This document shows positions 1 through 64,000 of a DNA stretch of 64,000 nucleotides, one piece after another. Numbering within the stretch: the first letter of the stretch is position 1; each line of letters starts with the position of its first letter. The notes beneath the pieces were generated by a model that searched no databases, was not told the origin of the DNA, and saw only the letters and a list, made by a program, of their open reading frames with translations. The DNA lies in the NCBI RefSeq assembly GCF_033170155.1, contig NZ_CP137079.1, positions 3,224,001 through 3,288,000 on the forward strand, read 5' to 3'. Source of the stretch: Raineyella sp. W15-4. GTDB taxonomy: Bacteria > Actinomycetota > Actinomycetes > Propionibacteriales > Propionibacteriaceae. The translations under genes were made by a program, and so were the position numbers.

Positions 1-503
1 TCGTCTCGCGGCTCGTCGATGTGGTCGCGTCCTTCCCGGAGGTCCTGCTGGCGCTGCTGATGATCGCCTTCACCGGCCGCGGGACGCTCAACCTCGTCCT
101 CGCCCTCGGGGTGGCCGGGCTGCCCAAGTACGCCCGCACCGTGCGCTCGAACGTACGCCTGGCCGGCGCCGCCGGGTACGTCGAGCAGGCCCGTACGTTC
201 GGGATCTCGCGGGCCCGCATCCTGGCCCGGCACGTGCTGCCCAACGCGCTCGGCGCCCTGCCGGTGATCGTCACCATCGGTTTCGGCGGTGCCATCATCG
301 GCGCCTCGGGCCTCAGCTTCCTCGGCCTCGGCCCGCAACCGCCGGCCGCCGAATGGGGCCTGATGCTCTCGGAGAGCCGCGCCTATCTGCGCCAGGCCTG
401 GTGGAGCGGCGTCTTCCCCGGCGCCGCCCTCACCCTCGTGGTCATCGCGGCCACGATCCTCGGCCGGGCCCTGCAGGCCCGCTACGAACGGAGGAACCGA
501 TGA
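1..503 (+). CDS. ABC transporter permease, DppC/OppC type (5' end outside window)
   Basis: This is the last 166 or so codons of an inner-membrane permease of the peptide/nickel ABC importer family; the reading frame is open from base 3. The cytoplasmic EAA loop that docks the ATPase is visible as EQARTFGISRARILARHVLP, followed by hydrophobic segments (VIVTIGFGGAIIGASGLSFL and a final TM helix near residue 145). The RYERRNR tail is typical of DppC. It ends in ATGA shared with the ATPase gene, so the two are translationally coupled. The substrate cannot be told from this part. Confidence 0.9.
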   Translation, partial: VSRLVDVVASFPEVLLALLMIAFTGRGTLNLVLALGVAGLPKYARTVRSNVRLAGAAGYVEQARTFGISRARILARHVLPNALGALPVIVTIGFGGAIIGASGLSFLGLGPQPPAAEWGLMLSESRAYLRQAWWSGVFPGAALTLVVIAATILGRALQARYERRNR

Positions 504-2197
504 CCACCGAGGCCCGGACGCGGACCGTCACCGCCGGCCCCACCGACGAGGCCCGCCAGGTCCTCCGGGTCCGAGACCTGCAGGTCCGCTTCACCGGACG
601 CCACCGCCAGGTCCACGCCGTCCGCGGCATCGACCTGGAGGTGTCCCGAGGTGAAGCGGTCGCCATCGTCGGGGAGTCCGGATCGGGCAAGTCCGTCACC
701 GCCCGCACCCTCGTCGGCCTGCCGGGTCCGGGGGCACAGGTGCGCGCCGCCGAGTTCCGGATCGGCGAGGTGGATGCCCGTACGCTGTCCGAGGCGGGGT
801 GGCGCCGGCTCCGCGGTCGCCGGATCGGCCTGGTGCTGCAGGACGCCCTCAGTTCCCTGGATCCGCTGCGGACCGTACGCCACGAGGTGGCCGAGACACT
901 GATCACCCACCGGCTGGTGCCCCGATCCGAGGTCGGGACGAGGGTGCTGGAGACCCTGGACCTCGTCGGGTTCCCGGACCCGGCCCGGCGGGCCGACCAG
1001 TATCCGCACCAGCTGTCCGGCGGGCTGCGCCAGCGGGCCCTGATCGCCGCGGCGCTCGCCGCGGATCCGGCCCTGCTGGTGGCCGACGAACCCACCACGG
1101 CGCTCGACGTCACGGTCCAGGCCCAGATCCTCGACCTGCTCTCCCAGCGGCGCGACGCCGGGACCGCCCTGCTGCTCATCTCCCACGACCTTGCCGTCGT
1201 CTCCCGGATCGCCGACCGGGTGCTGGTGATGCGCGACGGTGAGATCGTGGAGAGCGGCCCGACCGAGCAGGTGCTCTCCGACCCGAAGCACGAGTACACC
1301 CAGCGGTTGCTGCGCGCGATCCCCTCGGCCGCCACCCGCGGGAGCAGACTGAGCGACGCGGGCAGTGGGCCCGCCGGGGCCGACGTGTCCCGGTCGACGG
1401 CGGACGACCGGATCGGCGGGCCGGTGCTGACCGCCGAGCACGTCAGCCGGTCGTTCGCCCTGCCCGGCCGCCACCGCCTGCTGGCCGTCGACGACGTCAG
1501 CCTCACCGTACGGCCCGGACAGCGACTCGGCGTCGTCGGCGAATCAGGGTCCGGCAAGAGCACCCTGGCCCGGATCCTGCTCGGCCTGCTGCCGCCCGAC
1601 TCCGGCACGGTCGGCGTGCTCGGCACCGGCTGGGCCACCGCCCGCGGGGAAGAGGCCACCCGGGTCCGGCGGGCCGTCCAGTTCATCTCCCAGGACCCGC
1701 TCGGCTCGTTCGACCCGCGCTACACCGTCGGCGACCTCCTCACCGAACCGCTGCGCGGCGTGCTCCCCCGCGACCAGCGCCCGGATCGGGTGGCGGAACT
1801 GCTGCGGCTGACCCACCTCGAGCCCGACCTGCTCAGCGCGATGCCCCGTACGCTGTCCGGCGGTCAGCGACAGCGGGTCAGCATCGCCCGGGCGCTCGCG
1901 CTGCGGCCCTCGGTCCTCGTCTGCGACGAGCCGGTCTCGGCGCTCGACGTGTCCATCCAGGCGCAGATCCTCGACCTGCTGGACGACCTCAACCGGCGCA
2001 CCGGGACCGCCCTGGTGTTCATCTCCCACGACCTCGGCGTGGTGCACCACCTCGTCGACGACCTGCTGGTGATGCGGGCCGGTCGGGTGGTGGAGTCCGG
2101 GCCGGTGACCGAGGTGTTCGACCACCCCAGCCACCCGTACACCGAGCAGCTCCTGGCGGCCGTGCCCCGGCTCGCGGTGGGGAGACGGGCGGCATGA
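500..2197 (+). CDS. Peptide/nickel ABC importer, fused double ATPase (DppD-DppF type)
   Basis: A 565-residue protein with two complete nucleotide-binding domains that power the importer. Domain 1 has Walker A GESGSGKS near residue 57, signature LSGGLRQR and Walker B LLVADEPTTALD. Domain 2 has Walker A GESGSGKS near residue 347, signature LSGGQRQR and Walker B VLVCDEPVSALD. Each domain ends in the oligopeptide-transporter tail (HEYTQRLLRAIP and HPYTEQLLAAVP). In many bacteria these are two separate proteins; the fused form is common in Actinobacteria. The ATG at 500 overlaps the permease stop and has GGAGG upstream. The lipoprotein gene follows after 166 bp. Confidence 0.93.
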   Translation: MTTEARTRTVTAGPTDEARQVLRVRDLQVRFTGRHRQVHAVRGIDLEVSRGEAVAIVGESGSGKSVTARTLVGLPGPGAQVRAAEFRIGEVDARTLSEAGWRRLRGRRIGLVLQDALSSLDPLRTVRHEVAETLITHRLVPRSEVGTRVLETLDLVGFPDPARRADQYPHQLSGGLRQRALIAAALAADPALLVADEPTTALDVTVQAQILDLLSQRRDAGTALLLISHDLAVVSRIADRVLVMRDGEIVESGPTEQVLSDPKHEYTQRLLRAIPSAATRGSRLSDAGSGPAGADVSRSTADDRIGGPVLTAEHVSRSFALPGRHRLLAVDDVSLTVRPGQRLGVVGESGSGKSTLARILLGLLPPDSGTVGVLGTGWATARGEEATRVRRAVQFISQDPLGSFDPRYTVGDLLTEPLRGVLPRDQRPDRVAELLRLTHLEPDLLSAMPRTLSGGQRQRVSIARALALRPSVLVCDEPVSALDVSIQAQILDLLDDLNRRTGTALVFISHDLGVVHHLVDDLLVMRAGRVVESGPVTEVFDHPSHPYTEQLLAAVPRLAVGRRAA

Positions 2198-2363
2198 TCC
2201 GACGTCCCCTCCGCCGGATCCGCTGGCTGTGTACCCATCGCCGCGACGTACGCCCATCCGGGCACCCCTCCGGAGCCCCGCGGCCTCCCGCCATCCCCCG
2301 GCAGCCCCGACCCCGGCAGCCCGATCCCCGACCACCCCGACACCTTCGGAGCAGACAGACATC

Positions 2364-4052
2364 ATGACGACGACCAACCAGCCCCCGCGACGCCGACCAC
2401 GCCGACGCGCCCTCGCCGCGGTCGGGGCGCTCCTCGCCCTGGCCCTGCCCCTCACCGGCTGCTCGACCAGCGGGTCCGCCTCGGACGCGGCGGCCAGCAC
2501 CGCCAGCACCCCGGTCGACGGTGGCACCCTCTACTGGGGCATCGAGACGAAGCTCCAGACGGTCAACCCGCACCGCAACGGCCAGGACAAGGCCACCCCG
2601 ATCCTGCGCAACGTGTTCGACTCCTACGTCTACCGCAACGAGGACGGCACGTACGAACCGTGGCTCGCCTCCGCCTACGACCTGTCGCCGGACGGGAAAA
2701 CGGTCACCCTGACGCTGCGCCAGGGCGTGACGTTCAGCGACGGCCAACCGCTCACCGCCCAGGCCGTGGTGGCGAACTTCGACAAGATCCGCTCGACCGG
2801 CTACCTGACCTCGATCCCCGGCGGCCTGCGATTCCTCACCTCGTACGCCGCGGACGGCGACACCAAGGTGACGTTCCACCTGAGCCAGGCCGACAGCCTG
2901 TTCCTGCTCTACCTGTCGACGCCGGCCGCCTCACCGCTGTCGCCGAAGTCCCTCCAGCTGGCGCAGTCGGTGCTGGAGTCCGGCGGGCCCGAGGTCGCCG
3001 GCATCGGACCGTTCACCATCAAGTCCTTCACCCCGAACTCCGAGCTGACCCTCGCCAAGCGCGCCGACTACGCCTGGGCCCCCGCCTCGGTGGCCAAGGG
3101 CCAGGCGGCCGCCCACCTCGACACGGTCGTCTACCGGACCTTCGCCGAGGGGTCCACCCGCACCGGTTCGCTGCAGCAGCAACAGGTGCAGATCGCCTCC
3201 GACATCCAGCCGTTGGACGTCTCGGTCTTCAAGGATTCCAAGGACTTCACTTACGAACGCTCCGCGGTCAGCGGCCTGCCGTACTCGCTCTACTTCAACG
3301 TCTCCAAGGCGCCGCTCGACGACGCCCGGGTGCGCCAGGCGTTCGTCCAGGGCTTCGACCGCAGCGCCATCCTCAACAGCATCTACGCCGGAGCCTTCGA
3401 CCAGGCCCAGGCGCCGGTCAGCGTCAAGGGGCCCTACGCCGACTCCACCTCCCTGGCGCACTACACCACCGACATCGCCGCCGCCAACAAGCTGCTCGAC
3501 GACGCCGGCTGGACCACTCGCAACGCCGACGGCATCCGGACCAAGGACGGCAAGACGCTGACCGTCCGCGCCGTCTCCGGAGCCCCGTTCGTCCGGGAGA
3601 GCCGCGACCAGCTCAACATCGCGATCGGGGCCGCGCTGAAGCAGAACGTCGGCATCGACTACCAGTTCCAGATCGAGGACCTCGGCACCGAGTCCGACCG
3701 GGCCAAGGCCAACGACTACGAGGTCTTCGACAACTCGTACGGCGGCGCGGATCCCGCGGTCGGTCTCGACCTGCTCTACTCCTCCGACCCGCAGCGCGGC
3801 CTGATCGCCCGCGGCCGCTTCAACGACGCGACCGTCGACCGGCTGCTCGACGCCGGCCGGTTCAGCAACGACCTGACGGCGCGCAAGGCGACATACCAGC
3901 AGCTGCAGACCTATGTCACCGACAAGTACTACGTGCTGCCGCTGTACCAGACCCAGGACAACCTGGCCGCGGTCTCGAAGGTGCACGACATCACCATCGA
4001 CGGCGCCACCGGCCAGCCGTTCGGTGCCTACAAGATCTGGCTGCAGCCGTGA
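2364..4052 (+). CDS. ABC importer substrate-binding lipoprotein (SBP family 5)
   Basis: A 562-residue extracellular solute-binding protein of the peptide/nickel type (SBP_bac_5). It has an arginine-rich N-terminus, a hydrophobic stretch and the lipobox LTGC with the lipidated Cys at residue 33. Family landmarks are GGTLYWGIE after the linker, NVFDSYVYRNEDGTYEPWLA, VTFSDGQPLTAQAVVANFDK and a C-terminal tail YVLPLYQTQDNLA. Length is normal for the family. It belongs with the permease and double ATPase upstream. The last codon overlaps the GTG of the next gene (GTGA), so the GST-like enzyme is in the same transcript. The ligand is unknown. Confidence 0.92.
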   Translation: MTTTNQPPRRRPRRRALAAVGALLALALPLTGCSTSGSASDAAASTASTPVDGGTLYWGIETKLQTVNPHRNGQDKATPILRNVFDSYVYRNEDGTYEPWLASAYDLSPDGKTVTLTLRQGVTFSDGQPLTAQAVVANFDKIRSTGYLTSIPGGLRFLTSYAADGDTKVTFHLSQADSLFLLYLSTPAASPLSPKSLQLAQSVLESGGPEVAGIGPFTIKSFTPNSELTLAKRADYAWAPASVAKGQAAAHLDTVVYRTFAEGSTRTGSLQQQQVQIASDIQPLDVSVFKDSKDFTYERSAVSGLPYSLYFNVSKAPLDDARVRQAFVQGFDRSAILNSIYAGAFDQAQAPVSVKGPYADSTSLAHYTTDIAAANKLLDDAGWTTRNADGIRTKDGKTLTVRAVSGAPFVRESRDQLNIAIGAALKQNVGIDYQFQIEDLGTESDRAKANDYEVFDNSYGGADPAVGLDLLYSSDPQRGLIARGRFNDATVDRLLDAGRFSNDLTARKATYQQLQTYVTDKYYVLPLYQTQDNLAAVSKVHDITIDGATGQPFGAYKIWLQP

Positions 4053-5038
4053 CCGGGCCGAGCAGCACCGTGGCACCGGCCGAGGCCGGCCCGGTCGACT
4101 TCGCCAGGTACGGCACCATCTACCAGCCTCGGGGCGGCGCCGAGCTGGCCCCGTGGGGCACGGCCGACGCCTATCCCCTGCGTGAGCGGATCTCGGACGA
4201 CGGCCCGTTCCCGGCGGCCCCGGGCCGCTACCACCTCTATGTGTCGCTGGCCTGCCCCTTCGCCCATCGCACGCTCATCGTCCGCGCCCTGAAGGGTCTG
4301 GAGGAGGTCGTCGGCGTGTCGGTGGTCGACCCGATCCGCGACGGCCGCGGCTGGGCGTTCCGCACCGGGCGGGGACAGACGTTGGACACGGCCGGGAACG
4401 GCTTCGCCTTCCTCAGTGAGGCGTACGAGGCGTCGGTGCCCGACGGCCACTACACCGGCCGGGTGTCCGTGCCGGTGCTGTGGGACACCCGGGAGCGCCG
4501 CATCGTGGCCAACTACTACCCGACGATCACCATCGACCTGGAGACCCGGTTCGATGCGTGGGCACGGCATCCGGAGGTCGATCTCTACCCGGGTGACCTG
4601 CGCACGGACATCGATGCGCTCAACGACCACATCGGCGAGCACGTGAACAACGGCGTCTACCACGCGGGCTTCGCGCGCACCCAGGAGGCGTACGAGGCCG
4701 GGTACGACGAGGTGTTCAACGCGCTGGACGGTCTGGAGGACCGGCTCACCCGCAGCGGCCCGTACCTTTTCGGCGACCGTCTCACCGAGGCGGACGTTCG
4801 GCTCTGGGTGACCCTGGTCCGGTTCGATGCGGTCTACCACGGTCACTTCAAGGTCAACCGCCGGCGGCTGGTCGACTATCCGGCCCTGTGGGCGTACGCC
4901 CGGCGGCTGCACGCCCTGCCCGCTTTCCGGGACACCACGGACCTCGACCAGATCAAGCGGCACTACTACGGCACCCAGTTGCACCTCAACCCGACCGGGG
5001 TGGTCCCGAAGGGGCCGGTGGTCGACTGGTCCCTCTGA
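4049..5038 (+). CDS. Glutathione S-transferase family protein, glutathionyl-hydroquinone reductase type
   Basis: A 329-residue member of the Xi-class GST / ECM4-YqjG family, which reductively removes thiols from conjugated quinols. The thioredoxin-fold active site is SLACPFAHR, with the catalytic Cys at about residue 69. The family landmarks DPIRDGRGWAFR, SVPVLWDT, NNGVYHAGFARTQEAY, LFGDRLTEADVRLW and the C-terminal HYYGTQLHLNPTGVVP are present. The GTG start overlaps the stop of the lipoprotein gene, so it is translated from the importer operon. A paralogue lies at 23670-24650. Actinobacteria generally use mycothiol, so the real thiol partner is uncertain. Confidence 0.88.
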   Translation: MTGPSSTVAPAEAGPVDFARYGTIYQPRGGAELAPWGTADAYPLRERISDDGPFPAAPGRYHLYVSLACPFAHRTLIVRALKGLEEVVGVSVVDPIRDGRGWAFRTGRGQTLDTAGNGFAFLSEAYEASVPDGHYTGRVSVPVLWDTRERRIVANYYPTITIDLETRFDAWARHPEVDLYPGDLRTDIDALNDHIGEHVNNGVYHAGFARTQEAYEAGYDEVFNALDGLEDRLTRSGPYLFGDRLTEADVRLWVTLVRFDAVYHGHFKVNRRRLVDYPALWAYARRLHALPAFRDTTDLDQIKRHYYGTQLHLNPTGVVPKGPVVDWSL

Positions 5039-5097
5039 GGATCGGCTCCGGCCGAGAACCGGCTCCTACTGAGGGATCGGAGCAGCCCCAGTCCTGG

Positions 5098-5161
5098 ACG
5101 CTTCCGTTCGTCCCCACCCGCGTCGGCACGTGCGGCCGTGTCCGGGGACGTACGGAAGCGT
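5098..5161. repeat. 64-bp palindromic intergenic element, copy A
   Basis: Two 18-nt arms (5098-5115 and 5144-5161) are complementary at 17 of 18 positions. They enclose a GC-rich centre with GGCACGTGC. The same 64-bp structure recurs at 7531 and 8733. It sits between convergent genes, so it may also terminate transcription. Confidence 0.75.
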
Positions 5162-5226
5162 TTGGGCGTGGCCGACGATGGTGGGGCCCGACCACCTCAG
5201 CGGCAGGCCATCGGCATCGGGCCACC

Positions 5227-6060
5227 TCAGCGGCGGGCGCGCACCACCGCACCACCGACCCGCTCCCCCGCGGCCTCCAGTTGCTCGGCGATCCGGGCCG
5301 ACCAGGTGCCGACGTCGGCGGGGGTCCGGGCGATCGCCAGCCGGCTGTCGGGCAGCACCTCGTGCAGGGTGCGCGCGGTGGAGACCGGGTGGGAGGGGTC
5401 GTCGATCCAGCCGAGGATCTGGGTGGGCACGTCGAGGTCGGCCAGGTCCGCCACCGGGGGCAGGTCGGTCGCCGCCGCACCGCGGTAGAGGGTCGGCAAC
5501 AGGCTCTCCTCCACGTCGGGCAGGGTGAACGGCCGGTCCGGGCGGACGGCCGGTGGCAGCGGCAGCCGCTTCTCCAGCGAGGACCAGTACCGCAGTCCCC
5601 GCCGTTCGATCACCTCGGCGTTGTGGACGTACGCATCGTGCTGGGACACCCGGCTCGCCCAGGCCGTGGGCGGGATGATCAGGGTGAGTCCGGAGAACCG
5701 CTCGGGGTGCCGGACGGCGGCATGCAGCACAGTGCCCACCCCCATGGATTTGCCGACGGCGTGCACCGGTTCGTCGGGGACGAGCTGGTCCAGCAGGGCC
5801 AGCAGGTCCTCGGCGAGCCGGGGCCAGGCGTACGCCGCGGGGACCCGCGGCCCGGTCGAGTGCCCGTGTCCGCGGGCGTCATAGTGGATCAGGCGATGGC
5901 CGGGCATCCCGGCGATGAAGTCGAGGCCGAGACGGCGGTCGCGGGCGCGGCTGGAGGTGAGCCCGTGCAGCTGGACGACCGCCGACCCCTCCCCCTCGTC
6001 GTCGTAGGCGAGCGACACGCGCTCCCCGGTCGTACGGTCGGTCAGGTCGAATCGGGCCAT
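5227..6060 (-). CDS. Alpha/beta hydrolase
   Basis: A 277-residue protein with the alpha/beta-hydrolase fold: VVQLHGLTSS (oxyanion region), HYDARGHGHSTG, and the nucleophile elbow GKSMGVG with the Ser near residue 105. A possible acid is in GWIDDPSHPVS. The usual C-terminal catalytic His (in a GH-type motif) is not obvious: the expected place reads RTPADVGTW. Activity is therefore uncertain. The gene stands alone and faces away from the condensation-type gene. The 83-bp gap between them holds a TGTTACAT direct repeat and the palindrome GACAATCATTGTC. Substrate unknown. Confidence 0.8.
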   Translation of the reverse strand: MARFDLTDRTTGERVSLAYDDEGEGSAVVQLHGLTSSRARDRRLGLDFIAGMPGHRLIHYDARGHGHSTGPRVPAAYAWPRLAEDLLALLDQLVPDEPVHAVGKSMGVGTVLHAAVRHPERFSGLTLIIPPTAWASRVSQHDAYVHNAEVIERRGLRYWSSLEKRLPLPPAVRPDRPFTLPDVEESLLPTLYRGAAATDLPPVADLADLDVPTQILGWIDDPSHPVSTARTLHEVLPDSRLAIARTPADVGTWSARIAEQLEAAGERVGGAVVRARR

Positions 6061-6070
6061 CGGGCCCTCC

Positions 6071-6118
6071 TGTTACATCTGCTTGTTACATCAGCTCAAC
6101 ACACGGACAATCATTGTC
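6071..6118. promoter_or_regulatory. Possible operator between divergent genes
   Basis: TGTTACATC occurs twice 13 bp apart (6071 and 6084), followed by the 13-bp palindrome GACAAT-C-ATTGTC at 6106-6118. No regulator gene is adjacent, so the binding protein is unknown. Confidence 0.4.
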
Positions 6119-6130
6119 ACATGTTCCCCC

Positions 6131-6136
6131 TAGGCT
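6131..6136 (+). promoter_or_regulatory. -10 box TAGGCT of a leaderless transcript
   Basis: TAGGCT ends 7 bp before the GTG at 6144 and no Shine-Dalgarno sequence lies between them. This is the layout expected when transcription starts at the first codon. The same arrangement precedes 9725, 11608 and 50217. Confidence 0.5.
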
Positions 6137-6143
6137 ACGAGCC

Positions 6144-7484
6144 GTGCGCCAGACGAGCATCGGGTCGTTCCCCCTGCCGGATCGGGGACGAGTAAGCAGT
6201 TACGTCGCCCATGTGCCCGCGACCGAGGGTCGCGAGCTCCCTGTGTCGTTCGACCAAGGTATCCATGTCGGGGTCGGGCCGCGGCCCGGGTCCTGGATGG
6301 GGGTCGGCTTCACCCCACAGGTCTTCACGCCGGGCGTCCCCGTCGACCGGGACCTGCTCGCCGCGGCCTGGCATGCCGTGATCGCCCGCCACGGCACGCT
6401 GCGGACGGCATTCTCGACCGGCGCGGACGGCGCCGTGCGGCTGCACGAGATCGAGGTGCTGCCCGGCAGCTGGGTGGACCACATCCCCGCCCAGGGCCAG
6501 CGGCCCGCCGATGTCGTCCAGTCGGTGCTCGACAGCGCCTGTTCCCCGTACGAACGGCCCTCGCACCGGCTCCTGCTGGTGGAGGGCGAGGGCCGGCCGA
6601 CGGTGGTGATCGGGGCCGACCATGCCCACGTCGACGCCTGGTCGATGCTGGTGCTGGTCCGCGACCTCACCACGATCCTCGACGACCTGCTGGCGGATCG
6701 TACGCCCGGCGCCGACCTGCCGCCGGTGCCCGCCTTCGCCGAGCACACGGCGCTGCTCGCCGCCCAGCCACCGGCACCGGCCGAGGTCACCGCCCGGTGG
6801 GCGGAGATCCTGCGCCGTGCCGGCGGGGTGATGCCGGTGTTCCCGCTGTCGCTGGGCGATGTCTCCCGGCCGCGGCCGGACGTGGTCGACGTCGTCGACA
6901 TCCTCGATGCCGGTGAGCTGGCGGCGTACGGGGATCGCGCCGCCGAGCTCGGCGCGCGAATGCTGCCGCTGACCGTCTCGGTGATGACCCGGGTGACCCT
7001 CGAGCTCACCGGTGCTCCGCTGCGCGCGGTGATGCCGGTGCACAGCCGCCACGAACCGCGGTGGCGCGACGCGGTGGGCTGGTTCATCACCAACTCCGTC
7101 CTCGATGCCGACCTCCCCGACGTACCGCACTGCGCGGCGGCGGTCAAGGAGGCAGTCATCCTCGGCTCCTATCCGCTGGCCCCGATCATGGCGCCGTACG
7201 GCGGGATGCCGACCGCGCCGGGGATGTTCGCCCTGTCGTGGCTCGACAACCGCCGGCTGCCGGTGACCCTGCCGCCCGGCCTGTCCCCCTACCAGCTGTC
7301 GGCCTCGCTGCCGACCCAGGGGGTGATGGTCTGGTTCCTGCTCAACGACGACGGCATGCACGTACGCTGCCGCTACCCCGACACCCCGGAGGCGCACGCC
7401 TCGGTGGGTGCCTGGCTGACCGCGGTGAGCGACGGGATCCGGGCCGAGGTGGGTCGGCCACCGCTGCGGTTCGCGGTGGCCTGA
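6144..7484 (+). CDS. Stand-alone condensation-domain acyltransferase (PapA/NRPS-C-like)
   Basis: A 446-residue protein that looks like a single condensation domain of the chloramphenicol-acetyltransferase-like superfamily. The N-terminal half has the PapA-like pattern VDRDLLAAAWHAVIARHGTL. The active-site motif normally written HHxxxDG reads DHAHVDAWS at about residues 159-167: the second His (160) and the Asp (164) are kept, the first His is Asp and the Gly is Ala. The latch-like region VGWFITNSVL is also present. No NRPS, PKS or carrier-protein gene is nearby. Transfer of an acyl group to a lipid or sugar is a guess from the family. GTG 6144 is chosen because of the adjoining TAGGCT box. 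Confidence 0.68.
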   Translation: MRQTSIGSFPLPDRGRVSSYVAHVPATEGRELPVSFDQGIHVGVGPRPGSWMGVGFTPQVFTPGVPVDRDLLAAAWHAVIARHGTLRTAFSTGADGAVRLHEIEVLPGSWVDHIPAQGQRPADVVQSVLDSACSPYERPSHRLLLVEGEGRPTVVIGADHAHVDAWSMLVLVRDLTTILDDLLADRTPGADLPPVPAFAEHTALLAAQPPAPAEVTARWAEILRRAGGVMPVFPLSLGDVSRPRPDVVDVVDILDAGELAAYGDRAAELGARMLPLTVSVMTRVTLELTGAPLRAVMPVHSRHEPRWRDAVGWFITNSVLDADLPDVPHCAAAVKEAVILGSYPLAPIMAPYGGMPTAPGMFALSWLDNRRLPVTLPPGLSPYQLSASLPTQGVMVWFLLNDDGMHVRCRYPDTPEAHASVGAWLTAVSDGIRAEVGRPPLRFAVA

Positions 7485-7530
7485 GGGGGCGGCGGCCGGG
7501 CGTGGCCGAGGGCCGGCCCCTGAACGCCGG

Positions 7531-7594
7531 ACGCTACCGTTCGTCCCCGGACGCGGCAGCACGTGCGGACGCGGCCAGGGACGGACGGTCGCGT
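7531..7594. repeat. 64-bp palindromic intergenic element, copy B
   Basis: Same length and arm sequence as copy A. The left arm starts ACGCTACCGTTCGTCCCC, the right arm ends GGGACGGACGGTCGCGT, and the centre has GCAGCACGTGCGG. It lies between the 3' ends of the condensation-type gene and the AbiEi-like gene. Confidence 0.75.
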
Positions 7595-7610
7595 GTTGGG
7601 CTCAGCACCA

Positions 7611-8585
7611 TCAACGGGCGTCTGGCCGTCCCCTTGCCACGCGGACAAACGCTCGGCGCACTCGCGCGGCGATCAGATCGGGCCGCTGCAGATCGGACCA
7701 GACGACCCGTACGACCTGCCAGTCCAGGCCGCGCAGCCGATCCTCGCGCGCCTTCTCCTCGAGGAGGACGACATGTCCGGGCCGGCGGGAGGGGTTGCCG
7801 GCCTTGTACTTGAGGGCGCCATCGAACTCGAGCAAGGTCCGGTGCTCGGGCCAGCCAAGATCGGCCCAGGCATCGAAGTACGGATCCGACGGGTCGGTGA
7901 CGTGGAGTTGGACGACCGCCGGCGGTAGCCCGATCAGGTGCAGCGTCGACCGGAGGATCGACTCCCCGCGGTTCGCGGCGCCCGGATCGGCGAACGCGAT
8001 CACCCGGCGCGCCATCCCGACGCCCTTGCAGCCGGTCAGCCGATCAGCGGCCTCGCTCAACGTGCGGCGGACCTGCTCGGGGGAATCCGTCGTACGCAGC
8101 GCACGGTCGGCCAGGCTAACGGCGTCGGTGAACGGGAGCGTACGGGCGCAGTCGACAACCGTCCTCGCCACGCCGGTCACCGGGAGCAACCCCACCTCGG
8201 TCACATCCACCGGCAGCAGGCGCACGGCGTGAACCGCGCGGTCCCGGCGGGTGCCACCGCCATCCGTACCTGGCCGGCTCAGGTGAATCACCGTACCCGC
8301 CACCGGCGCCGACCCCGTCAGGCCATGCAACAGGGCAGCGGTCACGTGGCTGAACACCATGCCGGGCGGCAGCCGAGGCGCCGCGGCATGAGCTCGGGCA
8401 AGGTGCAGCTGTAGCGGGTCGGTTTCCTCCTTCTCGAGGTACGACCCGCGGGCGATCCGGTGCAGACGCCCGTCGCGGGAGGCCCGCGAGACGGTGTCCC
8501 GCGTCATTCCCTCCAGCTCCATGGTCTGAAGGTGGCGCACAGGAGGCGGCGGAGGAGGCACGAGGGGCTCGACGACGATGCGCAT
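7611..8585 (-). CDS. AbiEi-antitoxin-like / DUF559-like endonuclease-fold protein
   Basis: A 324-residue protein of a type common in Actinobacteria. The N-terminus has a winged-helix pattern like AbiEi antitoxins (MTRDTVSRASRDGRLHRIAR). The middle carries HVTAALLHGL and PVTGVARTVVDCAR. The C-terminus has a very-short-patch/DUF559-like nuclease pattern, LLEFDGALKYK then LLEEKAREDRLR and VVRVVWSDL. Such proteins are usually annotated as AbiEi-family antitoxin-domain proteins but most occur without an AbiEii toxin, and none is seen here. ATG 8585 is chosen over longer starts because the upstream extension is low-complexity and overlaps palindrome copy C. Its biochemical role is unknown. Confidence 0.7.
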   Translation of the reverse strand: MRIVVEPLVPPPPPPVRHLQTMELEGMTRDTVSRASRDGRLHRIARGSYLEKEETDPLQLHLARAHAAAPRLPPGMVFSHVTAALLHGLTGSAPVAGTVIHLSRPGTDGGGTRRDRAVHAVRLLPVDVTEVGLLPVTGVARTVVDCARTLPFTDAVSLADRALRTTDSPEQVRRTLSEAADRLTGCKGVGMARRVIAFADPGAANRGESILRSTLHLIGLPPAVVQLHVTDPSDPYFDAWADLGWPEHRTLLEFDGALKYKAGNPSRRPGHVVLLEEKAREDRLRGLDWQVVRVVWSDLQRPDLIAARVRRAFVRVARGRPDAR

Positions 8586-8732
8586 GCCCCCATTCCAGAG
8601 GCGCCGCCCGAGGTCGACAAGAGGCCCCTGCCGATCTGTGGACGGCGCTGATCTGTCCACAGCCGGCCGCCCCAGACCCGCGGTCCTGACCCCGGTCCAT
8701 GCCCTCCGGTCCAGACCCCTGCCCAGCTCCAG

Positions 8733-8796
8733 ACGCATCCGCTCATCCCCATCCGCGGCAGCACGTGCGGACGCGGCCAGCGACGAACAGAAGCGT
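8733..8796. repeat. 64-bp palindromic intergenic element, copy C
   Basis: Third copy, same 64-bp span, with the same centre CGCGGCAGCACGTGCGGACG as copy B and more diverged arms (ACGCATCCGCTCATCCCC, then ACGAACAGAAGCGT). It lies between divergent genes, so it is not simply a terminator. Confidence 0.7.
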
Positions 8797-8950
8797 CTGG
8801 CCACAGGCTCCGACTGGCGGGCGAGGGATCACGTCGCACCCCGAATCCGGCGCGTGTCACACCGCACTGCTAGAACATATGTACGCTTTCTGCTGAAGCC
8901 GAGCACGCCCGGAGCGGGCGGCCGGAGGGCCAGAGGCCGGGAGGAGCGAC

Positions 8951-9553
8951 ATGGGCGGGACTGCGACGATCCAGCTGGAGGCGTTGTTCCCGGTGGATGT
9001 GGTGGAGCGACGGGTCCGCCGCGTGGCGCCGGACGCCACCCATGTGCCGGACCTGCTCACCCTGGAACAGCAGCGTCGCCTCGTCGCCGGGGCCCGGTCC
9101 TGGCCGGGCCAGGAGATCACCGCGCGGGGGGCCACCCTGCGCCGGCACGTGACGGCGGTGCCGGAGTGGGTGGTCGACCTCGCCCGCGCCGCGTTGGGCC
9201 GCGGCCTGCCCAGCACCGGCGAGCCCGACCTCGACCCGGACGGCTGGACCCCCGACAGCGCACTGATCACCGAACTCGCGCCCGGCGCCGCCCTGCGGCT
9301 GCACCGGCCGAAGGGCTCCGGCCCGATGGTCATCCTCTCCGTCGGGGACGCCGGCGAGTTCCGGCTGGGCAACACCCAGGCCCCGACCCGGCCCTACCGC
9401 AATGTCCTGCTGGAGTCCGGGGACGTGTTCGTGTACGGCGGGGTGGCGCGGGCCAGCTTCGTGGGGATGCCGCGGATCCGTCCCGGCACCGCGCCGGACT
9501 GGTGCGGGCTGACCGAGGGGCGGATCGACATCGCCCTGACCCGGCTCGGATGA
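8951..9553 (+). CDS. AlkB-like 2-oxoglutarate dioxygenase homologue lacking iron ligands
   Basis: A 200-residue protein that lines up with the AlkB core: LHRPKGSGPMVILSVGDAGE matches AlkB's LHQDKDE...SVSLG region, and LLESGDVFVYGGVARASFVG matches LLEHGDVVVWGG...FYHG. In AlkB the iron is held by HxD and a distal His. Here HxD reads HRP and the YHG His is Val, with about four residues missing after the first His. The 2-oxoglutarate-side Arg region (RIDIALTR) may survive. Demethylation of DNA by the known mechanism therefore looks unlikely. It could be a binding protein or a decayed enzyme. ATG 8951 has GGAGGAG upstream. Confidence 0.65.
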   Translation: MGGTATIQLEALFPVDVVERRVRRVAPDATHVPDLLTLEQQRRLVAGARSWPGQEITARGATLRRHVTAVPEWVVDLARAALGRGLPSTGEPDLDPDGWTPDSALITELAPGAALRLHRPKGSGPMVILSVGDAGEFRLGNTQAPTRPYRNVLLESGDVFVYGGVARASFVGMPRIRPGTAPDWCGLTEGRIDIALTRLG

Positions 9554-9711
9554 TCCGGTGACTCGGCTCGGACGATCCCATCACCCGCCTCCGACGATCG
9601 AGGGACCGCTCAACGCCGGCGACGCGCGGGGACCCGACCGGTGCTTCGCGATCGACGAGACGACAGCTCAACGCCCCCACGACGCGCAGACAGGCGGACA
9701 CGACACCGACC

Positions 9712-9717
9712 TAGACT
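9712..9717 (+). promoter_or_regulatory. -10 box TAGACT of a leaderless transcript
   Basis: TAGACT ends 7 bp before the ATG at 9725 with no ribosome-binding site between, as at 6131, 11596 and 50204. Confidence 0.5.
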
Positions 9718-9724
9718 GTGGTCC

Positions 9725-10087
9725 ATGGCGAGCAGTCTGATCGCGTCCGCGGCCCAAGCGCTGAAGTTCGTGCTGGAGCTGGCGATGCTCGCGGCGTACG
9801 CGATCGCCTTCTTCCGACTCATCCCCGGCCCACTGCTGTCCTGGGTCGCCGCCATCGGGGCGCCGATCCTGGTCGGCGTCGTCTGGGGACTGCTGATCGC
9901 TCCCCGCGCCCCGGTGTCGCTCGGCGTCCCGGCGCGCGTGGTGCTCACCGCCGTGATCTTCGCCGGCGCGATCACTGCCCTCGCCCTGGCCGGGCGGCCC
10001 GTGGCCGCCGTCGTCCTCGCCGTGGCGTACGTCGTCGACGAGGTCGCGCTGATCGCCCTAAGGGCCTATCCCGGCGCCCGCGCCTGA
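9725..10087 (+). CDS. YrdB-family small membrane protein (DUF2568)
   Basis: A 120-residue, four-helix membrane protein. The N-terminal KFVLELAMLAAYAIAFF helix and the motif GAPILVGVVWGLLIAPRAP are typical of the YrdB/DUF2568 family, whose function is unknown. It probably has a leaderless transcript (TAGACT 7 bp before the ATG). It converges on the DUF2252 gene, and the 43-bp gap between them has a GGCC-ctga-GGCC hairpin that may end both transcripts. Confidence 0.8.
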   Translation: MASSLIASAAQALKFVLELAMLAAYAIAFFRLIPGPLLSWVAAIGAPILVGVVWGLLIAPRAPVSLGVPARVVLTAVIFAGAITALALAGRPVAAVVLAVAYVVDEVALIALRAYPGARA

Positions 10088-10130
10088 GCCGCCCGGCCCT
10101 GAGGCCGGCCGGACCTGCCACCCGCCGACG

Positions 10131-11528
10131 TCAGTCGACGGTCTCCGGCGGCGCCGGCAGCCGACCGGAGGCCACCGCGTCCCGCAGCGCCCGGAAGTCG
10201 CGCAGTGACTGGTCGGCGTAGTCGAACGACCAGTCGACGATGGCGTCGGCCGCCGTGTGGCTGCGCCCGAGATAGCCGACGACCCGGGCGAACCCCGGGC
10301 TCTGGGCGTGCGCCCGGGCCAGCATGGTGGCACAGGCGGCGGCGTACGGCCCGAACGCCTCGGGCTCGAGCCCCTCGAGGTCGATTGCGCCCTTCATGTC
10401 GTGGAACTGGCGGACGTAGAAGTCCCGCCCGTCGCGGCGGAAGTGGCCGAGGAACGGGTCGGACACCACCTGGAGGATCTGCTGCAGGGCGACCACCCGC
10501 AGCCCGTTGCCGGACGCGGCAAAACGCTCCGCGGTCGCCTCCGAGAAGGTCGTGCCGCCGTAGCGGGCGAGCACCGAGTCGGTCGCCTCCTTGACCTGCA
10601 GCAGCAGGGTGTCCCCGTCGGCCCCCTCCAGCAGCACCAGCGAGCAGCGGGTGCCGACGCTGCCCACCCCGACGACGCGACGGACGGCGTCGACCGGCGC
10701 GTACTGGGACAGCACCAGGCCGAGGTCGATGCCCACGCCGGCGCGGTACTCCTCGAAGAAGGGCACCATCTCGTCCTGTTCGACCGGCAGATGCGTCATC
10801 CGGGGCGGATCCTCGACGAAGCGGCGCACACCGTCTGCGCCGATCTCGGTGGTACGACGGACGGCCCGCTCCGACGTACGCTTCCGGGCCCGGGCCAGCG
10901 CAGCATCCAGGGCCGCGTCGAGCGCGGCCAGGGATCGCTGGTCCAGGCCGGCGCGCGAACTGCGGAGGTCGGTGTGCATGTAGTAGCGCTCGACCGGCGA
11001 CAGGGCGAGCAACGAGGCCAGCGACCGCTGGTAGGTCCGCACCGTCTCAGCGGCGACGGACCGGACCACGTCCTCGTCGTAGCCGGCGTCCGCCCCGCCG
11101 ACGACCACGCTGGTGGTCAGGCGTTTGACGTCCCACTCCCAGGGCGCCACCCCGGCCTCGTCGAAGTCGTTGAGGTCGAAGGCCAGGCGCCGCTCGGGGG
11201 TGGCGAAGAAGCCGAAGTTGCTCAGGTGCGCGTCGCCGCAGGAGACCACCAGCAGGCCGGTGTGCGGATCCTCGGCGAGATCGGCCGCCATCAGCGCTGC
11301 CGTTCCCCGGTAGAACGCGAACGGGCTGGCCAGCATCCGCTCCGTCCGCAGCGGGAGGAGCTCGGGGAGTCGGAGCGCGTTCTGCTCCTCCAGGATGGTG
11401 ATCGGGTCACGTGTGTGGGGGACACTGCCGGCCAGGCCCTTGCGGGCCAGTCGCCGGCGCACCGACCGGCCCTCGGCCAGCGACTCCGCCCGGGAGTTCT
11501 CCCTCACCTGTGCGTGCACGATGTCCAT
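10131..11528 (-). CDS. DUF2252 family protein
   Basis: A 465-residue DUF2252 protein. Landmarks are SPFAFYRGTAALMAADLA, VVSCGDAHLSNFGFFATPE, LAFDLNDFDEAGVAPWEWDVKR (written in two adjoining parts in the protein, residues near 110-135), VGVGSVGTRC and the late RDFYVRQFHDMKG. The GDxHxxNFG and DxNDFD motifs resemble the catalytic and metal loops of aminoglycoside-phosphotransferase-like kinases. A kinase-like activity is suspected but not shown for the family. It is divergent from the 52-codon ORF at 11608. Confidence 0.88.
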   Translation of the reverse strand: MDIVHAQVRENSRAESLAEGRSVRRRLARKGLAGSVPHTRDPITILEEQNALRLPELLPLRTERMLASPFAFYRGTAALMAADLAEDPHTGLLVVSCGDAHLSNFGFFATPERRLAFDLNDFDEAGVAPWEWDVKRLTTSVVVGGADAGYDEDVVRSVAAETVRTYQRSLASLLALSPVERYYMHTDLRSSRAGLDQRSLAALDAALDAALARARKRTSERAVRRTTEIGADGVRRFVEDPPRMTHLPVEQDEMVPFFEEYRAGVGIDLGLVLSQYAPVDAVRRVVGVGSVGTRCSLVLLEGADGDTLLLQVKEATDSVLARYGGTTFSEATAERFAASGNGLRVVALQQILQVVSDPFLGHFRRDGRDFYVRQFHDMKGAIDLEGLEPEAFGPYAAACATMLARAHAQSPGFARVVGYLGRSHTAADAIVDWSFDYADQSLRDFRALRDAVASGRLPAPPETVD

Positions 11529-11595
11529 GAGCCAGTATCCGCACGGCGAGGGGTGGCTGTCGCGCGGTATCGCGGTATCGCGAGACCCGGCGGGT

Positions 11596-11601
11596 TAGGC
11601 T
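11596..11601 (+). promoter_or_regulatory. -10 box TAGGCT upstream of the small ORF
   Basis: TAGGCT ends 6 bp before the ATG at 11608, again without a ribosome-binding site, suggesting leaderless transcription of the small ORF and its coupled ATPase gene. Confidence 0.45.
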
Positions 11602-11607
11602 CCGGGC

Positions 11608-11766
11608 ATGGCAACGCCGCTCTACACGCGCATCCCGCCACCCGGGTGGGCCCTCGGCCCCGGGGACGAGCGGGCCCTGCAGGAGCGCGCTGGCGAGGCG
11701 TACGCCGGCCACCGCCGACACGTCCCGCGGTGGTCGGGCATCCCCCGGAAGGAGACCATCCGATGA
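11608..11766 (+). CDS. Small conserved-looking ORF (52 aa) coupled to AAA_28 ATPase
   Basis: This short ORF begins MATPLYTRIPPPGWALGPGD and ends in PRWSGIPRKETIR, with its stop in ATGA shared with the ATPase gene. A TAGGCT box lies 6 bp before the ATG. Support comes from the promoter position, the overlapping stop/start and the fact that no other start for the operon is visible. It has no membrane segment or Cys motif; it is basic and proline-rich. The function is unknown; a partner or a translational coupler of the ATPase is possible. Confidence 0.55.
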   Translation: MATPLYTRIPPPGWALGPGDERALQERAGEAYAGHRRHVPRWSGIPRKETIR

Positions 11767-12404
11767 CGAACTGTGGCTGCACCGGCCCCCATGAGCACAA
11801 GCGGGTGGCCCTCACCGGCGGGCCAGGGGCCGGCAAAACGGCCTTCCTCGAGCTCGCCCGCCAGACGTTCTGCCGACACGTGGTCGTCGTGCAGGAGTCC
11901 GCCGGCGTGGTGTTCGGCGGCGGTTTCCCCCGCGACGGCTCACTGGTGTGCCGGCAGGCCGGGCAACGGGCCATCTACTACGTCCAGCGCGAGCTGGAGT
12001 CGATCGGCGAGAGCCTCGACCCGGCGATCGTGCTGTGCGACCGCGGCACGGTCGACGGCGTCGCCTACTGGCCCGGCGATCCGAAGGAGTACTGGGCGGC
12101 GGTGGGCACGACCCAGGAGCGCGAGCTCGCCCGCTACGACGCAGTGATCCATCTGCGGACCCCCACCGCGGAGCAGGGCTACAACCATCAGAACCCACTG
12201 CGGGTCGAGTCGGCCGAGGCGGCGGTGGCGATCGACGAACGCATCCTGGCGGCCTGGTCGGCCCATCCGCGCCGGTACGTGGTGGAGCCGTCGGCGGTGT
12301 TCCTGGAGAAGGCGACCCGGGCGATCGACCTGCTCCGTCTCGAGGTGCCGCGATGCTGCGGCGGCGAGGCGGACGACGCCGACGCGGAGGACGGCTGGCG
12401 GTAA
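11763..12404 (+). CDS. AAA_28-type ATP-binding protein
   Basis: A 213-residue P-loop protein with Walker A GGPGAGKT at about residues 19-26, AIVLCDRGTVDGVAYW (Walker-B-like DRG motif) and a LID-like region HLRTPTAEQGYN. The pattern is that of AAA_28 proteins, which resemble nucleotide or cofactor kinases such as the NadR kinase domain. It has a Cys/His-rich N-terminus (CGCTGPHEH) and a CC pair near the end, which hints at metal binding. It is translationally coupled to the 52-codon ORF upstream. The substrate is unknown. Confidence 0.75.
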   Translation: MTNCGCTGPHEHKRVALTGGPGAGKTAFLELARQTFCRHVVVVQESAGVVFGGGFPRDGSLVCRQAGQRAIYYVQRELESIGESLDPAIVLCDRGTVDGVAYWPGDPKEYWAAVGTTQERELARYDAVIHLRTPTAEQGYNHQNPLRVESAEAAVAIDERILAAWSAHPRRYVVEPSAVFLEKATRAIDLLRLEVPRCCGGEADDADAEDGWR

Positions 12405-12457
12405 CTCACCCGGAGCCCTGCTCCACACTGCGGCACACCACCCCCTCGGGCAGCAAG

Positions 12458-12476
12458 TTAGGTTAGCCTTACCTGC
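12458..12476 (+). promoter_or_regulatory. IdeR/DtxR iron box
   Basis: TTAGGTTAGCCTTACCTGC matches the palindromic DtxR/IdeR consensus (TTAGGTTAGSCTAACCTAA) at 16 of 19 positions. It lies 26 bp before the GTG at 12503. The inference is that the gene is repressed when iron is plentiful. Confidence 0.78.
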
Positions 12477-12502
12477 ATCGCACGCCCCAGGAGGAGATCA
12501 TC

Positions 12503-13477
12503 GTGGAGTTCCCCGCCCCGTCACGCAGCCGAGCGCCGCTCGGTGAGGAAACGCTCGCCATCCGGGCCCGCTCGATGACCGACCGACTGCTGTCGGGAAC
12601 CGGCTGTGCCTCCTTGCTCGCCTACGAGTACGAACCCGGCATCGAGGTGGGCTCGATGGTGCACGGGCTGAGCTCACGAGGGGCGCTGGTCGTCGCGTCA
12701 TGCCTGCCCCCGGACGCCCCCGCCGCGAGCCTGCTGGATCACTGGAGCACCGCCGTCCGGATGGACGTGGTGAAGGAGTCGCTGACCCCGCAGGTGCGGA
12801 TCATGGCCTCGTCCCTGCACCTCCTGGGTCAGCTGGAATGGATGAGCACGGACGTCACCGCCGGGATGCTCCACCGGCGCGAGGTCCCCCGGCATGTCGC
12901 GGACATCGCCATGGCGCCGGGAGGACGCCTCGGCGTCGTACACACCCAGCGGATCCTGCTCCACGACGCATCGGGGGTGACACCGCTGGGTCACCCGGAC
13001 GACGAGGGCGCCGTGCCCATCCACCGGTTCCCCCCGGAATCCACCGACACGATGGAGTCCGACCGGCCGATCAGCACCGGGCATCCGGCCGGACAGCGTC
13101 GGGCCAGGCAGCGGCCGGCGCACCCCTCGCCCTACCCTGCGGTCTTCCCGTCCATGGACCAAGAGATCGAGGCGTACGACGTCGTCGCCAGCAGCTGTGG
13201 CGATGATCTGACCCGGATCTACGAGGCACTCGCCGACGGGCGCCTGGCCGGTGTCATCTGGTCACGGCGTCCCTCCACGCCGTGCCCGCACACCCAGGAC
13301 CAGACCTACTACGTCGACATCGACCGCACCGGCATCACGGTGATGCACGTCGGCGAGTCGACGACGACCACGGCCTTCGTGGCCTTCCCCCAGGAGGTGG
13401 ACACTCTCGACCAGCTCGGTCACCAGGTGGCCCTCCTGCTCCAGGACTCGGCTCCGCAGCGCCAGCCGCGCATCTGA
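12503..13477 (+). CDS. Iron-regulated DUF2470/HugZ-like protein
   Basis: A 324-residue protein. The first half has a flavin-reductase-fold pattern as in pyridoxamine-phosphate-oxidase-like haem-utilisation proteins (MVHGLSSRGALVVASCLPPD, then RMDVVKESLTPQVRI). The C-terminal part contains the DUF2470-like stretch YYVDIDRTGITVMHVGE. A DtxR/IdeR box upstream and the GGAGGAG ribosome-binding site before GTG 12503 support both the start and a role in iron metabolism. Haem or siderophore-related use is inference; no transport genes adjoin. A strong hairpin at 13494 follows the stop. Confidence 0.6.
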   Translation: MEFPAPSRSRAPLGEETLAIRARSMTDRLLSGTGCASLLAYEYEPGIEVGSMVHGLSSRGALVVASCLPPDAPAASLLDHWSTAVRMDVVKESLTPQVRIMASSLHLLGQLEWMSTDVTAGMLHRREVPRHVADIAMAPGGRLGVVHTQRILLHDASGVTPLGHPDDEGAVPIHRFPPESTDTMESDRPISTGHPAGQRRARQRPAHPSPYPAVFPSMDQEIEAYDVVASSCGDDLTRIYEALADGRLAGVIWSRRPSTPCPHTQDQTYYVDIDRTGITVMHVGESTTTTAFVAFPQEVDTLDQLGHQVALLLQDSAPQRQPRI

Positions 13478-13493
13478 CAGCGGGGTCGGGAGT

Positions 13494-13523
13494 GTGTGGA
13501 CCCTGTGGCCGCAGGGTCCACAC
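13494..13523. terminator. Bidirectional hairpin terminator
   Basis: A perfect 12-bp stem, GTGTGGACCCTG / CAGGGTCCACAC, with a 6-nt loop sits between two convergent genes. There is no T-run, which is usual for strong hairpins in high-GC Actinobacteria. Confidence 0.7.
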
Positions 13524-13564
13524 CTGATCCCGGACGAGCTCGGACAGATGATCTCGGACAGGAG

Positions 13565-13846
13565 TCAGCGCCGCTGGTAGGCCTGGCATTCGCCGGCGTC
13601 ACCGGCGATGTCGATGGCCGCGGCGGTACACATCAGGTCGGCGTTGTGGACGCATTCGAGTCGCTGGCAGGCACCCACATGACCCTCGGCGACGGGCAAC
13701 CCGCCGCGGGCGTCCAAGGTGATCAGCGTGGCGCACGAAGCCTTGTCCCCCGAGCCGGCGACGGTGATGGCGTAGGCGGTGCATCCCTCACGGTTGTACG
13801 CGCACGCGGTGGTCGAGCAGGACTTGACAGTGGTGACGGTTTGCAT
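13565..13846 (-). CDS. DUF1540 cysteine-rich protein
   Basis: A 93-residue protein with two copies of the short DUF1540 Cys pattern. The first is VKSCSTTACAYNREGCTAYA with a further Cys after about 18 residues (ASCATLI). The second is CQRLECVHNADLMCTAAAI ending GECQAY. The eight regularly spaced cysteines suggest zinc or another metal. The role is unknown. The short palindrome GAGTA-GT-TACTC at 13865-13876 lies just upstream of its start. Confidence 0.78.
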   Translation of the reverse strand: MQTVTTVKSCSTTACAYNREGCTAYAITVAGSGDKASCATLITLDARGGLPVAEGHVGACQRLECVHNADLMCTAAAIDIAGDAGECQAYQRR

Positions 13847-14000
13847 GGCAGAACCCTTTGCGGTGAGTAGTTACTCCCGCGCATCTGACATATCGAGAAT
13901 ATCCCGCCCGCTCGTGGGACATCACCTGATACGTGTGTCGCCTACGTCACGGGCGGGAATCCCCCGACCCCAGAAATCGGTTTTCGAAAGAGTGCTCTTT

Positions 14001-15692
14001 CTATATTGAGGGTCGGCCGACGCCCCTGTCAGACCCGGGATTCCAGCAGTGCCTCCGGCGCGCCCGCCGGGTCGTACGACACCCTCCCGGGCCGGTCTGC
14101 ACCCCCGCCGGCTCCTCCAGCACGACATGGCCCATCCGCTGGTACTTCTCCGGGTCGGTCCGGCGCACCACGATGGCGAAGACCAGACCGGCCACGAAGA
14201 TGACCCCGACGATCCACGGGATGAGCCGGAAGATGATGTCGCCGGAGGCCGACCCCGCCGCGAAGCTCATGTTCTGGAACAACAGGATGACGACATAGAC
14301 CATCCCGATCCCGCCGAGGGCCGGGGCGAGCAGCGTACGGAACCAGTGGGCGGTCTCCGGGTGGTTCTTCTGGACGTGGAAGTAGGAGATCACGGAGAAG
14401 GCGGTCAGCGCCTGCACGATCATGATCCCGGTGGTGCCCAGCAGCGCCATCACGCCGTAGAGCGAGCCATAGGGATCACGCCCGGAGACGGCGTAGAACA
14501 GCACGATGATCAGCGCGACGGTGGACTGCACGAAACCCGAGATGTACGGCGACCCGTGCTTCGGATGCGAGGCGCCGAGCGTGCGCCCGAAGCCGGGGAT
14601 GAGATTCTCCCGGCCGATCGCGTAGAGATAGTGCGCGGCCGAATTGTGGAAGGCCATGCCGCAGGCGTACGAACCGGTCACCAGCAGGATGGAGAACAGT
14701 ACGACCGCCCAGTGGCCGAGATTGTGCTCGACGGGCTTGAGGAACAGGTCGCTCATGGTGTCGGGGTTGAGGGTGGTCGCCAGGGCGTCGGTGGGTCCGG
14801 TGCCGGGGCCCGACCCGACGATGCCCATCCACGAGACGAAGACATAGAAGATGCCGATGCCCAGCACGGAGGCGACGGTCGCCAGTGGGATGATCCGCTT
14901 CGGGTCCTTGGACTCCTCGCCGTACATGGCGGTGGACTCGAAGCCGACCCACGACCAGAAGGCGAAGAACAGGCCGATCCCCGCGGTCCCGACGGCGTGC
15001 ATCGACTGTCCACCGGCCAGGGTGACGTTCGCGTCCAGGCTGCGGAAGCCGTTCAGCGGATTGAGGGAGGCCCATGACCAGCCCTCGTGGGCGCCTCCGG
15101 TGAACAGCACGGAGAAGGCGAAGAGGGACAGCATGACGATCTCGGTGATCAGGAAGACACCCAGCACCTTCGAGGCGAGATTGATGTCGAAATAGGTCAG
15201 TGCGGCATTCGCGGCCAACATCAGGAGGGCGAAGACGATCCACGGGACGTCGACGCCGACGAGTTCGTTGACGAGGTTCTTGGCGAAGACGGAGAAGATG
15301 CCGACCAGGGACGCCTCGAAAACCATGTAGGCCATCGTGGTGAGGGCCCCGCTCGCCAGTCCGATCTCCCGACCCAGCCCGTGGGAGATATCGGTGTAGA
15401 AGGCACCGGTGGCGGTGATGTGCTTGGCCATCTGGCCGTATCCGACGGCGAAGAGCCCGAGCACGATGGTGGCGACCATGAAGGTCGCCGGGGCGTAGAC
15501 GCCGTTGCCGGCACTCACGATGATCGGGGTGTTGCCGACCATCGCGGTGATCGGTGCGGCGGTCGCCACCGCCATGAAGACGACGCCCCACAGCCCGACG
15601 GCATTGGGCTTCAGCCGGGACACCTCCCCCGGCGCGGGCTCGACACCACTGCTCACCGCCGGGGATCGTGGACCGGTCTCTGTCGCGGTCAT
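14001..15692 (-). CDS. APC-family amine/amino-acid permease
   Basis: A 563-residue permease of the APC superfamily with about 12-14 predicted helices. It starts LKPNAVGLWGVVFMAVATAA, and the first helix has the substrate-binding pattern seen in amino-acid and ethanolamine permeases. A later helix carries WSWVGFESTAMYGEESKDP, the APC consensus after TM6. GAFYTDISHGLG is also typical. ATG 15692 has GGAGAAA upstream. It diverges from the SDR gene; the 359-bp gap holds a palindrome and tandem 17-mers. The nearby amine and phosphonate genes suggest an amine substrate. Confidence 0.85.
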   Translation of the reverse strand: MTATETGPRSPAVSSGVEPAPGEVSRLKPNAVGLWGVVFMAVATAAPITAMVGNTPIIVSAGNGVYAPATFMVATIVLGLFAVGYGQMAKHITATGAFYTDISHGLGREIGLASGALTTMAYMVFEASLVGIFSVFAKNLVNELVGVDVPWIVFALLMLAANAALTYFDINLASKVLGVFLITEIVMLSLFAFSVLFTGGAHEGWSWASLNPLNGFRSLDANVTLAGGQSMHAVGTAGIGLFFAFWSWVGFESTAMYGEESKDPKRIIPLATVASVLGIGIFYVFVSWMGIVGSGPGTGPTDALATTLNPDTMSDLFLKPVEHNLGHWAVVLFSILLVTGSYACGMAFHNSAAHYLYAIGRENLIPGFGRTLGASHPKHGSPYISGFVQSTVALIIVLFYAVSGRDPYGSLYGVMALLGTTGIMIVQALTAFSVISYFHVQKNHPETAHWFRTLLAPALGGIGMVYVVILLFQNMSFAAGSASGDIIFRLIPWIVGVIFVAGLVFAIVVRRTDPEKYQRMGHVVLEEPAGVQTGPGGCRTTRRARRRHCWNPGSDRGVGRPSI

Positions 15693-15832
15693 CTGGTTTC
15701 TCCTCTCGCCACGAGCCGCCCGGAAAAGAGTTCCGGTCCGGCACCTGTCAAGAACGTATTCGGCGCACCCTGCGGCCCAAGGACGGCATTGTGAACGACG
15801 TGTTTCGGTCGGGGAGCGCAGATTAACGGTTT

Positions 15833-15845
15833 GTTGCCCGGCAAC
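15833..15845. promoter_or_regulatory. Palindrome GTTGCC-C-GGCAAC, possible operator
   Basis: A perfect 6-bp dyad around one base lies in the gap between the divergent permease and SDR genes. Two GntR-UTRA regulators lie nearby and either could bind here. Confidence 0.4.
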
Positions 15846-15979
15846 GGCTGTGTTAAATTCCCGCACCCGACCTCTCCGGCGGTCGATCACCGGAATACCC
15901 TTGCGGCGGGTCGGGCACCGATGACGAGGCGTCGGGGCCACCGGAATGACAGACCGACGCGAATGCCGGACCGACCCGG

Positions 15980-16030
15980 ACGACGGCGCACAACGAACGA
16001 CTGCGCACAGCAGACGACTGCGCACAGCAG
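15980..16030. repeat. Three tandem 17-bp units upstream of SDR gene
   Basis: Units at 15980, 15997 and 16014: ACGACGGCGCACAACGA, then two identical ACGACTGCGCACAGCAG. A further ACGAC follows. The last unit ends 21 bp before the SDR start. Function unknown; they may be tandem protein-binding sites. Confidence 0.65.
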
Positions 16031-16051
16031 ACGACAATGGGAGGAAACAAG

Positions 16052-16906
16052 ATGGCTGCACCGGACAGCGTGGCGGAGGGCGGGATGCGACGGGTCGTCG
16101 TCCTCGGCGGGACCCGCGGCATCGGACGCGCCATCGTCGAGGCGTTCCTGGGGCACGGGGACCTGGTGCTCGCCACCGGGCGGTCGCCCGAGAGCGTCGC
16201 CACGCTCGCCGATGGCCTCGCCGGGACGGAGGGGGCCGGCCGACTGCGCACCGCTGCGGTCGACACTGCCGCTCCCGAGCTGCCCGACCGTCTCGCCGGC
16301 GCGGTGGAGGATGCTCTCGGCGGCGGTGTCGACGTGCTCTGTTGCAATGCCGGTGTCTTCCCCTCGTCCCCGCTCGACGACCTCGATCGGGAGACGATCA
16401 CCTCGACGCTGCAGACCAACCTCGTCGGCCACATGCTGGCGGTGCAGAGGCTGGCTCCGCTGTTGCGGCGGGCGTCACAGGGCCGAGTGATCCTGACCTC
16501 GTCGATCACCGGTCCCCTCACCGGCTATCCCGGCTGGACGACGTACGCCGCGTCGAAGGCGGCCCAGCTGGGCTTCATGCGGTCGGCCGCCCTCGAGCTC
16601 GCACCCCACGGGGTGACGGTCAACGCGGTGCTGCCGGGCAACATCGCCACCGAGGGCCTGGTCGCGATGGGACCCGAGTACCTGTCGGCCGCGGCGGCCT
16701 GCGTCCCGCTGGGGAAGCTGGGCACCCCCGAGGACATCGCCCACGCGGTGATCTTCCTGGCCTCGGCGGGCGCCCAGTACATCACCGGGCAGACGATCGT
16801 CGTCGACGGTGGGCAGACGCTGCCGGAGAGCCCCGACGCGATCCTGCCGCTGGCCTCGGCTCCCGCTCCCGAGGGCGCGGGGGCCCGGTACGCGGGGGCC
16901 CGGTAG
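16052..16906 (+). CDS. Short-chain dehydrogenase/reductase (SDR)
   Basis: A 284-residue classical SDR: the NAD(P)-binding glycine motif VLGGTRGIGRA, CCNAGVF (NNAG equivalent), the catalytic Ser in ILTSSITGP, YAASK with the active Tyr and Lys, and the late GQTIVVDGGQTLP. ATG 16052 is preferred over 16037 because GGGAGGAAACAAG precedes it. The C-terminal tail after residue 255 is Ala/Gly/Pro-rich and probably disordered. It is convergent with the GntR-UTRA gene. The substrate is unknown; the setting suggests an alcohol or aldehyde from amine or phosphonate breakdown. Confidence 0.88.
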   Translation: MAAPDSVAEGGMRRVVVLGGTRGIGRAIVEAFLGHGDLVLATGRSPESVATLADGLAGTEGAGRLRTAAVDTAAPELPDRLAGAVEDALGGGVDVLCCNAGVFPSSPLDDLDRETITSTLQTNLVGHMLAVQRLAPLLRRASQGRVILTSSITGPLTGYPGWTTYAASKAAQLGFMRSAALELAPHGVTVNAVLPGNIATEGLVAMGPEYLSAAAACVPLGKLGTPEDIAHAVIFLASAGAQYITGQTIVVDGGQTLPESPDAILPLASAPAPEGAGARYAGAR

Positions 16907-17011
16907 GAGGGGCCGGGTCGGATGGGTCACCGGCCGACCCCACGCGACCGGCCGCCACGATCACTCGGCACGGTCTCGATCACTCGGTCGTTTCCGGCAG
17001 CGTCGCTTCCG

Positions 17012-17809
17012 TCAGCGGAGCGACATCGCCTCCGGCGCGGCGTCGTCCAGCGACCCACGTGTCGCCTGGGCCCCGCGCTTCCAGTTGGTGCCGTAGCGGC
17101 GGGTGCCGATCCGGGTGCGGTCGGCGCGGAACAGGTCGTGGCCGAGTTCGTAGTGCTGGCCGGCCTCCGACCAGGTCAACCGGCAGATCAGCAGCAGCGG
17201 AGCTCCGACCTCGACACCCAGCAGGGCGGCCTCCCCGGCATCGGCCTCGATCACCTCGATCTCCTCGCGGGCGCCACCGGGGACGAAACCGTACCGTTCC
17301 CGCGCCAGGTCGGTGAGGGACAGCGACAGGTCGTACGCCAGCAGTCCGGGGAACAGGCCCGCCGGGAGGATCGAGGTGTCGAGAGACCACGGGCTGCCGT
17401 CGACCTGCCGGATCCGGGTGATCTGCACGACGTTCGCCGGCGACGCCAGCCGGAGGGTGCGGGCCTCGTACGGATCGGCCGCCCGCAGGTGGGCACCGAC
17501 CACCCGGGTCGACAGGCTGCGTCCCTGGGCGCGCACCATCGAGGGAACGCCCTCGGTGGTGTCGAGCCGACGCAGGATCCTGGCGTCGGCCGCATGCACG
17601 CCACCGCAGCGGCCGATCGTACGGCGCACCAGATGGTCGTCCTCCAGCAGGCCGAGCGCGGCCCGCAGCAACGTCCGCCCCACTCCGAACCGTTCGGCCA
17701 GGTCCCGTTCGGTGCCGACGAGCTCTCCGGGATGGAAGGCCTCCCGAGTGAGATGGCCGCGCAGCGCCTCGGCCAGCTGGCGGGCGCGGGGTGTGGCCGG
17801 GTCACTCAT
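17012..17809 (-). CDS. GntR-family regulator, HutC/UTRA type (1)
   Basis: A 265-residue regulator with an N-terminal winged helix (LVGTERDLAERFGVGRTLLRAA) and a C-terminal UTRA effector domain (RIRQVDGSPWSLDTSILPA, LLLICRLTWSEAGQHYELG). It is the last gene of a minus-strand operon after the kinase and the aminotransferase-fold gene, with a 27-bp gap. It probably controls that operon in response to a pathway metabolite. It resembles the plus-strand GntR at 20658 in its UTRA domain, so the two may be paralogues. Confidence 0.87.
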   Translation of the reverse strand: MSDPATPRARQLAEALRGHLTREAFHPGELVGTERDLAERFGVGRTLLRAALGLLEDDHLVRRTIGRCGGVHAADARILRRLDTTEGVPSMVRAQGRSLSTRVVGAHLRAADPYEARTLRLASPANVVQITRIRQVDGSPWSLDTSILPAGLFPGLLAYDLSLSLTDLARERYGFVPGGAREEIEVIEADAGEAALLGVEVGAPLLLICRLTWSEAGQHYELGHDLFRADRTRIGTRRYGTNWKRGAQATRGSLDDAAPEAMSLR

Positions 17810-17836
17810 GGCAACGTCACGACCGCTACTCGTCGG

Positions 17837-19258
17837 TTACTCGTCGGTGGCCGCCGGGCCGGGCCGGCGGATGCCGGCCTGCTCGAGCCGGCTGATGAAC
17901 AGGTCGGCCTCGCCCGGGCTCAGCACCATCGGTGGGCGGATCTTCAGGGCGTTGCCGTAGCGTCCGCAGGCGGAGATCAGCACGCCACGGTCGCGCAGGG
18001 CGTTGATGACCCCGGCGGCGCGCCGCCGATCGGGCCGGCCGTCCGCGTCGACGTACTCGACCGCGACGAACAGCCCCAGGCCACGCACCTCGCTGACCGT
18101 CGGGTCGTCCGCGGTGACCGTACGGACGCCGTCAAGCAGGCGCCGCCCGACCTCGGCGGCGTGCGCGATCAGCCCCTCGTCCTCGATGACGTCGAGCACC
18201 GCCGTGGCGGCGGCCATCGAGACGGGGTTGCCGGCGAAGGTGTTGAAGTAGTTCTCCCCCGCGCAGAACCCGTCGATCAGGTCGGCGCGACCCACCAGCC
18301 CGGCCACCGGCATGCCGTTGGCCATCGGCTTGCCGAGGGTGACCAGGTCGGGGGCGATGTCATGGCGGGTGTGCCCCCACATGCCGGTGCCCAGCCGGCC
18401 GAATCCCGGCTGGACCTCGTCGGCGATCACCAGGCCGCCCCGCTCGTGCACCAGCGCGGCCGCCGCATCGAGCATCCCGGGCGTCCCCGGGTGGATCCCG
18501 TCGGAGGAGAAGACCGTGTCGACCAGCAGGGCGGCCGTCCGGCGCCCGCGCCGGGCCAGCTCGTCCATCGCGGCGGCCACCTCGCCGGCCCACCGGCCGG
18601 CTAGGCCGGCGTCTCCCGAAGCCCGGTCGGCGGGGTCATCGAGCAGGCTGCGGCCGTCCGGCGCGGGCACGGTGACGACGACGTCGTCGACCGCCCCGGT
18701 GGACGGGGAACAGGCGGCCGACACCGTGGTGCCGCCGTGGTAGGCGGCCTCGGTGACGATCACGCCGTCGGCACCGGTGGCCCACCGGGCGATCCGGACC
18801 GCCAGATCGTTCGCCTCCGAGCCGGTGCAGGTGAACATCACCCGACGCGGGCCCCGGTCGGGGAAGGTCGCCAGCAGTCGCTCGGCGTAGTCGACGACGT
18901 AGCCGTGCAGGTAGCGGGTGTTGGTGTTGAGGGTGGCCGCCTGGCGGCTGATGGCCGCCACCACCCGGGGGTGGCAGTGGCCGACCCCGGCCACGTTGTT
19001 GTACATGTCGAGGTAGCGTCGGCCCGCCGCGTCGATCAGCCAGGCCCCTTCGCCGCGGACGATGTGCAGCGGCCGGTCGTACATCAGCGGCGCGGCCGGG
19101 CCGAGCACCTCTCGGCGGCGCTCCAGCAGCTGCCGGTCGTCGTCGCTCAGGGCGTCCGGACCGAGCGGCCCTGCGTCGTGGTGGGCGTTGACGTCGAGGA
19201 TCGAGACCGGGGCGGCGCCGGGCTCGAGCGCAGTGCCGGCCTGACCCGGGGCGTTCAT
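17837..19258 (-). CDS. Class-III aminotransferase-fold PLP enzyme (AGXT2L/PbfA-like)
   Basis: A 473-residue fold-type-I PLP enzyme. Seen: YNNVAGVGHCHPRVVAA, TCTGSEANDLAVRIAR, the PLP-binding ADEVQPGFGRLG, and the Schiff-base Lys in LVTLGKPMANGMPVAG, then NYFNTFAGNPVS. The VQPGFGR and GKPMANGMP patterns are those of the AGXT2L group, which includes ethanolamine-phosphate and phosphohydroxylysine phospho-lyases and the phosphonate enzyme PbfA. These eliminate rather than transaminate. It overlaps the kinase gene (ATGA). A kinase/lyase pair acting on an amino alcohol is one reading; a PbfA role beside PhnX-PhnW is another. Confidence 0.8.
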   Translation of the reverse strand: MNAPGQAGTALEPGAAPVSILDVNAHHDAGPLGPDALSDDDRQLLERRREVLGPAAPLMYDRPLHIVRGEGAWLIDAAGRRYLDMYNNVAGVGHCHPRVVAAISRQAATLNTNTRYLHGYVVDYAERLLATFPDRGPRRVMFTCTGSEANDLAVRIARWATGADGVIVTEAAYHGGTTVSAACSPSTGAVDDVVVTVPAPDGRSLLDDPADRASGDAGLAGRWAGEVAAAMDELARRGRRTAALLVDTVFSSDGIHPGTPGMLDAAAALVHERGGLVIADEVQPGFGRLGTGMWGHTRHDIAPDLVTLGKPMANGMPVAGLVGRADLIDGFCAGENYFNTFAGNPVSMAAATAVLDVIEDEGLIAHAAEVGRRLLDGVRTVTADDPTVSEVRGLGLFVAVEYVDADGRPDRRRAAGVINALRDRGVLISACGRYGNALKIRPPMVLSPGEADLFISRLEQAGIRRPGPAATDE

Positions 19259-20292
19259 GCCGCCACCCGCCGGGCGCCACCGGTGGCCAGATAGGCGCTG
19301 GCCAGTCGGACCGTCCCCTCGGCGAAGTCGGCCAGATGGGTGGCGTTCTCGACGGCATGCGGATGGCTGCCGAGCCAGGCCAGCAACATCAGTCGGCGCA
19401 GCAGCACGAAGCTGGGCAGCATCGCCTCGTCGGCGGCACCGAGATCACGGACCTCACGGTAACCGGCCAGCCATGCCTCCTGCCAGGCCGGCACCCGCGG
19501 ATCTGTCTCCAGGAACGACACCGCCGAGGCGAAGTCGTAGAGGAACCATCCCAGCCCGCAGTCGTCGAAGTCGATCACCGTCACCCGATCGCCGTGACGG
19601 AGCAGATTGGCCAGCCGGAGGTCGGCGTGGATGAGGCCGTACCGCTGCGGGGCCATGCCGTAGCCGGCCAGCCGTTCGCGCAGCAGGTCCACCGCCGGGG
19701 CGATCGCCGCCGCCCGGCCGGCGGTCACCCGGGGGCCGTCCTGCCAACGCCCCCACCGCGGCCAGCGGCCGAGGGTGTGCTCCCAGTCCCAGGCGAACCG
19801 GCCGACGTCCCGGCCCCGGCCGGCCACGCACTCGTGCAGCGTGGCGGCCATCCGGCCGAGCAGCCGGAAGTCCCGGCCGGTCAGCCCGGCCTCGTCCGGG
19901 TTGCTGCCCTCGACCACCTCGAACAGGACCGCATAGCGCTCCGTGCCGTCGATCTGCACGCTGATCACCCCCTGCCCGTCCGGCAGCCGTCGCGGCCGGA
20001 TCACCTCCAGGCCCGGATGGGTGGAGAGCTCGTCGAGCCAGTCGAGTTCGGCGGCGATGGCCGCCGCATCGTGGTACCCCGGGCGGTGGACCCGGACGAT
20101 GGCCGTGTCGGCGGTTCCGGGGGCCTCGGCTGTCCCGGGGACGCTCACCCGGTAGGTGGCGTTCTCCGACACGGCCAGCAGGTCGAGCCGGGCGGTCGCG
20201 GGGAAGCCGTGCCGGGCCGCGGCGAGAGCGGCGATCCGGTCGCAGGTCGCACGGTCCGAAGCGAGGTCGAGAACGGCCGCGGGCGGCGTCAT
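19255..20292 (-). CDS. APH-family kinase (hydroxylysine/choline-kinase-like)
   Basis: A 345-residue aminoglycoside-phosphotransferase-fold kinase. The catalytic loop is GLIHADLRLANLL and the Mg-binding motif VIDFDDCGLGWFLYDFA. The N-terminal lobe has LLAVSENATYRV and AIVRVHRP with the ATP-binding Lys replaced by Arg in that stretch, as in some hydroxylysine and homoserine kinase relatives. It is the first gene of a three-gene minus-strand operon and overlaps the PLP enzyme. In animals HYKK (kinase) and PHYKPL (class-III fold lyase) form the same pair. The substrate is probably a small amino alcohol, by inference. Confidence 0.8.
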   Translation of the reverse strand: MTPPAAVLDLASDRATCDRIAALAAARHGFPATARLDLLAVSENATYRVSVPGTAEAPGTADTAIVRVHRPGYHDAAAIAAELDWLDELSTHPGLEVIRPRRLPDGQGVISVQIDGTERYAVLFEVVEGSNPDEAGLTGRDFRLLGRMAATLHECVAGRGRDVGRFAWDWEHTLGRWPRWGRWQDGPRVTAGRAAAIAPAVDLLRERLAGYGMAPQRYGLIHADLRLANLLRHGDRVTVIDFDDCGLGWFLYDFASAVSFLETDPRVPAWQEAWLAGYREVRDLGAADEAMLPSFVLLRRLMLLAWLGSHPHAVENATHLADFAEGTVRLASAYLATGGARRVAA

Positions 20293-20442
20293 GACGGTGT
20301 CCTTCCGGTCGGGAACAGGACCGAGCCTCCCGCCGCCAAATGGTCGTTTCCAGTGGCGAGGGCCCGATTAACCCGTTCGGTACGCCGGTGGCCGGGATCG
20401 TTGCCGGGTCGGCACATCGGCGGGTGTTCCGTCGCACGTCCG

Positions 20443-20470
20443 TGATGGAACGGACATGGGTCCGTCATCA
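20443..20470. promoter_or_regulatory. Dyad operator candidate between the divergent kinase and GntR genes
   Basis: ACGGAC-atgg-GTCCGT at 20450-20465 is flanked by TGATG and CATCA, making an extended dyad in the promoter region shared by the kinase operon and the second GntR gene. Confidence 0.45.
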
Positions 20471-20530
20471 GTGGCCGGTGGGCCGGCCAATGGTCGACAG
20501 CCGCCGCCGTGTTCCCGGTCTTGGCAGGCT

Positions 20531-20635
20531 GCCTGACAGGCCTCGCCCCGACAGGTCTGATCCTGACAGCTCTGGCCCCGACAGGTCTGGTCCTGACAGG
20601 TCTGGTCCTGACAGCTCTGGCCTTGACAGGTCTCG
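20531..20635. repeat. 15-bp tandem repeat, seven units
   Basis: Seven head-to-tail units of the pattern TCCTGACAGGTCTGG with no spacing error end 22 bp before the GntR start. The units stay in frame with that gene (five-residue period DRSGP), so they could be an N-terminal extension, but ATG 20658 is the more natural start. Confidence 0.8.
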
Positions 20636-20657
20636 GCTCGGACGGGATTCTCGGGCC

Positions 20658-21419
20658 ATGACCGGCCCGGAACCCCCTGTGGATCCTCAGCTGTTCGCCT
20701 CGATGGAGGCCCTCGGGGAGGCGATCGAGGCGGGACGGGTCGCCCCGGGGATCCGGTTGCCGGCGGAGCGTGACCTGGCGGCGACCTTCGCGGTGAGTCG
20801 TACGCAGATCCGGAAGGTGCTCGACGACCTGTTCGAGGAGCATCTGCTGGTGCGGCTCCGTGGCCGCTCCGGCGGCACCGTCGTGGCCGAGCCCCGGGTG
20901 CGCCGGGACCTGCGGGTGGTGGCCGGGGTGCCGCGCTATCTGGCGAGTCAGGGGTTCGTTCACTCCTGCACGGTGCTGCGCGCCGGCGTCCGCACACCCG
21001 GCTTCCGCAGCCGGCACGCGCTCCGGCTGGACGACACCGCCACCGTCTGCTCGATCGTACGGTTGCGCCGCGCCGATGGGCGCCCGTTCTCCCTGGAGAC
21101 CGCGGAGTTCCCGGCGGCCCGCTTCCCGGGCCTGGCCGACCGCGATCTCACCGGCAGTCTCTACGAGGTGCTGACGCAGCGGTACGGGGTGGTGATCGGG
21201 CACTCGGAGGAGCTGGTCGAGGCGGTGAACGCCTCCCCGCGCGAGGCCGAGTTGCTGGAGGCGATGCCGGGGGCCGCGCTGCTGGCGGTCAACCGGGTCA
21301 CCATGGATGCCGACGGCGTGCCGTTCGAGCACTCGCGGGACCTGTTCGTGGGGACTCGGGTGACCGGGTACGTGACCGCTGTCTCGCCCGAGTCCTCATG
21401 CCATGCGTCACAACGTTGA
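20658..21419 (+). CDS. GntR-family regulator, HutC/UTRA type (2)
   Basis: A 253-residue regulator. The winged helix is seen in LPAERDLAATFAVSRTQIRK, and the UTRA domain in RLRRADGRPFSLETAEFPA and LLAVNRVTMDADGVPFEHS. The DLFVGTRV ending is typical of phosphonate and amine regulators of this group. It is divergent from the kinase operon and 259 bp upstream of the PhnX-PhnW fusion, so it likely controls phosphonate use. The start was set at ATG 20658; the open frame continues upstream through the 15-bp repeats. Confidence 0.85.
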   Translation: MTGPEPPVDPQLFASMEALGEAIEAGRVAPGIRLPAERDLAATFAVSRTQIRKVLDDLFEEHLLVRLRGRSGGTVVAEPRVRRDLRVVAGVPRYLASQGFVHSCTVLRAGVRTPGFRSRHALRLDDTATVCSIVRLRRADGRPFSLETAEFPAARFPGLADRDLTGSLYEVLTQRYGVVIGHSEELVEAVNASPREAELLEAMPGAALLAVNRVTMDADGVPFEHSRDLFVGTRVTGYVTAVSPESSCHASQR

Positions 21420-21678
21420 CTAGCCGAGCACAGCTGGAGCAGGCGCAGAAGCTGGAGCAGGGGCAGAGACGGAAGAGACGTCCAGTCCCGTCGCCCCTGC
21501 CCCCACAGTGTCGGCGTCACGCCCCGTTGGGGCGACGTTCACCTGCCCGTACGGCGCCGGGCGTAGCTTCCTCGGCAAACAACGCTGCGGCGTCGGCTTC
21601 TCGGTCACCGGACGGCATGGGTGATGGACGGCAGGGCTTGACGCGAGGCGCCCCCGGTCCGGAAGGGAACGTGAGACA

Positions 21679-23547
21679 GTGCTCGAACTGGCGGTCTTCG
21701 ACATGGCAGGGACCACGGTGGACGACCACGGGTTGGTCTATGTGGCGCTGCAACAGGCGGTCGAGGAGACCGGGGTCACGGTCGCCGCGGACGACCTCCA
21801 ACGGTGGATGGGCACCGACAAGGTCACCGCGATCGACGCACTGATCCGGCTCGGCGGCGTCGAGCCGGCGGAGGGCCTTGCCGAGCGCCAGTTCGAGAGG
21901 TTCAAGGTGATCCTCGCCGAGCTGTACGAGCGGCAGCCGCCGCAGCCGATCGGCGGCGCGGTGGAGACCCTGCGGGAGCTCCGCTCGCGCGGTGTCAAGG
22001 TCGTGCTGACCACCGGATTCGACGCAGCCGTGGCGACCCCGTTGCTGCGCTCCCTCGGCTGGGCCGTCGCCGGGACCCCCGACGCGGCCGCAGCGGCGGT
22101 GGTCGTGGATGCGGTCGTGACGACCGACGACGTCCCGGCCGGCCGCCCGCACCCGTACCTGATCTTCCGGGCGATGGAACGCACCGGCGTCGCCGACGTC
22201 CGCGCTGTCCTCTCTGCCGGTGACACGGCGGTCGACGTCCGGGCCGCCCACAACAGCGGTGCGCTCGCCATCGGCGTGCTGTCCGGCGGGGCCCCGCGGG
22301 AGATCCTGGAACGCGAACCGTACGACTACCTGCTCGATTCCGTCGCGGACGTCGTGGACCTACCCGAGCTGTCCCCCACCCCGGAGGCCCAGGCTCCGAC
22401 CCGCTCGGCCGCCCCGACAACCTCGCCCCGATCGGCCGGCGTCTTCGATCCGCAGACGATCCCGGACAACGACTATCTGCTGCTGACTCCCGGGCCGCTG
22501 TCGACGACGAAGACGGTCCGCGCCGCCCTGCTCAAGGACTGGTGCACCTGGGACGAGGACTACAAGGCCCTCACCCGGGACGTCCGCAACGGCCTGGTGG
22601 CCCTCACCGGCTCCGACGACTACACCGCCGTCCTCATGCAGGGCAGCGGCACGTTCGCCGTCGAGTCGCTGCTCGGCAGTGTGCTCGGGCCCGACGACAA
22701 GGTCCTGATCCTGGCCAACGGGGCGTACGGGCGGCGGATGACGACCATCGCCGACATGCTGCGGCTCCCGCACACCACCATCGACTTCCCGGACACCGCC
22801 GTCGTGGACGTGGACCGGGTCGGCGCCGCACTCGACGCGGATCCCGCCATCACTCACGTCGCGATGGTCCACTGCGAGACCACCACCGGCCTGCTCAATC
22901 CCTTGGCCGAGGTCTGCCGGATCGCGCAGGCCCACGGCAAGCGCCTGCTGATCGACGCGATGTCGAGCTTCGGTGGCGTCGAGATCGACGCGGCGGGATG
23001 GGGCATCGACTTCCTCGTCAGCAGTTCCAACAAGTGCATCCAGGGCGTGCCCGGCTTCGGGTTCGTGCTGGCCCGGCAGAGCGAGATGGAACGCTGCCGG
23101 GGCTTCGCCCGCTCGCACGCATTGGACCTGTACGACCAGTGGGAGACGATGGAACGCGGCCGAGGCAAGTGGCGGTTCACCTCGCCGACCCACGTCGTCC
23201 ACGCGTTCGCCCAGGCGCTCGCCGAGCTCCGGGACGAGGGCGGCGTGAGGTCGCGATCCGCCCGGTACACGGCGAATCAGGCCACTCTCGTCGAGGGCAT
23301 GGCGGCGAACGACATCCGTACCGTCATCGCCCCGGAGCACCAGTCCCCGATCATCACCGCGTTCCACTACCCGGTCGGGGAGTTCGATTTCGCCACCTTC
23401 TACCGGGATCTGAAGGACTCCGGATTCGTCATCTATCCCGGGAAGCTGACCGAGCTCGACACCTTCCGTGTCGGCACCATCGGCGACGTCCATCCCGGCG
23501 ACATGCGCCGGCTCACCGACGCGGTCGCCCGGCACCGCACCTGGTGA
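21679..23547 (+). CDS. Phosphonatase-like HAD hydrolase fused to 2-aminoethylphosphonate transaminase (PhnX-PhnW)
   Basis: A 622-residue two-domain protein. Residues 1-230 are a HAD hydrolase of the phosphonatase group: nucleophile motif FDMAGTTVDDHG, cap motif MGTDKVTAI with a Lys where phosphonatases place their Schiff-base residue, and SAGDTAVDVRAA. A Pro/Ala/Ser linker (about 235-260) joins it to a PLP transaminase: LLLTPGPLSTTKTVR, VLMQGSGTFAVES, CETTTGLLNPL, DAMSSFGG and the PLP-Lys in SSSNKCIQGVPGF. Together they would turn 2-aminoethylphosphonate plus pyruvate into acetaldehyde, phosphate and alanine. Whether the HAD half is true PhnX or the PhnX-like subgroup is open. GTG start. Confidence 0.88.
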   Translation: MLELAVFDMAGTTVDDHGLVYVALQQAVEETGVTVAADDLQRWMGTDKVTAIDALIRLGGVEPAEGLAERQFERFKVILAELYERQPPQPIGGAVETLRELRSRGVKVVLTTGFDAAVATPLLRSLGWAVAGTPDAAAAAVVVDAVVTTDDVPAGRPHPYLIFRAMERTGVADVRAVLSAGDTAVDVRAAHNSGALAIGVLSGGAPREILEREPYDYLLDSVADVVDLPELSPTPEAQAPTRSAAPTTSPRSAGVFDPQTIPDNDYLLLTPGPLSTTKTVRAALLKDWCTWDEDYKALTRDVRNGLVALTGSDDYTAVLMQGSGTFAVESLLGSVLGPDDKVLILANGAYGRRMTTIADMLRLPHTTIDFPDTAVVDVDRVGAALDADPAITHVAMVHCETTTGLLNPLAEVCRIAQAHGKRLLIDAMSSFGGVEIDAAGWGIDFLVSSSNKCIQGVPGFGFVLARQSEMERCRGFARSHALDLYDQWETMERGRGKWRFTSPTHVVHAFAQALAELRDEGGVRSRSARYTANQATLVEGMAANDIRTVIAPEHQSPIITAFHYPVGEFDFATFYRDLKDSGFVIYPGKLTELDTFRVGTIGDVHPGDMRRLTDAVARHRTW

Positions 23548-23669
23548 GTCCGCGGGTCACCGTCATCGGGCTCGATCCGGCTCGGGGTGCATCACGGGTT
23601 GGTGACGCTGCCGGACCCGCGGGTGTGCCGGACCCTCGTTCCGGCGGGCTGTCTGACCCGCTAGACCCG

Positions 23670-24650
23670 CTACCGGTGCGTCGGGGCGTCCCAGTCGACG
23701 TCGAAGCCGGCGGGGATGATCCGGGTGGGGTTGATGTGCGGGTGCGTGGTGAAGTAGTGCCGTTTGATCTGGTCGAACTTCGTGGTGTCCCGGAAGGCCG
23801 GCTGCTGGTAGAGGAAGCGGGCGTAGTCCCACAGCTGCGGGTAGTCGGCCAGCCGCCGCAGATTGGTCTTGAAGTGGGTGACGTAGACCGCGTCGAACCG
23901 CGCCAGCGTCGGATAGAGCCGGACGTCCGCCTCGGTCAGCCGGTCGCCGAGCAGGTACGTACGGTCCGCCAGCCGGGCCTCGAGCAGGTCGAGGGTGTCG
24001 AACAGGGTGCGGACGGCGACGTCGTAGGCCTGCTGCGAGCGGGCGAAACCGCAACGGTAGACGCCGTTGTTCACCGTCGTGTAGATCAGGTCGTTCAGCT
24101 CGTCGATCTGGGGCCGCAGCGCCTCGGGGTAGAGGTCCAGGTCGGGATCGGCTGCCCACTGATTGAACTGGGATCCCAGGTCGAGGGAGATGTCGGGGAA
24201 GTTGTTGGACACGATCCTCTTGGCGTGGTCGTCCCACAGCACCGGGACGGAGATGTGGCCGGGGTAGCCCGGCTCGGTCGCCTGGTAGAGCTCACGGACC
24301 AGGGTGTAGCCGTTGTACGGGTCGAGGGTCAGGTCGGGGCCGGAGCGGAAGGCCCAGCCGCGGCCGTCCCGGACGGGGTCGACGACGGCCAGCCCGACCA
24401 CGTCCTGCAGCCCCTTCAGGTGATGGACGATGGCCTGCCGGCAGGCCCACGGGCAGGCCCAGGAGATGTAGAGCACGTAGCGGCCGGGCGCTGCCGGGAA
24501 CTCACCGTCGGGCGTGATCCGTCCGGTGAACGGGTACTTCGCGCGGACGAAGCTGCCGTCGTCCCTCCGCTCGGGCTTCTTCTCCCAGGCGCCGTAATCG
24601 CCGAAGGTCTCGAAGTCGACCGGGCTGGCCTCGGGCAGGGTGGTGGTCAT
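23670..24650 (-). CDS. Glutathionyl-hydroquinone reductase-like protein (YqjG/ECM4 family)
   Basis: A 326-residue Xi-class GST. The active-site motif is SWACPWACR with the Cys near residue 66, followed by DPVRDGRGWAFRSGPDL, SVPVLWDD, NNGVYRCGFARSQQAY, LLGDRLTEADVRLYPTL and HYFTTHPHINPTRIIP. It is closer to the E. coli YqjG pattern (CPWA) than the paralogue at 4049-5038 (CPFA). Its ATG overlaps the stop of a 38-codon ORF (ATGA), and GAGGAG lies inside that ORF. The likely role is reduction of thiol-conjugated quinones; the thiol is unknown. Confidence 0.9.
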   Translation of the reverse strand: MTTTLPEASPVDFETFGDYGAWEKKPERRDDGSFVRAKYPFTGRITPDGEFPAAPGRYVLYISWACPWACRQAIVHHLKGLQDVVGLAVVDPVRDGRGWAFRSGPDLTLDPYNGYTLVRELYQATEPGYPGHISVPVLWDDHAKRIVSNNFPDISLDLGSQFNQWAADPDLDLYPEALRPQIDELNDLIYTTVNNGVYRCGFARSQQAYDVAVRTLFDTLDLLEARLADRTYLLGDRLTEADVRLYPTLARFDAVYVTHFKTNLRRLADYPQLWDYARFLYQQPAFRDTTKFDQIKRHYFTTHPHINPTRIIPAGFDVDWDAPTHR

Positions 24651-24763
24651 GGGATCTCCTCAGGCAGGGTGAAGTCAGGGAGGGCGAGGACGAAGGCGTA
24701 CAGCAGGGCCGCCCAGACGTCGGCGGTGGCGAGCCGGATCACCGGCACCGGACTGCTGGCCAT
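24647..24763 (-). CDS. 38-aa ORF coupled to the GHR-like gene
   Basis: A short ORF, MASSPVPVIRLATADV then a hydrophobic stretch and DFTLPEEIP, ends in ATGA shared with the reductase start. GAGGAAGAGG precedes its ATG. It may be a leader peptide that couples translation, or the remnant of a YqjF/DoxX-type membrane gene, which neighbours yqjG in other bacteria. The evidence is its position only. Confidence 0.4.
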   Translation of the reverse strand: MASSPVPVIRLATADVWAALLYAFVLALPDFTLPEEIP

Positions 24764-25007
24764 CGGACCTCTTCCTCGCGCACCGGACGCTGCTGTGTCA
24801 CCTTGATCTGCTGTGTCGCTCGACCGTCCATAAGGTATCACCCATCAAGATTTCACTGATCCTTATGGGTGGTGTTCTGTCAGGGACCCGGGGGGCCGCC
24901 GACCCGCGGAGCGTTGCCCTTGGGTCCAGGTTCCTATGCTGGGCGCGAGATCCCGCCTCGCTCCACCACCGAGATCCCGCCTCGACCACCGCCCGAGAGG
25001 ACGTCTC

Positions 25008-25727
25008 GTGATCAACCGCCCGACCCCCGTTCACCTGCTCCGCGGCATCCTGGCGGCCAGTGCGCTGCTCGTGGTCACGGTGGCGCTCCTGCACCTGTCC
25101 CCGGCGGACGGGCGGGGGCTGCGGCTCCTGGAGGCGGTCGCTGCTCTCCTCGCCATCCTTGCCATGCTGGGGCTGACCTATTGGCCGCGCAGCCTGTCCG
25201 CGCCGGCGCAGGCGCTGCCCCGCCGGAGCACCGCGGCCGGTCTGGCCCTGGGGCTGCTGTGGACGGTGGAGATCGCCATGAACAACGTGGTGCAGCCCCC
25301 GCTGCCGCTGCGCGACATCCTCGACAACGTGTTCTGGGGGCTCGTCGCCCTCGGCGTGTTCGTGGTCGCACTGCGGGAGGCGGTGCGCCGACGGACCGTA
25401 CGCTCCGGCGTCACCGCGGGCCTCTGGTGCGGCCTGGCCACCGGGGCGGTGGCGTGCCTGACCGGCCTGGCGTTCGTGGTGTTCGGGATGCCGCTGCTCC
25501 TCGCCGATGCCCTGAACATCGCCGAGTGGGCCGACCTCGGCGGCGGATCGGCCCAGGAAATGGCGAACTACTTCGCCCTCGAGACGATGGCCGGGGCGAT
25601 CGGGCACCTGGTCGTGCTGGGCCTGATCATGGGGGTGCTGCTCGGTGTGGTAGCGGGGGCGATCGGCAAGCTGGTCACACGGCGGCGGCCAGTAGTGGTC
25701 GGGGAGGCGGAACGTACGGCTGGCTGA
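25008..25727 (+). CDS. Integral membrane protein of unknown function
   Basis: A 239-residue protein with about six hydrophobic helices (LLRGILAASALLVVTVALLHL, ending at residue 30; LEAVAALLAILAMLGLTYW; GLALGLLWTVEIAMNNVV; VFWGLVALGVFVVAL; GLATGAVACLTGLAFVVFG; HLVVLGLIMGVLLGVVAGAI). GTG 25008 follows GAGAGG. A TATGCT box at 24936 may be its -10. I do not recognise the family. Its 3' end converges on the next membrane gene, 25 bp away. Confidence 0.65.
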   Translation: MINRPTPVHLLRGILAASALLVVTVALLHLSPADGRGLRLLEAVAALLAILAMLGLTYWPRSLSAPAQALPRRSTAAGLALGLLWTVEIAMNNVVQPPLPLRDILDNVFWGLVALGVFVVALREAVRRRTVRSGVTAGLWCGLATGAVACLTGLAFVVFGMPLLLADALNIAEWADLGGGSAQEMANYFALETMAGAIGHLVVLGLIMGVLLGVVAGAIGKLVTRRRPVVVGEAERTAG

Positions 25728-25752
25728 CGGCTGGGCTCCCCGCGCTGGACCA

Positions 25753-26412
25753 TCACATCCGCCAGAACGCATGCACCAAGAGCAGGCTTCCTCCAAGGAA
25801 GCTGCCCGCCAGGGCGGTCCACCGGGTGATGACGGAGAGCTGACGGCTGATCCTGGCGGCAACGTCCCGGAATCCCTTCGTACGGCCCAGGACCAGCGGC
25901 AGCCAGGCAGCCCAGAGGGTCAGGGCCGCCACTATTGCCAGGATGAGGACGCGCGTCGCCCACGAGATCGCGGCGCCTCCAACGTGTTGCGCGATCGAGA
26001 TGAACAGTGCCAGGCCGGTCCCGTCGGAGGCCGCCCCCAACAGGCCGAAGGCGAAGATGCCGTGGGCCGGGATGGCAACCTGCCTGTGCTTGCCACGTTC
26101 CGGGTGGTTCCGGGCGCGAAGGATCACCAACACGAGGTAACAGCCGTAACCGAGCAGCAGGACACCGAGCACGGCATCGACGAATGTGCTGGCCAGTTCG
26201 TGCCCGACCCAGTTCGACACGGTCTGACCGAAGAGGCCCATGCTGGCCGTGCCCACCACGGTGAGCACCACCACGTTGCCACCCAGGAACTGCCATGTGC
26301 CCTTCGAGCCATGCTCGTTCTGGATCGTGGCAGCCTGGACGAACAGCACAGGGCTGAGCATGGAGACAAGCGTCAACGGCACGATCCAGACCAGCAACTG
26401 ACCAAGGTTCAC
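25753..26412 (-). CDS. Probable GAP/Sap-family (LysE-like) membrane protein
   Basis: A 219-residue membrane protein with six likely helices. The start VNLGQLLVWIVPLTLVSMLS, the MLSPVLFVQAATI stretch and the central polar loop (RARNHPERGKHRQVAIPAH) are like GAP (Sap) family proteins, which are related to sulfolipid-addressing and LysE-type exporters. GTG 26412 with GGGAGG upstream is preferred; the longer open frame upstream has no membrane or domain pattern. The transported compound is unknown. Confidence 0.6.
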   Translation of the reverse strand: MNLGQLLVWIVPLTLVSMLSPVLFVQAATIQNEHGSKGTWQFLGGNVVVLTVVGTASMGLFGQTVSNWVGHELASTFVDAVLGVLLLGYGCYLVLVILRARNHPERGKHRQVAIPAHGIFAFGLLGAASDGTGLALFISIAQHVGGAAISWATRVLILAIVAALTLWAAWLPLVLGRTKGFRDVAARISRQLSVITRWTALAGSFLGGSLLLVHAFWRM

Positions 26413-26726
26413 CGAGCCTGCCTCCCTATGAGTCACTTGCACCGGCCAAGCGCGAGCCTGCCACGTGCCAGGCCCGGCCGGGAAACCCAGCGCAGCGTAA
26501 GACAGCGGGCGCGTCCGGCATGATGCCCCGGTCGAAGGACCACTCCCCGCGGGTGTCTCGCACACGGTCGGGCTCGGGTCATCACCGCGCTTCCTGGCCG
26601 GAAGTCTTGGACTCGTCTGCCGCTTCTTCCACGATTCGTCGATGAATGTCAGCGACCTGGGGCAGGATCGTCATCAAGCCCGTCGGTCATCCCATCGGCG
26701 GCCTTCGTCACGTCTGTGGAGGATTG
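26413..26726. other. Intergenic region upstream of the CRISPR-cas operon
   Basis: About 310 bp between the divergent GAP-like and csb1 genes. No gene is supported. It should hold the promoter of the cas operon; I could not identify a clear -35/-10 pair. GGAGG at 26718-26722 is the csb1 ribosome-binding site. Confidence 0.5.
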
Positions 26727-27932
26727 ATGAGTCAAGAAATGACGTACGGAAAGCTGGTCGAGGCCTGCTCCCCGGGGGGTGCGAGCGTACTGACCTGTGT
26801 GACAGATCTGGCGCCAGCCGCCGGCCCGCACGCCGCCGTCGCTCCTGCGCGATATGTCTCGGGAAACAATGCTTCCTACGCCTTCCAGACCCGCTTTGTC
26901 GACGGTCAGGCGATGAGCACAGCCCTTATTGACTCCAAATCCAGCCAGCTCAATCGCGTGGAGCTCGCGCTGGCGGACGCCATCCGTGACGGCGATCCTC
27001 TGCTGGGAAGGACCCCGCACCTGGTGGTTCATTACCCGGACCAGGAGGTGGCTGACTATGAACTGCCTCACCGGGTCTTCGACGGGCACGTGCGGGCAGG
27101 GTCGGTTGACGGGCGTCCGGTGACCGACCACCCCGTCTATCGAGCAGCCCGCGATGCCACGCCGGGGAATGCACGCGCATTGCTGGAGCTGAGTCCGGTG
27201 AGCCTGGTGCTGGGATCCTGGGATTCCACTCGCCGAGCCCACCAGGGGCGATATCGTTCGGCACTGGTGGGCGAGATCATCGGGGTGCTGGCCGATCAGT
27301 CCGATTCAGGCCGGGACATTCCCAGACGCGGCGGAGCGCGGCGAGATGAGGTCGCACCGAGCGTTCGGGTGAGTCCGAAGGATCTCGAGATGCTCGTAGA
27401 CGCACAGCAAGACGAGCTGAGTCCCAAGAACGTGGAGGCCTTGCGCAGGACGGCCCAGAAGGCAAAGGCCGGGACCACCGTCTCGGCGGCCGCGCTCGGT
27501 CTCGGCTCCATCCCCCCCGCTCTGGAGACGCTCGGTCTGGTCGCCTGCCGTCAGATCATCCGGTCCCACGTGTTGTCCTTCAGTTCGCTGCGGCAGCTCC
27601 GATTTGGAGGCGATCTGGACGCCGACGTGGCCTGCCGGAGTCTGCTCGCCGCGCTGGCCCTGGCTGCTCTTGTGCGGTCCAACGAGGAACTCCTCCTCAG
27701 GGCCGACTGCGATCTTGTCGAGGCGTCGGCACCGGCATTTTCCCTCGATCTCCGTAACGGTCAGGGCGAGAAGCTCGATCGCCTGGATCGTGCGGTAGCA
27801 GACGAACTCCTGGGCGCTGCGATCGAACGCGCGGAGAAGCAGGCCGGGATCCGTTGGGAGGGCCAGGTGTTCGACGTGGTGGGCAACCCGATCGTCCACG
27901 GCGGTGTGATCGAGGGAGAAGAGGAGGCCTGA
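26727..27932 (+). CDS. csb1: Csb1 (Cas7 backbone subunit of type I-G Cascade)
   Basis: A 401-residue protein of the GSU0053/Csb1 family, the Cas7-type RAMP that coats the crRNA in type I-G (former I-U) effectors. Family-like stretches are the N-terminal MTYGKLVEACSP, RVELALADAI, HRVFDGHVRAG, SPVSLVLGSWDSTR and VSPKDLEMLVDAQQDELSPKN broken over residues near 215-240. ATG 26727 is chosen because GGAGG lies 5 bp upstream; the upstream in-frame extension is not family-like. It heads a six-gene operon and is followed by csb2 one base after its stop. Confidence 0.9.
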   Translation: MSQEMTYGKLVEACSPGGASVLTCVTDLAPAAGPHAAVAPARYVSGNNASYAFQTRFVDGQAMSTALIDSKSSQLNRVELALADAIRDGDPLLGRTPHLVVHYPDQEVADYELPHRVFDGHVRAGSVDGRPVTDHPVYRAARDATPGNARALLELSPVSLVLGSWDSTRRAHQGRYRSALVGEIIGVLADQSDSGRDIPRRGGARRDEVAPSVRVSPKDLEMLVDAQQDELSPKNVEALRRTAQKAKAGTTVSAAALGLGSIPPALETLGLVACRQIIRSHVLSFSSLRQLRFGGDLDADVACRSLLAALALAALVRSNEELLLRADCDLVEASAPAFSLDLRNGQGEKLDRLDRAVADELLGAAIERAEKQAGIRWEGQVFDVVGNPIVHGGVIEGEEEA

Positions 27933-27933
27933 C

Positions 27934-29508
27934 ATGCCCACCCTCACCGTCACGGCCCGCTTCCCCCTCGGAGTCTTTGCTGGTCACGGTGCCGATGGGT
28001 CGAGCGTGGACCCGTTCCCGTCGACCAAGCGTCTCCACAGCGCCTTGATGCACGCTGCGGGCAAGGGAAGTCTTGCCATCCTGCGTAGCGGTGATCTCCG
28101 GCCGGCGGACGCATCACTCGCGGCACTGGAATGGCTGGAGACGCATATTCCTCACGCGATCCAACACCCGACTCACTGCTCGACTCGAGTTGGCACGCGC
28201 GAGCCGGCCAATGCCTATCGCGCTGAGGGAACGTTCGACAAGGCGAAGACCGGGGGCCACATCGATCGCAAGGTCCGGAAACAGGTGACCAACGCGATCG
28301 CCGTCAATGGCGCGTTCGGCTGGGAATGGTCTGGGGTCCCCGCCTCGGTCTGTCGAGTGGTGGAAGTCCTGTGCGAGGACGTGTCCTGTCTCGGGGAGGC
28401 GGACAGCCCGGTGGTCCTGTCGACGCAGATCCCACTCAGCGCGCCGATGCCTTTGGTCGAAGGAGCGGGACAGTTCACGCGGAGGGGGATGCCTGTCCAG
28501 ACGCCCTCAGCAGGGCGCACGCGCGAACTCGAAGACGCGTACGACCGCGATCACCCGTTGAAGCACCCGGATCCCAAGGCCGATCGGTTCATTGCCACGC
28601 AGGGACCGCGGCCCTCGGAGGTCACAACACAGCGAGTGCGGAACGCCTACTACGAGGCCCCTGATGCTCCGATCCCGGAGTCCCCCTGGGTTAGGACGAT
28701 GCTGTTCCCCATCGATCGTCCGATTGCCCAGAAGGATCGGGTCGGCTGGTGCGTCGCCTTTCACCGCACACTGGCGACGCGGCTCGGGGATGATGCTCCA
28801 CCGGTGATCACCGGCAGCTACGGGAAGGGCGTCCTGGCTCCGCCGAATCGCGTGGCGATCCAGATCCTGGACCAGTCCGTGCTCCATCAGACGTCCAACG
28901 CTCATCGTTACATCTCCACACCAGCAGCCTTTGCAGTACTGGTGCCGCGCGATATCGCGCCGGCGGATGAGAGGCTGCTGCTGCACGCCATCGGTAGTCG
29001 GATGAGGGTATTCCGGCGGGGTGGTGCCGTGGAGACGTCCCTTGCCGTGACCGTCCCCGCCGGCGACTTCTGGCAAGCACCCGCAGCGGGAGCCATCCGG
29101 ACCTGGGCGGCCGTTCCCGCACTGGTAGCGGAGACCAGACGACAGCGCAGCGATGAAGCAGGGCCGTGGACACTCGCCCACGCCGCACTGCTCTCCCTGG
29201 GCTTCGTCTTCCGCCCTGACTCCGAGATCAGGCACGGGGCTGATGGCTACCGCGACCTGATCCAATACGCACGAGCCCAGGGGGCCAAGGTCCTCAGTGC
29301 TCAACCGGTAGCAGACTCGCGAGTGGATCGGTACGCCCACAAGCTCCCCCAGGGGGTGGTGGCTCAGGTGTACCGGGCGCATCTCGACCTCGGACAGCTC
29401 ACCACGGACACTTCTCTGATCGTCGCAGGACAATCACGTCATATAGGCGGAGGACTTCTCGTGCCGGTCGATCTGCCGTCGGACGTCGTTGACGCGTGGT
29501 CAGCATGA
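27934..29508 (+). CDS. csb2: Csb2 (Cas5-Cas6 fusion of type I-G)
   Basis: A 524-residue GSU0054/Csb2-family protein. The N-terminal half has the Cas5-like start LTVTARFPLGVFAGHGADGS, with PSTKRLHSALMHAAG. The C-terminal half carries the Cas6-like part that cuts the repeat RNA. A conserved block is DRVGWCVAFHRTLATRLGDD, near residue 270, which also occurs in the csb2 fragment at 42577-42762. Its ATGA overlaps cas3. The expected role is to bind the 5' handle and process pre-crRNA. The catalytic residues of the Cas6 part cannot be assigned by eye. Confidence 0.9.
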   Translation: MPTLTVTARFPLGVFAGHGADGSSVDPFPSTKRLHSALMHAAGKGSLAILRSGDLRPADASLAALEWLETHIPHAIQHPTHCSTRVGTREPANAYRAEGTFDKAKTGGHIDRKVRKQVTNAIAVNGAFGWEWSGVPASVCRVVEVLCEDVSCLGEADSPVVLSTQIPLSAPMPLVEGAGQFTRRGMPVQTPSAGRTRELEDAYDRDHPLKHPDPKADRFIATQGPRPSEVTTQRVRNAYYEAPDAPIPESPWVRTMLFPIDRPIAQKDRVGWCVAFHRTLATRLGDDAPPVITGSYGKGVLAPPNRVAIQILDQSVLHQTSNAHRYISTPAAFAVLVPRDIAPADERLLLHAIGSRMRVFRRGGAVETSLAVTVPAGDFWQAPAAGAIRTWAAVPALVAETRRQRSDEAGPWTLAHAALLSLGFVFRPDSEIRHGADGYRDLIQYARAQGAKVLSAQPVADSRVDRYAHKLPQGVVAQVYRAHLDLGQLTTDTSLIVAGQSRHIGGGLLVPVDLPSDVVDAWSA

Positions 29509-32336
29509 GCCTGACGCTGTCGGATTTCGCAGACTTCTTCGGCGCAGTGAACGAAGAGCGTCGACCGAACGAACGGGACCAACCGAGCAAACGAATCGGA
29601 CCGTTCGCGTGGCAGAAGCGACTCCTTGAGCAGGTCGCGATGACCGGACGATGGCCCGATGTCATCAGCGCCCCCACGGGCTCGGGCAAGTCGGCGGTGG
29701 TCGAGGTGCACGTATTCGCCAATGCGCTCGCTGCCGCAGGGGCGGCGAAGCGAGTGCCCCGCCGGCTTGCGATGGTGGTGGACCGTCGAGCGCTTGTCGA
29801 TAGCCACGTGGTGCGGGCGGAGCGGATTCGTGACGCTCTCAGGGCCGGTACTGACCCGGTCCTGCAGGAAGTGAAGCGCTGTCTCTCCCTCCTCACATCG
29901 GCCACCGACGCAACCGACCCGGATGGCTCACCCTTGGTTGTCGCAGAGCTCCGGGGAGGAATGTCCCCGGATTCGGGATGGATCGACGATCCTTCGGCTT
30001 GTACCGTGATCGGCGCCACCCCAGACATGTGGGGCAGCCGCCTACTGTTGCGAGGCTACGGCGCCAGACCTCAGGCCCGCCCGCGAGAGGCCGGCCTGCT
30101 CGCGTATGACGCGGCGATGGTCCTGGATGAGAGCCATCTGAACCGACAGCTGCTGCGTACGGCACAAAGGGTCGCCGAGCTCACGGAACGATTCGAGCAG
30201 GATCTGGGCGTCCCCACCTTGCAGGTCGTTCAGACGACCGCAACACCCGCTGCCGATGACGTTAGCCATCCGCAGAGCGTCATCGGAGTGGAACAGGCAG
30301 ACCTCGACGGCGTCGACCACGACGAGCTGGCTCGTCGGCTCACACGCCCGAAGCCGGTGACGTTCGTCGAGTCGCCGTCGTGGCCGTCACGTATACCAGC
30401 CCCCCAGAGCCACATTGACACGCTGGTGCAACAGGTACTGGAGCTGTGCAGACCTGGTGGAAGTAGTACCCAACAGACCGGCCCCCTCGGCTGCATGGTC
30501 AACCATGTCGACACCGCCGTACGTGTGGCGCGACAACTCAAGGAGCGGGGCCTGGAGGTGGGCTGTTGGGTCGGCCGCAAGCGCCCGATGGACATCGACA
30601 AACTTCTGAAGGACCATTCCGAACTGTTCGATTCCGGCAAATCCAACGCGACCGACGTCAAGAAGCCTGGTGAGTTGTTCGATCCCAGCACGACCGACGA
30701 TTCGGTACCCGACACCCCAGCACCTCCCTTGGATGTCCTCGTCGCGACCCAGACCGTTGAAGTAGGCGTAGACCTTGATCTGCGCGGGCTGGTGACCGAG
30801 CTCGCGAGCGCTTCCGCCCTGGCCCAGCGGTGCGGGCGGGTGAATCGCCGCGGACGGTTGGACGAAGCTCCGGTCGTCGTGGTGGGGCCCCAAGCGTCAA
30901 AGCCGATCCGTGATCTTCCGCCCTACAGTGCGGCTGATCTCGAAGAGGGCCGTGCCTGGCTGGCCCGCCTGGAGCCCGCTCAGGGGCTGAGTCCGTGGGC
31001 AGTGCGGTCGATGCCGCCACCGCCGGCGGCGAAGCGACGCCTGTATTTCATGCGACCGGAACTATCGGACGCCTGGCGGCTTGCCGCAACCTCCGATCAG
31101 GAGTTCGAGGACGAGAGTCTCGGGCTCTGGCTTCGCGACGATTTGGAGGATGACGCTCTGACGGCGGGGCTGGTGCTTCGAGGGCCACTGCCCCTCGATG
31201 ACTCCGAGTCCATGGAGCTCTTACTCGCCACTCCCCCACATCCTGACGAGACCTATCCGGTGAAGCTCGGAGACCTCCGTATTGTGGCCGATCGCGTCTT
31301 GGCGGGGGATTCGACCGACCGGGCACGAGCATTTCTGTATCGGCAGCAATCTCGTGAAGAGACATTCACCTTCCTACGCAGTTCCTCCGACATTCGACCG
31401 GGCGATGTGGTGGTCATCGACAAGGGACATGCGGTCACCGAGCACGGGGTTGTGGTCACCGAGCTCCCCTCACGCCGCGAAACGGTGCAGACCGTCTGGG
31501 GCCCTGATCGCGTCTGGGTGGCCGTGCGTGATCATCCAGCGCCGGACGGACTTGCCTTCTGGTCTGACATACTCCGAGATCTGGCCGAGGTGGGAGCGGA
31601 GTCCGCCCAAGCAGAGTTCGATCTACAAACCGTGGGGACGACGGTGCAAGGAAAAATCACGGTACCTCGAAGCGAGGAAGACCCGACTGAGTTTTCGTGG
31701 CTGGTCGTCACCGGGGACGAAGTCAACAATGCAGACGAGAGCGTCCGACAGGAATGGACCACCAGCGGGGATAGCGTGCCGCTCGACAAGCACAGCGAGG
31801 CCGTCCGAGACAGGGCGGAGCTGATGACTGTGCGGATCGGTCTATCACCGGAATGGCGCCAAGTCACGATCGATGCGGCAGCCTGTCATGATCTGGGCAA
31901 GGACCATCCCGGCTTCCAGCGGGCACTCGGCCAGGCTCCGGCGGGTCCGCTGCTGGCCAAGTCGGCGACTCGTACGCCGCAACAACTCCGTGCTGACAAG
32001 CGGGCTGCGGGCCTGCCACGCGGCTGGCGCCACGAACACCGGTCAGTTCTCCATGCGCTCGGTCAGTTGGAGGGACGGCCGCATCTGAATCTGACACTGC
32101 GCCTCATCGGCACGAGCCATGGCTACGGCCGCGCCCTCACGCCCCAGCGGGGCAAGGAGCTCTGCGCGCCGGGTGACCCGGCCGAGTGGCAGTCACGAGC
32201 CGACGAACTGTACGACTTCGGTGAGTGGGCCTCCATCGTGGGAGAGACGGACCGCACCATCGGGGTCTGGGCCTGCGCCTATCTGGAGGCGGTCGTCCGA
32301 GCGGCGGACTGCCAGGTGTCTCGGGAGGGATCGTGA
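29505..32336 (+). CDS. cas3: Cas3 helicase-nuclease, HD domain at C-terminus
   Basis: A 943-residue Cas3. The helicase comes first: Walker A APTGSGKS near residue 57, DExH-like MVLDESHLNR near 207, TTATPAAD (motif III), and a C-terminal helicase lobe VATQTVEVGVDLDLRG with QRCGRVNRRG near 415-445. The HD nuclease is at the C-terminus, with DAAACHDLGKDHPGF near residue 790 and further His residues in HEHRSVLHAL and GTSHGYGRAL. This order (helicase then HD) is that described for type I-G and the reverse of most type I systems. It overlaps csb2 and csb3 by ATGA and GTGA. Confidence 0.94.
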   Translation: MSLTLSDFADFFGAVNEERRPNERDQPSKRIGPFAWQKRLLEQVAMTGRWPDVISAPTGSGKSAVVEVHVFANALAAAGAAKRVPRRLAMVVDRRALVDSHVVRAERIRDALRAGTDPVLQEVKRCLSLLTSATDATDPDGSPLVVAELRGGMSPDSGWIDDPSACTVIGATPDMWGSRLLLRGYGARPQARPREAGLLAYDAAMVLDESHLNRQLLRTAQRVAELTERFEQDLGVPTLQVVQTTATPAADDVSHPQSVIGVEQADLDGVDHDELARRLTRPKPVTFVESPSWPSRIPAPQSHIDTLVQQVLELCRPGGSSTQQTGPLGCMVNHVDTAVRVARQLKERGLEVGCWVGRKRPMDIDKLLKDHSELFDSGKSNATDVKKPGELFDPSTTDDSVPDTPAPPLDVLVATQTVEVGVDLDLRGLVTELASASALAQRCGRVNRRGRLDEAPVVVVGPQASKPIRDLPPYSAADLEEGRAWLARLEPAQGLSPWAVRSMPPPPAAKRRLYFMRPELSDAWRLAATSDQEFEDESLGLWLRDDLEDDALTAGLVLRGPLPLDDSESMELLLATPPHPDETYPVKLGDLRIVADRVLAGDSTDRARAFLYRQQSREETFTFLRSSSDIRPGDVVVIDKGHAVTEHGVVVTELPSRRETVQTVWGPDRVWVAVRDHPAPDGLAFWSDILRDLAEVGAESAQAEFDLQTVGTTVQGKITVPRSEEDPTEFSWLVVTGDEVNNADESVRQEWTTSGDSVPLDKHSEAVRDRAELMTVRIGLSPEWRQVTIDAAACHDLGKDHPGFQRALGQAPAGPLLAKSATRTPQQLRADKRAAGLPRGWRHEHRSVLHALGQLEGRPHLNLTLRLIGTSHGYGRALTPQRGKELCAPGDPAEWQSRADELYDFGEWASIVGETDRTIGVWACAYLEAVVRAADCQVSREGS

Positions 32337-33382
32337 ACATCGAGATCAGCGGCTCGGTCGAGGTCGCCCTCACCCACTTCGCCATGTACGGTCTCGGCCT
32401 TATTCTGAGTGACTCGGGGGCACGGCGCGTCCGCGTGTGGTGGGCCGACGGACCTGAGGCCCGCGCGACCGTGGCGTGGGAGGGAGATTCATCGGCCGCC
32501 GAGGTGCTCCAGCGCCATGCTGCGAAACACCATGAGGATGACTCCTGGGTCCAAGCCACCTTCAAGCACAAGTTCGAGCAGAAGGGGGCGATCAAGGACA
32601 CAATCATCGGATTATTCAGTCCCCGAATCCCTCAGGCGGTGTCCGCCGACGCGTGGCAAGCCCTGGAGAAGTGTCGCGAGAAATACCTGGATGACCCCTC
32701 TTTGACGAAACTCGATCGGCTCATGATCGGCGCCCTCGGGGAACCTGCCCACTGGTTGTGCGGTGGGAAGGACAATCAACCGGACCTCGGCGCCACCCGG
32801 TGGGAGATGAAGACACGCAACCGCGGCGAGGAGTTCGTACAGCACCGTCTCGCTCCTTTGGCACATATTGTGGCGGGGCGCAGTCTCCAACAGATCGACG
32901 ATGGTCTCACCGGGACGGCGATCCTCGATGAGCTGGGAAAGAACTCGCCGGGTTCCCGGACCGGGACCGGATTCTCGAGCCCAGGACCGGTCGACAGCGC
33001 GCTGGCATGGTGCGCACTGTGGGGTATCAGCCTGATACCGCTGGTGCCGCAGGTCGGGCGCATGTCTCAGACGGCCGGGACCTCGCCGCGCCGACGGGTT
33101 CACCCGGACCACGTAGCGTTGCCGGTCTTCACCCGCCCCACCTCACTCGACCTGTGGCGGGCGATCCTGGCGTCGGCAATTTTCGATCGCGCGGCCTTCG
33201 GCCAGAGTCAGACCGGTTCCGATGTCGCAGATCCTCGCGCGGCAGACGTCGCGAGTGCCCGCGCCACGTTGCGAGAGCGGGGGGTCGCGGGACTTGTGCG
33301 CTTTCCCGTACGCGTCGACAACCCCAACGCCCCCGAACGCAGCATCCTCTGGGGTGTGGTCGATCCGCTGGCGGATTCATGA
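32333..33382 (+). CDS. csb3: Csb3 (small Cas8-type subunit, Balac_1303 family)
   Basis: A 349-residue protein in the position of the large subunit. Its length and start (EISGSVEVALTHFAMYGLGL) fit the Csb3 (Balac_1303) family, which replaces Csx17 in type I-G loci of Bifidobacterium and other Actinobacteria. RWEMKTRNRGEEFV and SALAWCALWGISLIPLV are recognisable stretches. By analogy with Cas8 it would recognise the PAM and recruit Cas3; this is inference. GTG 32333 overlaps the cas3 stop with GGGAGG upstream. The stop overlaps cas4-cas1. Confidence 0.85.
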   Translation: MNIEISGSVEVALTHFAMYGLGLILSDSGARRVRVWWADGPEARATVAWEGDSSAAEVLQRHAAKHHEDDSWVQATFKHKFEQKGAIKDTIIGLFSPRIPQAVSADAWQALEKCREKYLDDPSLTKLDRLMIGALGEPAHWLCGGKDNQPDLGATRWEMKTRNRGEEFVQHRLAPLAHIVAGRSLQQIDDGLTGTAILDELGKNSPGSRTGTGFSSPGPVDSALAWCALWGISLIPLVPQVGRMSQTAGTSPRRRVHPDHVALPVFTRPTSLDLWRAILASAIFDRAAFGQSQTGSDVADPRAADVASARATLRERGVAGLVRFPVRVDNPNAPERSILWGVVDPLADS

Positions 33383-34995
33383 GCCTTCTCGGCGCTGATG
33401 CCAGCGAGCCACTTCCCATCAGCCTCGTGGGCCATACCGTCTTCTGTCCGCGGCGAGCGTGGCTGGAGGCAGCGGGTGAAAGGGTCGACAGCTACCAGAT
33501 GGAGGTGGGATCGTCAGCCCACCGACGCGTCGACGATCCCACCAGCAGCAGACCAACGGCCCAGCGATCGGTCGATGCGCATCATGCCGAGCTGGGAATC
33601 GTGGGCAAGTGCGACATCGTCGAAGGCGACCCGGCGCAGGGCGTGCAAGTGATCGAGTACAAGGCCTCGCCTGTGCGTCGACAGCCCACTGTCACGGATC
33701 CGCATCGGATCCAGCTGACCCTGCAGCGGATGTGTCTGGAGTCCATGGGCCTGCGGGTGGCGAGTATGGGGGTCTACTTCACCAATCATCAGAGCCTGGT
33801 CACTGTCGAGCCGAGCACCGAACTGGACACTCGAGCCATCGATTACGTGTCGCAGACACGGGCCATTGTGGAAGGTAAGTCGGCCCCACCCCCATTGGAT
33901 GCGGACGAGAAATGCCGGTTCTGCTCACATGCCTCGGTGTGCCTGCCCGACGAGATCACCGCGGCCAAGCCGGCCCGGTCAATCAGCGTCACGGATCCCA
34001 ACACAGACATCCTGCATCTACTGACGTACGGCAGCCGGGCTCAGCTGCGTCAAGGGCGAATACAGGTCGTCAAGGGGGACGAAGAACTCGCGTCGGTACC
34101 GTTGGAGAGGGCCGCGGGCCTCGTCATCTACGGCAATATTGATGTCTCCGGCGCTCTGGTCCGAGAACTGCTGTGGCGTGGTGCCACGATCGTCTGGTGC
34201 TCCGGAACCGGCCGGGTCATCGGCTGGAGTCGGTCCGCCAAGGCGCCGCACGGCCACGAACGAGTGGCGCAGTACCTACGTTCGGAGCAAGGAGATCTGG
34301 GCATGGCCCGAGAATTCGTGGCCTGCAAGATCGGAAATCAAGCCACCCTGCTGAGGCGCAACGGTACGGCAACAGCCACCGCCGTCGCCGACATCCGGAA
34401 AGTCAAACGACGCGCCGGGCAAGTCCGATCACTGCCTGACCTGTTCGCAGTGGAGGGCGAAGCGGCGGCTCTCTACTTCGCAGGATTTCCAGGCATGTTC
34501 AAAGAACGGGCCGATCAGTCGCTGGTCGGAGAGTGGGACGGTCGTGCCGGGCGCCACGCATCCGACCCGCTGAACGCCGCGCTCAACTTCGTGTACGGCA
34601 TGCTGCTGTCCGACACGATCCGCGCGATCGTTGCGTGCGGGCTGGATCCGTCGGCTGGCTTCCTACATTCGAGTGCACGGAACAAGCCGGCACTGGCGCT
34701 GGACCTGATGGAGGAGTTCAGGGCCCCGATCGCCGACTCCGCGATAATCGGGGCCGTCAACAACGGATCCTTCGACGCCACCATGGTGACGAGATCACTA
34801 GGAGACTGCAGGCTGACGGAACGAGGCCGCAAAGTGGTGACCTCCGCTTACGAACGGCGGGCACAGACCGTCATCACTCACCCGGAATTCGGATACCGCG
34901 TGACCTGGCGGAGGGCGATTGAGATCCAGGCCCGCATGGTCCTCGCCGTGCTGGACGGAACCCGGCAGGACTATCGAGGGGTGCAAACGCGGTGA
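33379..34995 (+). CDS. cas4-cas1: Cas4-Cas1 fusion (adaptation nuclease/integrase)
   Basis: A 538-residue fusion, a hallmark of type I-G. The Cas4 part (1-195) has the first iron-sulfur Cys in FCPRRAW (about residue 23), RecB-type nuclease residues in GKCDIVEG and VIEYKAS, and the last three Cys in CRFCSHASVC near 178-187. Cas1 (about 205-538) starts DILHLLTYGSRAQLRQG and has the metal ligands Glu in FAVEGEAAALYF (near 358), His in GFLHSS (near 428) and the acidic ALDLMEEF (near 442). It integrates PAM-selected spacers with Cas2. All key residues look intact, so adaptation should work. Confidence 0.95.
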   Translation: MSLLGADASEPLPISLVGHTVFCPRRAWLEAAGERVDSYQMEVGSSAHRRVDDPTSSRPTAQRSVDAHHAELGIVGKCDIVEGDPAQGVQVIEYKASPVRRQPTVTDPHRIQLTLQRMCLESMGLRVASMGVYFTNHQSLVTVEPSTELDTRAIDYVSQTRAIVEGKSAPPPLDADEKCRFCSHASVCLPDEITAAKPARSISVTDPNTDILHLLTYGSRAQLRQGRIQVVKGDEELASVPLERAAGLVIYGNIDVSGALVRELLWRGATIVWCSGTGRVIGWSRSAKAPHGHERVAQYLRSEQGDLGMAREFVACKIGNQATLLRRNGTATATAVADIRKVKRRAGQVRSLPDLFAVEGEAAALYFAGFPGMFKERADQSLVGEWDGRAGRHASDPLNAALNFVYGMLLSDTIRAIVACGLDPSAGFLHSSARNKPALALDLMEEFRAPIADSAIIGAVNNGSFDATMVTRSLGDCRLTERGRKVVTSAYERRAQTVITHPEFGYRVTWRRAIEIQARMVLAVLDGTRQDYRGVQTR

Positions 34996-35294
34996 CCAGA
35001 CAGGACGCACATCGCTACGTCATCGCTTATGACATCACGGATGACAGGCGACGATCCGCGCTGGCCACGCTGCTGCAGGGATACGGCGATCGTGTCCAGT
35101 TCAGTGTCTTCGTGATCGACTCGCCGGCCGCGGGAATGGTGAGACTCAGCGATGCCATCCGGCAAGTCATTGACGGGGTCCAAGACTCTGTCCTCATCTG
35201 CGACCTCGGCCCATTGCGCTCGCTCGGGCCCAAGACCTTCGGGGTGATCGGTCGGCAGCGGCCGATCACCACGGGGGCGTCGTTCGTCATCTAG
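34992..35294 (+). CDS. cas2: Cas2
   Basis: A 100-residue Cas2 with the ferredoxin-like start HRYVIAYDITDDRRRSAL, whose Asp is the typical beta-strand-1 acidic residue, and GYGDRVQFSVFVID (the RVQ.SVF motif). It bridges Cas1 dimers in the integration complex. The GTG start overlaps the cas4-cas1 stop. It is the last gene of the operon; the array starts 201 bp later in the same direction. Confidence 0.95.
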   Translation: MTRQDAHRYVIAYDITDDRRRSALATLLQGYGDRVQFSVFVIDSPAAGMVRLSDAIRQVIDGVQDSVLICDLGPLRSLGPKTFGVIGRQRPITTGASFVI

Positions 35295-35495
35295 ACACTC
35301 GAAAGCCGCGCGAGAGGTCGATCGGTCCGTCTGAGCGGCGCGCCCCTCGCGAAGGTGTCTCGCCTTGTCGCACGGGGTTTCTTACGGACCCCCGAAGCGG
35401 TGGAATCTGATCCCGGACTCGCTCGCTCCGACAGGCTTCACCACTCGCGGGAGGTTTGTGATTCCAGAAGTCAGGACCCGATATTATCGGGGTCT
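35295..35495 (+). promoter_or_regulatory. CRISPR leader
   Basis: About 200 bp between cas2 and the first repeat with no ORF support. The last part is more AT-rich and contains the perfect palindrome CCCGATA-T-TATCGGG (35477-35491), ending 4 bp before the first repeat. It should carry the array promoter and the site that directs new spacers to repeat 1. Confidence 0.75.
35477..35491. promoter_or_regulatory. Palindrome at the leader end
   Basis: A 15-bp perfect dyad CCCGATA-T-TATCGGG lies immediately before repeat 1. It may be a docking site for the adaptation complex or a host factor. Confidence 0.5.
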
Positions 35496-38400
35496 GACTC
35501 CCGGGCTTCGGCCCGGGACCTTCGTTGAGGCGTTCCACCGAAGCAGCAGAGACAGCCAGCCAAGAAGACTCCCGGGCTTCGGCCCGGGACCTTCGTTGAG
35601 GCTGGACGTGGACTGCTGACCCTGGTCAACAGCTGTCGACTCCCGGGCTTCGGCCCGGGACCTTCGTTGAGGCGACAGTGACACGGGGACCGCCCGGTGC
35701 GTCATCATGCAAGACTCCCGGGCTTCGGCCCGGGACCTTCGTTGAGGCGGGACTAGGGATACAGGCGGGAAAGCATACTTCCGGACTCCCGGGCTTCGGC
35801 CCGGGACCCTCGTTGAGGCGGCTATCTGGACATCGTTACGGGCGCGGCTCCGGACGACTCCCGGGCTTCGGCCCGGGACCTTCGTTGAGGCGGCACCGAG
35901 CTCACCCCGAAGGCGTTCGCGTTCGAGACTCCCGGGCTTCGGCCCGGGACCTTCGTTGAGGCGGCATGTGATGTGTCGATAACTCCCCATCGCATAGGAC
36001 TCCCGGGCTTCGGCCCGGGACCTTCGTTGAGGCGCCGCCCTGAGTGACGAGGGCGGCGTCCAGGTCTTCGAGACTCCCGGGCTTCGGCCCGGGACCTTCG
36101 TTGAGGCACGTCGATCCCGTGGATGGCGAAACGAGTAAAGGTAGACTCCCGGGCTTCGGCCCGGGACCTTCGTTGAGGCGGGCCAGCAGGCGGGCGCGGC
36201 GCAGCCGGGCCGAGACTCCCGGGCTTCGGCCCGGGACCTTCGTTGAGGCCCACCCACCGCGATCACCATCGAGAGCGCGGTCGAGCAGGACTCCCGGGCT
36301 TCGGCCCGGGACCTTCGTTGAGGCGAGTCCCTGTGCCGCGGCTTCGACACGGAAGTCTGGACTCCCGGGCTTCGGCCCGGGACCTTCGTTGAGGCCTCAC
36401 ATTCTAGCTCGAATGCACTACGCGAGAGCGACTCCCGGGCTTCGGCCCGGGACCTTCGTTGAGGCTCGACCAGCGCCTGGCCATCGGCGTACGACGGGGA
36501 GGACTCCCGGGCTTCGGCCCGGGACCTTCGTTGAGGCACCCCGCCGAGCGCTGCAGCGACCTCTGCCGCCTCGACTCCCGGGCTTCGGCCCGGGACCTTC
36601 GTTGAGGCTGGTGGGGGTACTGGGGCTGCGACCAGATCAAGCGGACTCCCGGGCTTCGGCCCGGGACCTTCGTTGAGGCGCAGGGTGGGGCCGCGGCTTC
36701 GGCCTGGCCGTCTTGACTCCCGGGCTTCGGCCCGGGACCTTCGTTGAGGCCCGACCAGCTGGATCATCGCCCAGCAGGCCGAGCAGACTCCCGGGCTTCG
36801 GCCCGGGACCTTCGTTGAGGCCGGTACCAGATTCGGACGCCTGTACGACGGCATCGAGGACTCCCGGGCTTCGGCCCGGGACCTTCGTTGAGGCGACAAG
36901 CTCCGCCTCCAATCCCAGCGACGCGCCCAAGGACTCCCGGGCTTCGGCCCGGGACCTTCGTTGAGGCGACGTGTGGGGCAGCAGCGGCCTGATGGGCGAC
37001 CCGCGACTCCCGGGCTTCGGCCCGGGACCTTCGTTGAGGCGACGTGTGGGGCAGCAGCGGCCTGATGGGCGACCCGCGACTCCCGGGCTTCGGCCCGGGA
37101 CCTTCGTTGAGGCTCATGAGGCGGCGGACATGTCGGGCCACGCGTCCTCGACTCCCGGGCTTCGGCCCGGGACCTTCGTTGAGGCGCAACAGTTGCCGAT
37201 TTGACGATGGGGAGCCAGTCGAGGACTCCCGGGCTTCGGCCCGGGACCTTCGTTGAGGCGGCTGAACGCCGGTCTGGAGCAGGCGCCCCAGGTGACTCCC
37301 GGGCTTCGGCCCGGGACCTTCGTTGAGGCTGATCGACCAGTTTCCACTGGATTCACACTCAGCCGGACTCCCGGGCTTCGGCCCGGGACCTTCGTTGAGG
37401 CCTGGACATGTGCACCCGAGCCGTCAAGGGGTGCCGAGGACTCCCGGGCTTCGGCCCGGGACCTTCGTTGAGGCGACGTGGACGATCTGATCGTGCGGGC
37501 CAACCGCTCGGGACTCCCGGGCTTCGGCCCGGGACCTTCGTTGAGGCGCCAAGTAGTCCTTAGCGGTGCCGACAGCGTTTGCCTTGACTCCCGGGCTTCG
37601 GCCCGGGACCTTCGTTGAGGCTCGGTCCCGTCCGGGCGGGTGCGGCGGATCTGGTCGACTCCCGGGCTTCGGCCCGGGACCTTCGTTGAGGCAGTCCCCA
37701 CCTGCCCTCGTAGAGCCCTTCCTGGGGCCCGACTCCCGGGCTTCGGCCCGGGACCTTCGTTGAGGCTGCAGAGCAGATAGATGCCGCAGAAGCCAAGACA
37801 GTGACTCCCGGGCTTCGGCCCGGGACCTTCGTTGAGGCTTGTAGTACAAACTAGGACAGGAAGGTCGACGTATGGACTCCCGGGCTTCGGCCCGGGACCT
37901 TCGTTGAGGCCTTGAGTGAGTAGCTTGCACCGTGAAGCCAACCGGGACTCCCGGGCTTCGGCCCGGGACCTTCGTTGAGGCGATCTGCGTGGGGCACATC
38001 ACACTCCCACCCCTTGGACTCCCGGGCTTCGGCCCGGGACCTTCGTTGAGGCGGCGGCACCGGTTCATGGGGCGCGCTATTCGCGTCGGAAGACTCCCGG
38101 GCTTCGGCCCGGGACCTTCGTTGAGGCAGAGACTGACTGGGGGATCGGCGGGGGTCGCCCACAGGGACTCCCGGGCTTCGGCCCGGGACCTTCGTTGAGG
38201 CCCGCAGTTATGGTCGTCGACCCATTGGTCTGGGGTGACTCCCGGGCTTCGGCCCGGGACCTTCGTTGAGGCTCGACCCGTAATGCCCGTCGACATCGGC
38301 CTGGCGAAGACTCCCGGGCTTCGGCCCGGGACCTTCGTTGAGGCGAGATTGCGGTGGCAACGTGGGGTGCCGCGACGACGGACTCCCGGGCTTCGGCCCG

Positions 38401-38743
38401 GGACCTTCGTTGAGGCTCTGGAGAAGCCAGTCACCCAAAGGACGGAGTCCGGGACTCCCGGGCTTCGGCCCGGGACCTTCGTTGAGGCGCGGTGGCTGAG
38501 TGGGCAGCGGCTCACGGTGAGACGGACTCCCGGGCTTCGGCCCGGGACCTTCGTTGAGGCCTGACCCGGCCCGGGGTACTGGCCTACGTGTTGAGCCTCG
38601 ACTCCCGGGCTTCGGCCCGGGACCTTCGTTGAGGCCTGACCCGGCCCGGGGTACTGGCCTACGTGTTGAGCCTCGACTCCCGGGCTTCGGCCCGGGACCT
38701 TCGTTGAGGCCTGACCCGGCCCGGGGTACTGGCCTACGTGTTG
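35496..38743 (+). CRISPR. Type I-G CRISPR array, leader-proximal part (45 repeats)
   Basis: Forty-five 36-nt repeats, from 35496 to 38675, each starting GACTCCCGGG and ending CTTCGTTGAGGC; spacers are 34-39 nt (period 70-75). Inside the repeat TCCCGGGC-TTCG-GCCCGGGA forms a perfect 8-bp stem with a TTCG loop. Repeat 5 (35784) has one change (CCCTCG for CCTTCG); the others look identical. Spacers 36968-37004 and 37041-37077 are identical, as are 38561-38599 and 38636-38674. The array is in the same direction as the cas genes. The last spacer here is cut by an IS at 38744. Confidence 0.98.
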
Positions 38744-38811
38744 GGGACTGCTGCAGGTTTGGTTGACTCCTGAAATGAGCCGGTGGGAGCTGGCTCTGGA
38801 AGGATCACCCC

Positions 38812-39264
38812 ATGCCGAGGAAGTACCCCGACGAGTTCCGTCGTGACGTCGTCCGTGCCGCGCGGGCCTCTGATGCCCCAGTCGAGGAGATCGCCCGCGA
38901 TTTCGGTGTCTCGAAGTCCGCGTTACAGCGCTGGCTGGCCCAGGCCGACATCGACGACGGCCACCGCGAAGGCGTGACCTCCAGCCAGGACGCGGAGCTG
39001 AAGGCGCTACGCAGAAGGACCCGGGAGTTGGAGCAGGAGAACGAGGTCCTGCGCCGCGCCGCGGCCTACTTCGCCAAGGAGCTGCCCCCAAAAGATCCAC
39101 CCGCTGATCGGCGACCTGGCAGCCGACGAGATCCCCGTCACCGTGTCCTGCCGGGTCCTGGGGTTCTCCAAGCAGGCGTACTACGCCTGGCGGGCGAACC
39201 CTGTCAGTCAGCGGGAATGGGACGAGGCGCACCTGATCAACGCCGCCCTCAAGGTCCACCATGA
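38812..39264 (+). CDS. IS3 OrfA (HTH protein), reading through past its usual end
   Basis: Residues 1-93 are a normal IS3 OrfA: MPRKYPDEFRRDVVRAA, helix-turn-helix VEEIARDFGVSKSALQRWL, and a leucine-zipper-like LKALRRRTRELEQENEVLRR, then AAYFAKELPPK. OrfA of this group usually stops about here. In this copy the frame stays open to 39264 with a tail that is not family-like. The likely cause is one missing base near 39094, at the CCCCCAAAAGA tract where frameshifting to orfB would take place. Confidence 0.85.
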   Translation: MPRKYPDEFRRDVVRAARASDAPVEEIARDFGVSKSALQRWLAQADIDDGHREGVTSSQDAELKALRRRTRELEQENEVLRRAAAYFAKELPPKDPPADRRPGSRRDPRHRVLPGPGVLQAGVLRLAGEPCQSAGMGRGAPDQRRPQGPP

Positions 39265-39968
39265 CGATCCGGAGTTCGGCTACCGGCTGATCACCGACCA
39301 ACTCACCGAGAAGGGCCTGACGGCCTCGGAGCGGCCGGGTGTGGCGGTTGTGCTCGAGTCAGCGGATCTGGTCGGTGTTCGGCAAGGCCCCCTACCGGGG
39401 ACGCCGTCCCGGTCCGCCGGCGCACGACGACCTCGTGCAGCGACAGTTCAGCGCCGAGCAGGCGAACCGGTTGTGGCTGGTCGACATCACCGAACACCAC
39501 ACGAATGAGGGCAAGCTCTACCTGTGCGCCGTCAAGGACGTCTGGTCCAACCGGATCGTCGGCTACTCCATCGACTCACGCATGAAGGCATCACTCGCCG
39601 TCACTGCGCTGCGCAACGCCGTCCAGCGCCGCCGCCCGCCGGCCGGCTGCGTCGTCCACAGCGACAGGGGCAGCCCGTTCGGTTCCAAGGCCTACCGCCG
39701 CGAACTGGAGCTCTTCGGGCTGGCCGGCTCGATGGGCCAGGTCGGCTCGAGTGCCGACAATGCCGCGATGGAATCCTTCTTCGCGCTGCTCCAGCGCAAC
39801 GTGTTGGACCGACGACGCTGGGCCACCCGCGACCAGCTCCGCCTGGCGATCGTGACCTGGATCGAACGCACCTATCACCGCCGCCGCAGGCAACGCCGCC
39901 TCGGACGCCTGACCCCCATCGAGTACGAGACCCTCAACACCAACCCTCAGATCGCACTCGCGGCCTGA
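39083..39968 (+). pseudogene. IS3 OrfB transposase (DDE), split by frameshifts
   Basis: The transposase is read in two frames. Bases 39083-39334 give KIHPLIGDLAADEIPVTVSC and AYYAWRANPVSQREWDEAHL, ending GLTASER. From 39336 the next frame gives RVWRLCSSQRIWSVFGKAPY and the integrase core with VDITEHHT, HSDRGSPF and DNAAMESFF, so D, D and E are intact. One extra C at 39335-39336 separates the parts. Together with the missing base near 39094, the two indels cancel out for the catalytic half. The element is probably not autonomous, unless these are sequencing errors. Confidence 0.8.
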
Positions 39969-40006
39969 GACCCACAACACGAGTCAACCAAAATGTGAGC
40001 AGTCCC

Positions 40007-42577
40007 TTGAGCCTCGACTCCCGGGCTTCGGCCCGGGACCTTCGTTGAGGCCTGACCCGGCCCGGGGTACTGGCCTACGTGTTGAGCCTCGACTCCCGGG
40101 CTTCGGCCCGGGACCTTCGTTGAGGCGCGCAGACGGCACGGCCTGCATCGGCTGCAGCTGGCAGACTCCCGGGCTTCGGCCCGGGACCTTCGTTGAGGCC
40201 TGTGGACGTTTCGCGGAACTGTCGGCGGAGAACCAGCACGACTCCCGGGCTTCGGCCCGGGACCTTCGTTGAGGCGCGGCGCCCGCGCAGCCTGACGAAC
40301 AAGCCACCGACGACTCCCGGGCTTCGGCCCGGGACCTTCGTTGAGGCACGAGGCCCGGTCATCCGCGCCCCAAGGCGGGGACGGACTCCCGGGCTTCGGC
40401 CCGGGACCTTCGTTGAGGCAACGCATGATTGCTCAGGGTTATGAGGTGCTCCAATCGACTCCCGGGCTTCGGCCCGGGACCTTCGTTGAGGCCATGTGAG
40501 GACCGGAGTCCCCGGGGGGCATTAGCGGGACTCCCGGGCTTCGGCCCGGGACCTTCGTTGAGGCGGATACCTAGGGATGGTATCGGGTGCTGCCCCCGAT
40601 GACTCCCGGGCTTCGGCCCGGGACCTTCGTTGAGGCCCAGATCATGCCGGGATCACCACGCCCACCCCTCGCGACTCCCGGGCTTCGGCCCGGGACCTTC
40701 GTTGAGGCCGAGCACCTTCTCGCCGCTCTCCGGGTGGTAGTGCGACTCCCGGGCTTCGGCCCGGGACCTTCGTTGAGGCTGGAGAGGATTACCTCAGTAA
40801 ATTCACACGTCCGGAAGACTCCCGGGCTTCGGCCCGGGACCTTCGTTGAGGCGTCGCCGTCGCCGCCGGTGCCCATGCCGGCCCAGGCGGACTCCCGGGC
40901 TTCGGCCCGGGACCTTCGTTGAGGCTCGATGTACAGCCTTGGCTCCGAAGATCCACCGGCAGACTCCCGGGCTTCGGCCCGGGACCTTCGTTGAGGCCCC
41001 TCACCGGGGGTATCGACAGGTCCGCGGCGGCCTAGGACTCCCGGGCTTCGGCCCGGGACCTTCGTTGAGGCGGGCTGTCGTTGGGGGAATAGCGGCCGCC
41101 GGACTGGACTCCCGGGCTTCGGCCCGGGACCTTCGTTGAGGCTAGGGGCCGGCGGCCGGCCACCGTAGCTCCGTCAGGCAGACTCCCGGGCTTCGGCCCG
41201 GGACCTTCGTTGAGGCGCCACCGCCGCGGTCGGTGCGGGCGAGACGGCGGTGACTCCCGGGCTTCGGCCCGGGACCTTCGTTGAGGCTCCGGGTCGTGTC
41301 CGACGAGCTTCCACGCGACTACAGACTCCCGGGCTTCGGCCCGGGACCTTCGTTGAGGCTCCATCGTCCTCAAGGGCGCGGTCGACGCGACATCGACTCC
41401 CGGGCTTCGGCCCGGGACCTTCGTTGAGGCCGGTACCGGATCAAGGCACAGAACAGCTCCGGACGACTCCCGGGCTTCGGCCCGGGACCTTCGTTGAGGC
41501 CGGTACCGGATCAAGGCACAGAACAGCTCCGGACGACTCCCGGGCTTCGGCCCGGGACCTTCGTTGAGGCCCGCCGGGGAGATGGCGGCCGTACGCCGGC
41601 GCGCTGGACTCCCGGGCTTCGGCCCGGGACCTTCGTTGAGGCACGTCCACCTACGCGGCACGGGTGCCGTACCTCACCCGACTCCCGGGCTTCGGCCCGG
41701 GACCTTCGTTGAGGCTTGCCCCGCCCCACCATTCAGCGGCCAGCCGGACGTGGACTCCCGGGCTTCGGCCCGGGACCTTCGTTGAGGCCGTGACCTGCTG
41801 GCCAGGCTCCGGGGCGACGACCGAGACTCCCGGGCTTCGGCCCGGGACCTTCGTTGAGGCACGGATGGGCGGGTGGCCACCGAGGTGGTGGCGGACGACT
41901 CCCGGGCTTCGGCCCGGGACCTTCGTTGAGGCCACGAGCCTGGTGTGGTGTGTTGGTATGAGTGGAGACTCCCGGGCTTCGGCCCGGGACCTTCGTTGAG
42001 GCGAGCCGGCGATGATCCGCAGCTCGGGGTTGCGGGTGGACTCCCGGGCTTCGGCCCGGGACCTTCGTTGAGGCCAGACCCGTCCCTGGGACGAGGCACG
42101 GTCCGGCTCGACTCCCGGGCTTCGGCCCGGGACCTTCGTTGAGGCCCTTCACCAGGCCGGGTGGCCGCCACCGACCTGCTGGACTCCCGGGCTTCGGCCC
42201 GGGACCTTCGTTGAGGCGACATGGCCCGCACCGAGTACGAGGATCAGGTCCGCGGACTCCCGGGCTTCGGCCCGGGACCTTCGTTGAGGCGACTACGCGG
42301 TGCCGAACGGCACGGCGGTGATGGCGGACTCCCGGGCTTCGGCCCGGGACCTTCGTTGAGGCGACTACGCGGTGCCGAACGGCACGGCGGTGATGGCGGA
42401 CTCCCGGGCTTCGGCCCGGGACCTTTGTTGAGGCTACAACGAGGCGATCCTCGTCTCCCCGATCGGGAAGGACTCCCGGGCTTCGGCCCGGGACCTTCGT
42501 TGAGGCTGCAACGTGATCCTCGGCGACGAAGGGACGACCGGGGGCCTCCCGGGTCGGCCCGGGATCTTCGTTGAGGG
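40007..42577 (+). CRISPR. Type I-G CRISPR array, leader-distal part (36 repeats)
   Basis: Thirty-six repeats from 40016 to 42544, same 36-nt unit. The part begins with the end of the interrupted spacer (TTG, then AGCCTC). Spacer 40052-40090 is a further copy of that spacer, so it occurs four times in a row. Other tandem duplicates are 41431-41464 with 41501-41534, and 42291-42326 with 42363-42398. Near the end repeats decay: 42399 has CTTTGTTG, and the last (42544-42577) is 34 nt with several changes. This is the oldest end of the array. Any transcript from the leader must pass through the IS. Confidence 0.97.
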
Positions 42578-42762
42578 GCCGCAAACGGCGAGGGCAAGCT
42601 CGAGCGGGTCGCAGGCCCGGGGAGGTAGTGCCCCATGAGCAGGAAAGGCGCTTCGTCGCGCAGTCCCCAAAACAGGGCCCGATGGAAGGCGACACACCAC
42701 GAAACGCGTTCCTCAGGCCGAAGCTGGCCGTCACGGATGGAGAAGGCGAGCACTCGCCACCG
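42577..42762 (-). pseudogene. Fragment of a second csb2 gene, inverted, at the end of the array
   Basis: Read on the minus strand, this gives WRVLAFSIRDGQLRPEERVS followed at once by WCVAFHRALFWGLRDEAP. It lines up with the intact Csb2 of this locus (DRVGWCVAFHRTLATRLGDDAP), with about 15 of 21 residues the same in the core. The match is lost exactly where the last degenerate repeat begins and about 62 codons upstream. Neither a start nor the rest of the gene is present. It is a remnant of a different type I-G locus in opposite orientation. Confidence 0.8.
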
Positions 42763-42773
42763 GATGTGACCTT

Positions 42774-43046
42774 TCACACACTCGACTGGATGGTTCGAAC
42801 GCGGTCCGGGCCCTTGCTGATACGCCGGACCGAGAGACTGACCCGGGATACCTGGCGACTTACGCTCTGCTCCACGACCGCCTGGACAGAAATTGACGTC
42901 GAATCCAGGCGACCCGGCCCACCAACTGCGCGACGGGGTATCGCAGCAGGGTCGCCAGATGACCATAGACGTTTCGTCGCCTCGGTCACGACGTCAACGA
43001 GAACCCCGAGGTCATCGACGTCGTCGGGTGTCAGTTCCTGAGCCAT
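42774..43046 (-). CDS. Hypothetical 90-aa ORF, doubtful
   Basis: It starts MAQELTPDDVDDLGVLVDVV and ends RTIQSSV, with AGAGAGGGG before the ATG. The first 40 residues look helical and acidic, the rest is low in structure. It lies in the decayed stretch after the array and abuts the csb2 fragment. No family was recognised; it could be the 5' part of a broken gene. Confidence 0.35.
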   Translation of the reverse strand: MAQELTPDDVDDLGVLVDVVTEATKRLWSSGDPAAIPRRAVGGPGRLDSTSISVQAVVEQSVSRQVSRVSLSVRRISKGPDRVRTIQSSV

Positions 43047-43541
43047 GGCAGCCCCTCTCTACTAGCCGGGAAAGTGGCGTTCTGCCGTCCGACCGCTTCC
43101 GTGCTGTGGAATCGACACTAGGGGAAGGGAGACGCTCAGTAGGTGGACTTGGGGAGAATGTGACACATCTTATCGCCCTTCCTTGAACCTACCCAATAGA
43201 ACTACCCAGTAGGAAGAAGGGGTGGTCGGATGCCGACGCACCCGACCACCAACACGTGAACGGATCGCAACCGGCCCGAGAGATCCACCCAACCTCAACG
43301 AAGGCGGCACCGTCCAACTGAGCGGGCTGACCACGGTGCACCGCACGTACTGAGCCTACGCTGACGAGCGCCCGTCTCGCCGACCTCTCGACACTTCTCC
43401 CAGGCCAAGCTGGCGATCAGGCCAAGCTGGCGATCCGCAAGATCGTCCAGTCCCTCCAGCCGCCCAAGTCCGCCACCATCCATGGGGATCCCGAGGGATG
43501 GCGCCAAGTAGAAGGCCCTCGGCCCGCCAGCGCGAACACAC
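43047..43541. other. Decayed intergenic region
   Basis: About 500 bp with no intact gene. Two plus-strand stretches read like protein ends: NLNEGGTVQLSGLTTVHRTY then stop (about 43293-43354), and a stretch around 43385-43560 with KLAIRKIVQSLQPPKSATIH. CCAAGCTGGCGATC is repeated. These may be gene scraps left by recombination next to the CRISPR array. The families were not recognised. Confidence 0.4.
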
Positions 43542-43607
43542 CTGCCAAAACAGCATCAGAGTACCTGCTAAATTGACATTAGAAGATCTGCCAAAACGAC
43601 ATCAGGG
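43542..43607 (+). repeat. Three iterons with exact 23-bp period before the DUF4143 gene
   Basis: CTGCCAAAACAGCATCAG (43542), CTGCTAAATTGACATTAG (43565) and CTGCCAAAACGACATCAG (43588) are spaced exactly 23 bp apart, about two helical turns. The last ends next to the ribosome-binding site. They look like cooperative binding sites controlling the ATPase gene. Confidence 0.75.
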
Positions 43608-43620
43608 AGCGGAGGTGCTC

Positions 43621-44871
43621 GTGACTAGCAGAAACGGCGATTACATCCCACGGCTCGTGGACCGAGCCCTGGATGCCCTCCTGCGGGAACTGCCTGCGAT
43701 CATGCTGACCGGGCCCCGCGGCTGCGGGAAGACGACCACCGCACTACGGCGATCCGGATCAGCCCTCCGACTGGACCGTCCCGAGCAAGCGGCGGCATTT
43801 CGCGCGGCCCCCGATGCCGTCCTCGCCACCCAGACACCCCCCGTACTCATCGATGAGTGGCAGAACGTCCCAGAGTCCCTCGGCGCAGTGAAGCGCGCCG
43901 TGGATACCGGCGCCGGCCCTGCGAGCTACCTCGTCACCGGGAGCGTCCGCTCACTACTGTCCACGGAGGGATGGCCCGCGACCGGCCGCATCGTCCCTGT
44001 CTCGATGTACGGATTCACCCAGGGCGAGCTGGAGCAGTCAGCTGCCGCGGATTCGCCGTTGACCAGGCTCTTCACCGCGACCGACCCCGAGACGGGAACA
44101 CTGGCAGGTGCCCCCGATCTGGTCGACTACGTGGACATGGCTGTCCGCGGCGGTTTCCCTGCTGCCGTCGGCCTGAGTGACTTCGCCCGGTCCACCTGGT
44201 ACGAGGGATACGTCGAGCAACTCGTCCACCATGACGTGAGTGAACTGGACACCGTACGATCCCCCGTCGCCCTGACGGAGTTGGTGCGCGCCGTGGCGCT
44301 GAACACGGCGGGCATGCCGTCCCTCAGTGCTCTCACCGAGGTCGCCCACATCGACCACCGCACGACCAAGTCCTATCTCGACCTTCTGGAGAGTCTGCGG
44401 ATCATCGAGCGGCTCCCGGCCTGGGGCACCAATCGACTCACCCGGATGGTCAAGTCACCGAAATACCAGATTGTCGACACCGGGATGGCCATGCATCTGG
44501 CCGGCGATGACCGCGCAGGTCTCCTGGCGAACGGGGATCGGCTGGGACGGATCATCGACACCTTCGTCACAGCCCAGCTGCGGCCCCTGCTGAGACTCAG
44601 CGCTCCTGCGATCAGCGCCTTCCACCTGCGCGATCAGAACGGCGACCGCGAGGTCGACCTCGTCCTGGAATCGGCCTCCGGACAGATCGTGGGCCTGGAG
44701 ATCAAGGCCGCGAGCACCGTCGGCCCGCGCGACGCCCGGCACCTGGCCTGGCTCCGCGACCAGCTCGGTGCCACGTTCGTCCGTGGGATCGTCCTCCACA
44801 CCGGCACGATGACATTTCCGCTGGGACCTCGGCTATGGGCGATGCCGATCGCAGCGCTGTGGCGCGGCTAG
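43621..44871 (+). CDS. AAA ATPase with DUF4143 domain
   Basis: A 416-residue protein of the widespread AAA_14-DUF4143 family. The ATPase part has Walker A GPRGCGKTT near residue 31, Walker B PPVLIDEWQNVP near 77 and sensor VTGSVRSL. The DUF4143 part includes GGFPAAVGLSD, the winged-helix-like SALTEVAHIDHRTTKSYLDL and the nuclease-like REVDLVLESASGQIVGLEIK near 345-365. Proteins like this are of unknown function and often travel with mobile DNA. GTG 43621 is chosen over the longer frame from 43498, as GGAGCGGAGG precedes it and the upstream frame runs through the iterons. Confidence 0.85.
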   Translation: MTSRNGDYIPRLVDRALDALLRELPAIMLTGPRGCGKTTTALRRSGSALRLDRPEQAAAFRAAPDAVLATQTPPVLIDEWQNVPESLGAVKRAVDTGAGPASYLVTGSVRSLLSTEGWPATGRIVPVSMYGFTQGELEQSAAADSPLTRLFTATDPETGTLAGAPDLVDYVDMAVRGGFPAAVGLSDFARSTWYEGYVEQLVHHDVSELDTVRSPVALTELVRAVALNTAGMPSLSALTEVAHIDHRTTKSYLDLLESLRIIERLPAWGTNRLTRMVKSPKYQIVDTGMAMHLAGDDRAGLLANGDRLGRIIDTFVTAQLRPLLRLSAPAISAFHLRDQNGDREVDLVLESASGQIVGLEIKAASTVGPRDARHLAWLRDQLGATFVRGIVLHTGTMTFPLGPRLWAMPIAALWRG

Positions 44872-44883
44872 AAACCTGGCCTC

Positions 44884-45795
44884 TCACCCCAGCGGCGCAT
44901 ACCGCGGCAACGATGTCCGCAGCGCCTCCACCGCAGCCTCCCGCAGCCAGGCCTGCCCACGCGACAGGGTGGACTCCATCCGGGTGTAGGCGGCGGTCGG
45001 CGGGCTCGGCACCTTCCACGGCAGGGCATGGATCGCCAGATCGTGGCGGCGTTTGAAGTTCTCCGCGAAGTACCGCGGCAGCAGCCCGACCAGGTCGGTG
45101 CTCTCCAACGCGTGCGGCACCGCCGCGTAGCCGTCGACGACCAGGAACACCCTGTCGGCCAGGCCGTGCTCGTGCAGCGCCTCGCGCAGGAAGACGTGCC
45201 CGCCCCGGCCGGCGACCTCGACGAACCGGCGCGACCGCAGCCCCTCCTCCCCCGGCACCAGCGGGTGCTGCGCGCCGGTCACGGCGACATACTCGACGTC
45301 GTAGAAGGGCTCCCGCCACAGCCGTTCGGTCCGCAGCACCGTCATCGTGATCGCCAGGTCCACCACGCCGCGGACCAGCCCCTCCTCCACCGACCCGACG
45401 TCCAGCGGGGTGACCCGCAGTCGTACGCCGGGCGCCTGCCGTTCCACCGCCTCGACGATGGTGGGCAGCCAGGAGATCTCGCCCATCGAGGACAGCGCCA
45501 GGACGAACTCCCCGCGCAGTGCCGCCGGATCGAACGAGCCGGCCGCCTGGGAGGTGACCCGGTCGATCCGGGACAGCGGCTCGCGCAGCGCGTCGTAGAG
45601 CAGCGCCGCCCGGCTGGTCGGCACCAGCGTGTTGCCGGCCCGCCGGAACAGCTCGTCACCGAACCGGCGCCGCAGCCGCCCGAGGGTGTAACTGACCGTC
45701 GGCTGCGACACGTGCAGCCGCTCCGCCGACGCGGTGACGCTGCGCGTCTCGTAGAGCATCAGCAGCGTACGCAACGAGTTGAGGTCCTCCGCCAC
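44884..45795 (-). CDS. LysR-family regulator of the aromatic block
   Basis: A 303-residue LysR protein with N-terminal HTH (LLMLYETRSVTASAERLHVS, then QPTVSYTLGRLRRRFGDELF) and a substrate-binding domain (FVLALSSMGEISWLPTIVEA). GTG 45795 gives the normal LysR length. It diverges from the aromatic operon and probably controls it, with an aromatic acid as inducer. The gap between them holds the palindrome GTGACGTACGTCAC. Confidence 0.88.
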   Translation of the reverse strand: MAEDLNSLRTLLMLYETRSVTASAERLHVSQPTVSYTLGRLRRRFGDELFRRAGNTLVPTSRAALLYDALREPLSRIDRVTSQAAGSFDPAALRGEFVLALSSMGEISWLPTIVEAVERQAPGVRLRVTPLDVGSVEEGLVRGVVDLAITMTVLRTERLWREPFYDVEYVAVTGAQHPLVPGEEGLRSRRFVEVAGRGGHVFLREALHEHGLADRVFLVVDGYAAVPHALESTDLVGLLPRYFAENFKRRHDLAIHALPWKVPSPPTAAYTRMESTLSRGQAWLREAAVEALRTSLPRYAPLG

Positions 45796-45843
45796 GCATA
45801 GAGCATATCTATATCCCTCTGGATCAACATCTATTCGCTTTTG

Positions 45844-45857
45844 GTGACGTACGTCAC
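45844..45857. promoter_or_regulatory. Palindrome GTGACGTACGTCAC, LysR-operator candidate
   Basis: A perfect 14-bp palindrome in the 148-bp gap between the LysR gene and the aromatic operon. A second AT-rich dyad-like stretch (ATAGAGCATATCTATAT) lies near the LysR start. Confidence 0.5.
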
Positions 45858-45943
45858 TTAGCCTCGTCACAGTCCAGACGGAATCCCACCGTCCCGGACC
45901 GCCCGTCCCGCATGGGAACCCTCAACGACGAGGAGCAACACAC

Positions 45944-46424
45944 ATGACCCCTCTCACCCCGGCGACGGCCGTCGCCGACCGCCCGCAGACCCGGGCTTCC
46001 GCCGGCCAGGTGCTCACCGCCGCCCTGTGCTGGACCAGCGTCATCCTCGAGGGCTTCGACCTCGTCACCCTGGGCGCCGTCATCCCGATCCTGCTGACCA
46101 CCCACCACCTCGGCTTCACCGCCGGGCTCCACGACCCTGTTGGCCACCCTCGCGCTGGTCGGCGTGGGCATCGGCGCCAGCCTGATCGGCCCGCTGGTCA
46201 CCGGGACGCTGGTCGCGAACGGGCTGGGTCACCCGTGGGGCTTCTACTTCTTCGCAGTCGTCGCCGTCCTCGGCCTGCTGGCGCTGCTGGTGGTGCCGGC
46301 GGATCCGCCCGCACCGCACGGCACCACCGCTGACGCCGCCCGCCGGGCAGGCACGCCCGGCCCGATCCGGGCGGCCGATCCCACCGATCTGTCGGCCCCC
46401 GACGGCCGGCACGCCGCGCTCTGA
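45944..46424 (+). pseudogene. Aromatic-acid MFS transporter remnant
   Basis: The N-terminus (MTPLTPATAV, then ILEGFDLVTLGAVIPILLTT) is that of an aromatic acid:H+ symporter, which usually has about 450 residues. The frame is lost near 46120 and restored one frame over, where LATLALVGVGIGASLIGPL continues TM2. It then jumps directly to what looks like TM12 (HPWGFYFFAVVAVLGLLALL), so about 300 central residues are gone. Uptake of the aromatic acid must come from another transporter. The 5' region and ribosome-binding site (GAGGAG) remain. Confidence 0.85.
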
Positions 46425-46482
46425 CCGCCGACCCGGCTCGGCCTGACTAGCATCCCAAACAGCACCACACCCAGGACAGGAC

Positions 46483-47799
46483 ATGGATCCCCAGATCATC
46501 ACCACCACGGTCGGCATCGTCGGCGGCGGCCCCGCCGGCCTGATGCTCTCCCACCTCCTCGCCCGCGAGGGCGTCGACAACGTCGTCCTCGACACCCGCA
46601 GCCACGACACCATCGCCACCACCCAGCGGGCCGGCATCCTCGAAGCCGGCAGCGTCCGGATGCTCACCGAGACCGGCGCGATCAGCCGGATCCCCACCGA
46701 GGGCTACGAGCACTCCGGGATCTACCTGCGCTTCAACGGCGTGAACCACCACCTCGACTTCAAGAAGCTGGTCGGCCAGACGGTCTGGCTCTACCCGCAG
46801 AACGACGCCTTCGTCGACCTCGCCGCCACCCGGGCGCGGGACGGCGGTGACGTACGCTTCGGGGTGTCGGACACCCTCATACAGGGCATCGAGACCGACC
46901 GGCCGACGATCGACTTCACCGACGCCGACGGGGTGCACCGGCGGATCTCGTGCCGCATCGTCGTCGGGGCCGACGGGTCGCGGTCGAAGTGCCGCGACCT
47001 CGTGCCCGGGCGGGTGAAGCACACCATGAGGTATCCGTTCGCCTGGTTCGGCATCCTCGCCCGCACCCCGTTCCAGGCCGACGAGCTGATCTACTGCCAC
47101 GGCGAGACCGGCTTCGCGCTGATCAGCCAGCGCACCCCCGAGATCCAGCGACTGTACTTCCAGTGCGACCCGGCCACCGTCGCCGACGACTGGACCGACG
47201 AGCAGATCTGGGACCGGTTCGACGAGATCCTCGCCGGCCCGGACGGCTTCCGGCTGCAGCGCGGGGAGATCATCGAGAAGACCGTGCTGCAGTTCCGGTC
47301 CTTCGTCCAGGAGCCGATGCAGCACGCCAACCTGTTCCTCGCCGGCGACGCCGCGCACACCGTCCCGCCGACCGGCGCCAAGGGACTCAACCTCGCCTTC
47401 GCCGACGTCGCGCTGCTGGCACCCGCGCTGGTCCGCTGGGCACACACCGGCGACCGCTCCGAACTCGACACGTACGGTGACCGGGCCGCCAAGCGGATCT
47501 GGAAGTCGCAGAACTTCAGCTACTGGATGACCCAGATGCTGCACACCCACACCGACGCCAACAGCTTCACCGAGCGCCGCCAGCTCGGCGAACTGATGTC
47601 GGTCACCTCCTCGACCGACTCGATGAAGTACCTCGCCGAGTGCTACACCGGCTGGCCGTACGATCTGCTGACGCCCGAGGAGTCCGGCGCTCCCACCGGG
47701 GAGGCGACCTCGGCCGTTCCGACCTCCGGCGAGGCCGAGGTGGCCGGGCGGTCCGAGGCAGTCGCGGCACCCACCGCCGTCGCGGAGGCGGTCCGATGA
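46483..47799 (+). CDS. pobA: 4-Hydroxybenzoate 3-monooxygenase
   Basis: A 438-residue FAD monooxygenase that turns 4-hydroxybenzoate into protocatechuate. Seen: the dinucleotide motif GIVGGGPAGL at residues 11-20, TTQRAGILEAGSVRML, the DG motif GADGSRSKCRD near 162 and the second FAD motif LFLAGDAAHTVPPTGAKGLN (as residues near 285-304). YCHGETGFALISQR is also PobA-like. It is about 40 residues longer than usual owing to an Ala/Glu/Val-rich tail. The stop overlaps the ligA-type gene (ATGA), so hydroxylation and ring cleavage are co-expressed. Confidence 0.93.
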   Translation: MDPQIITTTVGIVGGGPAGLMLSHLLAREGVDNVVLDTRSHDTIATTQRAGILEAGSVRMLTETGAISRIPTEGYEHSGIYLRFNGVNHHLDFKKLVGQTVWLYPQNDAFVDLAATRARDGGDVRFGVSDTLIQGIETDRPTIDFTDADGVHRRISCRIVVGADGSRSKCRDLVPGRVKHTMRYPFAWFGILARTPFQADELIYCHGETGFALISQRTPEIQRLYFQCDPATVADDWTDEQIWDRFDEILAGPDGFRLQRGEIIEKTVLQFRSFVQEPMQHANLFLAGDAAHTVPPTGAKGLNLAFADVALLAPALVRWAHTGDRSELDTYGDRAAKRIWKSQNFSYWMTQMLHTHTDANSFTERRQLGELMSVTSSTDSMKYLAECYTGWPYDLLTPEESGAPTGEATSAVPTSGEAEVAGRSEAVAAPTAVAEAVR

Positions 47800-48173
47800 G
47801 CCGCTACCAGCTGCAGCAGTGCCTGTTCGACCATCTGCGCCGGCTCGAGGAGCCGGACACCACCGCGCGCGCGGACCGGGTGCTCGTCGACGGCTACGAC
47901 CTGACCGAGGCCGAGCGTACGGCCCTCACCACCGGCGACGTGGCCGCCTTCCACACCCAGGGCGTCCATCCGGTGCTGATCAACGCGTTCTGCCGGGCCA
48001 ACGGCTGGAAACGCGCCGACTACCGGCAGCTCTTCCCCGCCGGAGCCGACGTCGTCGTGGGCCGGCCGCGGTGGCGTGGCTTCGGATCCCGGGCGGACGG
48101 CCGGCTGGGGCCCGACGGCCGGGTTCACCTCGAACCGGGCCGGACCACCGGCCTCGACCTCCAGGAGGCATGA
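47796..48173 (+). CDS. ligA: Extradiol dioxygenase small (LigA-type) subunit
   Basis: A 125-residue LigA-like alpha subunit: YQLQQCLFDHLRRLEE, LTEAERTALTTGDVAAFHTQ, GVHPVLINAFCRANGW. The small subunit of protocatechuate 4,5-dioxygenase covers the active site of the LigB subunit. The C-terminal third (GRPRWRGFGSRADGRLGPD) is not typical. Overlapping starts and stops with pobA and the LigB-type gene mark a tight operon. Confidence 0.85.
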   Translation: MSRYQLQQCLFDHLRRLEEPDTTARADRVLVDGYDLTEAERTALTTGDVAAFHTQGVHPVLINAFCRANGWKRADYRQLFPAGADVVVGRPRWRGFGSRADGRLGPDGRVHLEPGRTTGLDLQEA

Positions 48174-49039
48174 TGGCCGAGATCGTGTTGGGTTACTCTG
48201 CGTCGCACGCGCCGATGATGTCGGCGAATCCCGAGTCGGCGCCGCCGGCGATGCGGGAGCGGTTCTTCGCGGCACTGGACCAGGTCCGCGACCGGGTCGA
48301 GGCCTCCGGTGCACAGGCGGTGGTGCTGCTGTCGGGAGAGCATTTCACCAACTTCTTCCTCGACAACCTGCCCCAGCTCTGTGTCGGGGTCGGCAAGAGC
48401 CATCTCGGCCCGGTGGAGAAGTGGCTGGGCATCCCCCGGACCCTCGTCCCCGGCCACCCAGGACTGGCCGAGGCGATCCTGTCCGGGACGATGACCCGCG
48501 GCTTCCAGCCGTCGGTGTCGAGCCGGCTCACCGTGGACCACGGCTTCATGACCGTCTACCACGCGCTGTCGCCGAGCGCGGACCTGCCGCTGGTCCCGGT
48601 GGTGATGAACTGCACCACCCCGCCGCTGATCACGCTACGGCAGGCGTACGAGTTCGGCACCGCGGTCGGCGCGGCGATCCGGGCGTACGACGGCCTGGAC
48701 CGGGTCGCCGTGGTGGGCGCCGGCGGCCTGTCGCACTTCGTCGGTGAGCCGCGCGTCGGCGACATCGACGAGGACTTCGACCTGTGGTTCCTGCACCAGC
48801 TGGAGCTCGGCTGCCCGCCGGACCTGCTCGACCTGGGCAACGACGAGCTGGCCCTGGCCGGCAACGGAACAGGCGAGGTCCGCGCCTGGGTGGCCTGCGC
48901 CGGAGCACTGCCGGGGGCCCGCACGACCGCGCTGGACTACGAACCGATCGGCGAGTGGATCAACGGCATGGGCGTCGTCCTGCACGAGCCGGCGGACCGA
49001 CAGGCCCCGCAGCGACCCGACAGCATCTTCGTCCGCTGA
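48173..49039 (+). CDS. ligB: Extradiol dioxygenase catalytic (LigB-type) subunit
   Basis: A 288-residue LigB-superfamily enzyme. The start LGYSASHAPMMSANPES includes the first iron-ligand His. SGEHFTNFFLDNLPQLCVG carries the second His region, TVDHGFMTVYHALSP the catalytic His, and VGAGGLSHFVGEPRVGDID is typical. It opens the protocatechuate (or gallate) ring. Cleavage at 4,5 is the usual reaction of LigAB, but the decarboxylase-like neighbour would also fit 2,3-cleavage. ATG 48173 overlaps the LigA stop; AGGAGG precedes. Confidence 0.88.
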   Translation: MAEIVLGYSASHAPMMSANPESAPPAMRERFFAALDQVRDRVEASGAQAVVLLSGEHFTNFFLDNLPQLCVGVGKSHLGPVEKWLGIPRTLVPGHPGLAEAILSGTMTRGFQPSVSSRLTVDHGFMTVYHALSPSADLPLVPVVMNCTTPPLITLRQAYEFGTAVGAAIRAYDGLDRVAVVGAGGLSHFVGEPRVGDIDEDFDLWFLHQLELGCPPDLLDLGNDELALAGNGTGEVRAWVACAGALPGARTTALDYEPIGEWINGMGVVLHEPADRQAPQRPDSIFVR

Positions 49040-49080
49040 GACCCCGCCCCGACCCGCCACCGGCACCGTGAGGAGCCCCC

Positions 49081-50121
49081 ATGACCGACCCCGTGAACCC
49101 CGCACCCGTGATCGACGTCCACGCCCACGCGATGCCGCTGCCGGTGCTGCACTGGCTGGCCGAGGAGGGACTGTGCGACCTGTCGCGCCTCGACGACGGC
49201 ATCGTCGTCCTCGACCCGCGGATCTCCGGGGTCGGTCCGGGCGCTCCCCTGCCGGTCGCCCGGTCGATGCACGACCCGGCCGAGCGGCTCCGGGAGATGG
49301 ACGCCACCGGGATCGACGTCGAACTGGTCTCCCTGCCACCGTTCCTGTTCGCCACCACCTGCCAGGACGGGGACCTGGTGGCGGAGGTGATCCGCCGCGG
49401 CAACGACGCACTGGTGGACTACTGCGCCACGGCGCCGGGCCGGCTGCTGCCACTCGGCACGGTGCCGCTGGGCTGGCCGACCGCGGATGCCGAGGCGCGC
49501 CGCTGCCTGGACATCCTCGGCTGCGCCGGGATCGCCCTCGGCTCGCAGGGCGGCAGCCAGGACCTGGACCACGCCGTGAACACCCCGCTGTGGGAACTGC
49601 TCAGCGCGAGCGGAACGTTCGTCTTCCTGCACCCCTCCGGGGTGCCCGACCCGGCCCGGCTGGGCGACTTCTGGTTCCCCCAACTCGTCGGCTACCCGAT
49701 GGAGACGGCGATCGCCGCGGCCCGGCTGGCGTTCGGCGGCGTGCTGGAACGTACGCCACTGACGCTGTGCCTGGCGCACGGCGGTGGTTGTCTCGGCGAC
49801 CTGCGCGGCCGGCTGGACATGGGCTGGGACCGCAAGCCGGTCGCGCACACCACCTCGGTGCCGCCGTCACAGCTGTTCGACCGGCTGTTCTACGACACCG
49901 CGGTGTTCAGTCCCGCGGCGCTGCGCCACCTCGTCGACACCGTCGGCGCCGGCCAGGTCCTGCTCGGCACCGACCACCCGTTCGACCTGGCCGAGAAGGA
50001 TCCGGTCGGTTTCGTCGGCTCGGCCGGGCTGGGACCGGCGGCGGTCACCTCGATCCTCGGTGCAACGGCAGCTGACCTGCTGGGCGACGCACTCCGACGA
50101 ACGGTAGCCACCACGCGCTGA
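49081..50121 (+). CDS. Amidohydrolase-2 family enzyme, ACMSD-like decarboxylase or hydratase
   Basis: A 346-residue TIM-barrel metal enzyme. The zinc-binding HxH motif is DVHAHAMPLP, further ligands are likely in FLHPSGVPD and LCLAHGGGCLGDL, and the final Asp in VLLGTDHPFDL. This is the pattern of the ACMSD group, which includes aromatic and muconate-semialdehyde decarboxylases. After LigAB it could decarboxylate a ring-cleavage product (as PraH does after 2,3-cleavage) or act as a 4-oxalomesaconate hydratase. No LigC, LigI or LigK homologue is in the window. Confidence 0.8.
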   Translation: MTDPVNPAPVIDVHAHAMPLPVLHWLAEEGLCDLSRLDDGIVVLDPRISGVGPGAPLPVARSMHDPAERLREMDATGIDVELVSLPPFLFATTCQDGDLVAEVIRRGNDALVDYCATAPGRLLPLGTVPLGWPTADAEARRCLDILGCAGIALGSQGGSQDLDHAVNTPLWELLSASGTFVFLHPSGVPDPARLGDFWFPQLVGYPMETAIAAARLAFGGVLERTPLTLCLAHGGGCLGDLRGRLDMGWDRKPVAHTTSVPPSQLFDRLFYDTAVFSPAALRHLVDTVGAGQVLLGTDHPFDLAEKDPVGFVGSAGLGPAAVTSILGATAADLLGDALRRTVATTR

Positions 50122-50203
50122 TCGACAGGCGGATCGAGGGTCGGTGGCGGGTGCCAGCAGCGGACCACCGGACGCCTTCGAAGAGCCCTCGGAATCAGTC
50201 ATC

Positions 50204-50209
50204 TAGGCT
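50204..50209 (+). promoter_or_regulatory. -10 box TAGGCT of a leaderless transcript
   Basis: TAGGCT ends 7 bp before ATG 50217 and there is no ribosome-binding site. Same layout as at 6131, 9712 and 11596. Confidence 0.5.
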
Positions 50210-50216
50210 CGGCGAC

Positions 50217-51197
50217 ATGTGGATCGCGACGGCAGTCCTGTTCCTCCTCACCGTAGCCAGCCTGCGGCGGGATCCGCGTACGTACCTCACCGGCCTGCTG
50301 GCCTTCGCCACCGCGGTCGCGCTGGCGGTGGCGCTGACCGGCGGGCTGATCCTGTTGGTGCTGCCGATCCTGCTGTTGCTGACCGTGATCGGGCTCGGGA
50401 TCTTCCTGATCGCCAACAGTGTCACCGTCCTCCGCCGTGAAGGGGCCGGCCCGGCCCAGCTGCTGGGGCTGCTGGTCGGCCTGGTGATGGTCGGCTACCC
50501 GGTCACCTCCATCATGCTGCTGGTGACCGGCCGGACGACCGGGTTGGGGCTGCTGGTGCTGATCGGGGTGCCGCTGATGTACCTGGGCTTCGCCTTCGCC
50601 GCGTACGTCAGCTACGCCGGCGTCTACACCTGGTGGACCGGCCGCCATCTCCGGCCGGTGGAGTCGGTGATCGTGCTCGGCTCGGGGCTGACTGCCGGGA
50701 AGGTGCCGCCGCTGCTGGCCGAACGACTGGATCGGGCGATCGAGGTCTACCACCGGTCCGCAGAGGCGGGCGTGACACCGTGGCTGGTCCCCTCCGGCGG
50801 CCGGGGCGTCGACGAGCCGGTGGCGGAGGCCACCGCGATGACCGACTACCTGGTCGACCGGGGCATCCCCCGCGACCGGATCCTGGTCGAGGATCGCTCC
50901 ACCTCCACCGCCGAGAACCTCAGCCACAGCAAGGAGATCCTGCTCCGCGAGCAACTCTCCGGGCCGACCGCCGTGGTGACCAGCAACTACCACGCCTTCC
51001 GGGCTGCGACCCTGATGCACGCCCAACGCCTCGACGGTTTCACCGTCGGTGCCCCGACCGCCCGGTACTACTGGCCCAGCGCGATGCTGCGGGAGTTCGC
51101 CGCGGTGATCCGCGACCACTGGCGGATCCACGCCGTCGTGCTGGGCCTGCTGACCGTCCCGTTCCTGGCCGTGCTGGTGATCCACCTGGTCGACTGA
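50217..51197 (+). CDS. YdcF-family membrane protein (DUF218)
   Basis: A 326-residue protein. The first 140 residues form four or five TM helices. The DUF218 domain then follows: SVIVLGSGLTAGKVPPLLAE, LVPSGGRGVDEPVAEATAM, ILVEDRSTSTAENLSHSKEI and AVVTSNYHAFRAA. The C-terminus is one more helix. YdcF proteins bind S-adenosylmethionine in vitro or act in envelope metabolism; the role is not settled. The transcript is probably leaderless. Confidence 0.88.
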   Translation: MWIATAVLFLLTVASLRRDPRTYLTGLLAFATAVALAVALTGGLILLVLPILLLLTVIGLGIFLIANSVTVLRREGAGPAQLLGLLVGLVMVGYPVTSIMLLVTGRTTGLGLLVLIGVPLMYLGFAFAAYVSYAGVYTWWTGRHLRPVESVIVLGSGLTAGKVPPLLAERLDRAIEVYHRSAEAGVTPWLVPSGGRGVDEPVAEATAMTDYLVDRGIPRDRILVEDRSTSTAENLSHSKEILLREQLSGPTAVVTSNYHAFRAATLMHAQRLDGFTVGAPTARYYWPSAMLREFAAVIRDHWRIHAVVLGLLTVPFLAVLVIHLVD

Positions 51198-51215
51198 ACG
51201 TGGGCGCCGGGAAGG

Positions 51216-51797
51216 TCAGTCACGCCGGCGCTCCCCACCGTTCGTGATCGCCTCGATCAACGCCGCGAGACCCCAGGCGTACGCCGCATCGACGTCGCCG
51301 CCGAGCCGGAACGCCCCGGACAGCTCCATCTGGATGAAACCGTTCATCCACGCCGTCAGGGTGCGGGCCGCCTCGAGCGCATGGTCCTCCCCGGCGAGCC
51401 GACCCGACATCTCCAACACCGGCCCGGCGACCCGTTCGAGGGTGCCCCGTTCGGGGCGGGCGCCGGGCGGCAGCGGGCCGAAGGTGAGCTGATAGCACTG
51501 CGGCCGCTCGTGGGCGAGGGCCCGCAGCGCGTCGGTCATCGCGACCACCGCGGCGCGCGGGTCCACCGTACGATCGGCAGCGGCCTGTAGCCGGACGCCG
51601 ATCTCGTCCACGGTGTCCTCCACCACCAGGCGGATCAGGTCGTTGCGGTCACGGACCCGCTTGTAGAGGGAGGGGGCGCGGACGCCCACCCGGGTCGCGA
51701 CCTCCTTCATCGTCAACGAGTCGACACCGCCGGCTTCCACGATGGCGCGGGCGGCGGCGACGATGGCTGCGGTGGTCGTCCGTTCAGGGGTCGGCAT
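51216..51797 (-). CDS. TetR-family regulator
   Basis: A 193-residue regulator with the N-terminal HTH TTAAIVAAARAIVEAGGVDS, then LTMKEVATRVGVRAPSLYKR (residues near 28-48), and a TetR_C-type ligand domain. ATG 51797 follows GAGGAGAG; a longer frame would start inside the operator. It diverges from the metallo-hydrolase gene, and a perfect 10-bp dyad covers the space between. It most likely represses that gene and itself. Confidence 0.88.
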   Translation of the reverse strand: MPTPERTTTAAIVAAARAIVEAGGVDSLTMKEVATRVGVRAPSLYKRVRDRNDLIRLVVEDTVDEIGVRLQAAADRTVDPRAAVVAMTDALRALAHERPQCYQLTFGPLPPGARPERGTLERVAGPVLEMSGRLAGEDHALEAARTLTAWMNGFIQMELSGAFRLGGDVDAAYAWGLAALIEAITNGGERRRD

Positions 51798-51846
51798 CAG
51801 GCTCTCCTCAGGGTTCTGCCCTACATCATAGCTATTGACCGTAGCC

Positions 51847-51873
51847 ATGATGGCTAACTAAGATAGCCATCAT
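51847..51873. promoter_or_regulatory. TetR operator candidate
   Basis: ATGATGGCTA and TAGCCATCAT form perfect 10-bp arms around a 7-bp centre. The right arm overlaps the start codon of the metallo-hydrolase at 51872. A partial extra copy (TAGCCAT) lies just left of it. Confidence 0.65.
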
Positions 51874-52585
51874 GGAGTTGACACCAGGCCTGCACCGCAT
51901 CGGCAACCGCATCGTCGCCGTCCACCTCGTCGTCACCGACGACGGCATCACCGTCATCGACGCCGGCTTCGCCGGCCACTACACCGAGTTGCGCTCCGAA
52001 CTGAAGGCCGCGGGCCGCAGCCTCGACGACGTCCGCGGCATCGTGCTCACCCACGGCGACGACGATCACATCGGCTTCGCCGCGCGGCTGCACGAGGAGA
52101 GGGGCGTGCCGATCTTCGTGCACCCCGCCGACGCCGAGCGGACGATGGGCCGGGAACGGACGAATCCGCCGTGGGGCTCGATGCGCCTGGGGGCGACCGT
52201 CGGATTCCTCGCCTACGGCATCAGCGAGGGCGCGCTGCGGATCCGACGCCCCCAGGAGGTCAGCACCTTCGCCGACGGCGACACCCTGGACCTGCCCGGG
52301 TCACCGCAGATCATCGCGCTCCCCGGTCACTCGCCGGGCAGCGTCGCGATCCACGTGCCCGCGGTCGGCGCCCTCTTCGTCGGTGACGCGCTGACCACCC
52401 GCCACGTACTGACCGGGCGGACCGGCCCGCAGCCGGCGCCGTTCACCGACGATCCGGCCGCCGCCGCGCACTCCCTCGCCCGGCTCGAGGGCCTGGACGC
52501 GCCCTGGGTGCTGCCGGGTCACGGGGACCCATGGAAGGGCGGGGTGCCGGACCTGCTGGCCCGCTACCGCGCAGTGGCGGGGTAG
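51872..52585 (+). CDS. Metallo-beta-lactamase-fold hydrolase
   Basis: A 237-residue MBL-fold protein. The metal motif HxHxDH appears in variant form as LTHGDDDHIG (first metal-site His and the DH kept, the second His replaced by Asp), followed by ALPGHSPGSVAIH, LFVGDAL and VLPGHGDPW. The fold is typical of small glyoxalase-II-like hydrolases, and two metals are likely. It diverges from the TetR gene and shares its operator. The substrate is unknown; detoxification under TetR control is a reasonable guess. Confidence 0.85.
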   Translation: MELTPGLHRIGNRIVAVHLVVTDDGITVIDAGFAGHYTELRSELKAAGRSLDDVRGIVLTHGDDDHIGFAARLHEERGVPIFVHPADAERTMGRERTNPPWGSMRLGATVGFLAYGISEGALRIRRPQEVSTFADGDTLDLPGSPQIIALPGHSPGSVAIHVPAVGALFVGDALTTRHVLTGRTGPQPAPFTDDPAAAAHSLARLEGLDAPWVLPGHGDPWKGGVPDLLARYRAVAG

Positions 52586-52936
52586 GACGGTCGCCGGGTA
52601 GGTGCGTAATTGCGGTTGGTGAGCCCGGTGCTCCGGTGGTGGGTGAGCCGCCGTGCCGTCGACCTGACACCACCCGCCCCCGGGCGAACGGAAGGTCCGT
52701 TCTCGAGCGGAGAATTCAACCCCCCGGTGACACTTTCCGGCGGGCCCGCCGCCGGCTACCCGGACCACGTAACGCCCTCGGCCCCGGGACGAGCGTGGCT
52801 CGCCCCGGGGTCGGGCGCATCAGGTCGAGTGCGACACGTCGGATGCACCATGTCAAGCGCATCAACGTCAAGCGCATCAACCCCATCAACCCCATCACCC
52901 CGTCAACAGCCCAGCGGCTGGGTCCGTCGACCGGTG
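52586..52936. other. Intergenic region between convergent genes
   Basis: About 350 bp with no convincing gene. It includes a low-complexity run near 52854-52910, where GTCAAGCGCATCAAC is repeated in tandem and followed by CCCATCAAC and CCCATCACC. No terminator hairpin was clear. Confidence 0.5.
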
Positions 52937-53833
52937 TCAGTGCGCCTCCAGCGGCAGGCGCGGGTCGGCCGGCAGACCGGCGATCGCCTCCGGCACCCAC
53001 ACGTGGTGGGGGTCGACGGTCACCAGCCACTCCCGGGTGCCCGGGCCGGCCATCACGTTGAGGTAGTACATGTCGTAGCCCGGGGCCGCCGCCGCGGGGC
53101 CGTGCCAACCGTGCGGGACCAGGATCAGGTCACCGGCGCGGACCTCCTCGGTGATGTCGATCGGGCGCTGCTCGTCGGTGGAGTAGACCCGGGCGTAGCC
53201 GATCGGCGCGCCGGCCCCCTCCGGTGCTCCCGGCTCGGTGCGAGTCTCGAAGTAGTAGATCTCCTCCAGCGAGTTCTCGGTGTCGGTGATCTCGTCGTGC
53301 TTGTGCGGTGGGTACGACGACCAGTTGCCGGCCGGCGTGATCACCTCGCAGACCAGGAACTTCTCGGCCTCGACCACCCCGGGCATGCCGAAGTTGCGGA
53401 TCTCCCGGGTGCACATGCCGGTGCCACGTACGCTCACCGGGACATCCTCGGCGCGAACGACCTGGGACGGTGCGCCGGTGGTCGCCGGTGCGGTGGCCAC
53501 CGCCACCCGGCCCTCGCCGATCGAGGTGATCTCCACTGCCACGCCGGGCGTCACGTACGCCACGTCGGTCGGCCCGGAGAACACGTCCCGCCGGCCCCGC
53601 AGACCGAACCGTTCGCCGCCGTCGATCTGCACCGCGAACGCACCGGCGAGCGGCACGATCAGCCGTTCCTCGGCCGCCGCAGGCAACGTCAGCAGCTGGC
53701 CGCCGGTGGTCTGCGCGACCTTGATGCCGGTGTGGGCCCAGCCGTCCACCGTCACCGCCGATCCCGCCGCGCCGACCGAGAGCTCCCACGGCCCCTCCGG
53801 TGCGCTGCCTCGCGGGTACACCCACTCACTCAT
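52937..53833 (-). CDS. iolB: 5-Deoxy-glucuronate isomerase
   Basis: A 298-residue double-cupin isomerase that converts 5-deoxy-glucuronate to 2-deoxy-5-keto-gluconate in inositol breakdown. The start SEWVYPRGSAPEGPWELSVG, NFGMPGVVEAEKFLVCEVIT, the metal-binding WSSYPPHKHDE and EEIYYFE, VPHGWHGP and YYLNVMAGP are all typical. ATG 53833 follows AGGAGA. It is the last gene of a minus-strand set (iolD, transketolase N and C, iolB). Confidence 0.93.
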   Translation of the reverse strand: MSEWVYPRGSAPEGPWELSVGAAGSAVTVDGWAHTGIKVAQTTGGQLLTLPAAAEERLIVPLAGAFAVQIDGGERFGLRGRRDVFSGPTDVAYVTPGVAVEITSIGEGRVAVATAPATTGAPSQVVRAEDVPVSVRGTGMCTREIRNFGMPGVVEAEKFLVCEVITPAGNWSSYPPHKHDEITDTENSLEEIYYFETRTEPGAPEGAGAPIGYARVYSTDEQRPIDITEEVRAGDLILVPHGWHGPAAAAPGYDMYYLNVMAGPGTREWLVTVDPHHVWVPEAIAGLPADPRLPLEAH

Positions 53834-53923
53834 TGCTGTCTCCTTTCCGTCCAGTCCGGCTGTCGTGTGATGGTGTGTCGGGTACTGCCGGGACGGCACA
53901 GGCGGGCCGACCCGGCAGCACGG

Positions 53924-54880
53924 TCAGGCGCTGGCGGCCTCAGGCACGCCATGCCTGTCGCCGAGCAGGTACCCGACCCGGTCGGCGACCCGCCGCGGGG
54001 AGAGGCCGTACTTGTCGAGCAGGAAGTCGTTGGGCGCGGACTCCGACCACCGGTCGGCCAGACCGTGCCTGATCACCCGGGGGCCACCCTGGCCGGCCAT
54101 GATCTCGGCCACCAGTCCGCCGAGACCGCCGTAGACGGAGTGCTCCTCCACGGTGATCACCAGCGGCGAGCGGCCGATCGCCGCGACCAGACCGTCCTCG
54201 TCGATCGGCTTGAGCGAGGGCACGTGCACCACCGTCGCCTCGATGCCGTTCTCGGCGAGCAGGCCGGCCGCCTGGACGACCCGGGAGGTCTGCACACCGG
54301 TGGAGACCAGCGTCACGTCCCCGCCCGGCCGCAGCTCGTACACCCTTCCCGGGACGAACCGGTAGTCGGCGTCGAAGACCGGCTCCACGGCGTCGCGGGC
54401 CACCCGCAGGTAGACCGGCCCGTCGTGGTCGGCGATCCAGGGCATCATCGCGGCGATCTCGTACTCGTCAGCCGGCGCCAGCACGGTCATGTTCGGCATC
54501 GCTCGCATCGTCGCCAGGTCCTCGAGGTCCTGGTGGGTCTTGCCCGATGACCCGTTGAGCAGCCCGGCGTACGCGCCGGACAGCCGCACCGGGGCGTTGG
54601 TCTGGGAGACCATCATCCGGATCTGGTCGAGCGAACGGCTGGTCAGGAACACCCCGAACGTCGACAGCCAGGGGCGATAGCCGAGGGTGGTCAGCCCGAA
54701 GGCGACACCCACCATGTTCGCCTCGGCGATGCCGAGCTCGAGGAAAGAGCCCGGCAGCTCGTTGGCGACCTGCACGGCCTGGGTCGAGGTGGCCAGGTCG
54801 GCGTCGAGGACGAGCACCCGGTCGTCGGACCCCGCGAGCGAGAGCACTGTCTCCCCCCACACCTTGCGCTGGGCCTTCAT
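53924..54880 (-). CDS. Transketolase C-terminal subunit
   Basis: A 318-residue protein equal to the pyrimidine-binding and C-terminal domains of transketolase. The Glu that activates thiamine diphosphate is in ELGIAEANMVGVAFGL. Also seen are LNGSSGKTHQDLEDLATMRA and TVEEHSVYGGLGGLVAEI. It pairs with the N-terminal subunit, whose stop overlaps its ATG (ATGA). Split transketolases serve side pathways such as apiose or sulfoquinovose breakdown. Here it sits inside an inositol block; the ketose substrate is unknown. Confidence 0.9.
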   Translation of the reverse strand: MKAQRKVWGETVLSLAGSDDRVLVLDADLATSTQAVQVANELPGSFLELGIAEANMVGVAFGLTTLGYRPWLSTFGVFLTSRSLDQIRMMVSQTNAPVRLSGAYAGLLNGSSGKTHQDLEDLATMRAMPNMTVLAPADEYEIAAMMPWIADHDGPVYLRVARDAVEPVFDADYRFVPGRVYELRPGGDVTLVSTGVQTSRVVQAAGLLAENGIEATVVHVPSLKPIDEDGLVAAIGRSPLVITVEEHSVYGGLGGLVAEIMAGQGGPRVIRHGLADRWSESAPNDFLLDKYGLSPRRVADRVGYLLGDRHGVPEAASA

Positions 54881-55800
54881 CGCTGTGCTCCCTCCGGATC
54901 GGTGCCGAACAGTTCGCGGTGCGCCTGCTCGAGTTGCTCGGGGGTGGCGACCCCGTTGTGCCACGTGAAATGGCCCTCGGTGAACGAGATACCACGCCCC
55001 TTGGCGGTCCGCGACACGATCGCGGTGGGCTTGCCCGCGGTGCCGTGCCAGGCCCGGACCTGCTCGAAGGCAGCCAGGATCTGGTCGTAGTCGTTGCCGT
55101 TGATGGTCAGTACGTTCCAGCCGAAACCGGTCAGCACCGACTCCAGGTCGACGTGTCCCAGCGGCTCGGACCGGTCGAACCGGTCCCGCTCCTGGGCCGG
55201 CCAGCCGTACTGCTGCAGACCGTTGACGTCGAAGATCGCGGTGAGGTTGTCGACCCCGAAGCGCGGCGCGCTGAGCACCGCCTCCCAGACCTGCCCCTCC
55301 TCACTCTCCCCGTCACCGAGCATCACCCAGGTGTGGAAGTCCTTGTCCTGCTTCTTCGCCCCGATCGCGATCCCCAGACCGGCCGACAGGCCCTGGCCCA
55401 ACGATCCGGTCGACACGTCGACCCCGGGGGTCAGCTTCATGTCGGGATGGCCCTGGAGGCGGGAGTCGCCGTGGTCGAACGTCGCCAGCTCCGCCACCGG
55501 GAAGTAGCCGCGCAGCGCGAGCGTCGAGTAGAGCCCGATCGCGCAGTGCCCCTTCGACAGGATGAACCGGTCACGTTCCGGATCGCGCGGCTGGGCCGGG
55601 TCGATGTCGAGTTCGTGGAAGTAGAGCGCGACGAGCATGTCGGTCGCCGACAGCGGCCCCCCGATGTGGCCCGCCTTGCTCGCCGCCACCGTCGAGACGA
55701 TCAGCCACCGGACCTGGCGCGCGATCTTCTCCAGCGCCATCGGCTCGAGATCGCCGCGACCGCCCCCCAGCGACGTCCCGCTCTGCTGTGTGGTCGTCAT
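54877..55800 (-). CDS. Transketolase N-terminal subunit
   Basis: A 307-residue protein with the thiamine-diphosphate/Mg motif LGDGESEEGQVWEAVLSA followed by IFDVNGLQQYG (GDG...N). Other transketolase marks are SKAGHIGGPLSATDML, SKGHCAIGLYS and STGSLGQGLSAGLGIA. ATG 55800 is preferred; an in-frame GTG at 55809 is possible, with AGAGAGG close by. It lies 40 bp downstream of iolD and overlaps the C-terminal subunit. Confidence 0.9.
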   Translation of the reverse strand: MTTTQQSGTSLGGGRGDLEPMALEKIARQVRWLIVSTVAASKAGHIGGPLSATDMLVALYFHELDIDPAQPRDPERDRFILSKGHCAIGLYSTLALRGYFPVAELATFDHGDSRLQGHPDMKLTPGVDVSTGSLGQGLSAGLGIAIGAKKQDKDFHTWVMLGDGESEEGQVWEAVLSAPRFGVDNLTAIFDVNGLQQYGWPAQERDRFDRSEPLGHVDLESVLTGFGWNVLTINGNDYDQILAAFEQVRAWHGTAGKPTAIVSRTAKGRGISFTEGHFTWHNGVATPEQLEQAHRELFGTDPEGAQR

Positions 55801-55840
55801 GATGTGCACAAACCTCTCTGGTTCCTCGGCTCGTCGTCAC

Positions 55841-57718
55841 TCAGACGTAGAGCCGCTGGGTCGCGCGATGGTCGTCGTATACGCCGCGCGCCTCATTGCT
55901 GGAGTCGATCTCCGCCACCTGCGGGACCGGCACCTCCCACCAGGCGCCCGAGCCGCCGAAGCGTCCCTGGGCGTCCACGACGGTGTAGATCACCGCGGTC
56001 TCCTCCCCGGCGACGGCCGCGGCGAGGGCGTCGCGCAGCTCGTCGGCAGTGGTGGCGGTGTAGACCGTGGCGCCGTAGCTGGCCGCGTTCTGGGCGAAGT
56101 CGATGTCCAGGGTGCGGTCGGAGAACTGGCCGGTGGCCTGGTCCCGGTAGAGGAAGCGGCAGCCGAAGCCCTGCGAGCCGACGGTCTTGGAGAGTGCCTC
56201 GATGGAGCCGTAGCCCTTGTTGTCCACCAGGATGACGATCTGCTTGAGGCCCTCCTGGACCGAGGTGAGCAGCTCAGCGGACAGCATCAGGTAGGTGCCG
56301 TCGCCGATGAAGGTGAACACCTCCCGGTCGCGGTCGGCGAGCTTGGCGCCGACGCCCGCAGCGATCTCGTAGCCCATGCAGGAGTAGCCGTACTCGATGC
56401 CGTAGCCGAGCGGGCCGCCGGGCCGCCAGACCCGGTGCAGGTCACCGGGCATCGAGCCGGCGGCGTTGATCACCACGTCATCGGCCTTGGTGAAGGTGTT
56501 CACGATGCCGATGGCGACCGCCTGCGGGAGGGTCTCGGCGGCGGGGTCGGGAGCGACGATCCGGTCGACCTCGTGGCGCCACTCGTCGGCCAGCTCGATC
56601 GCCTGGCGACGGTGATCCTCGGGCACCCGCCACTCGCCGAGCAGTTCGCCGAGCTCGCGCAGCGACTCGCGGGCATCGCCGATGACGGCCAACGCCCCCT
56701 CCTTGTACGCGTCGAACTCCTGGACGTTGAGGTTCAGGAAACGTACGTCGGGGTCCTGGAACAGCGTGTTCGAGGCCGAGGTGAAGTCGGTGTAGCGAGT
56801 GCCGATGCCGATGATCAGGTCGGCCTGAGCCGCCAACTGATTGGCGTACTTGGAGCCGCTGGCGCCCAGCGCACCGACGTTGAGCGGGTGGTCCCAGCGC
56901 AGCGAGGCCTTGCCCGCCTGGGTCACCCCCACCGGGATGCCGGTGGCCTCGACGAAGGACTCCAACGCCTCGGTGGCCTCGGAATAGATCACCCCGCCGC
57001 CGGCGATGATCAGCGGCCGCCTCGCCTGACGGACAGCGTCGGCGGCGCGGTGCAGGGCCGCCAGATCGGCCCGCGCCCGCGGGACGTACCAGACGCGCTC
57101 GCGGAAGAACTCGACCGGGAAGTCGTACGCCTCGGCCTGGACGTCCTGGGGCACCGCCACGGTCGCCGCGCCGGTGTCGGCGGGGCTGGTCAGCACCCGC
57201 ATCGCCCCGAGCAGTGCCTCGGAGAGCTGCTCCGGCCGTGACACCCGGTCCCAGAACCGGGAGACCGCCCGGAAGGCGTCATTGGTCGAGTTGGCCGGGG
57301 AGGTGGGGTCCTCGATCTGCTGCAGCACGTAGCCGGTGCGGCGGGTGGCGAAGTAGTCGGAAGGCAGCAGGAGCACGGGCAGCCGGTTGGAGGTCGCCGT
57401 GCCGGCTCCGGTGATCATGTTGGCCGCGCCCGGCCCGATCGAGGTGGTCACCGCCAGGGCGCCGAGCCGGTTCTTCGCCTTGGCGTAGCCGATCGCGGCG
57501 TGCACCAGGCCCTGCTCATTGCGTCCCTGGTGATACGGGAACTCCTCCCGATACTGCAGGAGAGCCTGCCCGATGCCGGCCACATTGCCGTGACCGAAGA
57601 TGCCAAAGGCGCCGCCGAAGAACGGCGCCGTGATGCCATCGCGCTCCACCCGCTGCTGGGCGAGGAAGCGCACGATTGCTTGCCCGACTGTCAAGCGAAC
57701 GGTGTGCTGAGTGGTCAT
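55841..57718 (-). CDS. iolD: 3D-(3,5/4)-trihydroxycyclohexane-1,2-dione hydrolase
   Basis: A 625-residue thiamine-diphosphate enzyme that opens the inositol-derived ring to 5-deoxy-glucuronate. Seen: FFGGAFGIFGHGNVAGIGQA, the catalytic Glu in HQGRNEQGLVHAAIGYAK, SIGPGAANM, DRVSRPEQLSEA, and the cofactor motif IGDGTYLMLSAELLTSVQEG with ILVDNKGYGSI. ATG 57718 follows GAGAGG. It is the first gene of the set and its product is the substrate of IolB. Other iol genes (iolG, iolE, iolC) are not in the window. Confidence 0.94.
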   Translation of the reverse strand: MTTQHTVRLTVGQAIVRFLAQQRVERDGITAPFFGGAFGIFGHGNVAGIGQALLQYREEFPYHQGRNEQGLVHAAIGYAKAKNRLGALAVTTSIGPGAANMITGAGTATSNRLPVLLLPSDYFATRRTGYVLQQIEDPTSPANSTNDAFRAVSRFWDRVSRPEQLSEALLGAMRVLTSPADTGAATVAVPQDVQAEAYDFPVEFFRERVWYVPRARADLAALHRAADAVRQARRPLIIAGGGVIYSEATEALESFVEATGIPVGVTQAGKASLRWDHPLNVGALGASGSKYANQLAAQADLIIGIGTRYTDFTSASNTLFQDPDVRFLNLNVQEFDAYKEGALAVIGDARESLRELGELLGEWRVPEDHRRQAIELADEWRHEVDRIVAPDPAAETLPQAVAIGIVNTFTKADDVVINAAGSMPGDLHRVWRPGGPLGYGIEYGYSCMGYEIAAGVGAKLADRDREVFTFIGDGTYLMLSAELLTSVQEGLKQIVILVDNKGYGSIEALSKTVGSQGFGCRFLYRDQATGQFSDRTLDIDFAQNAASYGATVYTATTADELRDALAAAVAGEETAVIYTVVDAQGRFGGSGAWWEVPVPQVAEIDSSNEARGVYDDHRATQRLYV

Positions 57719-58036
57719 CGGGATTCCTCTCGTCATTGAGTATCCGACCGGTACGTGGATCGCGGCCTCCATGGCCTCGCGTCATCCGGTGATACGGGCC
57801 GGATCGGGATCAGGGTTCATGCTGCCGCGGTGACTTCAATTTATCACTGGCCGGACTAACCGTCAACGAGATGAGATTATTGACGTGCGGCTGAGGTTGA
57901 GTCGACTCCAGGTCGACAGGCTGAGACGATCCACGGCCACGAAATCCCTCGCGGGGGCGCGGTCACAGCACGGCCATCACGCATCATCCGCTATCCTTGT
58001 CCACTGGACGAGAAGATCCGAGAGAGGGGGTGGGTG
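57719..58036. promoter_or_regulatory. Divergent promoter region iolD / IclR
   Basis: About 320 bp with an unusually AT-rich core (57835-57890, including TTCAATTTATCAC and GAGATGAGATTATTGACG). It must hold both promoters. A TCGAC dyad (GTCGACTCCAGGTCGAC, near 57900-57917) could bind IclR. AGAGAGGGGG is the IclR ribosome-binding site. Confidence 0.5.
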
Positions 58037-58843
58037 ATGAGTGAGAACGTACGCGGCCTGGAGCTGCTCTCCAAGGCCGACGGCGTGCTCCGCGCCCTGG
58101 AGCACGGCGGCAACCTGAGCGTGTCCGAGCTGGCCGCTCTCACCGGTGAGCCGTTGAGCAGCATGTACCGGTTGCTCTCCCACCTCGTCTCGGTCGGCTG
58201 GGTGGACAAGGGCGCCGCCCGGGCCACCTACCGGTTGGGCCTGTACACGCTGGAGGTCGGTGGGGTCTGCGACGACCGCCTCGACCTGCTGGCTGCGGCC
58301 CGCCCCGAGCTCAGCCGGCTGCGGGACGCCTCGGGGGGGACGGCCTTCCTGCACGTCCCGCACGGCACGGAGGCGGTGTGTGTCGACCGGTTGGCGGGCC
58401 GCGGGGTCCGCTCCCTGAAGCAGACCCTGGGCGGGTCGCTGCCGCTCTACGCCGGCGCCGGACCGCGGGCGCTGCTGGCGCAGTTGCCGCCGGGGGAGGC
58501 CGCTCTGGTGCTGGACGCGTTCGAGCAGCAGGCCCGGACGGACCCGGAGGTGCCGCCACGGTCCCAGTTGGAGCACGAGCGTCGTCGCGACGCGGCCCGC
58601 GGCTATGCGGTCTCGGACGGGGACGTCACGCCGGGGGTGGCGGCAATGGGCGCACCGATCTTCAACCACCGCGGCGAGTTGGTCGCCTCGATCTCGGTCA
58701 GTGGCCTGCGGCCGCTGGTGCTGGGGAAGGAGGCCGAGATGAGTCGGCTGGTGATCGCGGCCGCCGAGCGGGTCAGCGCCGGGCTGGGGTTCCGGGCGCC
58801 GGAAGCGCCGGGGGCCGAGGAAGCGTCGGAGGCGTCCCGATGA
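58037..58843 (+). CDS. IclR-family regulator (1)
   Basis: A 268-residue regulator with the winged helix LSVSELAALTGEPLSSMYRL, then LLSHLVSVGWVDK, and an effector domain (LPLYAGAGPRALLAQLPPGE, GYAVSDGDVTPGVAAMGAPI). It is divergent from iolD and a good candidate to control the inositol block. It overlaps the second IclR gene (ATGA). Confidence 0.88.
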   Translation: MSENVRGLELLSKADGVLRALEHGGNLSVSELAALTGEPLSSMYRLLSHLVSVGWVDKGAARATYRLGLYTLEVGGVCDDRLDLLAAARPELSRLRDASGGTAFLHVPHGTEAVCVDRLAGRGVRSLKQTLGGSLPLYAGAGPRALLAQLPPGEAALVLDAFEQQARTDPEVPPRSQLEHERRRDAARGYAVSDGDVTPGVAAMGAPIFNHRGELVASISVSGLRPLVLGKEAEMSRLVIAAAERVSAGLGFRAPEAPGAEEASEASR

Positions 58844-59574
58844 ACGGCACCACCTCACCCCTGCTCCGCAACGCCCGCGACCTGATCGATGCCCTCAAGG
58901 AGACCGAGGCGATGTCTCCGGCCCAGCTCGCTGATGCCATCGACGTCCCACGGTCGACGGTCTATCGGCTCGTCGAGGGGCTGGCCGCGATCGATCTGGT
59001 GCTGACCGCCCCGGACGGCCGGGTGATGCTGTCACAGCGCTGGCTGGCGCTGGCCGACGCGGCCCAGGAGGCCCAGACCGAGTGGCGTACGGTCCGCTCG
59101 GCGATGCGGGAGGTCACCGAACGCACCGGCTGCACCACCTACCTCAGCGTTCCGGTCGGCGACCGCGGCATGTGCATCGACTGGGTGCAGGGCCGCGCGG
59201 TCGAGGTGCTGATCCTCAAGCCGGGACGTTCGCTGCCGCTGTACGCCGGCGCGGCCGGGCGGGGGATCCTGGCCGGTCTGCCCGCCGAGGACCGCGAGGC
59301 CTACCTCGCCGGCGCCCCCTTCCCGGTGCTCACCCCGCACACCCTGGTCACCGCAGAGCAGCTGCGCGCCGACATCGAGCTCACCCACCGCCGCGGCTAC
59401 ACGTTGTCCCATGAGGACGTGACGCCCGGGATCGGCGCCATCGGCGTGCCGGTGCGCGACGAGCAGGGCCGCCGCAGCGGCATCCTCTCACTGGGTGCCT
59501 TCGTCGACGAGCTGGACCGGCGCGAGGAGGAGTTCTACGAGGAGCTGTCCCGGGCGGCGAACAGCTTGCGGTGA
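58840..59574 (+). CDS. IclR-family regulator (2)
   Basis: A 244-residue regulator: [23 protein letters not shown], effector domain [20 protein letters not shown] and [20 protein letters not shown]. The two IclR proteins share the same effector-domain pattern and probably arose by duplication. Overlapping genes imply equal expression, so a heterodimer or two targets are possible. Confidence 0.88.
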
Positions 59575-59689
59575 GGCCCAACGTCGGGGAACGGGAACAC
59601 GTCGGGGAACGGGAAGGCCACGCCGAGCGGCCGCGAGACGTACGACCCAGCCGTTAGGCTGCTGTGGACGAGCACATGAGGAGGGCCGG

Positions 59690-60820
59690 ATGAGCAAGAA
59701 CAAGCGGCGGGTAGGAGTGTTGACCGCCGGCGGCGACAGCCCGGGGCTCAACGCCGCGATCCGCGGGTTCGGCAAGGCGGCCGTCGGCCACCACGGCATG
59801 GAGGTGATCGGCTTCCGCGACGGCATCCGTGGCCTGGCGGAGAACCGCTTCGTCGCGCTGGACTCGGTGGCCCTGTCCGGCATCCTCACCACCGGCGGCA
59901 CCATCCTGGGCACCTCCCGGGACAAACCGCACAAGATGAAGGTCGGTGACGAGGTCGTCGACATGGTGCCCACCATCGTCGACAACTACGAGAAGGACGA
60001 CCTTGCCGCCCTGGTCTGCATCGGCGGTGGCGGGACCGCCAAGACCGCCCTGCGGCTCGCCAGGGCCGGGCTGAACGTCATCCATCTGCCGAAGACCATC
60101 GACAACGACATCGCCCAGACCGAGACCAGCTTCGGCTTCTCCACCGCCCTCGGCATCGCCACCGACGCCATCGACCGGCTGCACTCCACCGCGCACTCCC
60201 ACCACCGGATCATCGTCGTGGAGACGATGGGCCACAAGGCCGGCTGGCTGGCGCTGGGAGCCGGGATCGCCGGCGGCGCCGACATCATCCTGCTGCCGGA
60301 GATCCCCTACACCATCGACTCGGTGGCGGCCTCCATCCAGAACAGGGCCGCCGGCGGACACAACTTCTCCGTGGTCGCGATCGCCGAGGGCGCCCGGGAC
60401 ATCCAGCGGTCCGCCGATCTGGCCGCCGCGGAAGCACTCGTCCAGAGCGCCTCCACCCCCGAGGCGAAAGCCGCCGCCAAGAGCCACCGCAGCGCGGTGA
60501 TCGCCGCCCACCGCAGCAACGCCTTCGACCTGGCCGAGGCACTCGAGGCCGCAACCGGTCTGGAATCGCGCGTCACCGTCCTGGGCTACGTCCAGCGCGG
60601 CGGCACTCCCGACGCCCAGGACCGGCTGTTGGGCACCCTGCTCGGCGGAGCCGGCGCCGATCTGGTGGCCGAGGGACACTTCGGGGTGACGGTCGCGGCC
60701 CAGGGACAGGGTGCGGTGCCGGTGCCGCTGGAGGAGGTGGCCGGCCATCTCAAGACCGTGCCGCTGGACCATCCCTGGCTGCTGGCCGCCCGGCACATCG
60801 GTACCTGCATGGGCGACTGA
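59690..60820 (+). CDS. 6-Phosphofructokinase
   Basis: A 376-residue PFK of glycolysis. Seen: [19 protein letters not shown], the catalytic TIDND in [31 protein letters not shown]-like [22 protein letters not shown] and [13 protein letters not shown]. The nucleotide/Mg loop, GGDG in ATP enzymes and GGDD in PPi enzymes, reads GGGGTAKTA, so the phosphate donor cannot be assigned. TAGGCT at 59655 and GAGGAGGG before the ATG give a normal leadered promoter. Confidence 0.92.
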
Positions 60821-60846
60821 CGGGTCAGGACGCCGGCCGAGACGGA

Positions 60847-62106
60847 TCAGGCCCCAGGCACACTGCGGTCCCTGGCCGCGGCGACGACGGTGACGATCAT
60901 CACGACGACCGCCGCGAACACGACCAGGAACGAGGGGCCCCAGGCATGGAGGTGATCGTGCACCCAGCCCATCGCCACCGGCCCGGTGGCGGCGACCGAG
61001 TAGCCGATCGTCTGCACCATCGCGGTGAGGCGGCGGTTCTCGTCGACGTCGCGGGTGCGGCGTACGACGATGACAAAGAGCAGGGTGAAGAAAGCGCCCT
61101 GGGCCAGGCCGCCGAGCAGGCTCCAGATCACCCAGCCCGCGGGAACAAGCACGATGCCCAACGGCAGCGCGGCCCAGCAGACCCCGACCAGCAGCGCACT
61201 GCGGGTGAGTGACCAGCCCCGGCCGTCGATCAGCCAGGACGTCATGAACGGGCCGACGATGCCTGCTGCCTGGAAGATCGATGCCCCCGCTCCGGCCTGC
61301 CCGGCGGTCATGCCGCGCAGGTCGACCAGTGCCAACGGCAGCCAGGAGGTCACCGCGTAGTAGGCCAGGGTGTGACCGGAGAATGCTGCGGCCAGCAGCC
61401 AGGCCACCGGCCAGCGCAGCAGGGAGGACCGCGGGCCCGCCGTGCGCAGCTGCGCACGCCCCTCGCGGACAGACTGCACCGAGGTCTCCAGACCGGCGCG
61501 CCGGCGCAGTGCTCCTCGTACGCCGCGGACACCAGGGGGATAGACGATCAGCCAGACGACCAGCGCCACACCGCCGATGATGGTCCCCCACAGGGCGGAC
61601 GAGCGCTGCCAGCCGACCACCATCGCCACCGGGACCGCGGTCGCCGTGGCCAGGGTCACCGCAATGTTGATGGTCGCAGAGGAGGCGCCGGTGAGCAGCG
61701 CCGCGCGGTGCCGGTACTGGCGGCTGATCAGCATCGGCATCCCGAGGTTGCCGACGGTCAGTCCGAGCCCGATCAGCACCGTCCCGGTGTAGGCGCCGGG
61801 GATCGTGCCGTCGACCCGCAGCAGCGAGCCGACGATGACGGCGGCCAGCCCCCAGGAGACGGCGTGGTTGATCCCCAGCCAGTGCACCAGCTGGGAGACG
61901 AGTGGGGTGAGCAGGCCGAAGCACAGCACGGGGATGCTGGTCAGCAGCGCCGCCTGGATCGTGTCCAGGTGCAGCGCGGCCTGGAACTCCGGCAGCAGCG
62001 GCGGCACCACTGCCACCGGCGCGCGCAGCACCAGGGCCATCAGCAGAAAGGCGGCGATCGGGACCAGGCCCCAGATCCGCGCCCGGCACGACGGTTTGTC
62101 GACCAC
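60847..62106 (-). CDS. MFS transporter, CynX/NimT type
   Basis: A 419-residue, 12-helix MFS protein. The first helix and loop, LVLRAPVAVVPPLLPEFQAA, with LLTSIPVLCFGLLTPLVSQL, are typical of the cyanate/nitroimidazole transporter group (NRAPVTAV-type motif). The NLGMPMLISRQY loop follows TM4. GTG 62106 is set by AAAGGAGGGGCT. The perfect palindrome CTTTGTCCGGACAAAG overlaps this ribosome-binding site, so a repressor could block translation start and transcription. Substrate unknown. Confidence 0.85.
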   Translation of the reverse strand: MVDKPSCRARIWGLVPIAAFLLMALVLRAPVAVVPPLLPEFQAALHLDTIQAALLTSIPVLCFGLLTPLVSQLVHWLGINHAVSWGLAAVIVGSLLRVDGTIPGAYTGTVLIGLGLTVGNLGMPMLISRQYRHRAALLTGASSATINIAVTLATATAVPVAMVVGWQRSSALWGTIIGGVALVVWLIVYPPGVRGVRGALRRRAGLETSVQSVREGRAQLRTAGPRSSLLRWPVAWLLAAAFSGHTLAYYAVTSWLPLALVDLRGMTAGQAGAGASIFQAAGIVGPFMTSWLIDGRGWSLTRSALLVGVCWAALPLGIVLVPAGWVIWSLLGGLAQGAFFTLLFVIVVRRTRDVDENRRLTAMVQTIGYSVAATGPVAMGWVHDHLHAWGPSFLVVFAAVVVMIVTVVAAARDRSVPGA

Positions 62107-62114
62107 AGCCCCTC

Positions 62115-62130
62115 CTTTGTCCGGACAAAG
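62115..62130. promoter_or_regulatory. Operator palindrome CTTTGTCCGGACAAAG
   Basis: A perfect 16-bp palindrome 9 bp before the MFS start codon. The TTGTCCGGACAA core is like FadR-subfamily GntR sites. No GntR gene of that type is adjacent. Confidence 0.6.
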
Positions 62131-62146
62131 CCAGTCTAGGGGGTCA

Positions 62147-62236
62147 GGATCATCCACGAGCGCCGGGGCCGACCGGTCCCTCGCTGACGCACCGATCGAT
62201 CCCGAGCGGATCATCCACGAGCGCCGGGGCCGACCG
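62147..62236. repeat. 29-bp direct repeat (two copies, 61 bp apart)
   Basis: The unit GGATCATCCACGAGCGCCGG plus GGCCGACCG occurs at 62147-62175 and 62208-62236 without a mismatch, between the MFS and DUF853 genes. Function unknown. Confidence 0.75.
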
Positions 62237-62269
62237 CTCCATGCCGCCGGTCCGTGCCGAACAGTCCGC

Positions 62270-63928
62270 TCAGCGCCGCCGGCCGGTGCCGAACAGTGAC
62301 CGGGTGATCTCCCGGGCCGCCGATCGGGCCATCTGGCGCACCATGGTATTCTCACTGATCTCCTCGATCAGCGACTTCTCCCGGCGGGCCGGGCGTGAGG
62401 GTGTCGTCCGCCCCGCCGTGCGGTCGGCCTGGCGCTGGGCACGCTCGGCCTCCGCGGCGGCCCGGTCGGCCTCGCGGGTCGCGGCGGCTTCGGCCTTCGC
62501 CCGTTCGGCCTCCTCCTTCGCCCGCTGCGCCTCGGCCTTGGCCTGCTCGGCGGCCGCCTGTTCTGCCGCAGCCGCGGCCGCTCCGGCCTGCAGCTTGGCG
62601 TTCAGCACCTCGTACGCCGACTCCCGGTCGATCGCGGTGCCGTAGCGGGCCTGCAGCGGCGAGCCCTCCACGGCCGCCGTCATCGCCGGCGCCTCGAGCG
62701 GCTGCATGCTGGCCTGCGGGGCGCGCATCCGGGTCCAGGCCACCGGGGTCGGGGCACCGTCGGGGTTGAGGACGGTGACGATCGCCTCACCGATGCCGAG
62801 CTGCTGGAGGCGTTCGGCGAGGTCGTAGTCGGTCTTCGGGTAGGTCGCCACCGCGGCCTTCAGCGCCTTGGCGTCGTTCGGGGTGTGGGCGCGGAGCTGG
62901 TGCTGCACCCGCGACCCGAGCTGGGCGAGGACGTCCTCCGGGACGTCCTTCGGCGACTGGGTGACGAAGACGACGCCGACGCCCTTGGACCGGATCAGCC
63001 GTACGGTCTGTTCGATCGCGTCCAGGAACGCCTTGGAGGCGTCGTCGAACAGCAGGTGCGCCTCGTCGAAGAAGAAGACCAGCTTGGGCCGGTCGAGGTC
63101 TCCCGCCTCGGGCAGGTGCTGGTAGAGGTCGGCGAGCAGCCACATCAGGAAGGTGGAGAACAGCGCCGGCCGTTGGGCCAGATCGGGCAGCTCGAGCAGC
63201 GAGATCAGCCCGCGCCCGTCGGGCGTGGTGCGCAACAGGTCCTCGGTCTCGAACTCGGGCTCCCCGAAGAACAGATCCCCGCCCTGGGCCGACAGCGCGG
63301 CGAGCTGACGCTGGATGACCCCGACGGTGGCCTTCGCCAGCCCGCCGAGGTCGGCCAGCTCGGCCTTGCCGTCGTCGGAGACGAGGAACTTCAGCAGTTC
63401 GTTGAGGTCCTTCAGGTCGAGCAGCAGCAGCCCGTTGGTGTCGGCGTAGTGGAAGACCAGCGACAGCGACGACTCCTGGGTGGCGTTGAGCCCCAGCACC
63501 TTCGACAGCAGCAGCGGCCCGAAGGAGCTCACCGTGGCCCGCAGCGGCACCCCCGACCCCTGGCCGCCGAGCGCATAGAACTCCACCGGGCAGGCCGCCG
63601 GGGTGAAGTCCTGGCCGATCGCGGCGGTCCGGGTCAGCAGCTTCTCGTTGGCCGTGCCGGGCGCCGCGAGGCCGGACAGGTCGCCCTTGATGTCGGCGGC
63701 GAAGACAGGCACCCCCGCCGCGGAGATCTGCTCGGCGATGAGTTGCAGGGTCTTCGTCTTGCCGGTGCCGGTGGCGCCGGCGACCAGCCCGTGCCGGTTC
63801 AGCATGCTGAGGGCGAGCCGGATCTTCACGTCGGGGACGGGCTGGCCGTCGGCCACCAGCACGCCCAGCTCGATGGCATCGCTGTCGAAGGTGTAGCCCT
63901 TGCGGACCGCCTCGGTGGCATCGCTCAT
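62270..63928 (-). CDS. DUF853 HerA-like ATPase
   Basis: A 552-residue P-loop ATPase of the HerA/FtsK-related DUF853 family. Seen: HGLVAGATGTGKTKTLQLIA (Walker A, near residue 55), VFAADIKGDLSGLA, LVFFFDEAHLLFDDASKAF (Walker B) and VFVTQSPKDVPEDVLAQLGS. Residues about 420-520 are a long Ala/Glu/Arg/Lys-rich region, likely a coiled coil, then a basic tail with REITRSLFGTGRRR. The cellular role of the family is unclear; DNA handling is suspected. No NurA gene is adjacent. Confidence 0.9.
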   Translation of the reverse strand: MSDATEAVRKGYTFDSDAIELGVLVADGQPVPDVKIRLALSMLNRHGLVAGATGTGKTKTLQLIAEQISAAGVPVFAADIKGDLSGLAAPGTANEKLLTRTAAIGQDFTPAACPVEFYALGGQGSGVPLRATVSSFGPLLLSKVLGLNATQESSLSLVFHYADTNGLLLLDLKDLNELLKFLVSDDGKAELADLGGLAKATVGVIQRQLAALSAQGGDLFFGEPEFETEDLLRTTPDGRGLISLLELPDLAQRPALFSTFLMWLLADLYQHLPEAGDLDRPKLVFFFDEAHLLFDDASKAFLDAIEQTVRLIRSKGVGVVFVTQSPKDVPEDVLAQLGSRVQHQLRAHTPNDAKALKAAVATYPKTDYDLAERLQQLGIGEAIVTVLNPDGAPTPVAWTRMRAPQASMQPLEAPAMTAAVEGSPLQARYGTAIDRESAYEVLNAKLQAGAAAAAAEQAAAEQAKAEAQRAKEEAERAKAEAAATREADRAAAEAERAQRQADRTAGRTTPSRPARREKSLIEEISENTMVRQMARSAAREITRSLFGTGRRR

Positions 63929-64000
63929 GGGGTCAGGCTAGCGAACGGCCGGGCCCGGCGTGACCCCCTGTCGGGTGCGGCCTGTCGGGTGCGGCCTGTC
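63929..64000. other. Window end, upstream of DUF853 gene
   Basis: Seventy-two bases of GC-rich sequence with TGTCGGGTGCGGCC repeated in tandem at the end. No gene is seen. Confidence 0.4.

What the first reader, a model, noticed from the sequence alone, without database searches (positions are those of the whole stretch)
42544..42762. Inverted csb2 fragment fused to the decayed end of the array
Seen: a minus-strand stretch matches Csb2 in a WCVAFHR block and stops exactly at the degenerate last repeat. It is clearly diverged from the csb2 of this locus. Inference: an older or foreign type I-G locus lay here in the opposite direction, and recombination joined it to the array end; or two arrays were joined.
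Basis: partly seen in the sequence, partly recalled or inferred. Interest (0 to 1): 0.7.

Follow-up and report, generated by a model that had tools for sequence, protein, structure and literature searches.

The report
Inverted CRISPR operon remnant with self-guide
Beyond the old end of this CRISPR array lies the reversed, mostly deleted start of a second, different CRISPR operon, which still carries a mini-CRISPR whose guide matches a site in the neighbouring promoter region, a form of RNA self-regulation that the searches made here did not find described for this CRISPR subtype.

Summary
A 56-codon minus-strand block (42592-42759) matches the middle of Csb2 (PADLOC Cas56g E=1.2e-9; TIGR02165 E=2.4e-5) and ends 13-16 nt from the degenerate last repeat. 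It is 45% identical to the local Csb2 (21/47), so it is not a copy of it. Upstream on the same strand I found what looks like the front of the lost operon: a solitary type I-G repeat (its 12-nt core occurs once outside the array in 3.96 Mb), a guide, a second hairpin, and a TAC-flanked site matching the guide (13/15; none of 17,487 random guides reached that). Guide-target pairs of this kind lie within 650 nt upstream of csb1 in 16 of 64 named I-G loci, all after TAN; in 6 of them the layout is as in the window. This is the CreR design (RNA-guided cas autorepression), which a review passage gives for I-B, I-E and V-A. Here no csb1 is detectable and csb2 is a stump, but the regulatory element looks intact. 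None was found upstream of the live operon. Whether the orphan element works is untested.

The parts
35496..42506 (+). live type I-G CRISPR array (80 matched repeats), interrupted at 38711-40015 by a transposase-bearing insert
42542..42578 (+). degenerate terminal repeat of the live array
42592..42759 (-). csb2 stump (middle of Csb2, about residues 250-306)
42760..42849 (-). possible weak extension of the csb2 stump in the same frame
   Evidence: tblastn alignments to the Csb2 of L019/L050
42774..43046 (-). orphan ORF (90 aa) with an RBS-like stretch, starting about where csb1 starts in several intact loci; no csb1 match
43167..43172 (-). -10-like TAAGAT
   Evidence: the consensus scan reports no promoter
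43191..43196 (-). weak -35-like TTGGGT, 18 nt before the -10-like box, overlapping the guide target
   Evidence: not reported by the scan
43192..43208 (-). guide target, 13/17 matches (13/15 without positions 6 and 12)
43209..43211 (-). TAC in PAM position of that target
43212..43250 (-). putative second degenerate repeat (psiR2): 13-bp hairpin 43250-43221 followed by CCTTCTTCC; also reads as terminator-like
43251..43291 (-). guide (its first 17 nt, 43291-43275, match the target)
43292..43340 (-). first degenerate repeat (psiR1): possible hairpin plus CCTTCGTTGAGG handle (43304-43293)
26727..27932 (+). csb1 of the live operon; no CreR-like candidate found in the 650 nt upstream
27934..29508 (+). 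csb2 of the live operon
29496..32336 (+). cas3g of the live operon
32225..33382 (+). ORF holding cas8g of the live operon
33007..34995 (+). ORF holding the cas4/cas1 fusion
34992..35294 (+). cas2

Best explanation
The minus strand from about 43340 down to 42592 is the 5' end of a second type I-G cas operon of another lineage, lying tail-on against the live array. In its intact form a mini-CRISPR (psiR1-guide-psiR2) upstream of the first cas gene would be processed like ordinary crRNA and loaded into the I-G complex, which would then bind, with only partial pairing, a TAC-flanked site in the cas promoter and repress it (CreR-type autorepression). Later csb1 and most of csb2 were lost and the stump came to abut the last repeat of the live array, leaving the regulatory element. 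Shown by sequence: stump homology; repeat, guide, target and PAM; guides fitting their own upstream region across loci. Inferred: transcription, processing, repression, and how the junction formed.
For: Csb2 profile and BLAST matches. The 12-mer CCTCAACGAAGG occurs 79 times in the genome: 78 on one strand in the array and once inverted at 43293-43304. With no PAM imposed, the best target of a solitary repeat's guide was preceded by TAC in 15 of 34 candidates, against 10 of 1400 random positions. In 66 csb1-upstream regions (64 named loci, own, ghost) TAC targets of at least 13/15 occur in 14; null mean 0.08, maximum 1 in 40 replicates. With no PAM imposed, the 17 matches of at least 13/15 (one per region: 16 named loci and the ghost) all have TAN: 14 TAC, 2 TAT, 1 TAA. 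Own pairs: 17 of 17 at 13 or more; cross pairs: 1 of 270 at 12 or more. Guide position 6 matches in 1 of 17 and position 12 in 7 of 17, both left out of the score; other positions 13-17; mismatch tolerance at every sixth base of type I guides is recalled. Ghost alone: none of 17,487 random guides reach 13. In 6 named loci guide and target both run in the csb1 direction with the target between guide and csb1, as in the ghost. Published I-G PAMs include TAC (Rothia) and TAN (Propionibacterium) (PMC8482600, passages).
Against: No csb1 remnant is detectable, so the operon reading rests on the csb2 stump plus the regulatory element. Of the 16 named loci, 10 differ in layout: in 5 (L072, L089, L091, L095, L115) the guide points away from csb1, and in 5 others (L079, L084, L103, L107, L113) the target lies beyond the guide, 392-619 nt from csb1, so it need not be the csb1 promoter. 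48 of 64 named loci and the live operon show no pair at this threshold, and 19 of 34 candidates had no TAC target, among them exact repeat ends such as L085 and L105. PMC8482600 lists AAN for Acidipropionibacterium, whereas L051 (A. thoenii) shows TAC here, and TTN or TTC in other genera. The scan found no sigma-70 promoter. The psiR1 stretch folds no better than shuffles (z 0.17). The ORF at 43046 might be another gene.
Confidence: 0.8

Rival explanations
1. The element is not a remnant but a live addiction or regulatory module (CreTA/CrePA-like): the live I-G complex uses the solitary guide to repress the promoter of the small orphan ORF at 43046, and the csb2 stump is a bystander left from the module's origin.
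For: Guide and target match as well (13/15) as in L055, L063, L072 and L074, while csb1 is undetectable. The ORF start sits near the csb1 start position and is not csb1. The repeat core is identical to that of the live array. CreTA and CrePA are published designs (PMC12737573, passages).
Against: Besides itself the ORF matches 49 of 197 genomes of the family search at E<=0.1, best 3.1e-4 over 75 residues at 32% with a stop inside, which I take as noise; none in plasmids or PHROGs. The coding signal seems to change frame within it (my reading, not scored). No expression data.
Confidence: 0.2
2. The stump is a rearranged piece of the live operon's own csb2 (duplication or inversion).
For: Same gene family, adjacent locus.
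Against: Only 21/47 identical to the local Csb2, less than to the Actinomyces oris protein (31/62); local csb2 matches its model end to end; no solitary repeat or guide found upstream of the live csb1.
Confidence: 0.02
3. The stump was split from the second csb2 of this genome (2.826 Mb) by a chromosomal inversion.
For: A second csb1-csb2 pair exists at 2826026 and its csb2 matches TIGR02165 only over positions 2-179.
Against: That csb2 is one 447-aa ORF followed by a long unidentified ORF, with 28-nt repeats of another kind.
Confidence: 0.01
4. A phage- or plasmid-borne cas fragment (anti-CRISPR type) inserted at the array end.
For: Phages carry cas fragments (recalled).
Against: No match of the stump in 72,556 plasmid records; in 50,697 phage records two weak matches (E=0.05) to capsid genes; the adjacent guide element fits a cas operon front.
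Confidence: 0.03

Closest known systems
CreR (cas-regulating RNA, mini-CRISPR autorepression of cas genes)
   Same: Solitary degenerate repeats near a cas operon front; guide with partial complementarity to a PAM-flanked site upstream of the cas genes
   Different: Given for I-B, I-E and V-A in PMC13131331 (passage), and more loosely for 'Type I and Type V-A' in PMC12737573 (passage); here type I-G with TAN; layout varies; in this window no csb1 is left; no expression or repression shown
CreTA / CrePA (CRISPR-repressed toxin-antitoxin)
   Same: Ectopic degenerate repeat pair, guide matching a neighbouring promoter region
   Different: No recognisable toxin; the ORF at 43046 is an orphan of uncertain coding value
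Type I-G Csb2 (TIGR02165, Cas56g)
   Same: The stump aligns to its middle block
   Different: 56 codons instead of about 500; some residues invariant in eight intact Csb2 are changed in the stump

Membership tests
Csb2 / Cas56g | significant match to the family profile | tested here: met
   PDLC01776 1.2e-9, TIGR02165 2.4e-5 for the 70-aa piece
Csb2 / Cas56g | full-length gene above the curated cut-off | tested here: not met
   23.7 bits against a cut-off of 45; 56 codons
CreR | degenerate solitary repeat(s) outside the array, upstream of a cas operon | tested here: met
   16 of 64 named I-G loci plus the window element, repeat ends with 0-2 mismatches; in the window the operon behind it is only a csb2 stump
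CreR | guide partly complementary to a PAM-flanked site in the cas promoter | tested here: inconclusive
   pairing and TAN flank met in 17 of 17, 1 of 270 cross pairs; that the site is the csb1 promoter is likely where it lies within about 180 nt of csb1 (9 of 16 named loci), less clear in the other 7; no transcription start is known
CreR | guide RNA is made and loaded into the effector | not testable with these tools
   no expression data
CreR | represses the cas promoter | not testable with these tools
   no expression data
CreTA / CrePA | guide-repressed gene encodes a toxic RNA or protein | tested here: inconclusive
   orphan ORF at 43046 without convincing homologue
second CRISPR array joined tail to tail | several regularly spaced inverted repeats | tested here: not met
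   a single inverted copy of the 12-nt repeat core

The most novel reading that the evidence does not exclude
The regulatory element of the lost operon is still at work: the live type I-G complex, upstream of whose own operon no such element was found, loads the orphan guide and represses the orphan promoter, so that a self-regulator has outlived its operon and become, or is becoming, an addiction or regulatory module. More widely, type I-G systems of Actinobacteria repress their own cas genes, or neighbouring genes, with a guide encoded in front of the operon.
Probability: 0.2. Interest if true: 0.8.

Novelty: new variant of a known kind. Interest (0 to 1): 0.62.

Why it matters
It gives a sequence-level case that type I-G CRISPR-Cas carries RNA-guided regulation in front of its cas operon, with guide, PAM and target readable in 16 named loci and therefore directly testable. 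It also shows one such element apparently outliving its operon, the kind of intermediate that a path from self-regulator to addiction module would need. The flank recovered without imposing any PAM (TAN) is one of the published type I-G PAMs, an internal check.

Tried and rejected
Inversion between the two csb2 loci of the genome: rejected, the other csb2 is one ORF. More csb1 or csb2 remnants in 42579-43620: profiles of csb1 and csb2 found none beyond the stump. Homologues of the flank: a DNA search of 57 genomes, own included, gave three other matches of about 30-43 nt; plasmids none. Homologues of the 43046 ORF: weak matches only (50 of 197 genomes at E<=0.1, itself included, best other 3.1e-4; 8 of 391 at E<=0.05 for a further piece, itself included, best other 0.013). 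The same arrangement at array ends of relatives: stretches were fetched for seven; five (L041, L043, L045-L047) contain an array of any length and show no further csb2 piece, two (L042, L044) end before one. Protospacers of the live array, to read its PAM: in phages only the insert matched; plasmids, second half of the array only, gave one weak hit; so the PAM of the live system is not known from its own spacers. A HicA-like reading of the small ORF upstream of csb1 in L051: no Pfam support. Rfam: one match far below the gathering score. No chain in the PDB set matched the local Csb2 by sequence. An array spacer or other repeat-like site of the window acting on the live csb1 upstream region: best 10/15. 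The first genome-contig scan found nothing. Structure prediction was not tried.

The random control had 17,487 guides, not 20,000. Confidence was lowered from 0.82 to 0.80 for the first reason. In one search three of the 70 regions (L048, L066, L109) were cut wrongly by my script, too near a contig end; none of them gave a candidate, but they contributed 60 of the 1400 control positions.

Full report
Setting. The window is 3224001-3288000 of a 3.96 Mb single-contig genome. It carries a type I-G locus on the plus strand: csb1, csb2, cas3g, cas8g, cas4/1, cas2 and an array with 80 matched repeats, interrupted at 38711-40015 by an insert with transposase domains. The three congeners held show no match to the Csb2 profile. 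Their homology to the right flank starts at about 44880, and nothing matching 42.5-44.8 kb lies in the stretches fetched next to it. So the block appears to be a variable island.

The observation. The minus strand of 42592-42759 encodes 56 residues that match the middle of Csb2 (PADLOC Cas56g 1.2e-9; TIGR02165 2.4e-5; a profile of eight Csb2 proteins, 3e-10 over six frames). Against 76 Csb2 sequences (72 distinct) the best is Actinomyces oris, 31 of 62 identical; the local Csb2 gives 21 of 47. The match runs to PATRSSL, aligned with PANRVAI, 13-16 nt from the end of the degenerate last repeat. In the genome, TIGR02165 matches three places: the local csb2, a second csb2 at 2826026, and this piece. 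The second is a 447-aa ORF in another setting.

What lies upstream of the stump. The 12-mer CCTCAACGAAGG occurs 79 times in the genome: 78 are array repeats on the minus strand and one is inverted, at 43293-43304. Scanning 68 named type I-G loci fetched with a Csb2 alignment for exact repeat 3' ends showed single copies about 1.3-1.8 kb upstream of csb2, hence just upstream of csb1, in five loci (L051, L052, L063, L069, L081), and reversed ones in L072 and L085. In L051 and L052 the 16 nt after the solitary repeat recur about 70 nt further on, with one or two mismatches, after GTAC. The same search on the reversed window stretch gave, as its best site in 1560 nt, TGGGTAGTTCTATTGGG after CTAC for the guide TGGGTGGATCTCTCGGG.

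Controls. (a) No PAM imposed: the best target was preceded by TAC in 15 of 34 solitary-repeat candidates (31 of 70 regions had one), against 10 of 1400 random positions; the other 19 candidates had no TAC target (three of the 70 regions were wrongly cut, without effect on the 34). (b) TAC imposed, 66 csb1-upstream regions (64 named, own, ghost; 48 had a repeat candidate within two mismatches): at least 13/15 in 14 regions, null mean 0.08, maximum 1 over 40 replicates. (c) No PAM imposed in the same regions: 17 matches of at least 13/15, one per region, all after TAN (14 TAC, 2 TAT, 1 TAA); 16 are named loci, one is the window element. (d) Guides against own and foreign upstream regions, TAN required: 17 of 17 own pairs at 13 or more, 1 of 270 cross pairs at 12 or more. 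(e) Position 6 matches in 1 of 17, position 12 in 7 of 17, the others in 13 to 17; positions 6 and 12 had been left out of the score. That type I guides tolerate mismatch at every sixth base is recalled. (f) Window element alone: of 17,487 random window 17-mers, 5 reach 12 and none 13.

Layout across the 16 named loci. In six (L051, L052, L055, L063, L069, L074) guide and target both run in the csb1 direction with the target between guide and csb1, as in the window. In four (L089, L091, L095, L115) the guide runs the other way but the target lies 66-182 nt before csb1 on its strand; in L072 both are on the opposite strand with the target 27 nt before csb1. In five (L079, L084, L103, L107, L113) the target lies beyond the guide, 392-619 nt from csb1, so another promoter may be meant. 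The loci come from Acidipropionibacterium, Propionibacterium, Actinomyces, Nesterenkonia, Gordonia, Phytohabitans, Corynebacterium, Prauserella, Flaviflexus, Haematomicrobium and Bifidobacterium. L051/L052 and L079/L084 are from related organisms and not independent.

Anatomy in the window (minus strand): psiR1 hairpin and handle 43340-43292; guide from 43291; putative psiR2, a 13-bp hairpin at 43250-43221 followed by CCTTCTTCC, which also reads as terminator-like; TAC 43211-43209; target 43208-43192; TTGGGT 43196-43191 and TAAGAT 43172-43167, 18 nt apart. The consensus scan reports no promoter, so these boxes are only suggestive, and the psiR1 stretch folds no better than shuffles. An RBS-like stretch and ATG lie at 43046, 258 nt after the start of the repeat handle. 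In the ten loci printed that distance to csb1 ranges from 92 to 594 nt; in the six with the same layout it is 216, 259, 262, 289, 594 and 594. The ORF there is not recognisable as csb1 and has only weak matches elsewhere.

Reading. Stump and mini-CRISPR lie on one strand in the order of an intact type I-G operon front (solitary repeat, target, csb1 position, csb2), so one inverted, truncated operon explains both. Its csb2 differs from the live one as much as from those of other genera, which points to another lineage. No such element was found in 650 nt upstream of the live csb1, and the ghost guide does not fit that region (5/15). With a pattern made from the positions shared by guide and target, the ghost target is the only place in the genome with fewer than two mismatches (its own perfect match is by construction).

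Comparison with the literature. CreR is described as a crRNA-like RNA 'in Type I and Type V-A' systems that guides Cascade or Cas12a to the cas promoter (PMC12737573, passages), with autorepression in I-B, I-E and V-A (PMC13131331, passage; also mentioned in PMC12948488, passage). Degenerate psiR1/psiR2 pairs are known from CreTA (PMC9458426, passages). Type I-G PAMs: TAC in Rothia, TAN in Propionibacterium, AAN in Acidipropionibacterium, TTN and TTC elsewhere (PMC8482600, passages). The AAN entry disagrees with the TAC seen here in A. thoenii. Further: TAC in Bifidobacterium moukalabense and TAT in B. longum (PMC7284854, passages); TAT in B. lactis (PMC12915315, passages). No held paper has both 'CreR' and 'type I-G'. 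The listings, which are capped, showed no paper on such an element in type I-G by title or abstract; two papers there hold both CreTA and I-G, PMC9458426 (I-G in a reference only) and PMC12162490 (I-G in a table, unrelated). The primary CreR paper is not held and was not read, so a type I-G case in its survey cannot be excluded.

Verdict. The finding is real and is the visible tip of a reversed, decayed second operon. Its most interesting part lies outside the given coordinates: a CreR-type element, apparently intact, which led to guide-target pairs in 16 named type I-G loci. Function, and whether the orphan copy is alive, is inference.

Noticed in passing
genome 2818000-2837000 (L137): Second csb1-csb2 pair, followed by a long unidentified ORF (1380 codons stop to stop) and 86 copies of a 28-nt repeat spaced 61 nt (one gap of 84): type I-G-like genes next to repeats of another kind.
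   Followed up: partly
window 38711-40015: Insert with transposase domains (HTH_Tnp_1, rve; IS3-like by recall) inside the array; 67-70% identical DNA in three human faecal phage records. In relatives L041 and L043 successive exact repeat matches are once 1508 and 2681 nt apart; content not examined.
   Followed up: partly
L051 8374-8628; L052 around 973-1149: Small ORF between the guide target and csb1 in Acidipropionibacterium thoenii and a related MAG; no Pfam family above cut-off. Possibly the gene that the guide regulates first.
   Followed up: partly
window 43498-44871 (start uncertain): AAA_14/DUF4143 ATPase ORF between the remnant and the conserved flank; nothing matching it in the stretches fetched from three congeners.
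   Followed up: partly
window 36932-37077 and 42291-42398: Neighbouring identical spacers within the array.
   Followed up: no
L079, L084, L103, L107, L113 upstream of csb1: Guide-target pairs whose target lies beyond the guide, away from csb1, three of them in Bifidobacterium: the guide may regulate another gene.
   Followed up: no
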